A DNA stretch of 42,280 bases, taken from NCBI GenBank assembly GCA_900088475.1, contig FLMG01003322.1:1-42280 (forward strand), given 5' to 3'. The translations under genes and the position numbers were made by a program. Origin of the DNA: Hyphochytrium catenoides (Eukaryota > Sar > Hyphochytriomycetes > Hyphochytriales > Hyphochytriaceae). Shown one piece after another: positions 1-42,280 of this stretch (within the stretch, counting starts at the first letter, position 1; each line of letters opens with the position of its first letter). The notes beneath the pieces were generated by a model, which saw nothing but the letters and a program-made list of their open reading frames with translations, searched no databases and was not told the DNA's origin.

Positions 1-3000
1 CAGCTGCAGATTCTCTACCTTGATGCCTCCCTCAGAGGGCCAAGAAGCAGGTGGAGAGACAGTGACCTCCTTCTTCGCTCCTTCTTTCTCCAGTTTGAAA
101 TACTCAAAGATCCTCTCCGTGGACGTCATGCTATTTTCTAACATGATCGCGCACCGGACGGTCCACTGAAGCATTCCCGTCAAATGCAACGAGTAGGTCA
201 GCGCCAGCCCAGCAATTCCAGGGTCCACAGAGCCTCTGAAGCCCACTGCAAACATTGCCACCGCCAGGACCAGAAGGGCACTAAGCAGGTCCAGTCTGTA
301 GGCGAGCCATCTGCTCGACATCCAGTATACAAAGTAATTCTTCACGTTAACGTTGACTGCTTCCCTGTTCTTGTGAGAGAACTGCTCCTCCATGTTATAC
401 GCCCTAATGGTCATTAGTCCGTTGAGAGTCTCGTTGAATGAAGAGTAGATCGGAGAACGAGAAATGCTCTCGAGTCTTTTCAGCTCTCTACTGCTCTGCC
501 GGAAGTACTTGTCGACGAAGAAGAAAGCTACGGCCATGGGGATGATGACAAGGAGGATGTAGGGAGAAGTAAAGCAGCAGAGAAGGAGGATAATGATGAT
601 TTCGATGGTGTTTACCAGCAGCATCGACATCAAGTCGGGAAGAAAGGCATCAACCTGATCAAGGTCCCTCGAGAAGCGATTGACAATTCTACCAAGAGGT
701 GTGATGTCAAGGAAGGTAGTGACTGGAGCTCGGATGACTGCGGCGAACACTGTGTGATGGATCTGATAAGAAATGCTCAGGGTCACATAAATAAGGAGAA
801 AGGACCGGAAGAGCGTGAAGAGCGCTGTCCCAACACCTAACACGCAGTAGACCCAGATATAAAAGGTCTGAGACCGATCGAACTCGTCACTGCCCCAAGC
901 AGAGAGCCACCAGTCAGAGAAAGAGAGTACCGCCTGAGTTGCGATGAAGCCAAAGAGAACGAGGAAAGCAAGGACGAACCCCCAGCTTCCAAGAGCAGCA
1001 AAGTACTCCTTGTAAACTCGGCCCTCCACAGCACCTTCCCTTCTCTCTTCCTCCACCATCAGTTCACCTCGCTTGTTTGTTACCGTCGTCATCATCTGAG
1101 ACTCCCTGGCCTCCGACGGGAGCGGGTCTTTTCTCTCACCTTCCACACCACCTCCTGTTGCTCCGTCTTGGCCCTGTGCCTCTTCTTCCTCTTCCTCATC
1201 TGCCACATTGAAGTACTTTGGAAATGAAGAAGCCAGATCAGCAGGAGCTCCTTGGCCTACAACCTGCCCATTCTCGACGATAACAACCTGGTCAAAGTGC
1301 TTTAGGAAGTGGTAGTGAGAGTTGAGCACCAACACACGAGTCCGGTCCTTGCAAAAGCTCAAGATAGCGTTATCCAGTATCAGCTTGGCTGTCCGAGCGT
1401 CTACAGCAGAGAGAGGATCGTCCATCACAAGGATATCAGCATCCGGTGAGTAGATAGCTCGTGCAAGAGACACGCGTGCCTTTTGACCCCCGGAGAGATT
1501 GATGCCTCTCTCTCCTATCTCAGTAGCATCCCCAGCAGGCAGGATAGAGAGATCGTGAGAGAGTTCACACACTTGGACAACCTTTTTATAGCGAGAACGG
1601 TTGTACGAAGACTCAAAGAGGATGTTGTCTCTCAATGACTTGTGCTGGATCCACGGCTGCTGAGCTGCGTAGGCTACCTTTCCTTTCAGCAGTCTGGAGC
1701 CTGAGAGCTGATGCATCTGTCCCAAGACAGCAGACAAAAGAGAGCTCTTTCCGCTGCCGACTGGGCCCACAATACCTACCAGGGTCTTCGGTCTGATGTG
1801 CAGATTGACCTCGCTCAGGACAGGGCGTATGCTGCTTTCCTCTCTTTCTCCCTCTTCCCCATGGGCCTCAATAGTCACCCTTGTCATACCTACAAGCTCC
1901 TTCTCGGTGTGCTTCTCGTCCTGTTCGTCTTTCCTGTTCTTTTTCTTTTCTTGTCCGCTGCCCTCTTGACCAGAGGTGGCTTTGGGGTGAGTCCACGAGA
2001 ACGAAGCACCCACGACGTTGATCGCCCCTACATCTGCTCGTCTTCCATCTTTGCTCTCCTCTTCATTGTGAGGGTCAATTTCTTCTAAGAGGAAGAACTT
2101 CTGAAGACGATCTGAAGCCACCTTCGCCTCCATGATGGAGGCTAAAGTATGTGGTAAGAGGTTTAGAGGCAAACGGACGAGGTTGATGAACGCCATCGTA
2201 GTGAAAACCTTCGTGACAGTCAGCTCATTGCCTGCTGCGGCATACACAGCGAAAGTACTGCCAAGTACCATGACAGGGGAGAGAAGCATCAGGACCTGGT
2301 TGAATGCCTTCGTATAGCCCAGCTTCTTGTAGAAATGGATCTCTTTCTTTCTAGAGTTCTCCACTTTCTCCTCCATTGGCTTCTCCCAGGCGTTAAACTT
2401 CAGAACTCTGACTCCTTGTAAGCAGTCCGTAATAAGCTTCACTCTGTCCTGAGTGTGAATCACCGTCCTTTCCCTTGCTTTGCCTATGAGCTTGGCCACA
2501 TAGGCTTGTATAACGAGGAAGAAGAACATCACTCCTACGCCAGCAAAGGCCGCCACGCCGATATAGTTGACCAGCAGTCCCATTCCAATGGTGAGCATCA
2601 CGGGGGCAGCCCAGATCCAGTGGAACGACATGAACGCTTGGAAGAGACGCTCTGCATCCACGCTCATCAGGGTAACAATCTCCCCAGTTGTACTTCCTTG
2701 CTTCGCGGATGCGGAGAGCACCAGTGCCTTCCTAAAGACTGTATCCATACAAGCGTTCCTAACATTGAGCCCAACTTTGATGGCAAGGTTGGAATGGATA
2801 CTCATCACTGTCACAGAGAGGAGAGAAACAGCACCGAGGAAGGCGGCGTAATAGTACCCAGATCCTACGCCAAGAGGATCGGTAGGCTCCTCTGTGATGT
2901 AACCCACAAGGGCTTCTACGAGGTAAGGAGTGAGCATCTCAAGAGCAACGTAGACGCCTAGACTGACTCCTGAGGCGATGAACCAACTCAGAATGAGACG

Positions 3001-3372
3001 AAGGAGGGCACGGGGAAGCGGGTACCTGCCCCCCGCGTCCAATGCCTTCTCCCACAGAGGAGCGAACTGCTCTGCACAGCGATAGATGTCATGGTCGGCA
3101 GGCACCGCCCAGATATCTTCAGCAGTCAGTGGTCTTTGTGAGCCCAAATGAAGCAGCGAGTTCAGCCACCAGATGGTGGCTCTTGATATTAAGGTAGCTC
3201 GATCGTATGGATTCTTCTCCGTCGGCGGAGGATGCCGACTTGTGCGCTTCATCTCATCGGTCTCTGGGAGTGCAGATCCACCAGGGCTCAGCACATGGAC
3301 GAACGGAGCCTCATCACCCTTGCCTCCTTCACCTTTACTAGGCGAGGGCAAATGCACCGGAGATGCGGGCAT
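1..3372 (-). CDS. ABCC/MRP-type ABC transporter (C-terminus beyond left edge)
   Basis: An ATP-driven exporter of the ABCC subfamily, expected in a plasma or vacuolar membrane and moving conjugated organic anions or similar substrates. One uninterrupted frame of 1124 codons starts at the ATG at 3372-3370 and is still open at base 1. Order: about 90 hydrophilic residues; a first six-helix membrane domain (about 2950-2150); NBD1 with Walker A GPVGSGKSSLL (about 1740-1775), signature LSGGQKARVSLARA (about 1460-1500) and Walker B ILVMDDPLSAVDA (about 1400-1435); an acidic/basic linker; then a second membrane domain. The frame ends in the IKVEN segment just before NBD2, which lies outside the window. 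There is no TMD0, so it is a short ABCC. The residue after the Walker B aspartate is Asp, not the catalytic Glu, as is typical of the degenerate NBD1 site of MRP proteins. No intron is seen. Confidence 0.95.
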   Translation of the reverse strand, partial: MPASPVHLPSPSKGEGGKGDEAPFVHVLSPGGSALPETDEMKRTSRHPPPTEKNPYDRATLISRATIWWLNSLLHLGSQRPLTAEDIWAVPADHDIYRCAEQFAPLWEKALDAGGRYPLPRALLRLILSWFIASGVSLGVYVALEMLTPYLVEALVGYITEEPTDPLGVGSGYYYAAFLGAVSLLSVTVMSIHSNLAIKVGLNVRNACMDTVFRKALVLSASAKQGSTTGEIVTLMSVDAERLFQAFMSFHWIWAAPVMLTIGMGLLVNYIGVAAFAGVGVMFFFLVIQAYVAKLIGKARERTVIHTQDRVKLITDCLQGVRVLKFNAWEKPMEEKVENSRKKEIHFYKKLGYTKAFNQVLMLLSPVMVLGSTFAVYAAAGNELTVTKVFTTMAFINLVRLPLNLLPHTLASIMEAKVASDRLQKFFLLEEIDPHNEEESKDGRRADVGAINVVGASFSWTHPKATSGQEGSGQEKKKNRKDEQDEKHTEKELVGMTRVTIEAHGEEGEREESSIRPVLSEVNLHIRPKTLVGIVGPVGSGKSSLLSAVLGQMHQLSGSRLLKGKVAYAAQQPWIQHKSLRDNILFESSYNRSRYKKVVQVCELSHDLSILPAGDATEIGERGINLSGGQKARVSLARAIYSPDADILVMDDPLSAVDARTAKLILDNAILSFCKDRTRVLVLNSHYHFLKHFDQVVIVENGQVVGQGAPADLASSFPKYFNVADEEEEEEAQGQDGATGGGVEGERKDPLPSEARESQMMTTVTNKRGELMVEEERREGAVEGRVYKEYFAALGSWGFVLAFLVLFGFIATQAVLSFSDWWLSAWGSDEFDRSQTFYIWVYCVLGVGTALFTLFRSFLLIYVTLSISYQIHHTVFAAVIRAPVTTFLDITPLGRIVNRFSRDLDQVDAFLPDLMSMLLVNTIEIIIILLLCCFTSPYILLVIIPMAVAFFFVDKYFRQSSRELKRLESISRSPIYSSFNETLNGLMTIRAYNMEEQFSHKNREAVNVNVKNYFVYWMSSRWLAYRLDLLSALLVLAVAMFAVGFRGSVDPGIAGLALTYSLHLTGMLQWTVRCAIMLENSMTSTERIFEYFKLEKEGAKKEVTVSPPASWPSEGGIKVENLQL

Positions 3373-3717
3373 TATAGAGCACTACAATGAACCTTGAAAC
3401 CTTGGCACTTTACAGTCTGCGAGTAGGCAAACCCTCCCTTAGAGCGCCTAAGTGGATGCCTTTGCAGCTGTCCCCAATGACGGTGAAAGCTGTCGAGCTT
3501 TTGCCTTACTGTGTTCTTTCTACAAAGCTTATCCCCGAGTTGCCCAATTGCTAAATAGTCTATCTTCTCTGTCAGGACCAGGTTTAATAAGCGTTAAGCC
3601 TGTACCAGCTCTCAGTCCTCGCTCTTCTAGTGTCGTTGCCTCTCCTTGTCTAGGAATGAGATTGAGCGGTGAGGAACTGGTAGCATAGAAGCAACCCATC
3701 TGCTGCTCTTGCTCTGT

Positions 3718-3840
3718 GTGTTCGACATGCTGACAAAGAAGGGTTAGGTGTTAGACACGCTGTAGATAGAGAAGAGCTGGTGTTAGACACCCTGACAAAG
3801 GGAGAGCTGGGTGTTAGACATGCTGACAAAGGAGAAGCCA
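3718..3840 (+). repeat. Imperfect ~31-bp tandem repeat, four copies
   Basis: Copies begin at 3718, 3748, 3780 and 3811 (spacings 30, 32 and 31). Each starts GTGTT(A/C)GACA followed by (T/C)(G/C)CTG, and copies 1, 3 and 4 then continue ACAAAG. The second copy has diverged in the middle. It lies about 350 bp upstream of the ABCC start codon. Confidence 0.8.
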
Positions 3841-3959
3841 CACTTGTCTTACTGCATCTTCACACAGAAGGAGCAGCGTCTGGGCGTGTCTGCACTATAC
3901 TACCCTTCGGTTGCTGCTATTATTGGGAAGGGGAAAGGGGGGGGAAGAGGATCTCTGCA

Positions 3960-3977
3960 ACTAGTTCTAGAACTAGT
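3960..3977. repeat. 18-bp perfect palindrome
   Basis: ACTAGTTCTAGAACTAGT reads identically on both strands. It is a candidate dimer-binding site or simply a cruciform-prone sequence; no function is shown. Confidence 0.7.
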
Positions 3978-5175
3978 GCTCCTACACCTGCTCTCCGTAC
4001 CAGAGATTGCAGTGGGACTATTCTTCTCTAGGGCCAGTCTTAGACAGCAAAATATAGGTGTAACCCACAGATGTATAAAGCGGCAGATGCAACGACTGTC
4101 ATGTCCTTTCACTATTCACTACTATACTAAAAGAACAGGCTTGTGGTCTGTGGCAAGTTCACAAATTTGCTTTATTGTTATCGCTGAAGAAAGGGGTATC
4201 TTAGACACAGGATCGTTCCAGCCGTCACCCAAGTACTACCCTGGACCTGCACCTGCAAAACAGTAGTTCCTAGCATCTGCAGTATCAAAATGCTAATGAT
4301 GATGCTGGCAAAGAGCCAGGCTTTACTCTGGCTGTTCAAGAACACCAGCTTGGAATCTTAAATATTTTATGCTCCAGTACGATGATCCTTCAATCTCTAG
4401 CCAGGAGCCTGCTCATTACTCCTGGTAGAGCTGCTGGTAGCCCAGTAGTTCTAGGAGAAGCCTCCGTCGAAGCCGCCAACAAAACAACGAGGCCAAGGAG
4501 GTTTCTGGGCTTGTCGTAGAACAAAGGTCCTCCAAGCCGAGCCTAGACGTTGGACAACCCTTCCGGAATATAATAATGCCACTACCATCACCACGATTTT
4601 GGTGGGAAGAGATACACGTTGCAGCTGGCAGAATGTGTATGCTCTATCAGCCAGGCCTAACCATTGCCTGTACCATGTTTATTATCAGGGGAGGGCCAAC
4701 ACCAAATGCGACAGGACCAGTATAAGACAAGCTAGAACTGCAGCAGGCACCGCTGTGCGGAGAGCCTGGCGCTCTCACGTGGCACATTCCTGTTCCTCTC
4801 AGCACTTTACTTCCTACTACTAACTGTCGTCTGGACCAAAATGTAGTTCTACCGGTCGGTAGATCCGGGCAGAAAATAGATCGTGGTGTTGATTGTATGA
4901 AGACTTTTAGAAAAAGGATGTGAACTCGAGAACTATGGACTACAAGTTCTACATAGAACTGCAGAAGTAGTTCTACTGTTGAAGAAGGGTAGTGTAACCT
5001 GGTCTATCGCTGGCTTCCAGTTCATCATCTACAACGGCACGAAGCTACGGTGGGTTTCAGTCTCCAGAAGAGCATCTTGCCCCCAGTCCAATTAGCATCA
5101 GTGCTGCACGACTAGGATGTGTTAGGACTGTGAGTTGTATCCAGTATAGGGTGCCTGGTCACTCCAGTCTAGTAT

Positions 5176-5254
5176 GGATATTTGGTGCAATGTCTTCGTG
5201 ATAGCACGCTTGGTTGATCAGTCATGAGATCCAGGTTCAAGTCCTGGAATATCC
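5176..5254 (+). tRNA. tRNA-like element, anticodon arm degenerate
   Basis: A seven-base-pair acceptor stem is perfect (GGATATT at 5176-5182 with AATATCC at 5248-5254). The T arm is perfect, CCAGG-TTCAAGT-CCTGG at 5231-5247, and includes a B-box-like GGTTCAAGTCC. A four-pair D stem forms between GTGC (5185-5188) and GCAC (5204-5207), with a long 15-nt loop. The 22 nt between the D and T arms have the exact length for a 5+7+5 anticodon arm plus a 5-nt variable loop, and the loop would read GAT (Ile) in the anticodon position. However, the anticodon stem (CTTGG versus GTCAT) hardly pairs. A TTTT Pol III terminator follows at 5260-5263. It may be a tRNA pseudogene, the head of a tRNA-derived SINE, or an aberrant functional tRNA. 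Confidence 0.55.
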
Positions 5255-5339
5255 TTTACTTTTCCACTGAACTCTAAGAGCGATTTCCTTTCAGGATGAC
5301 CAGAACTGGGCGCTGTAGTTCCTTTACAATTACTTAGCT

Positions 5340-5452
5340 CACAGACGCTGCTGAAGGTAAGCACGCCGGTGAACACCAAGTGCGTGGCGGACCCGGTGGC
5401 TGGTCCGCTGGAGGTGAAGAGTCGGCGAGAGCTCGCTCTGCAGAGTCTACAC
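5340..5452 (+). CDS. Orphan terminal exon candidate, unknown product
   Basis: After a good acceptor (pyrimidine-rich run ending CTCACAG) one frame stays open for 37 codons to a TAG at about 5450-5452. It starts TLLKVSTPVNTKC and ends ELALQSLH. Its third-codon-position GC is clearly higher than in the flanking DNA. An AATAAA signal sits about 35-40 nt downstream (5488-5495), as expected for a last exon. No upstream exon could be joined with confidence and no family is recognised; the alternative is a chance GC-rich island. Confidence 0.3.
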
Positions 5453-5951
5453 TAGCGTCTTCAATCTCTTGAATTGACTGAGATCTATAAATAAAGCATC
5501 GCTGATGATCCGCTGTAATCTTCGTAATTCCTGCTCCTCGATCTTCGCTTATTAGAGTACTGAAAGATTCTTTCCCCTACGTGTTGTCAAGAGAAGCGAC
5601 TCTTCTACTTTATTATTAGTGGGCACTTCTTCTCTTTCTCTCTTATGTTCTTTCTTCTCTCTCCTCGCTGTCTCTTATTCCTTTCCTCTCGCTTACTTTT
5701 GTTATTCTCCCCTTTTGTTTTGGCATGCTACGACGTGTAGCTTATCTTCCAGGCTCGGTCATTCTTTGGCTAACCCTTGGTAGCTTGCTCTGTGCAGAAG
5801 ATAAATCTTCTATCAACAACTGTCATGTGATGTCGTTGTTCCGTCGCGCTCTCGCACTTGTTCCCCTTTCATGATATCCTTGCCTCCTGCTGTTTGGCTC
5901 TCCCTCTCGTTTTCTCCTGTTTCAATGTCTCCATAACTCCCTCTCTTCCTG

Positions 5952-5985
<34 letters not shown>

Positions 5986-6440
5986 TACACCCTCTCTTCT
6001 AATTATCTAGTTTTTTAAGTCTGTTCCGTCTCGCTTTATTTTTGCTCCTCTCTTGATCTCATTCTCTTCACATCCATCTCCTTGCTCTGTTCTCTCGTCC
6101 GCCCTCTTCTTGTTGTCTTCTTAGGCTATTATCCGGCGTCGCTTTCGTGTTTCTCTCATATATCTTATAGCTATATCTTATAGCTTATAGCTCTATCATT
6201 TGCCCTGTTAGTCTTCTACCGGCAGTTCGATGGAGTTTTGTTCTTCACTCTCTTTACTTCGGTCGTCAACATTGCTCTTGGCATCAGTAGTAGGGTCACG
6301 AGCTCTTCTCCTTCAGCCCCTCTGGTGCATCAGCATTGTCCTGTTATAGTTGTACTCCCTGCTGGTCCTGCTGCTTTCCGTCCTATCTGTGCCTCTTCGC
6401 TCTTCTTTCACTTTCTCTCTTTGATCTCTCCTCCGCCCTC
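5453..6440. other. CT-rich non-coding stretch with a (CT)n microsatellite
   Basis: Apart from the AATAAA near 5490, this ~1 kb is strongly pyrimidine-rich on the + strand, with an uninterrupted CT dinucleotide run near 5957-5986 and a short TATAGCT-type repeat near 6160-6195. I see no gene. Its right end should be the promoter of the small ORF at 6473. Confidence 0.55.
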
Positions 6441-6449
6441 CATATATAA
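6440..6449 (+). promoter_or_regulatory. TATA-box-like element
   Basis: CATATATAAA lies about 25-30 nt upstream of the ATG at 6473. This fits a core promoter with a very short leader for the small ORF. Confidence 0.4.
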
Positions 6450-6472
6450 AACGCCTTCACACGAGAATCTCT

Positions 6473-6718
6473 ATGGCGATTCTTGAAGAAAATGCGCCCC
6501 AGATTCTGAAGCTTATTCCTCTTGAGCAGTTTGACCCTTCGCTTGTTGATTGCCTCGCGGCGGTCGAGCTTGATGGTGATGACATTATTGTGGTTGGTGG
6601 TTCACCTCCTCCTCCTTCTTCTCCCCTTATAATCACTGAGGATATCAATCATGATTCTTCCTTTACTGATGATGAGCGTGGAGGTGATCGAGCAGAGGCC
6701 GAGATCAAGGCGTTATAG
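6473..6718 (+). CDS. Small acidic hypothetical protein (81 aa)
   Basis: The 81-codon frame begins MAILEENAPQILKLIPLEQF and continues into a hydrophobic patch (DDIIVVGG), a proline run and an acidic tail ending AEAEIKAL. There is no signal peptide, membrane helix or recognised domain. The N-terminal third could form amphipathic helices; the rest looks disordered. Support for a real gene is the TATA-like box just upstream, balanced codon use, and an abrupt change to pure polypyrimidine directly after the stop. It could also be the last exon of a longer gene or a chance ORF. Confidence 0.4.
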   Translation: MAILEENAPQILKLIPLEQFDPSLVDCLAAVELDGDDIIVVGGSPPPPSSPLIITEDINHDSSFTDDERGGDRAEAEIKAL

Positions 6719-6992
6719 CTTTTCCTCTCTTCTCTCTTCTTTTTCTTCTCCTCCTTCTTCTTCTCTTCCTTCTTTTCTTCTTCTACCTCTTTTACTTCTT
6801 CTTCCACTTCTTCTCCTCCTTCTCCTTCTCTTCCTTCTTCTTCTCTTCTTCTACCTCTTTTACTTCTTCTTTCTCTTCTTCTTCTTCTCCTTCTTCTTTC
6901 TTCTCCTCCTTCTTTTCTTCTTCTTCCTCTTCTTCGTCTTCTCCTTCTTCTTCTCTCCCTTCTTTTCTTCTTCTTCTTCTTTACTTCTTCTT
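6719..6992 (+). repeat. Polypyrimidine (CTT-rich) tract
   Basis: About 270 nt composed almost only of C and T, rich in CTT and TTC triplets, starting at the stop codon of the small ORF. The apparent frame encoding long S/F/L runs (6651-6998) is an artefact of this tract. Such mirror-rich homopurine/homopyrimidine DNA can form triplex (H-DNA). Confidence 0.9.
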
Positions 6993-7815
6993 AGTTAGAG
7001 AGTCTGATTGATATGTCAAATAAGAAGAAAAAAAAACCTTCTTCTCCAAAACATATAACACAAAAAAAAAGTATATAATGTGCTCTGCGTCAGCTCTTCG
7101 TCCCCGCTTCTGTTTATCATTTCCCATTCTTTTCTTTTTTCTTCTCTCTTTCTTCTCTCGTTTCTCTTCTTCTCACCAGCCGTCGTCGTACGGCTACTCT
7201 TCTACTACTTTCTCGCAGCGACGTTCTCTTAACTTTTGAAGCAAGGCGAGGAAAACTTAGGAAAGAAAGAAGAGGAAAAAAGAAAAGAAAGACGGGGAAG
7301 CAGCAGGAGGAGTCACAGGGAAAAAGAGTGAAGCGGAGGGACCTAGTAGTTCCCTACTATTATCGGAAGAGACGAAGAAGGCAGCGAAGGCCGAATATAA
7401 TGAGTGAACAGGGAAGAAGAGGATGATGAACTAATAATAAGGCCGACTTATAGACGAGCGGGAAGAAGAAAAGGAGATACGGAAAACAAGTTCAACGCCT
7501 ACAAAGCCGGTAACTGATACACAAGATGGGTCTTTAACACTTCAAGAGTAAGCTATGAACTGCATGTTTAAAGACACTTACCATGCCGTCACTGGAGCGG
7601 CAAAGGAATTAGAGATCCAGAGACAGGAGTGCGGAGACACTGCGGAATCTTCATCAGTGCGCGGGGCCGCAGCATCTCCTCCGCAGCCCCCAGCAGTCCC
7701 ACTCCGACTGCTCCCTTGAAGGTTGATTGAACAGGAGAACGAAGGCTGATTGGCCTCATAAGAAGCGAGGAAAGCCTCAGGAGGGGTTTGGCAGGAGTGG
7801 TGGACGGCTGAACGG
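6993..7815. other. Non-coding spacer upstream of the PPR gene
   Basis: This holds a switch from polypyrimidine to polypurine-rich sequence (about 7240-7500), A-rich patches near 7022-7070, and presumably the promoter and leader of the PPR gene. An open - strand frame at 7578-7982 overlaps the PPR start and looks like its shadow. No further gene is supported. Confidence 0.5.
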
Positions 7816-7881
7816 GTGCTGCTTCTTCTTCTGTGGTATCCCAGAAAGCCGGGGTGGGCTGTACGTCGCCTGAGGAGAGCT

Positions 7882-9636
7882 ATGTCCTTTAAGATGGCGC
7901 AATCGCTAAAAAGGCTGCTACTTACTGGCGCCCCTGGCTCCCTTCGAAGAGCATGGGGCACGCAGGTTCGTTCGCAAGGCACCTTGGCCCCTTCCGGCTA
8001 CCCGAGAGTCCTCTGGCGTGCTCCTGTCGGAAAGCGTTCCTTGGAGGAGATTTCTTCCTCACGTGAAAAAGAGAACATAATCACGGAAGCAGAGGCCATT
8101 TTGGCTGTTTTTCGTAAGGGCAGACCGAAGCCTAGTGACGAAGACTGTCTCAAAGTGATTAAGAGCTACCTCTATAGAGATATGGCCCAGCACGCGTGGA
8201 GATTTCTTCTAAAGGACATGAGGGAGGCCCAACTCCAGCCCACAGTAGAGCAGTTCAACACCTTGATCAATGGATACTGTGAGCTAAAGCGGCTTGATAA
8301 GGTGAAACACCTAGTCTTCCGATGTATGGCGCAAAAGAAAGTCAAAGCCGACGCACAGACCTGTTCACTCACCATACGCACCTATAGAAGCCGAGGACAA
8401 GCGATGGAAGCGTATAACTTTCTCGTCAACCGCATGGAAAGAGAGCTTGGCGTGAAACCTGAGTTATCCCACTTTATCCAGGTAATAAAAGGCCTGTGCC
8501 ATCAGAGGAATTACCCTAAAGTGATGGAGATTCTCAAGCATGACGTTCCGGCCGCCGGTTTGAAGCTTGACAATCGTCCCCTAGCCGCTGTGGTGGACGC
8601 ACTCAGCCAAACTGGCCGCCTCGAGGAGGCAGAGAGGTTCCTGAAAGAAGAAGTGCCATCCTTTGGAGTAAGCCTCACCGCCCGGGATCATACGCCACTC
8701 ATACGAGCCTATATTGCGCGAGGGGAGCCTCAGAAAGCCGAAAAGCTTCTCTTTGAGTCTCTTCCTTCACAAGGGCACCGGGTTCCGGTGGACGCCGTGG
8801 TGGAGTTACTCAAGGGTTACATAGCAAAGAAGCAATTCTCGGAAGCGGAGAGGCTTGTCCTGCACACTCTTAAGGGAAGAGAGGTCCATGGCCCTCCGAT
8901 AAAGTGCTTCAATGCACTTCTGGAGCTCTACCGTGATGGCAAGCGAGTCACTGATATGGAGCATCTTATCTTTGAGCACCTGCCGTCTGTAGGGTTAGCT
9001 CCTGATCGGCAATCTCTCTCTCTGCTCATTCAAGCATATGTCCTCGTAGACAGAGTAGAAGAAGCCGAGAAGATCCTCCTCGATGAACTTCGCGACCGCC
9101 TCCAACAAGCAGACCACGTAGCTTTCGCCCTCGTACTGGAGGGCTATGCCCGCAGAGGCAACTATGGCAAGGTCTCCCGCCTGCTGAACCACGACATGAA
9201 GATTGCAGGTCTCGAACCCGATCCTGCGGGACTGACTTCACTGTTGAAGGCTTACGTCTTCGCTAAGGACATGGATAAAGCTGAGAAACTTGTCACACAG
9301 ACCTTCCCAAAAGCCAAGATCCGGCCAAGTTTGCGGCAGTTCAATCTCCTGATCCATGGATATATGCAAGAGACTCGCTACGAGGACGCTGAGGACGTCT
9401 TTTCAAAGATTATCCCCAAGTTTGGCTTCCAACCATCGTGGCACAGTGTTGAAGAGCTTTTGCTTGGATATCTTCGAAGTGGAGACGTGCGGAGGGCCCG
9501 CGCGTTCGTTAACAGCACCCTAAGAACGCCTGGGCTGAAGATAAAGGCCCAGTACATCACGCAAGCTGAACAGATTCTTGAAAGGTTGAAGCAGAAGGGG
9601 ATCGTTACGCGTAAAGAGATCTTGGGCGAGCAATGA
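7882..9636 (+). CDS. Pentatricopeptide-repeat (PPR) protein, likely organellar
   Basis: Sequence-specific RNA-binding helical-repeat protein. PPR proteins act in mitochondria or plastids in processing, stability or translation of organelle transcripts. The frame is open from an ATG at 7816, but the ATG at 7882 (MSFKMAQSLKRLLL) gives a basic, hydroxylated, amphipathic N-terminus typical of a mitochondrial presequence and is preferred; the longer start would make a 606-residue protein. About twelve tandem repeats of roughly 36 residues fill residues 110-585, for example FNTLINGYCELKRLDKVKHL, FNALLELYRDGKRVTDMEHL and FNLLIHGYMQETRYEDAEDV. There is no E, DYW or SMR tail, so it is a pure P-type array ending in a basic helix (LERLKQKGIVTRKEILGEQ). 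It is intronless, unlike most genes to its right. Confidence 0.9.
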   Translation: MSFKMAQSLKRLLLTGAPGSLRRAWGTQVRSQGTLAPSGYPRVLWRAPVGKRSLEEISSSREKENIITEAEAILAVFRKGRPKPSDEDCLKVIKSYLYRDMAQHAWRFLLKDMREAQLQPTVEQFNTLINGYCELKRLDKVKHLVFRCMAQKKVKADAQTCSLTIRTYRSRGQAMEAYNFLVNRMERELGVKPELSHFIQVIKGLCHQRNYPKVMEILKHDVPAAGLKLDNRPLAAVVDALSQTGRLEEAERFLKEEVPSFGVSLTARDHTPLIRAYIARGEPQKAEKLLFESLPSQGHRVPVDAVVELLKGYIAKKQFSEAERLVLHTLKGREVHGPPIKCFNALLELYRDGKRVTDMEHLIFEHLPSVGLAPDRQSLSLLIQAYVLVDRVEEAEKILLDELRDRLQQADHVAFALVLEGYARRGNYGKVSRLLNHDMKIAGLEPDPAGLTSLLKAYVFAKDMDKAEKLVTQTFPKAKIRPSLRQFNLLIHGYMQETRYEDAEDVFSKIIPKFGFQPSWHSVEELLLGYLRSGDVRRARAFVNSTLRTPGLKIKAQYITQAEQILERLKQKGIVTRKEILGEQ

Positions 9637-10210
9637 GTCTAAACTGGCTATGGCATTCTTCCGCTCGTGTCTGCTGCACGTTCTACAGTCTCCGCGTCCC
9701 CCTCCGTCTTTGCGTCAGTTATTCTCACTCCCGATCATGGCCGCTATCCTCTCCGGCGGCTTAAGGTATCCAGCGGTTTGGCTAGCTAATCAGGCCCAGA
9801 CTTGAACACTAGCCCATAACCATGAAAGTACACTACAGCCAAGAATCGCTACGATGTCAGGCTCCTCAATTATATCCAGTCAACTATCGGACTGATATTG
9901 AAAGATAATTTTGGCGCACTGACTGCGTGCCACTTTCTCATTTTAGGTGACTCTTCCTTGTTTCTATCCTCTGGCCGGTCCCCCTAGTGTTTGGAAGGGG
10001 ATGAGTACGAAGAATCTGATCTAGCTATGTCCCTTCTTATCATGAATGACACTTCGTTGCTCATGGCAAGCTAGTAGGTGACAGTAGTAGCCAACGACTA
10101 GGAACTAGTGGGCCGTTGTTTCTTTCTAACCCTGACCTGAAATCCTGAGATCGTTTTGCACCTGTTCTCTTCTAGTCTTGTCATTCTTCAGGTATTATGG
10201 TAGCTCAACC
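9637..10210. other. Spacer after the PPR gene
   Basis: Frames are broken and no motif is recognised. It probably holds the 3' UTR of the PPR gene and the promoter or unresolved first exon of the gene at 10.2-10.9 kb. Confidence 0.45.
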
Positions 10211-10941
10211 GCAGCCGCTGCTCTAGCCGTACTCTATTGCAAAGTAGCCTTTCTTGTTGCTCATCTTCTTCGCCCTCTGCGCCTTATGACCACGACGACA
10301 TTGCCAGAGATCATCCCAATCAAAATCGACAATCATGTAAAGCTTTCCGTATTAAGAGGACCTCATGATGCTCACGAGGTTGCTACTGTGTGTCGCGCCG
10401 TCTCCAGGTCAAACCAGCACATGCCGCATAGCACCTACAATGTTTCCTGTGTCACCTCGAAGAATAGCGAATGGATTTGCCCACTGGAGATCCACAGCTG
10501 GCAGTCCTGCCCAGTGAAGGAAGTCTCAGAAGCTTGTAAGCTGCTCTAGAACTTCCTTTCTAATTTTGAAGCTTCTGCAATGGCAGCGGATGGCACGGAT
10601 GATGGAGCGACGTGCCAAGATCTTCAAAAGGTTTGAAAGTATGGGAATGTTTCAGATAGGGGTAAATTAATTTTGCAGGTTGTAATATCAATCCAGATGA
10701 ATTATTCGCAATCAATTACAAGGAAAGCTTCATTGAAAAGATGTAATTCCTCGTCTCTGGAATGTGAAGCTTTAGATCCAGAGAATCTGACAATCTCTAC
10801 ATACATCATAAGTGCCCGCAGACTCAGCGACAAACTGCACTGACCTCGAGCTTCATTGTGGACTTGGAAGGTCTTGAACTTCACTGCCTTCGTTCAGAAG
10901 TCCGTCTACTGTCCTCGTTGCACAGCGTTTCTTCTGCTTGA
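10211..10941 (+). CDS. Unrecognised protein, gene with tiny introns (5' end unresolved)
   Basis: I joined five exons in one frame: up to 10336, 10408-10513, 10550-10638, 10679-10742 and 10776-10941 (TGA). The introns are 71, 36, 40 and 33 nt, all GT-AG (donors GTAAAG, GTGAAG, GTATGG, GTAATT). Phase is kept at all four junctions. The product runs from a Ser/Pro-rich start (SSSSPSAPYDHDDIARDH) through a basic helix (WQRMARMMERRAKIFKRFES) into NINPDELFAINYKESFIEKI and ends LSSLHSVSSA. No known domain is recognised. No in-frame ATG precedes 10211, so at least one upstream exon is missing. A competing 123-codon frame at 10178-10549 reads through two of these introns. DAD1 follows on the same strand only 87 bp downstream. 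Confidence 0.5.
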
Positions 10942-11028
10942 GAAGGACCCTCTGGTCAAGGCATCTTGAGATCGTAGCAAAGAGCGGTACCCGAGCAGAG
11001 CATCCCTTCCATTTGCCGATTAGAAGAG

Positions 11029-11566
11029 ATGGCTAGCAATCAACAGCAAACGACTATCAATGCCAACCTCTTCTCGGAGATGATGAAGAGGTAGGTAAAC
11101 TTTATCATAATGTTATGCAAGACCCTGAGGGGCTTCTCATGGACAATTGCTTCTCAGATACTCCGATACGACACCGAAGAAGGTGCAGCTGATTGACTCC
11201 TTCATTGTCTCGGCCTTGTGTTCGGGAGCAATACAGTTCCTCTATGTTCTATTAGTGGGCACCTTCCCTTTCAACTCCTTTCTCTCTGGCTTCGGTACAG
11301 CAGTCGGGCTCTTCGTGCTCACAGGTGGGCTTATAATCTCCTTCTGGCCTTCGCCGTCTTTCCACACCCCAACTTTTGGATGATACTTTCAAGCTTTGCT
11401 GAACGCATTAGCACTAACTGTCCTTCTCTTTCTTTGCGTAGTGTCGTTAAGAATGCAAGTGGAGTCATCAAAAGAGTTCCGTGGAAGTAGTCCTGAGCGA
11501 GCCTTTGCAGATTATATTTTCTGTGCACTTATTCTTTTCTTAGTAGCAATGAACTTCTTAGGTTAA
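11029..11566 (+). CDS. DAD1: DAD1/OST2, oligosaccharyltransferase subunit
   Basis: Small membrane subunit of the ER oligosaccharyltransferase, which moves the lipid-linked glycan onto Asn-X-Ser/Thr sites of nascent proteins; it stabilises the complex. Exons 11029-11090, 11158-11324 and 11442-11566 join to exactly 118 codons (117 aa plus TAA), close to the family length of about 113. Introns are 67 and 117 nt, GT-AG. Family hallmarks are clear: VQLIDSFIVSALCSGAIQF, the near-invariant LVGTFPFNSFLSGF, then LRMQV, SPERAFADYIF and the C-terminal VAMNFLG. Three hydrophobic helices are visible. The start is the only ATG giving the normal short cytosolic N-terminus (MASNQQQTT). An AATAAA lies about 200 nt after the stop, in the repeat at 11760. 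Confidence 0.97.
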
Positions 11567-12045
11567 CTCTGCCCTGCAAGGATTTGGACGACGGGAAATG
11601 ACCGAAAGACGACCTGCGCAATTTGTCTCCAGGGGAGATGAGATCAGCTTTGGGGACTTAGAAGAACTGCTAGCAACGTGAGCCAAGCAAAATTGACAGA
11701 GCAAAAAGAATAGACATCCCTACTCTCGAGCGTATCCTAGAGCAGGCGCCGCTTTCGTTAATCTATAATAAACACCTCTTATACAGTCTAATAATGCTTC
11801 TTCCTTCTTTAATCTATAAGAAACACTCTTTATACAGTCAGATAACGTTCCTTCCTTGCCGAACGCGGCCCATGGGTAGAGTAGTGCCTCAGGCCAAGAT
11901 CCTCGAAGGTGGGAAGGAAAGATATGATCTTCCAGCTGTTAAAAGAAAAGCAAGGCGCGACGTACATTAGTGAGCCAAGCGAGTTCAGAGGAACTTCAAG
12001 GAAAGAAATCGAGCGCCAAAGAAGCTCTAGCTTTCTAGCTTCCCC
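11567..12045. other. Convergent 3' spacer between DAD1 and the DHHC gene
   Basis: About 480 bp between two facing stop codons. It contains the two-copy repeat at 11760-11860 and an AATAAA on the + strand near 11765. A 63-codon frame at 11909-12100 overlaps the DHHC 3' end and is not supported. Confidence 0.6.
11760..11860 (+). repeat. Two-copy ~51-bp tandem duplication
   Basis: AATCTATAA(T/G)AAACAC begins both copies (about 11760 and 11811). They share CTTATACAGTC or TTTATACAGTC and end in ATAATG/ATAACG followed by CTTCCTTC-type sequence. The first copy carries the AATAAA that may serve as the DAD1 polyadenylation signal; in the second copy it is mutated to AAGAAA. Confidence 0.8.
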
Positions 12046-14744
12046 TCACCGTGTTGGTCCGAAGACCTCCTCCCAGTTCTGGTGTGAGTCTCCTGTATGA
12101 TAGTCCTTGTAGACCTGCAGAAGAGAAGCAACGACGAGACACTTAGAGTTAGGCAAAGTTCGCCGCTCAGCCGTCAGATCCTCCGCTTCTGCTTACTCCC
12201 CAACATCCGCCGCTTCAAAAGAGAATTTTAAGACCTCCTTGGCTCTTGCGCACCTGTGCGTCTAGTCTTTTGCCTCTCTTCTTATGTGTATCCTTTTCAC
12301 CCTAATTGTGCCTTTTAACCGATCTTTTCTCATTTCCTCTTACCGTTCTGCCATTTGACCTTCTTCGGCCCAAAGAGGCATAAAACTCTATAGTAGTCTG
12401 GAGCCATGCGGAGAAGTCACACATAAGAAATATGGAAGATGTCGTCTCAGGTACCTCATCTCTCTCTCCCGCCCTTATCACCTTCGATTGTCTCCTAGAA
12501 ATCATTTGTCACAGTTTTTCGGTCTCACTGTGCGCTTCTTTCCGAGCTCTTCCTCTCCCTTCGTAAAGCTACCTTTACCAATCCTTACTATAGAGCTGTC
12601 AGGTCTACGAGTACCCTACCTGGTTACTCAGTATGAGATAGAGATGAAATGACAGCAGGATTCCGACAGCCGCCGTACAAGACAGACAAAGAACGAAGCT
12701 CAGGCTTATAGCTATATCCAAGGACACTGCAAACCTCCCAAAAAGATAGATTGACCGCTTTAAACAAGAGAGCGAAGTCAGTCAGACAATGAGCAAAGAG
12801 AATTGCAAAGCGAGAGGATGAAGCAGGAACCAAAGTCTGAAAAGAACGTCATGCCAAAGAAAAGACACGCACCTGATTGTATTTGCCACCCTCCGCCAAA
12901 AAGGGCTTGGCGCTGAGGAAAACTGAGTAGAGACAGCCCACAACCAAATGAAAGAGGAACTTCACGAAGTACTATTTTAAGATAGAGCAAAACGACTGTG
13001 AGTTCCGATATATCAAACGGGCCTTCAGCCTTAAGTTGCACCACCTTATAGTTGTTCTCCCCTACGCAGTTATTGATCCACGGACCTTACATGGGATGAT
13101 AGGTTAGGCAGAGTAGAACTCTGGTGGCAATGACACGCAAGCATGCCGACAAACAAAATAGATCATTGATAAGAGATAGGCAGAAACACGGAAGAAGAGG
13201 GAAGACGATGCAGGAGCCGACCAAAACGTGAGTGAGCCACATGGGTACTTCTTACAATGGTGATCCATCTTCAGAACACACATCCCACACGCCGAGCAAT
13301 GATGAGCTCGCTCGGGACGGTAGGCAGAACCTAAGGAGTGAGAAGTGGCAACGGGTAGACATATGAAAAAGGTCAGAGTACTGCCCGGTGGCTCCAGCTG
13401 TCCAGGCCATTATAAGCTACACGATACCAGGGAAGAAGAAAGGAAAAATGAGAGCAACGCTGCAAACAAGATCAGCTGTCTGAAAGAAGAGAGGTATGCC
13501 ACAAGTAAGGACGTCGGACCATTCTAAGAGGCAGAGGACGAACTGGCAGCGCCAGGGTCTCGCTCTACCAATGGCTAGGTCGAGAAGATCAAGCTGCGTA
13601 GATTATAAAGTGACTGAAGACCCTTTCAACAGGCGCTTTTCTATCTTACATTGGCCGCAGTAAGTGTAGGTTCCTACTCCTGGCAAGCCCTCATTCATTG
13701 GAACATCATGAGACTGAACGATGCGTATGCCGCTGGCCGGTCTGCGGCAGAAGTCTGATGGGGAAGAAGGCTCCAAGCTCGTTTCCTCACACTCCGAGGG
13801 GAGGCGGTCACGTACGTAGCCCTGCCGGAGGGAAAGAGGGAACAGCTGTAAGACATGTAAAAGGCCCGAGGAAGAGAAGAGGCATAATTTTACGGCGGTT
13901 TACACGGAAGAAACCTCTTAGGAGGCGGATGGTGAGCTCTGCCTACCGGTGATAAAAGCACTGCCGCTAAATAGTTGTGCACAATGTTGAACAGGATCAT
14001 GAGCCCAACAAGCACGTAGATTACATACTAGGCGACAAACGGTGTTGGAGAGGAGTCCACGGTGCAGGAGGAGCATATGAAATAGGAGTAGAGGGAAATA
14101 GAGTGTACGAGCTACGACAGCCAATACGAAGGCGCATGAAGCGGTCTGAATGACTTGCACGAGGAATATGGGACAGTGTTGAGAGACCAACAGAAGCGAG
14201 CGTATTGATATGGGCAAGTGACGCCATTATTGAGAGAGGAGCAAAGAGACAAGCCAGCAGAGTCAACTCTTAACGCCAGCTAGGGCCGGACGAGGTCAAG
14301 AGAAGGCGTGGGAGAAAAGTTCGGAAGGTCCACGACTCCACCAGCACTTGGTGATAGAACTGTAATGTGGACTCACGGCAACTTGGTCAGAGTCCGCAGC
14401 GACCGGCACCAGAAAGGAGAGGGCAGTAATCGCAATCACAGCAATAAGCCCTGCAAATCAAAAGCATAAGCGTTGTGGCCTACTTTCCCTGACAACTTTA
14501 CGCTGAGCGTTCTTCTCCTTGTTACTCTCGGCGTGTTTGTCCTGCCCGATCACACCCTCACTCACTTAGCCCTTGGAGCCATATTGAACAGTGTCCATCC
14601 TCTCCAACTCTCTACTTTGATCATGCTTTAGAGCATTTGACAGCACCTACCGAAGCCAAAGCACACCAAAGCAGGACCTAGGTACTTGATTAGCAGGTCT
14701 CCAGCCACATCCGCCCAGGCAAGGCAGCGCTCTGAAATGCTCAT
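12046..14744 (-). CDS. DHHC-type protein S-palmitoyltransferase
   Basis: Integral membrane enzyme that transfers palmitate from acyl-CoA to cysteines of target proteins at Golgi, ER or plasma membrane. Ten exons join in frame to 298 aa: 14744-14651, 14450-14377, 14027-13947, 13821-13650, 13330-13256, 13085-13045, 12971-12873, 12757-12620, 12397-12344 and 12114-12046; all introns are GT-AG. TM1/TM2 (YLGPALVCFGFGLIAVIAI; LVGLMILFNIVHNYLAAVLL) precede an SP-GYVRDRLP loop. The cysteine-rich domain is intact: YCGQC, RPERAHHCSACGMC, VLKMDHHC and PWINNCVGENNYK. The catalytic DHHC straddles the exon 5/6 junction. TM3/TM4 follow, then the TTIEF (TTxE) motif and a C-terminal NWEEVFG matching the PaCCT region. 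Convergent with DAD1, divergent from RCC1-BTB. Confidence 0.96.
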
Positions 14745-15580
14745 GGTACTCCGTCCTCCAGCCCTTGCCGGTACGGCCCTTCTCACAGCCGTCAGCCGTC
14801 AAAACCTTCTGAGGCTCAACAAAGCATGTTCAAAAGGATAGTCTTGCTCGAATGACTCCCAGCGGCTGTGTCGGAAAACCCGTTTTACTCCTCGATCTGT
14901 AGCTTTGTCCTTGTCTAGAGGAAATATGATACTCGCTGGCTTGGCACAGCTCTGTAAACCCTAACCCTCAATGGCCTCGCGGCCTATGTTCTATCTCGAA
15001 GTGCAAGCCCTATTCAGATCATAAGTCTGCCAGCTCTTCGTTCTTCTTGTCCTGCTCTTCACTTCCTGCTGAACAACCTGCGCTTGGAAGCTTCAGCGTC
15101 TGCTTCGCTGGCGACAGTGCTAGAAGTATGCGTCTCCTGGCGCTGCTTCTGCCTCGCTGCTGATGGTTCAACATCAGAAAGTTGGGAAACTAACAACCCA
15201 ACAGTCCTCAGTGTGAGAACCCAGGAGGAGGTCTGGGGGAGCCAAGCTCCAGGGGGAGGTGTGTGAAGTACAAAAGAGAGCATTTTCTTCGAGAAATTTT
15301 TTACTAATTCTGAAGCTTCTGATTGAAGATGCAGATGCTGCACCTGCGGAGGACACACAGGAGTTCGACGGTGATACTGATGAACTTCTGAATGTTTTTG
15401 CAGACTTGCTAAGGTCTGTTGACAGCCTGGGTGTGGGTCCAGCTCTTTTTCCAAGAAAAGACAATAGAGGAAGAGGTAACTGAGAAAGAGTCGCTGACAG
15501 ATGCGCGATAAGGTTGCAAACGAGGAGAAGAGTGGCGAACCTGCGTAAGACCGGTCGTCACGGACAACGACGTTGGGGCC
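14745..15580. promoter_or_regulatory. Shared divergent promoter region of DHHC and RCC1-BTB genes
   Basis: 836 bp between two outward-facing ATGs. It contains a telo-box-like AAACCCTAACCCT at 14956-14968 and a coding-like segment at 15059-15480 that stays open on both strands. No TATA box is obvious. Confidence 0.5.
14956..14968 (+). promoter_or_regulatory. Telo-box-like motif
   Basis: AAACCCTAACCCT is one and a half units of a plant-type telomere repeat. In plants the short AAACCCTA telo-box is a promoter element of translation and cell-cycle genes. A role here is inference from position between two divergent genes. Confidence 0.35.
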
Positions 15581-18500
15581 ATGCCGGCTCTTCAACGGAA
15601 GGTTTACGCTTGCGGACAGGTAACGAAAAACCGGATACAATGTGTGGCTTGCTCTGCCCATTTCCTAGCCATGAATTTCCTCTTGAATCGCAGAACACAT
15701 GTGGGGAATTATCTATCACAAGTTGCGATGACAGGATCACGGCGCCCGCACTAATGGAGGCTCAACCTGAACACCCTGTGAGCATTGCAGCCGGGAACGA
15801 GCTATCCATAATAGTCACCGGTAAGACAATTTTAGAACGAGAAGTTGAGATTTCTGTAACTAAAGCACTACTACACGTAGCCGCTTGTGAGGAGTTTGCT
15901 TGTGGGCTGAATGAGCTGTACGTATGAAGATGGTCTTGGGACGAGTCTAATATTCTGCAGTGCAGAACGTTCGTGTCCTTTCTGTGTTATTTATCTCCTA
16001 GAAGCGCTCTACTTAACTCCTTCCTGCAAGTTCCTCGGGTTTTGCTTATAGAGCGCCTGCTGTATCTGTGTCCTTTTGTTATTACCTCTAAATCCCAAAC
16101 CTCGGTGTATACTTTTGATATCTTGCAGTCCCTAAATCTTTTGTCTACCAGCGGTCAATGTGGCAGCAACAAGCCCCAGAATGTTCCATTCTTAGAAAGA
16201 GTTCAAGGTTTGGACGGTGTGGCCGTAGCAAACGTAGGGAGCCTTAACGGCAGCGAGCACCAGCTGATACTTACCAGTACGGACCTTTAGCTTACGTGAC
16301 TCTCAGTCCGTTCAATGGGCTTCTATTTTACCTCTATTGTCCGACTTGGTATTATTCGTAGTAGGTCAATTTCTGTCTTTTACTTCCGCTCACTGATGTC
16401 TCCCTATGTTCTAATTATCGTGCCCTTTATTGACAGCCTTACCGCGAAGGGGGGACCATCCTCTTTTCGCCACGTTCACTCTCTGGCTATCTCTCCTAAG
16501 CCTGCGGCAGGCCTACCGATTGTATTGAGTGTCCATTCTGTAAAGTGGCATCAACTACTTTTTACTCCCACTCTATCTTTTGCTGTTCTTATATCTTAGA
16601 GTTAGGCGAGGTCTTTGTGCTTGGGAACAACTCTGAGGGTCAGCTAGGGTTAGACTTGAAGTCTCCTCTTCCAACTCCAGTCCCTCGAATCTTGTCCTCT
16701 CTTCAGAGAGTGAGAGTGAAAGCAGTCGCGTGCAGCTTCAATCATAGCTTTGCAATCACAGGTTACTCCCGGACTATCTCTTGACACCAACCATGTCTCA
16801 TTCACGTGGCCTTTGTCAGCTGTAATGTGTGACGAACTCCTTTGTTGGCAAGACATCCCTACGTGTCATTTTCTCCGTTACTGTTTGGAGCTCTTCCTGG
16901 CTCCTTGAGTCCTAATCGTTGCAGTTGCCATCTCCTAAATCTTTGCATAACCTCCGTTTGCTCTCCAACCACGCTTTGGAGAATCTAGATCATGGGTCTG
17001 CATTCTCCTGGGGCAGGTAAGCCGGCCTACTTGATCAAGACTTTGGTCATCTACTCTCACATTTCAGTATGTGTAGAAACGACGCGGGACAACTGGGACT
17101 GGGAGATACCTATAGCCGCTGCTCTCCGGAAGAGCTCCCCTCAGTCTCAGACGAGCGCTTTGTATACGTCTCCTGTGGGCTGAATCACACCGCTCTCTGC
17201 ACGGGTACGTCTATTTCTGGATCATTCGGGACGTTTTAGCGCGTCTGTCGTCCCACTTCCGTTTCACTTGCTGTGGTCTCCGCTAGTCACATATAAATTT
17301 GTTCTCTGTGCTCTGGACGGGCCAAGGTCTGCATCAGCGATCCTGTAGTCTTTGTCCTGCGCTTGACCTTGCTCATTGTACCTATGGTACTCGGTGTCGT
17401 TATAACTCGAGACCCCGCAGTATATGTGATCATAATTCCATCTTTGGCTCCGCTGATGCTGGGAAATTTGACAGCACTTTCCTGTATATGCTTCCCACGC
17501 TAACTGAAACGCTGGAAGATGCTGGTAGAGTATATGCTTGTGGAAAAAATGACTACGGGCAGCTAGGGCTTGGTAATGTTTGGGACTCTCCAGACCTTCG
17601 CGCAATTCCTCTAAACCTCAGAATAAGAGTCTGGAGGACCGCCTGCGGGTACTCCCACACACTCTTCCTCTCGACCGACGGTGAAGTGCTTGGCTGCGGA
17701 AGTAAGCAGAGCGCCTCCGCTGCTTATTCCTTAAAATCGTTGAGGTTGCCTTCTGGCCCCACGGTATCCATCTTGCCCTTTATCCCTGACTATTATTCAT
17801 CTTTTTTCGTCTGCTGTCTCGTGTTAGTTCCGCACTCTCCCCCTCTCGCAGTGCCATGTGTTGACTTCTTCGTCCATCTCTACCTATCCTCTTTGTAGCA
17901 TATATGACTTACTCAGTAACCACATTGGCTAGGAAATGACTATGGCCAACTTGGATTAGGGCAGAAGCGTCTCTCAATAATCTCGCCAACCGTAAGTCAG
18001 CACCCTAAGGAGGAAGTAAAGGAGGATAGAAGGTCAATCTTGGATTATTGTGAGAGTGTCAGGGGCTAAAACTGCACTGCTTAGGCCATCAGTTACCTTC
18101 AGGGTCGCCGAATTACTCAGCTCTCTTGTGGTAGCTATCACTCCCTACTAGTGGACGAGACAGGCAGAGCCTTCGCTTGTGGTCGGTAGGTGCTGACTGA
18201 AGAGCCCACTTTTCTTCACTACTTTATTTAACAACCCAACCTCCCTATACTGGATGGTTTTCCTGTTTTCCACCTGTAAGAAACAACCACGGCCAACTAG
18301 GCATCGGTTCATTGGTAGACTCGACAATCCCTCAGCCAGTGCTTATGCCATTTAATGAGAGGGTCGCCCAGGTCAAGATCATCTTTCTCTCTCCTACGCG
18401 ATTATGTTTTCTGCCAATGGATTGGCATCAATACCGTCCGTCTTCAATCATGCCTCCAACCCAACGAGAGCTAATTTCTCTGTTTGTAAAGGTTGCGGCA

Positions 18501-19794
18501 GGCTTCTACCATTCGCTTTTCCTTACAGGGCCTCAGATAGCAGCAGACGGAGGAGTTCCTCTCCCTTCTCTCGGATCCGATCTCTCGCGGCTTGTGAATA
18601 ACCCACTCTTGAGTGACATACAATTTCGGGTGGAAGGCGAAACCTTCTATGGCCATCGATGTATTATAACCATGAGGTCCGTCCTTCAAGGTCTCTCCAT
18701 TATGCTACCGTCGGTGGCTTTGACCCTCAGACCCTGCTTCTTTGTATATAACAGTTCTTCAGCCCGTCAGGCGGACGCTCATTGTCTGCCCTTCCTCTCC
18801 AACCTCCGTGTATTATAAGTTAGTAGTATTGCTTGTTTATCTCGATACCACTCCTCTCATCAATCTCTATATCCGTCGTTGGCCCTGACACTCTTAGCCG
18901 CTGGAGTCATTCAAGTACTTCGCAACGTATTCTTTCTAACATTGCCTTCCTTAGATGTGAGATGATGGCCAGAATGCTGCAAAGCCAGATGATGGAGTCC
19001 ACACAAGATACGATAGAGATCAAGGATGTAAAGGTACCTAGACACAGATGCTAGCTCTCCAAAATCCGCAGTTCAATTCTCCCTTCAGCCAAGTTCGATA
19101 CCAGAATGGTTCTATTCGCTGAGTAACCTCACATATACCTGAAGCTCACCTTCGCTGGTCATAGGCTGAAGTCTTCTTGGCTCTGTTGGAGTTTCTATAC
19201 ACAGACGATGTGAAGATGATCAGCTGCGGACAATATGACTATGACCTCGCATTCGATTTGCTAGCAGCCAGTAATAGGTTCTTGCTAGACAATCTGACAC
19301 GGTAGGTTTGAAAAGCTAAAGAGGTGGAGATATTTTTGAGAATCCTCCTCGCTGAACTGGCTTTGGTTCGTTTGTAAGGATATGTGAGACTGCTCTGGAG
19401 CAGCAAATATCAGTGGAGACCGTATCGCGGATACTGCAGGTTAGCTCTTCCCCATTCTGTCTGGGCTTCATAGCTCTCGAATGGCAAGTCAATTAGACCG
19501 GTTAAACAACTCATTCCGTTGTCAATGTCCGTGTAGGGAGCTGAAAGTCGCTTTGCACGTGGGCTAAAGGCAATTTGCATGAACTATGTTCTTGCGCATC
19601 TCCATGAGGTCACCGCAACATCGGTAAGATTCGAATTTGCCTAGAGTCTCTTAGTTTGTTTTTCTTTCCTTGTGACACGTTCCGCTCTGTCCTTACCTTT
19701 CGCTCTTTACTAGTCATTTCTTCTTCTTCCGGAGCAACTAAAAGTGGAGATACACAACGCTGCGTCGAGGCTAGGGATCGACATGAGCACCTAG
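15581..19794 (+). CDS. RCC1-repeat and BTB/POZ domain protein
   Basis: Seven-bladed RCC1 propeller joined to a BTB domain. Such proteins (RCBTB-like) typically recruit CUL3 ubiquitin ligase or act in chromatin or trafficking; the exact role here is unknown. Seventeen exons keep frame exactly (1710 nt, 569 aa): 15581-15619, 15694-15820, 15881-15917, 16152-16276, 16600-16761, 16989-17016, 17077-17204, 17519-17701, 17933-17991, 18085-18185, 18281-18371, 18492-18676, 18955-19033, 19165-19301, 19379-19439, 19537-19623 and 19714-19794. Blade starts include VYACGQ, GEVFVLGNNSEGQLG, SAFSWGRNDAGQLG, VYACGKNDYGQLG and RAFACGRNNHGQLG. The BTB part is LLSDIQFRVEGETFYGHRC, ARMLQSQMMESTQDTIEI and FLALLEFLYTDDVKM, followed by a BACK-like helical tail. 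Clustered AATAAA signals lie at about 19850-19872. Start: the only ATG directly before the first blade. Confidence 0.95.
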
Positions 19795-19923
19795 TGCTGA
19801 GGCTCGTTATGCCCGTTATAGAGGTAGGAAATATAAATAGAAGATGGCGAAATAAATAATAAATAAAGACTGAGCAGCGACCTATAATATCGCTCTTTTG
19901 TACCGTCATTGACCTCTTCCATG

Positions 19924-22900
19924 TCATCTAGGGCTTTGTATTCGATGCAGCTTTTTCTTCAAATAACTTCTTTCCCCTTCTTTTACCATGGTCTCCTTAT
20001 GTGCACCGTCTAGCATCATCTTCAGTATTCGAATCTCTTCACTTTGAGCGGCCATCTCAGCTCGGAAGGTAGAAGTCTCCATGGCAATCTGATGTCGTAG
20101 CTGTTCTTTTAGACGTTGCAACTCTCGCTAAAGGTAGGAAAGATGTATCTTTAGTCCTCGATCCTGCATCAAGGCATGCCTACCCAATGACTATTCATAC
20201 CTTTGTGGCTTGATGTTCATCAGTCTCTCTTCTAAGCTTAGATGAGAGACTATTATGAGATGATCTCTCCTCGTCTGTGATCGAAGTGAGATCTCGGAGC
20301 TATGTAGGGCACCCGAGGTTAGCTTGGACCCTTAATGAATGGCAGGACCATAGATTTCATGTTGACGAGGCACGATTGTATACCTGAGTGAGTAGCGTGC
20401 GGATCTTGAGATCTCTATCCTTAATTTGTTTTTGTTGCTCAAGGTCTCGCCTTTCTGCCCGCTGAAGAGCCTGCTCTTGTTCAGAAATCTCGGCTGTTGC
20501 TTCCTTCAACCTCGTCTTTGGTCAAGAGCTTAGTTTTGCATGGACTTGACTGCTGACATGCCGTTGGTGGTTGGCTGGCTTACCTCGTACTTAAGCCCGT
20601 GCTGTTGATATTCGCCTATACTTTCCTGAAGTTTGGAGACCGTACTCTCCAGCTGGGCTATTGTTGCAGTGGCAGAGCCTAGCTTCTCCTCTAGCGCTTT
20701 TATTTGTCTTTTTGCTGCGATATCGAAGGCCAAACCTTAGTACTAGACAGCAAGCTTACATTGCAGACAGATTTAGCTACCTTTCGTTCTCACTCTGTCA
20801 AGCTCAGCGTCCACCGCCATATCAGACTCCCTATGCATGTTAGCAAGGCGACCGCCTGCATCCCTGCACCCATACAAAATTGAAATGCAAGCATTACCGG
20901 ACGTCGTCAAACACCGATATTTTGGCTGGCTGTCGACTTTACGACCCTCTAGGTATTCCCCGTCCAAATATAAGAGGTCTCGCTTAAGATCATAGCGGCG
21001 CGAGTCATGCTCAACAATGGTCGGAGTTGTCGCAAGCCAAATCCTTCCACCATCATCATTGTAACTTATGACTGCAACCTACCTTGCAATCATCCAAGAG
21101 CTTATCACTTCAGCTTCAGCGTACACCTCTGCCATCGCTTTGACGTAATTCTCTTCGTTTGACTCATCAGATCCTTAAGCAGGAGTTAGTGAACGTCAGA
21201 CGGTTATGCCAAACGCTATTGAACAAGCTGAGTCTTACTCCGCTTTATAGGCGAAAGCATATCGGCAGACGCTTGCCTTAGTGCTTTCAGCGCGTCTAGG
21301 AGCCTTCTAATGAGATCTCCAGCTTTCACGTGTCCTGTCTCTATTGCTTTACCCTTGTAAGGAGAATTCTTTTCTAAGGATGGCGAATCTGCAGCTTCCC
21401 AATTTCTGTTATCTTGTAAGCTGTAGAGCGAAGGTCAGACTCTAAAACGCCAAGGCATTTTGCCAATGGACTCACCTGTAGCTTCCTACGGATGCACCTA
21501 TGAGTGTGGGGGAAGGCATATCAGGTTCGACTATCTTATTCCCTTTGAGGACCGTTGAGCGTCTATTGTTAAGATGAAGTAGGGTCGGCAAACGACCTCA
21601 TAACTGCAATGTGCCCACCTAATGCTTCTTTCTGTGAAAACGGTCCTGTACGTCGCCCATTAGCAGTCTCAGCGTAATCAGGGGCATTTATCGAGCCTTC
21701 TCCCAGCGCCGTGGTACGGACCTCAGACTCCTACGAAGGAGTATTGAGATGTGTCCAACATGAGGAACTGAGCATACAGCTACCTTGAATGTCACAACCC
21801 TTTCGTCGTCCTTAAGGACTTCCCATGTATTACTGGCGCCGTCCATCTCGTCATGGCCTGGGCTGAGACCCTCTGCTGATCTTTCAGAATCATGACCTTG
21901 ATGCTGGTGTGAACCAAGGCCTTCAGAGGATGTCTGGGACTATGATTTAACGAAACTGTCAAGCCCATTTATTCCCGGGGGTTAGCGTGAAAGCGATCTC
22001 ACCGAATTTGGTTCTTGTTTTGGTCTGGGCCTTTGATCTTTGTGACTGTCCTCCAGTTTGGGTGTATTTGGATTGGTAGATGTTGAAGGCTTGGCCATTC
22101 TCTGTTCATGCAATCCTTCAATCCGATGCTCCACATCTGCTAATTGCTCTACATCTAAACTAGGTCTGTCTGCGATCGCTGCCGTGGTGACTGCACCATC
22201 AATCATCTCATCTTCATGTCCCCCCTCGTCATGGCTAATGGGAGCATCATGTTCGAGCCCTCTCAGGACACCACCTTCATTCTTTTGCGAGCCAGGCAAA
22301 GGGCCATCTTGAGTTCCTACTTCATCTTGCAAGTTGAAACTGGCGTTCCCCGTCTCCTTCGGGACATCTTTATTTTCCCCTCTTTGGCTATCGTCGGAAG
22401 GTGTCTCTTCAATAGCATCATCACGACGAACTTCAACAGATTGATCCTTGATGGAGTCAGATGTCAGAAGAGGCTAAGGGGAAGCAATGGCACCCTCAGC
22501 CAAGTATACCTGGGGAGCTTCTGAGGTAAGAGCCTCAGAACTCTTGATGGCTGCACTCTCTTCACCTCTGCTCACGTTGATCTTATCCAATGATTGCTTT
22601 TCGCCACTAACTATTGCCTGGTATTTTAATAAGAACCGACGAACATATCAGTACTATCTATGTAGCTCTTTATCTTGTTATTTGTCATGTCCGGCCTCCA
22701 CTCTTCAACGGTACTCTTTACTTTCGCGTCTAAATTCTCTTCTGGCCGCTTACCTGAGGTCTTTCTAGCCCCACCTGGCTGTGGCGCGGCCCCGGCTGTC
22801 GGGGCCAGGATTGATGTGCTTGTATGGGATTCCCCGCTCCTGCCGAAGCATTTACAATACCTTCTCCCCCGCCTGACGATACGGTAACCAGGTGCTTGAC

Positions 22901-23621
22901 ACTTTCATTTCCATGTTCATCGTTGAGTTCTATGGGCCTATGCATGTCCTTCAGCTGAGCTTGAGCTCCACTTAGCTCTGTTTTCAGCTCAGTAATCTCC
23001 TTCTTTAGGCCTTCCACCTGGCTCTCATGTTGCAATTCCGCCCGACGCATCTGGAATAGCTGTGTTTCCGCCAAAGTTAGCCGGAAGCGAACTTGATTTA
23101 GTTCCTCGGACTCTTGCGAAAGCTCCCTAATGCGCTTTTCTGCCGCTAGAAAAGAGTAAGGTTGCTCAACATAGTGCTAACTATGTGACGTCGAAAGTAA
23201 GCTTGACCATACCTTGAAGCTTGGCATTTAAATCTTTTAGGGCCTTGCTCTCGCTCTCGGTAGAGGGGGTTATAATGCCCTGTGGGGCACCGATCTTTTG
23301 GGAGCCGATAGCTTGCGGCGATTGGATGCTGGGTACATAAGGTATGGTTGCAGCTACGTCGCTGGGAGTTTTACTACGGATCGACGTAAAACCTTCATTC
23401 CCGAAGTCCGACCTCTTGTCCTTTGCCAAATAACCCGCGCTGTTACTTTTCTTCAACTCCCCAACGTTTGTTCCCTGTAATGGTTTAGTGTCCAAGGACC
23501 TAGTGCTAATGTTATCGTGTACTTTGCCTTGCGACTCGCCCGTAAGCGTGCCCGAAGACTTTTGGCTGCCCAAGGCCATCTTGGTCAGAGAGAAGATGTC
23601 AATTTTGCTATCCATGTTCAT
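19924..23621 (-). CDS. Multi-exon coiled-coil protein, unrecognised
   Basis: The proposed start is the ATG at 23621 (MNMDSKIDIFSLTKMALGSQ). The N-terminal ~130 residues are Ser/Thr-rich and low in structure. A coiled coil follows (about 23150-22900: IRELSQESEELNQVRFRLT, EGLKKEITELKTELSGAQAQ). Next is a long acidic, Ser/Glu-rich disordered region (about 22620-21650), then a short conserved-looking segment (DLLYLDGEYLEGRKVD, near 20950). The C-terminal half is a second coiled coil over many small exons (QIKALEEKLGSATATIAQLE, EQEQALQRAERRDLEQQKQI, ending KKKLHRIQSPR and TGA at 19926-19924). About a dozen or more exons; not all junctions were resolved. It looks like a cytoskeletal, golgin-like or trafficking tether, but no family signature is visible. 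A 5' exon upstream of 23621 is possible: a 47-nt intron would splice a frame ending CHPLAR onto SKIDIF in phase. Confidence 0.7.
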
Positions 23622-24296
23622 CTCCCTTTCATTGCCTCACGCTCCAACTTTGACCTTCTAGCAAGCGGATGGCAGACAATGCTCTTTAGAATATTTCTAG
23701 CCGCTGGCCAGATCTCCTCGAGCCATTTTGAAGCTTCATCTGGCGAACCTTGAACCTCGACTTGTATGGGTTCACGCTGCCTGTAACCCAATGACGGACT
23801 CAATGACGAAGTTTATTGATCAAAACAGGAATCAAATTAGGAAAGCAATTCGGGAATAGGAAGCGAAATTTAGGAGGTGCATTTCTAACCTTTTTGATGA
23901 TTCGCATGAGAGAGTTTGGGACATTGGTGGCACCTTTTAGCTTATCTGTAATAATGTCGTGCGGAACCCGGAAGAAAGTGAAACATTTCCCAAATTTGTA
24001 CATCAGTTACAAAGTGAAGCTTCCAATCTTCTTTACCGCGAATTTTCGCCCCATTTTAACCGATTTTCTTTTGGCTGTTATTTTATAAATCTTTTTTGCA
24101 GCCTCAACAGAGATCTGTGGAGTCTCTAAAATTATCTCTCAGCAACCAGCAGGCGCTATAAGAGGTAAAGATAGTTATAGTCAGTCGATAGGGTTTTCAA
24201 AGGATGAGCTAGAGAGTGCGTTATAGGCTCACTGGCTCAGTCCGCAACTCGGATATTATTCTAAGATAAACAAGTACTCAAGTGAGCAAGAAGAAG
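23622..24296. other. Divergent spacer with an AT-rich island
   Basis: Between the - strand coiled-coil gene and the + strand armadillo-like gene. The part from about 23815 to 24110 is distinctly AT-richer than its flanks and open in frames on both strands (67 codons on -, 90 on +). The part at 23618-23803 (-) encodes a plausible peptide (DEASKWLEEIWPAARNILKS) that could be a 5' exon of the coiled-coil gene. The shared promoter must lie here. Confidence 0.45.
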
Positions 24297-27200
24297 ATGA
24301 GTTCGACATCCTACAATGAGGAACCTTGGGAGGTTGCCCTTGGCGATACTGTTCAAAGGACCAGGGCGATTGGCAGAAGAACCCTCGATTTTATTGAGAA
24401 GAATGAAAATATGGTCTATGTGGAGTCATCGGAGGTAGGAAGTAACTCAAGTCACTCGACCCGCTATCCTTTCACAAAGTGACCATAACAACCGCGTTCC
24501 ATCTCAAAGTGGAAGAAGGTCCGTGATTTCGGGCGGAGGAACTTGGAAGTGAACTGGAGTCAGATGAAGCTGCGATTGAAAGTAAGTTCATGCTAGCGAG
24601 AGCTTACTTCGGATGTTGGGCTTAAGCTTAGCTGCCTAGGAGGAAGAGAAGCAGAGACGCCAGCGCTTTGGAGATACCAACACATACCCACCAGCAGATG
24701 ATATTCTGCTGGTGGACTCTGATGATGAGGATGACGAAGAAGTGGACATATCCCTGCAAGAGAGAAGGGTATGAACTTGTGATGATTATTCTTGCTGCTC
24801 CACTGGCGCTGATGGGACGCTAGGCAAGGAAATGGCTGGAGGAAGACTGGGACACTTCCACCTTTAGCGCCCAAGAGCTGGAAGGGGCGATTTCCGAGCT
24901 TATCGACATAGTCATCGCAGCCAGGGACCCCAAGAGGAGAAACCTTGCTTCACGAATGATCCATCATCTTGTGTCCAAACACTCAGGTATAATGGCTCCG
25001 CACGGCGACTTTGCAGTGTTTCACCTCTTTCTACTTATCCGACACAAGGTGCGCAGCGGTCATTTGAGATTGCATCAGAATCCTTGGTGAAGAAGACTTT
25101 CAAGAAAGTCATCTTTGGAGGGCAAGAACTTCAGAGAATCTGCAATCTTCTCCATTTACTGGCGGTGGTTGCCCCTCTGGTTGGTACGAAGCTCTTCATG
25201 GAGTCAACTGTAAGTCCAGCGCTTGCATGCATATGTATGGTAGCACTGGGTCCATGAGACGAACGGTGATGGTCTGCGAATAGGCATAGGTGTGACGCAT
25301 TGAATCCTCCATTAGCACTAAAATTGCCTTCTTTGTTGTGGCGAAGTAGTTAGATCGCTCTATCGCGTGTATTGGCGTCAGAATGGACCTGGCTGCCGCC
25401 TTGGTCCAGCAGTCCTACCGCTTTAGGCTGCTAAGAAAGAAGTTGGACAAAAGCGACATTCCGCTAATCGAGAGGACACGCCACAAAGCCCTAATGAGGT
25501 TCAAGGTCAGCCCCTATTCTCAGCGATTCCAGCTCTTGCTTTCCTTGCCTGGGCTCCACGTCCTAAACGATATCACTCTTCAGCAACTCGATCTCAGCGA
25601 GGCTTGGAAGAAGCTTCTTCGTAGCGCCAATGCGGGAGAAATGGATGAAGAAATGCTTCACAACCATCTTAGCATTATTCTGTCCCTGCTTGATCCCAAG
25701 AAAAATAACGACTACAAGATAGCCCGCGCTCAGGTCTGACTTCACTTTCAAAACTTTATCCTAAGAATCTTCATAGCGCATCCCACCCTTGTTGAGGGTN
25801 NNNNNNNNNNNNNNNNNNNNNNNNNNNNNNNNNNNNNNNNNNNNNNNNNNNNNNNNNNNNCCTTGGAGGGCTAGTGCCTATCGTCCAACTCTTTCGCCTG
25901 AACCAAACAACCTCAAGCATTTGCTGTAGAATCTTCTCTTTTCTTGCGGAGGAGCTGGATTTGATTGTTCCGGTATGTGCAGAAGGGAAAATCCCTGGAT
26001 AGGGGAGGTAGTCATTTGTTGCCATATGGGGAATCCTAAAATGTGATGCTAGATATTACGCAGCGAGTGCGTGGCAAAGCTGGCAGGTGCACTTCAGCTC
26101 TCTAGATCAACAGCGCCAGAGCAACTGCAACTCCAGGCTTTAATAGCTCTGGATGGCCTATCAGGTAGAGGCTTCCTTTTGCGTTGTCCTCGATCCTGTG
26201 CTGCGTCCCATTTGTTCTTACTACTCTCGCAATTGCTTCTATCCTCCAGTGGCTACTGAGCGCTAAGCTAGACGCTTCTGATGCCACCTTCTTCTGTCCG
26301 ATTGGCCGCAGAAAACATCATCTACTATAGCACTGTCAATGCTGACTCAAAGTTCACTAGTTTGGTGGCTGGACAAGCTCAAACAGAGAGAAAAATGACG
26401 GAGGAGATGGCAAAAAGCCGTGCTGGGCTCTTTCACATAGTCCTGAAAGTATTGGCTATCCCTTCCGTTATAAGTAGTATTGCAGACTTTATTTGCTCCT
26501 CTAGTGTGGAGCATCAGCTCAAGGCTATCCAAGTAAGAGTGATACTTGCCTGTCAAGAACTGTGCAATATCGTTTTCGCAGAAGTTTCCTCCCGCCTGTG
26601 TCCTCAATTTAGCCATAAACTCTCCAATTACCTTTCTCAATTTTATCCCTTTTACAGCTAGTACACAGCCTTGCATGCGGCCCAGGATATGCGATTGTGC
26701 TCGACCACTTTACCAAGGCGGGAGGAGCAGCGTTAGAAAGCCTAGTTCGAGGTTCGTGATGGCCTATCATCTTGCTCAACAGTCGATATATTCTTATGAT
26801 TAGGTTTGCCAAACTCTCACTCAATGGTCGTCCCTGCAGCTATGGCCTCTTCTGACGAAAGAGTAGTAAGCGCAACAATACAGGGAATTTCTCAGCTACT
26901 ATCTCGTCCCGAGGGCAGAGACGGCTGTGAGTCAGCGGGAATGTTAGCAATGCTGCACCAGCTGGGTGGAACATCAGACTTGAGGAGCGTGCTGGCTTTT
27001 ATTTGTATTAGTTACTTGACGAGGCAGGTGAGTCCCTGTGCATTGTGGTATCATTTAGCCAAGGGGCACCAAACTATGTCACCTATGTATCAGCCAATAG
27101 CCCTATCTTGCCACCCAAAAAGTGCAGATTCGACTTGGACTTAACTGTTGCTCTTCTTCGACCGTCAGGGCATATATAGTACTGAAAGAAGAGATGCCAA

Positions 27201-30200
27201 TCGTTATAAAATCTCGCTTGAGGACCTACTGGACGTTTGCCTGCGTCTGTTGCTAGAATCGCTGTGCAGACCAGGCACATACGGTCGAGATGCCGCGCTG
27301 CGATTTAGCCGCCTAGACGTACTACCGGCGTTAAGAGACTTTCTAATACATCCGGAGAACCCAGCCTTCGTCTACCAATGCTCACGCCTTCAAAGGTGCC
27401 TATCTCGTTGCGTAACTAAAGTCTATGTCTCTCGAGTGTTGTGGCCCTTGTAGCAATCGACCTGTCTATTAGTGGTTTGCACTACTAACGTGAAGCCTTA
27501 GATTTGTCTTACTGGCATCCTTTGTCGTCCAAGCCTTCCCTAGCATATATCCTCTGGTATCCGATAGCACCTAAAGCCTCACAAACTTCCAGTCACCGGT
27601 TGTCCACCTTCCCAGAGTCCTAGAAGAACCCTAGTGTTGTATAGTCTCTTCACTAACTTTTTTTCGCTTCCTATCTTTCCAGATGCACCACTGCAATTAT
27701 TTTATGGAAGTTATGTGTCGATGCAATTGCGGTGACCCAGCTATACTCTGGTGAGCTTGTCAGCTACTTGGTCCGCCTAATGCAACATAACCACACCGAA
27801 AAGGCAGATGGGTTGCTCACTTCTCTTTCCACGGAAGAGCAGGTATATTGAATCCCACATCGCTCCCACGGCCCGAACTAACATGAATGCGTCTCGCTAC
27901 CTCACTATCGCCGTCGTCAAAGGGTCTCTTTGAAGTTTCAACACAGGCTAGCTGCTCTGCTCTAGCTTCTTTGGCTTCTCTGACTCTAAACACCAAGGTT
28001 GAGGTGATTCAAGACGTGAGAGAAAAATTTCAGCACGACAGAGCCTTTGACTGGGAAGGACCAATTTGGAAGGCGAGTACTCAAAGATCCCTGAAAAGAA
28101 GCCAACGCAAAGGGTAACCCTTAGGTGCTGAAGGTTTATCTTATACCCTTCTCCTATTGTACAGGTAGCTGAGATAATATTGAAGCAGCATGCCCTCCAA
28201 GACATTGCGGCTCTAGCCATGGTGCCTAGGTAGGGATACGTGTTCCTCTAGGTTGGTCATCTTTCTCTTTCTTCCATACCTGAGCTTTTACCCCCAATCA
28301 ATAAGTGGCATACCGTTCACCTTCATTGGAAACGACGTTCGTTTCTCATTGTCTTATAACTCCTTGGTATTCTATAGCTTCAAGGGCATCACATATGAGG
28401 CTGATATAGAGTTAGCATCGGTTGCTATCCACCTGATTGGCTGCATTTGTCCCGAATCTCCAAATGGCGACGAGTCCGGAAGGCAAAGGGAGGCAAATCT
28501 CCCAACGGAGGCTGACAAAAGGCGGCTAATACGTCTCCTTAGTAGAATACTCTCAGAGACTGCTGATGTTCTAATCACGAATTTGACCATGTAGGGTGTG
28601 CATCCTCAAATCTAACGTCATGCTCTATCTACCTGTACAACAACTGTAGCTCTTCCTGCAAACGCTGATTACTGCTCCACCGTTGTCTCACCTTAACGTT
28701 CGCTGTCTCTTAGCGGAACCTCTACCAACCAGGTTCGTAGCTTGTGCTACCATGCGTTGGCTAGGCTTTGTAGCACAGAGGAGAGTTGTAGAGAGGTTAT
28801 GGCGAAGGACTTGCTAAAGGCTATCGACCAAAACTTTGCAGAGTACTCAGCTCTCTTTTCTCGCACCAAAAGAGTAAGCAAGGGCGCGTTTGTACCTCCT
28901 CATCAGGTCTGGTGCTTTGAAGAGAAAGCGGACAGAATGAGGTACGCTGAACGAGAGGGGAGAAGCTTGTCCGGCCAGTATCCTGACCCTTGGGATGGTC
29001 AGACTCATTGGTTGCGGCCAAATCTATCAATAAAACTCAGTCATCACCCGATGTCCGCTGACACTTGGTCTTCGCAGTTTGCAAAAAATCCCTGCGTCAG
29101 CCTTCGAACTGATTGCGAACCTTTCCAAAACAATTGAGGGCAAGGAAAAAGTATCGGAGAATGGCATCTTCCTGCTAGCTCTGGAACGATTCTGCATGAA
29201 TACGGGCCAAGATAAAGATCTTGACGGTATGGCGATCTGTCCTTCCAACACCAATATATTTGATCAACCTTGTGAATAAATAGGGCTTGATTGTCTTTAC
29301 AATCTATTGACAACCGTTCCGGCTCCTCAAATTTATTTTAGCGCTGAACTCCATCCCATGCGTTATCATGTGTTCAATTGTATATTGATAGTATGTCTTC
29401 ACCGTGTAACTCCTGCATTCTTCAGAGGATGAAGAGGCACTAGTTCAAATTGCGTGCCTTATGTCGCGCATGACGAATGCCAACACTCGGCATCTCGGGA
29501 ATGTAAATGAGATATTGGTGCAAAAGAGTGTGATACTTGGCTTACGGAGACTAGTACTCTCAAATCGACCTCACCTCCGTTATTTTGGCTTCCAAGTGCT
29601 GGGGGCTCTATCCGAGGACATTCTCTTGGCAGGACCAGCTATTATGACAGCAGATTTCCTTACCCCCTGCGAAGGGCTCCTTTCTCGTCAGTGAAACGTA
29701 TTTTTAGATTTGTAAAAGTCTTGCACCGGATGCTGGTTTACTCTATGGTGTCGCATCTTTGACTTCTGACTTCCGTTTGGCTTCCGCTCCCCCTTGACCT
29801 CGGCTCTCCTACTCTAATTTTAGCTACATCCTTTGATTTCTTCCATTTTTTGACCTCTGGTTCTTCTACGTGGTTCTAGCTTTCTATTTCGTTTAACTCA
29901 AACGGTCTTGGTGTATGATACATGACCATCAAGCGCGACGGTTATATTAATTCATTCAACCTCATGACGTGACTTGTTTACCTGCTTCATGTACTGATTA
30001 CTTTGTCTTTCCAGACTTCTATGACTCCTCCAATCCTACCCCTCAGCCAATAGCGAGACAGATCCTGCGCTTGATACGAAACTTGATGAGCTATCCCGAA
30101 GGTGGGATGGTCATTCGCTGAGTCCATTGGGCTTCCTTCCCTGCACTTGTCTCACTCTCCATTTACCTCTCATGTTTCTTCTGGGACTTGTCGTTATAAC

Positions 30201-31733
30201 CAACCCCTCTTGCCTTCAGAGAATTTGACCTTTGGTTAGTGCTAATGAGTTTTTCATCAGCTGGTTTGAAAAAAGCCATAGAGAGTGGTGGTGTTTTGCG
30301 CCATGTTCTTAGAATTGCCAGTGATTTCAAACTCGAGCTTTCCTGCGATCGGGTGGACAAATCTGTTAAGAGCTTGGGTGAGTGGGGTGACGGTTCATGT
30401 ACACTTGGCACCATGATGACCACTGCAAACACTGCAAAAGAGGCTTCGAGTGGTAGGAGCTTTTTGTATAGCTCCTTGATGCAATAGAGCTAGCACTGTC
30501 ACACAAACTTTAATGTCACTGATTTCTCTATGACTGACCAGTGCTTTTGCATTTAGGAGAGCTTGCACGGGAGATTCTTGGCCTGGTTGGACATGGCACT
30601 GGAGTTGGAAGAGGACAAGATAGCAAGCTATCCGACCTAAAGAAAGAAGCTGTCGAACAGAAGCCCGCTTATGACGGGGACGAAAGGTAATGCAAGGAGT
30701 TGACTTTCGGTCTATACCTGGGAAAGGCTGAACGTTTGGGCCATGCAAGTTCCCGCTATCCGCAAGCAAGCAATCCCGTTACAGCAAAATCGCTCTGCTG
30801 CTCTCTCTTCTCTCCCCTAGTCGCAGTCTACTCCAGTCTCTCATACTCCTATACCCCGTTACTGCTTTGTCGCATGCCTCTTTCCATTCCCAGAGTGAAA
30901 AAGGAGGAGAACCAACGAAGCTTTGAGCGGGAGATGCAGCAATTATTGCAAACTTCCTGCTTCCCGCAACCTAGGTCTCCTCCCGAAGTTGCTAAGAAGA
31001 GGGCAATTGAAGTCAAATCTCCTTCTCAGGCCCCTTCCTCTCCTATACGATCTCCTGCTGTGTCGAAAACCAAGAAGGCAGAGCTTGGAAAAGGCTCCAA
31101 TCTCTTGCCTGTACTGCCTGTTGATTGGCTTGCCACCAAACCCAGTAAGCTGCCAGAAAGGCCCAAAGGGCAATCATCTATGCCACAGACAGTCATCGCG
31201 AATTCTCCATTGAAGGTAAGGGATGGGGACTGACGTTTCAGCATCTACCAGAGATCATGCTTCGTGTAGTATCTTCGGCGTCAAAAGAGACTGGCTGCTT
31301 CGCTTGCCACTTCCTTTCAAGTGCCTTCCTACGATTCTGTCTACAGACTACTCTATTCCAAGCCTAGCTAGACCAATATTGATTCTATACTTCCATAGTC
31401 TGTTCACTATCAGACCTAACGTTCTTCTACAAATGACAGACACCACCTGAGAAGACAACAAAGGTTTATAACTTCGCCCGTCCTGTTCGGGCTGTCCAGG
31501 ATGCTCCTCCTGCAGCTCTATTTCTTGACCCTACTTTCGCCAGCGTTCGTGTGGATCTCTCTATGGAACAAAAGCTGAGTAAAGAGACACTTTCAGAGGA
31601 AGCAGAAACTCCCCAACAAGCGAACCCTATCACTAATCTGAAACCCAATAGACAGACAGGATTTAGCCATAGGCTCAGCTTCAGTGGACAGCAAGTGGTC
31701 GTGAAGTCATTGCGCGATGCAGGAACGCATTGA
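24297..31733 (+). CDS. Large armadillo-like helical-repeat protein, unrecognised
   Basis: One gene of more than 20 exons, joined in phase over nearly its whole length. It starts MSSTSYNEEPWEVALGDTVQ, passes an acidic stretch (LLVDSDDEDDEEVDIS), then an amphipathic ALVQQSYRFRLLRKKLDK with IQ-like character (25383 on). Many ARM/HEAT-like helical hairpins follow: LGGLVPIVQLFRLNQTTSS (after the gap), CVAKLAGALQLSRSTAPEQL, TIQGISQLLSRPEGRDG, FELIANLSKTIEGKEKVSEN, VILGLRRLVLSNRPHLRYFG, QILRLIRNLMSYPE and LKKAIESGGVLRHVLRIASD. A basic, Ser/Pro-rich tail ends VVVKSLRDAGTH, TGA at 31731-31733. One intron (28073-28164) is GC-AG. Junctions near 25205-25385 and 28880-29080 remain unclear, and 25800-25860 is unknown sequence. 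Such solenoids usually bind proteins; no family is assignable. Confidence 0.75.
25800..25860. other. Assembly gap (61 N)
   Basis: Sixty-one undetermined bases inside the armadillo-like gene, between the exon ending NDYKIARAQ and the one beginning LGGLVPIV. The true gap size may differ, and a short exon could be hidden. Confidence 0.99.
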
Positions 31734-31959
31734 AGGGCTCAGTCGGTAGGAGGCCATCTCTGCCAATCAGTCGGCATTAGAAGAGGAGGAAACAGATATG
31801 GGATCCGTAACGGCCCTTACTCTTATACTCGAAACTATGGACAAGAGAGAGGTGACCAAAGATATAATGATTATCTATGACGAGTCTAGACGATAATAGC
31901 TTAGAGCCAGGGAGGATGAGCGGTGCCAGGGGTACTGAGTCTGCCTTGACGCTCAATAT

Positions 31960-31965
31960 TTATTA
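31960..31965 (-). terminator. AATAAA polyadenylation signal of the scaffold gene
   Basis: AATAAA on the - strand lies 27 nt beyond the scaffold stop codon at 31992. It falls inside the 258-bp convergent spacer with the armadillo-like gene. Confidence 0.6.
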
Positions 31966-31991
31966 GTATTTATGCAGCACTCAGAAGACAA

Positions 31992-34900
31992 TTACCGTTT
32001 CTCCACTTGTTTCCGTCGTGGGGCCTTTCTATGATTGGCGGTGTTAGAGTGTGCATCGTCAGAATGTCTCTGATCTCTTCTCTTAGTCTTTATGCCCGTT
32101 GTTTTTCTGTGTACCTCCACAGCTTCAGTTCTAGGCACGGAAATTGTAGCCTCTCCTTGCTCAGCTGCAATTGTGGAGGAGGGCTTACCTCTGGGCGATC
32201 CTTCACTGAGTTGGCCACCTTCATCTCCTCTGTCCCTGTTTCTAGCTTTATCTGTTGTTTCGCCCCTCTCCGGACCTTCTATCTCGACTTTGGGCCGCTC
32301 AACCGCCGCTGTTTTCTCTAAGGAATCACCAAGCAGGGCAACGCCAACTTCAACTTTTTCACCTTCTTCTACCTTCGAGCCCACTATCAACTCTGTGGCT
32401 TGACCTTGTCGCTTCTGTATCTCTTTACGTTTTGCTCTGAGATCCGAGGGTTGGAGAGCAGAAGGTTTGTACTCACCAAGACTCGAGTCCTCTAACACCT
32501 TGAGAGACGAGGAAAAGCCTTCTAGCATTTTTTCTGCCTTTTCATTCCCCTGGTAACGCATCAGGATCATTTTTGTCTTCTTGTGTACGTCGTCAAGCAG
32601 TCTCCGGTAGTCGGCTAGCTCAGCACGTTTGATGACCAGAAGCTCCAGCAGATTTTGAGGCTTCAGCTGACTAAGTTCAAAGGGCTGTCTAATGCCGATA
32701 GAAAGCGCTCTAGCTCCAAGAGCTTTAATTCCTTGCTTTAGAACTCTCCATTTCCTCTTTCCAGGTGGCACAGAGGTGGTCACCTCTACATTGTCCACAC
32801 TCCGGGGATTAGTTGGGGAAGAAGATGAGTTTGCAGCCGGAGGGGAAGAAACCGGAGTAACGCAAGAGGCGGAAGAGGTAGGCGGTAGAAGACTAGCTCC
32901 GTCTTCGAAGATCCTCCGGTGAGAAGTTCCCTCCTGCATGGAATCTAGTGCTTCCGTCTTCAGAGTCTTTTCTTCCCCTGGAGAGACCAAAGAACTATTA
33001 GTCGGGGGCTTTCCGTCATCCAGCTGGGGGCTCTCTTCTTCGTGGCTCTGTTCGTCGGCACAGTGGACAGAAGAAGTCTCGTCCAATGTAATAGGATTTT
33101 CAGCTGACGAGGGGATATTTTGCAGTTCTTCATCTGCTCCACTATCTCTATTTTCCTCTTCAATTCGTAGCCGTCTTTGTGAGCCTCTGCCTTTGGCAAG
33201 CTGCAATGGCGTCGACGTCTTTCTGCTGGCACGCTTCACTCTCTTTGGTTGCACTCTGATCTCATTAATCTCAACAATCTTCTTGACAATGTCCGCATGC
33301 TCTTCCTTCTTCCTCTCAACCATCCTCTCCCATTCCTCTCTGTGTCTCTTCTTTTCCTCTTTGAACTGGACGAAGACGGGTATGATCGCTCTTTCAAAGA
33401 TTTTAACAGCTTGACGTACAAGAGCCACCTGCTTGTCCAGCTTCTTCTGCTCCGGGCCATGATTCTGGAGGAGAACCGTGACAATCTTGGAGCTCTCCCT
33501 CTCTACAATTTCCACGTCCTTACGCGAGAGCGCTTTCTCTAGCTGTGTTCCGATCCTGTTGAGTTGGCTAACAATCTCCCCAATGTGCTTGATCTGAGAG
33601 ACAGAGTTGGTTCCCATTCTATAGACTGTCTCCAACTGGTTTAGGTTTTGGGACGTGAGAGATGGAAAGGGAAGAGGCTCATAAGGAGGTATCTCTAACT
33701 CAGGAATAGGTAACGGAGGATCAGGAGGAAGGATGATCCACTCTGCCTCTTCTCTCCTTCTCTCTTCTTCTCGTGCTAGAAGCCATACCGTGGCAGGAGG
33801 AAGACTTTCCTTATCGACCCATTGAATCTCTAAGTCCACAGCCATCTTCTCTCCTCCCTCGCTGACCCCATCACCTTGTAGGGTATAAAGACCACGGACA
33901 ACCCTTCCGTGGTCAAAAGAGAGAAGAGGTAGCAGAATTTTTCCAAGTTCGGCGCTCTGGAGATAGTTGAAATTGTAGAGAGTGAGGGAGAGCTTCTCGT
34001 CCTTATTCTTCTCCCAGGTGCAGGGGAAACCAAAGACTTCATTCCATTCAGGCGAGGACGACTCTTTAGCCACTCTGGTCTTCCAGCTTTCATCTCCCAG
34101 TGTCATCTCTATGAAGGGGCGAAGCTTCTCCTCCTTGGTCCTGACGTTGTTCGCGGAGAAGAGGCGAACAAAGAGACAACTTAAACTTTGCAGTCTCTCC
34201 TTCTCCTCCTGCTCTGCCTGCTGCTGAGACTGAGCAGCCCTTTCTCCTGCCATCCCTGCCGCTCGAGAGCGAAGGAGAGAAACTCCTTTCTTTTTCTTCA
34301 TATCCTGATGTGCCTTTCTCCTAGCGATCCGTCGTCTATACGCCATCTGGATTGTGATCGTCGCTTGTATCTTCCCATAGTCTCCCACCATGACATAGGT
34401 GGGAGGAACAGAGAGAGACTTCTCTCCAGTCTCTTTGCTGATGAAGTGAAATTGAGATGCACTTTCATCATACACTTCGACCCATTTCAGGGGATCAAGG
34501 GAGTGTGCGGAGTCTGCTACTTTCTTGCACTGCTCCACTCGTGCCTTAAGTCCTGGCTTGAGTGACTGGAGAGACAAGAAAATAGACAAAGAGGAGAAAG
34601 GTCGTTAGGGCAAAACATCCGTGAGGAGTACTCAGCAGATTTCACAGGTCCGATATGACTGTGAACACAATCAGTTGAAAGAAGCGAAGTATAAGCTTCT
34701 GCAGGCAGACAAAGGGGCGCATGATTAAAAGATCGCTGCCCACCATGCCAGAACAGACAGATCCGACATCCCGACTATGGAAGCAGTACGAGCGAGAATA
34801 TCAGGAAGTTTGAAGATAGATGGCTGCTCACCTTCATCATATCCAGGGCCCTAGCGGCAGTAACAGCCTCTACATCAGCTGGGGACATCTCCTCATCCTC

Positions 34901-37900
34901 GAAGGACTGAAGCGAAGCCGCAGAGGAAGAGGAAGCAATGGCAGGTGGAGAATGTGCGATTTCATCTGACGCCAGATTGAAGAAGAAGAACTTAGTTTGG
35001 TCGGCAGGATCCTTAAAGCGGACCCAGGGAGAGCAGAAGAGCCCTTCCTCCACGTCCCTTTCAAAAGAGAAAGCTGGAGGAGAGTCCCATTGATACCGCA
35101 GCGCCATCACCTCTTTGTTTGGGATCTGCTGTTTGAAGCACTCTTTCAGCGTCTCTTCCAGTTCCCTCTCCGCTTCTTTCTCTTTCCCGCCCTCTCTCAG
35201 TGCAGTGGCCAGTAGAAGAGCTACCTCATAGGACCAGCCTATGAAGCGCTGGGCTGTGCGGGAGAGCGAGACTGCCAAAGTATAATATCTTTGCGCTAAG
35301 CACTTGCGAATCAATGCTGTCCAGGTGTAGGTGGAAGAGAGTGAAGCTGCGAGTCCTCCTCTTTCTTTCTGAAACAATGTCAGAAGATCTTTGATCTGTC
35401 GATGCCGCATTTCCGTCTCTCCTCTCGTGCCAGGCATGTGCGGTGTCTCTCTCTCTTCTTGCACTAGCTCCAGTTCTATTTCTATAGTACTCTGTTTCAC
35501 GTCCCACTGCCAATTGTCATCAAGGTGCAAGGTTTGGACTCCTCTCCATTTCCTATTTCCATTGAAAGGGAGCTCGCTTGGTGAGAGTTGAAGGCGTCCT
35601 ATAACCTTAGCGTCTCTAGAGAACTCGTCTCTGATGTTGATAGTAAACTTCTCTCCAGCGCTAAGAGCTAGCTGATAGACTTTGCTCCCCTGTCCCCAGA
35701 AGGGATCCTTTGCCGACAGATGGCCACTGGAAGAAGAGAAAAGGCGAGGGCCAGATGCAGGGTAAGATGTAGTCATTGGTGACGAGAACGCCCGGAGAAA
35801 GGGTAAGGCCCTTTGACGCAGAGAGGATTGAATTGCACGAGACAGACCCAACGCTCCATTGCCCAGCGCTGCTGTGCGGAAGCTTTGTCCATGACAGAGC
35901 ACTTCCGCGTATGGAGCAACGTGAAGTCTGTGCAAAGGTACAGGAAGACGGGAGCACCGAATGATGCGAACGTTGAGCCTGTGCGGAGGGGGTTGAGAAG
36001 AAAGAGAATCCTCGTCCTCTCTTTGCTTCGCTTCCTTTTCCTTATTAAGAGCAGGGGGAAGAAGAGCCAAGTAAAAGAGCTCTCGCGCCTTTCGCCTGTA
36101 CTCCTGCACGCGACGTCTAATCACTCTTTCTTCAGCTTCGTCCCACTCCTTCAAGAAGGACTCTGATAGCGAGGGAATCTCCCTTTGCGCCGGTGTCTCT
36201 GTTGACGATGCGCCAGGTCTTGTGGGAGAGCGGGGAAGACTGGAAGACGGGACAGCCTCAGAACAGAGTCCGTTAGTCTCGGTTGGAGCTATCTTGTCTC
36301 CTTCCACAGCCGCTGCTGGTGAAAGAAGAACTGATTTACTTTGATCTACTGATTGCTCCTGTTTAGCGTTTACGATGGGGTCGTTCTGGGCTAGCTTCTC
36401 CTCTTCGGATCCGACCTTTCTCTCTCCATTGGCCATCTTCTCCTTCTTTTTAGAGATCTTCTTCTTCTTTGTTGTGGTAGACTCGACTCTAGCAACTTCT
36501 TCATCTGCTTGCTGTCTCCCTTCCCCGCCCGTCTTCTTCTTCTTCTTCTTTCCTTTCTTCTTTTTAGGTGATGATAAGGCAAGAGGCGGTGGAGGGCCTG
36601 CAGGAGGAAAAGGCTTAGGTGGCGGTCCTTTCGGTGGCAGAGTCCTAACTGGAGTAGGAGCGACGAGGGGCAATGGCTCTGATGAAGGCAGCAACGAAGT
36701 AGAGGCCAGAAGTTGGTCTGCTGATGAGTTGGAGGGAGGTCCTTCCTGCGGATTTGGACTGCTCTCTTCTTGACGTTGAGGCTCTGTCTTCAAAAGGGTC
36801 ATGACTTTGGCGGGCCCTTCTGTCACTATCCGCTCCGCGGTGTCGACCCCCGTTTTAGCTATCAATAGGGAAGGAGAAATGGCGGCCGTTGGGGATTCTT
36901 CCTTCCGTTCAGCTGATGGATTCGCTCTCTTAGTTTCTGGTTTTACACTAAGATCGGGCCCAGTGTTCTCTCCATGTCTCTCCGGAGTCGCAGAAGGTGC
37001 CGAGTTGGTGAGAAGAAGAGCGGCAGGGAGTTGTCTCTCCCTTTGTCGTGCCTCCTGCCTTTTACCTAAGGTATAGGTCAAATGCTCCGCCCAAGCGGAG
37101 TAAATCATCGCCAAAATCTGCAGAACATCTTCAGAAGAAAGCTGTTCTTCTCTCTCGCGCCTATCCTTCCTCTTGTCTGTCCTAATACTGCCCGTCTTTT
37201 CGTCGTCTATCACCTCCCTCAGCAGCTTCCTAGCATATCTAACACACTTGCCATAGTTGTCAAGCTCGAGAGAGTTCTGAATGATCAGAAAGAGAACCGC
37301 TTTTCTCCCTCCCTCTTCCCTCTTCGGCGGCTTCTTCCATCCAGGGAATTCTTTAAGAAGTCTGGCCCCTAACTTGTTGCTCATTACATATTTCTGCGAC
37401 GCATGGTAGCACAGAGCAAGGAGATAGACGGACGAGGGAGAGATCGAGCATGCAGGAAATTGCAGAGAGAGCTCAAGGGCCTCTATAGCGCCCTTAAGGT
37501 TGGCAGGGTCTCCCTCGTCTCTCCATTGATAGAAGTGACTCTTTCCTAAGAGTTGAAAGAAGCTTGAGTCTCCAAAATAGGAGCCTTTTCTCTTCACGAA
37601 CTCGAGGATAGCAGCCATTTTCTTCCAGTCTTTCTTTCTTTTGTCACGTTCTCCACTCTTCTGTCCTCCTTCTCTTGGCCATCTCCCATACTTATAAGCA
37701 CGCGTCAGGAGCCGGTGATAGAAGTGGTTTTTGCGAACTTCTTCATCGAACGGGCTCCCGGCAGAGGCCCAAAACTTCCTCTGAGCCGCAAGGACCGAGA
37801 GAGAAGAAGAGATATTGGGCGACTTCGGGGTAGGAGCTGAAGATGGATCTGATTGAGAAGAGGCCGCCTTTATCGCTTTTTGCAGCCACACAACGGCATC

Positions 37901-39673
37901 GACATTTCGGTTTGTCTCTCTATAACACAAAGCGATCTTCTCATAGTGACCCGCATTGGAACTAGAGAAGGAGAGAGAGGACGAGTGGCTGGCAGAAGAG
38001 AGAAGTGTCGCCTGCTGCAGAAAGTCCCGCGCAAGATAGAAATCATTGTGGGAGAAACATTTTAGTCCAAGCTTTTCCCATAGTACGGGGCTAAGAATCC
38101 ACTCTTGCCAAGAGAGAAAGTACTCTCCCGCTCCATCCCCACTGTCTTCCTTCTCCGCGCGTCTCTTCAGCACCGGGAGGGAGATGTCCAGTCCGAAGGA
38201 GAGAGGGAGACGGCGGAGAAGCTCTAACATGGACGTAGTCCTCAAGTGGGTCCTCTTATATTCATAAAAGCCCTGGGTCGTTCTCTTGAAGTCAACATCG
38301 GCAAAGGAGTCTTCCGTCTTTCTGACGCGTACTATTAGCTGAAGAGAAGCATCATCTACCCGGTTCTCCTCCTTGGAGAAGACAAGGAAAGAACCTACTG
38401 GCTTTCTCTGTAGGTGGGAAGAAGCATGGGAAACTCAATCAGCATGAGAGACATACACAGAGACCGTCGAGAGTTGTGGCTTGAGAAACCCATAAGAGAC
38501 AGACTCATACTTTTAGGGCGAGAATATCTCACGTCTCTCTTTCCATGCCTCTCTCCCTGTCCCTGTTGATTCCTCCTGGACCGCTTTCCTCTCTCTCTCT
38601 CTGTCTTACTATCTCTCTGTTGCTCTATCTTCTCTCGTTCTTTCTCACCTCGATCAAAGCCGCAGCTTGGTCTTCCGAGATCTCTCCAAAATAGGGTCTA
38701 TCAGGTGAGAGAGTCAGAAATGACGAGCAAGACACGTCCCAAAGAATTCTTTCCTCTACTCGTCTCTCTATTTACCCTGGCCCCACCTACACCGAACTCT
38801 CTCTCCGCGGCAATGTACGGTCCGCTCTCCCGAGGCACTACAGAGTGTATTTAACTTTTCCTGATCCGCCCTTTGCTCTCTCTCTCTCTCTCACTCTCTC
38901 TCTCAATCCTGGTCTCTCTTTCGTTCTCTAAAGGTTGGGATCATCATCAGGTTCCACTTCTTGGCCTTGTCATCCTAGGGCGACTCTATTCCCTCTGACA
39001 CCTCACCACCGTGCCTGCGACAGCAGCTTAATGACTGACTTACCCAGTATCTGTATGCAGTTCTCTCTCCAAGTAGAGTTGTTCGTAGATAAGGTTTGCT
39101 TCGTTCATCTTCTCCGTCTCTTCTCCCTTTCCCCACTTCTCAAAGGTGCTTGCAATCATCAGCCGGAAGTCATCTTCAGTGTAAGGAATGGTGGGAGACA
39201 CAGAGCCCGGAGCGATGGAGGATTGAGTCCGAGGAGAGGCGGGAGAAGACGAAGAAGAAGGATAGCAAGCTTCCATAATCTCCCTAAGACCAGCAATAGC
39301 CTCTTGATAACGAGAGAGCTCTCGGAGATAACAAGCACGACGGAAAAGGAGAGCGAGGCGCTCTGAAGTGGCTGCATAACGGTCTATGAACCTTTGGAAA
39401 ACAAAAAGAGGGGAGAGACAGGAAGAAGGAAGACGGTGAGGACGGAAGAGAGAGAGGTGAGAACGGAAGAAGAGAGAGAGAGAGAGATCGGGAGAACCAA
39501 CGGGGAACAAAGAGATCAAGAGCAGAGAGAGAAGGAAAGGAAGAGAGAGAGAGATGAAGAGGGAAAGAGCGGGAGAGGGAAAGAGAGACGGGGGCAGGGG
39601 AGAGGAGAGAGAGAGAGAGAAGAAAATTGAGAGAGAGAGAGAGAGAAAGAGAGAGAGACAGAGAGACAGAGAA

Positions 39674-39706
<33 letters not shown>

Positions 39707-41494
39707 AGAGAGAGAGAGAGAGAAAGAGAGAAAGAGAGAGAAAATATGGTCAAGAATGCCATCGGAAATAAAATATTGGGAGAAACTTCCTATGGCCTTT
39801 TGCCCACTCAGCTTCCTCTTACATCCTGGCCGTTCTTTTCCTGATGGTTGCGCTTACCTGGCAATCATCTTCACGTTCTCCTTCAGTTCGCCATTCTTCT
39901 CTAATAAATATATGCACTTTAGAAACGCATCCTCTCTGCAATTCTCCTCATACTCGAGGCTCTGTTTATAGGCAGAGCAAGCCAAACGTAGAACAGAAAG
40001 CTCTCCGCTAACTTCCCAGGTGCTGTAGAGAGAGAAAGCAAACTTTCCCCAGAGCTCGGGAGAGAACTTGGCTCCTGCCTGGAGAGCAAGAGAGAGGAGA
40101 ACTGCAGCGCGACGATAATCTCCCACTTCGTAGGCAAAGAGAGGAAGAGAGACGTCCTCTCTTCGTTTTTGCTCGTCTGTATAGAGTCTCTTTCTTCGTG
40201 CGATCTCTCGGCCTTTCATCCCTCGGTACACCCGTTGAAGGAGCCTCACTCGCCGGTCAAAAAACCGAACACTCTCTCTCTCTATGGCAAGGCTGGTAAT
40301 TCGAGAGACATAGCGCCGGCTTTCTCTCTCTCTTGCCAATCTCTCTCTCACTTCCCGAGCAATGTACGCACGGAACTGCAGCTGTATGGAGACGCAGGCC
40401 TTATTCCTCTTTCTCTTCCTGTACTCCTTCCTTGCCACATAACACCGAAAGCTCCTTTGAATGGTCTCCGCCGAGCGTTGCTGCCTACGGTTTCTCCCTA
40501 ACTCAAGCGCTCTGACCTTCCTATGGTACCGTCGGAAGAGAGACTGGATCTTCCTGGCACTCGTATCCCTCAAGGAGAGAAGGCTCTCCTTTGTAGAGTG
40601 TATCAGAGGGATAAGCACTCTGTCTATCACTCGAATCGAGAGAGAGTGACAGAACCGTCTCTCTATCCTTCTTTTGGTCCTCTCCCATCGATACCAGCGT
40701 TGAACCCTCTCTACTGCCCTTACTATCAGAAGAAGAGGAATCTCTTGAAGAAACTCTGTTGCCACTTTCTTTCGCCATCTCTCTCTTCGTCTCCTATAGA
40801 GCTTATACCGGATCTGGAGAGAAGAGATTGCCCGCTGTACATTCCTTATCGCTCTTTCCTGAAGAAGCAGAAGAAATTTCTTGCGACTCGCATACTTCCG
40901 CCACAAGCTTTGTATCCGAATAGCTGCTTGGACCTTCTGGTGCTCTCGTGCAAGAACACTATCTTCACTGTTGGTTCCTTTCTCTCTCTTGTTCTTCCAT
41001 CTGTCTTTACTCCTTCCCACCACATCGCCAGTGTAGAGTGAAGCTGTGTAAACAGAGGCGAGGCTAGAGAGAGAAAATTCTCCGTTGGGATAGAGTCTGT
41101 TCTTTCCTTCTCTTCCGATAGGCTTTCTTCCATCAGGAGAAGGGGATGAAAGGGCGGGAGAGAGTGAAGAAGAAGGGAGAGGTGGTCGTACAACCTGGCT
41201 CGGTCGGGATACAATGAGCTTCACATGCTCTACTTTCGAGGAAGAGAAAGAAGGAGAGACCGAGAGGGGAGAAGAATGAGAGGATGTAGGGACATCCTGC
41301 CTGACCTTCACCACGGGAGACTTCAAGGGAACCATAGCGGGAGATGGAGACTGCCTCTGTTCGCTATCTAGAGAAGGAAGAAGGATCAGAGGATTATCTC
41401 TATCTCCTTGGTTGGTAGAAAGAGAAAGAGGAGGATTAGAGCCGACCACAGGACGTTTGACTCTATTTTGACTCGAGTCGGTCGGTCTTAACAT
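31992..41494 (-). CDS. Giant IQ-TPR-SH2-TPR-C2-WW-IQ-C2 scaffold protein
   Basis: Predicted cytosolic/membrane-associated signalling scaffold of about 2,700 aa. Exons: 41494-39858, 39391-39044, at least one unresolved exon in 38700-39040, 38697-38649, 38407-34832 and 34565-31992. The resolved junctions keep phase. Domains in order: Ser-rich start; about seven IQ motifs (40940-40190, e.g. AIRIQSLWRKYASRKKF, AETIQRSFRCYVARKEYRKR); TPR-like helices continuing across the intron at 39392-39857 (ERLALLFRRACYLRELSRYQ); an SH2-like domain split at 38649/38407; TPR-like helices (about 38150-37100); a Lys/Pro-rich disordered region; a C2 domain (about 35990-35455); more helices; a WW-like segment (about 35035-34970). 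The last exon adds a second WW-like segment, an IQ motif (IQMAYRRRIARRK), a second C2 (about 34200-33805), a coiled coil (33600-33240) and a charged tail. The start is the first in-frame ATG; the frame is open further upstream, so the N-terminus is uncertain. Confidence 0.85.
38200..38697 (-). other. SH2-like domain split by an intron (38408-38648)
   Basis: Exon 38697-38649 encodes PYFGEISEDQAAALIE, matching the SH2 start (W/Y-hydrophobic-G-x-I-S-x-x-x-A-x-x-L). The next exon begins RKPVGSFLVFSKEEN, the G-x-F-L-V strand. It is followed by SLQLIVRVRK, a DVDFKRTTQGFYEYKRTHLR stretch and SMLELLRRLP, the usual C-terminal helix position. The arginine of FLVR is Phe here. Confidence 0.7.
39392..39857 (-). 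repeat. Intron filled with a GA/CT microsatellite
   Basis: This 466-nt intron of the scaffold gene is nearly all purine on the + strand (GAGAGA runs over about 39460-39750), hence pyrimidine on the transcribed - strand. Splice sites are clear: GTAAGC at its 5' end and TTTTCCAAAG at its 3' end, joining KMIA-R to FIDRYAATSE in phase. The 240-codon open frame over it is low-complexity artefact apart from its last ~115 codons, which are exon. Confidence 0.85.
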
Positions 41495-42091
41495 CCCTCC
41501 GGAGGCTAGAGGAGAGAGAGAGAGAGAGAGAGATAAAGGGCCCTCAGGTCTCTTCCTTGCACTGAATGACTCTAAAAAGAGCAAACCGTACCCAGTGCTT
41601 TGGGAGGTTCGCTCTATTCCTCTTCCTCCTGTCCTCCTCCTCTCTCTCCCGTCTTGGATGAAGACAGCACATCAAGCTCATCTTCTTAGGGAGAGGAAGA
41701 GCGGGAGCGAGAGAGAGGGCTTTCGAGGGATCCTTAGTTCTTTCTTTCTAGGAGTCTTCCATTGAATGTCTCAAAGAGTGAAGAATGCACAGGTATCAGG
41801 AAGGAAAGGGGGGAGATCTCTCTTATGAGGGTTGCTAAATCGAGGAAGGACGCGAGAGCTATACATTAGAGGAAAGAGACGGACACTGCAAGGGCGCAAC
41901 CTCTCTATGGCCCTGCCAGACAGGAAGGGAGAGTCACCAAGGGGAGAGTTAGCACCAGAGAGAGAGAGACAGCAACAAAGGAGGAGAGAGAAAAGAGAGA
42001 GACAAAGAGCATCGCGGGCCAAGAGTGAGAGGAAGAGAGAGAAAGGAAGGTCTCGAACAGCGATGCCCGAGGCTAACAAGGGGAATAGAAA
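41495..42091. promoter_or_regulatory. Divergent promoter region of the scaffold gene and the right-edge gene
   Basis: About 600 bp, rich in GA/CT runs. The arginine-rich + strand frame at 41832-42110 derives from GAGAGA-type repeats and is not believed. On the - strand the scaffold frame remains open up to about 41680 without an ATG, so a 5' exon could be hidden; a different frame there starts MSLMCCLHPRRERE. Confidence 0.45.
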
Positions 42092-42280
42092 ATGTCGCTT
42101 CGGCTTATAAGCCAGTGCTAGCCGTTAGAGGCTTTCTGGGAAACAAACCACGGGAAAACAACAGACTGTAACGCCTCCTTCTGTCTCCAGGCGGTTACCG
42201 GCTATTGTGGCGTCAGATGGTCGTGATTACATGCTTGCGGGGCTTCTGTCCACTGCTGAGGATCTATTCTCTCTCTCTCT
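42092..42280 (+). CDS. 5' end of an unrecognised gene (continues past right edge)
   Basis: Exon 1, 42092-42114, starts with ATG and encodes MSLRLISQ up to a split codon. A 76-nt GT-AG intron (GTGCTA...CTGTCTCCAG) follows, and exon 2 starts at 42191. The frame then reads RLPAIVASDGRDYMLAGLLS and TAEDLF to the window edge. Phase is kept (CA|G). The short peptide resembles the start of a folded enzyme or adaptor, but nothing can be assigned. Confidence 0.6.

Follow-up and report, generated by a model that had tools for sequence, protein, structure and literature searches.

The reverse strand between positions 31,992 and 41,494 of the window (the whole stretch of 42,280 nt that was analysed) most likely encodes an adaptor with familiar parts, joined in a combination that was not found elsewhere in the searches made. 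On balance, we judge it somewhat probable that one large protein is encoded here, serving as an adaptor (scaffold) in a ciliated protist that is apparently non-photosynthetic, and that it would be regulated by calmodulin-like light chains. Pfam named no catalytic domain in the segments scanned, and a scaffold, as the initial annotation had put it, is the most economical reading.

Gene structure

Positions 31992-41494 plausibly form one predicted gene with five exons (Table 1). All introns are GT-AG, and the minus-strand exons join in frame into 2727 amino acids with one terminal stop. In five of five exons the called frame is the sole one of the six with a positive codon score; of the 27 hundred-codon windows inside the gene, 4 scored slightly negative, and of the 12 same-strand intron frames, 1 scored slightly positive. 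The in-frame model and its codon scores fit the one frame with few introns described in the initial annotation. Three candidates for the microexon have a GTRAG donor and a YAG acceptor, of which that at 38649..38697 alone has a positive codon score.

Table 1. Predicted gene model and features of the encoded protein (window positions).
Feature	Position	Strand	Residues (aa)	Basis or remark
Whole gene model	31992..41494	-	2727 + stop	5 exons; joins, frame, one terminal stop, codon scores
Exon 1	39858..41494	-		ATG at 41494; N-terminus rich in Ser/Pro; IQ array; TPR-like block begins
Exon 2	39044..39391	-		Joins and codon score
Exon 3	38649..38697	-		49-nt microexon encoding PYFGEISEDQAAALIE; first part of SH2-like fold
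Exon 4	34832..38407	-		Joins and codon score
Exon 5	31992..34565	-		Includes stop; joins and codon score
IQ array	40190..40933	-		Seven full motifs at aa 194, 226, 264, 316, 345, 370, 419
TPR-like block 1	39253..40147	-	450-592	Spans exon 1/exon 2 junction
Rest of SH2-like fold	38192..38407	-	679-750	FLVF replaces FLVR; Phe688 at 38378-38380
TPR-like block 2	37838..38128	-	772-868	
C2-like domain 1	35438..35989	-	1485-1668	Long insert at about aa 1526-1582
TPR-like block 3, weak	35129..35392	-	1684-1771	TPR_19 E 0.095
WW-like segment 1	34937..35035	-	1803-1835	By eye only
WW-like segment 2	34392..34499	-	1893-1928	By eye only; upstream of first Met codon of exon-5 frame
Eighth IQ motif	34302..34358	-	1940-1958	Pfam IQ E 0.22, below cut-off
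C2 domain 2	33810..34181	-	1999-2122	Usual Asp ligands absent
Coiled-coil-like helical region	33246..33644	-	2178-2310	Simple heptad script, no significance test

IQ array and C2 domains

About seven IQ motifs had been claimed, and the array is confirmed at the sequence level by the Pfam IQ model (E 6.4e-8, 32.2 bits, above the cut-off of 20.3) and by the presence of seven full motifs in residues 171-450 against 0.25 expected, a count matched in 0 of 5000 shuffles. This contig was absent among the 22 matches listed in a genome-wide IQ search.

Of the two C2-like domains proposed initially, the second is confirmed as a C2 domain by its Pfam match (E 4.6e-13, 49.7 bits, above the cut-off of 22), and its stretches LRPFIEM and LYNFNY align with VDPFVEV and IYDWDR of myoferlin. 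In Ca2+-binding C2 domains, loops 1 and 3 provide Asp ligands; C2 domain 2 carries Arg, Asn and Asn at the Asp positions of aligned Ca2+-type C2 domains. Since the usual Asp ligands are missing from this domain, the Ca2+ link that had been claimed for the protein would rest on the IQ motifs. The first C2 domain is supported but weak, with a Pfam C2 match below the same cut-off (E 0.18 over 36 residues, 12.5 bits) and a low-confidence predicted model (mean pLDDT 49.8); C2 domains head the fold matches of that model, the best at E 6.2e-3 and none at E <= 0.001. An antibody chain, its lone PDB sequence match, was set aside (E 0.35).

SH2-like fold

When the microexon is included, the best Pfam family for the claimed SH2-like fold is indeed SH2, albeit at E 0.011 and 16.2 bits, below the cut-off of 21, and the match spans positions 2-67 of the 77 in the model. 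It was seen only with the microexon and was gone in four of four controls, in which weak matches would not all show because HMMER filters hide most of those above about E 0.1. DUF7063, an uncharacterised family, reaches an almost equal score in this stretch, and the sole match in a PDB search was SOCS4, an SH2 protein, at E 1.7. A single-sequence model of the exon-4 part of the fold, without its first 16 residues, was poor (mean pLDDT 44.6), and a fold search with it named no SH2 structure among the best 50 of 203 matches. We regard the SH2-like identity of the segment, as judged from these profile matches, as supported but weak. The locus was not among the matches listed in a genome-wide exon-by-exon SH2 search; a fold of this kind, completed by a microexon, would be easily missed in exon-wise annotation. 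Contig C678 of the same genome has other SH2 domains, in which an FLVR-like Arg is kept.

Phe688 lies at betaB5, the site of the FLVR arginine (Arg in the two SH2 sequences compared), and alphaA2 is Glu, with loss of the basic residue. These two substitutions make phosphotyrosine reading by the fold unlikely and contradict the role as a phosphotyrosine reader that had been assigned to it. According to PMC7530234, very few SH2 domains are without this arginine, three of them in humans with His or Trp in its place, and SH2 domains of the JAK family bind proteins without phosphotyrosine.

Helical regions and WW-like segments

The TPR helices of the initial annotation are supported but weak. TPR-like block 2 matches TPR_2 in two stretches (E 2.4e-4, 21.4 bits), and TPR-like block 1 matches ARM_TT21 (E 0.0041, 17.5 bits) and TPR_2 (E 0.32), the bit scores being below a cut-off of 27 in both blocks. 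For the coiled coil, a simple script with no significance test found heptad-like hydrophobic periodicity at about aa 2172-2225 and 2522-2565. Neither of the two WW-like segments gave a Pfam WW match at E <= 10, and the first matched no Pfam family at that threshold. Sub-threshold matches to DUF6906 and Kelch_1 on a WW-like segment were set aside, as was HEPN_Swt1 (E 0.006, 17.3 bits, cut-off 27.5); a lone weak match to an NCBIfam recombinase (E 0.003; 16.3 bits, cut-off 900) is not meaningful.

Relatives and host

Protein searches found no homologue at E <= 0.001 for aa 640-1140 (7969 candidates scored) or aa 1690-2310 (7979 candidates), and none at E <= 10 for residues 20-440 of exon 5 (7988 candidates); each search reached its ceiling of about 8000 candidates, and such searches saturate easily and do not show an absence of relatives. 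Since no homologue was found, conservation lends the features no support. Own-genome searches found no paralogue, and a literature search found no described protein with this domain architecture, so the statement that it is unlike described families holds for the literature searched and for the roughly 8000 candidates of each protein search.

The host is apparently a ciliated, non-photosynthetic protist. Axonemal radial-spoke genes are present in the organism. Among solved structures, 5ubq/6u0h come nearest to its beta-tubulin, followed by 6u42 and after that 7miz; we take these to be from Tetrahymena, Chlamydomonas and Toxoplasma, respectively. These genes, the tubulin and the introns are consistent with the protist origin initially proposed. 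No match to a light-harvesting protein and no small-subunit rRNA was found.

Comparison with known proteins

Myosin lever arms and ASPM are IQ-array proteins, and here too the IQ motifs are clustered on a basic helical stretch, whereas Pfam named no motor or CH domain in the segments scanned. IQGAP, composed of CH, coiled-coil, WW, IQ and GAP-related parts, likewise unites IQ motifs and WW-like segments (the latter unsupported by Pfam here) in one scaffold, but neither a CH nor a RasGAP domain was found by Pfam in the segments scanned of the present protein. KIBRA/WWC proteins have two WW domains, a coiled coil and a C2 domain; two WW-like segments, a helical stretch and C2 follow in that order in the C-terminal third here, but the WW segments fail the Pfam test and the IQ, TPR and SH2-like parts are extra. 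The FLVR-less SH2 domains of TYK2, RIN2 and SH2D5 occur in a FERM-kinase or VPS9-type protein context, whereas the SH2-like fold here sits between TPR-like blocks. CEP120 has, to our knowledge, no IQ array, TPR or SH2, unlike this protein with its IQ array, TPR-like blocks and SH2-like fold. TYK2, RIN2 and SH2D5 are described as FLVR-less in PMC7530234, and the betaB5 arginine is replaced in them as it is here, by His or Trp there and by Phe in our protein. CEP120, according to PMC5990496, has three C2 domains and a coiled coil, and its C2 domains, which are probably protein-binding, are without Ca2+-coordinating residues, much as C2 domain 2 is without the usual Asp ligands.

Alternative explanations

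It is very unlikely that two adjoining genes, exons 1-4 and exon 5, were wrongly joined at intron 4. An in-frame stop (34775) lies 57 nt beyond the proposed exon 4 donor and the exon 4/5 join is outside any domain with HMM support, yet the phase-0 GT-AG splice sites of that join fit, the codon score is positive for 34565-34392, before the first Met codon of exon 5 (0.103 vs -0.165 and -0.435), and the remaining three joins fall within a TPR-like block or the SH2-like fold. We also think it clearly improbable that an ordinary IQ-TPR-C2 protein resembles SH2 in this segment by chance. The score under the Pfam cut-off, the poor model with no SH2 among its best 50 of 203 fold matches and the near-equal score of DUF7063 would suit such a resemblance; set against them, E 0.011 over 24736 families corresponds to about 4e-7 for one family named beforehand, most of the model is covered, and the match needs exactly the microexon picked by splice consensus and codon score, being seen in 0 of 4 controls within the reach of the HMMER filters.

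A Ca2+-linked membrane scaffold, with C2 domains that bind lipid and Ca2+ and an SH2 domain that binds phosphotyrosine, would draw on the presence of C2 and IQ domains, on Asp residues that C2-like domain 1 keeps in a stretch resembling loop 3 (IRDEFSRD, from aa 1603, by eye) and on the FLVR-like Arg of other SH2 domains in this genome, but Phe at betaB5, Glu at alphaA2 and Arg/Asn/Asn in C2 domain 2 make it distinctly unlikely. A structural scaffold of the basal body or axoneme, with C2 domains binding protein as in CEP120, a centrin-loaded IQ array, and TPR and coils for assembly, is unlikely. TTC21 is linked to intraflagellar transport, and it is against the TTC21 ARM model that TPR-like block 1 scores best, below threshold; the organism has the radial-spoke genes, and the fold matches of C2-like domain 1 include C2 domains of CEP120 (ranks 18-21 and lower), which are without Ca2+ ligands (PMC5990496). 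These C2 fold matches are generic, however, with non-centriolar C2 domains ranking above CEP120, and the ARM_TT21 match is a generic helical-repeat score.

Proposed function

In the light-chain-regulated adaptor that we favour, the N-terminal IQ helix would carry calmodulin or centrin-like light chains and would be the one part with an evident sensitivity to Ca2+. A solenoid holding client proteins may be formed by the TPR-like blocks, with the SH2-like fold between two of them either binding proteins independently of phosphotyrosine or playing a structural role; both C2 folds could dock proteins or lipid head groups without need of Ca2+, and the C-terminal coil could oligomerise. Upon Ca2+ entry, light-chain occupancy would shift, the IQ arm would be stiffened or released, and a different set of clients would be held together.

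It is possible, if doubtful, that the protein stands for an undescribed class of giant protist scaffolds. In such a class, an SH2-like fold blind to phosphotyrosine would be embedded in a TPR solenoid, flanked by a Ca2+-sensing arm of seven IQ motifs and by two C2 folds that work without Ca2+, and would simply dock proteins, apart from any tyrosine-kinase pathway. Multi-domain scaffolds are common as such; an SH2-like fold in a protist that has lost both testable phosphate-binding residues and is joined to IQ, TPR and C2 would be a useful case of SH2 use outside tyrosine-kinase signalling.

Gene structure

Long open frames on the minus strand were joined through four predicted GT-AG introns (466, 346, 241 and 266 nt) into a gene of five exons, whose ends agree with the coordinates 31992..41494 of the initial annotation. 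The predicted joined frame comprises 2727 amino acids and its sole stop is terminal. Codon scores, for which an ABC-transporter frame and a PPR-protein frame elsewhere in the window served as the two training genes, were above zero for all five exons in the called frame and below zero in the remaining five frames. One of the 12 same-strand intron frames was slightly positive (0.035), and slightly negative values were obtained in 4 of the 27 100-codon windows inside the gene. In exon 5 the score is already positive upstream of the first Met codon, a point in favour of the join between exons 4 and 5.

Predicted exons of the scaffold gene, with positions on the forward strand of the window
Feature	Position	Strand	Basis
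Exon 1	41494-39858	-	open frame and GT-AG
Exon 2	39391-39044	-	open frame and GT-AG
Exon 3 (microexon, 49 nt)	38697-38649	-	open frame and GT-AG
Exon 4	38407-34832	-	open frame and GT-AG
Exon 5	34565-31992	-	open frame and GT-AG

Splicing exon 2 straight to exon 4 would shift the frame, and the microexon, with the predicted product PYFGEISEDQAAALIE, restores phase. Only 3 of the 54 frame-keeping candidates of 10-200 nt within the exon 2-exon 4 intron combine a GTRAG donor with a YAG acceptor; within this trio the chosen microexon alone has a codon score above zero (4.99 vs -1.90 and -0.78).

Intron 1 holds a long CT-rich tract (39452-39760), and similar stretches occur at about 5600-7000. Elsewhere in the window, the ABC transporter frame (1-3372, minus strand), in which a single nucleotide-binding domain accompanies two transmembrane regions, extends past the window start, and the PPR-repeat protein is a single open frame (7882-9633, plus strand). 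By eye only, a candidate DAD1-type oligosaccharyltransferase subunit was recognised in intron-separated pieces at about 11029-11570 (plus strand); RCC1-repeat exons (17350-18818, plus strand) are followed by a BTB-like stretch, also seen by eye.

Protein searches with three stretches of the gene returned no relative among about 8000 candidates each, from which an absence of relatives does not follow, and for two stretches the 42.5 Mb genome (1105 contigs) showed no further copy. The genome gave no match to light-harvesting proteins; radial-spoke genes are present.

Domain composition

The array of about seven IQ motifs proposed in the initial annotation holds up well, with a Pfam IQ match above the cut-off (E 6.4e-8) and seven full motifs in aa 171-450, against a mean of 0.25 and a maximum of 3 in shuffled sequences (0 of 5000 shuffles reached 7). 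A looser core pattern occurs eight times vs 1.82 expected from shuffles (3 of 5000), and an eighth IQ motif lies at aa 1942. A genome-wide IQ search placed none of its 22 listed matches on this contig, so that the single motifs of the gene are weak, and significance rests on the array rather than on individual motifs.

Two C2 domains had been described, of which the second (C2-2, aa 1999-2122) is well supported by Pfam (E 4.6e-13) and by a PDB sequence search that returned 28 distinct sequences at E <= 0.01, nearly all of them C2 proteins and one a designed protein. In C2-2 the Asp of the VDP motif in aligned PDB sequences is replaced by Arg (LRP), and the Asp residues of YDWD by Asn (YNFN). 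The first domain (C2-1, aa 1485-1668) is weaker, with a Pfam C2 E of 0.18 and a low-confidence single-sequence model (mean pLDDT 49.8) of eight strands. The first twelve fold matches of this model are all C2-containing structures, judged by title or, for cPLA2 and RasGAP, by the C2 domains known from these proteins; the lowest E is 6.2e-3, and no match reaches 0.001.

With the microexon included, the top Pfam match of aa 663-755 is SH2 (E 0.011; 16.2 bits, below the cut-off of 21), spanning model positions 2-67 of 77 and followed by DUF7063 (E 0.056); a longer piece gave SH2 at E 0.029. SH2 was absent from Pfam searches of all four controls (microexon removed, either alternative microexon, reversed), in which HMMER filters conceal most matches above about E 0.1. 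The sole PDB match of the segment was the SH2 protein SOCS4, weak at E 1.7. A structure model of the exon-4 part alone (aa 679-750) was of poor quality, and no SH2 was named among the best 50 of its 203 fold matches. An exon-wise genome search for SH2 had only two other SH2 domains among the matches listed, not this fold.

Aligned to Src and Grb2 SH2 sequences, the SH2-like fold has Phe688 at betaB5, the position of the FLVR arginine, and Glu670 at alphaA2. This arginine is reported to be kept in all but 3 of the 120+ human SH2 domains, and mutating it to lower affinity about 1000-fold (PMC7530234). The predicted fold is therefore not classed as a phosphotyrosine-binding SH2. The proposed SH2 domain survives as a sub-threshold best match that is probably SH2-derived and is unlikely to read phosphotyrosine.

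Contig C678 of the same genome carries two SH2 domains that exceed the Pfam cut-off, one on the plus strand (1462-1797) and the other, roughly 1 kb away, on the minus strand (2455-3156). Both keep an FLVR-like Arg (FLVRFS, FLLRFS), and their flanks appear STAT-linker-like by eye.

The proposed TPR helices correspond to three blocks (aa 450-592, 772-868 and 1684-1771), each with Pfam matches under threshold. Neither of the two supposed WW-like segments (aa 1803-1835 and 1893-1928) matches WW in Pfam. The putative coiled coil was called by a simple heptad script.

Function and novelty

The membrane scaffold of the initial annotation, taken together with phosphotyrosine recognition, is weakened, as key residues are lost in both the SH2-like fold and C2-2. 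The axoneme genes of the organism make a scaffold at the basal body possible, and so do the C2 domains of CEP120, which are described as lacking Ca2+ ligands (PMC5990496), much as C2-2 lacks the usual Asp residues.

No description of an IQ/TPR/SH2-like/C2 architecture was found in the literature searched, judged mostly on titles and the beginnings of abstracts; the parts are of known kinds, and their combination appears new within the searched range. The gene product is best read as a protein scaffold: its IQ arm would be the sole segment with evident Ca2+ sensitivity, and docking of proteins would fall to the TPR, SH2-like and C2 folds.
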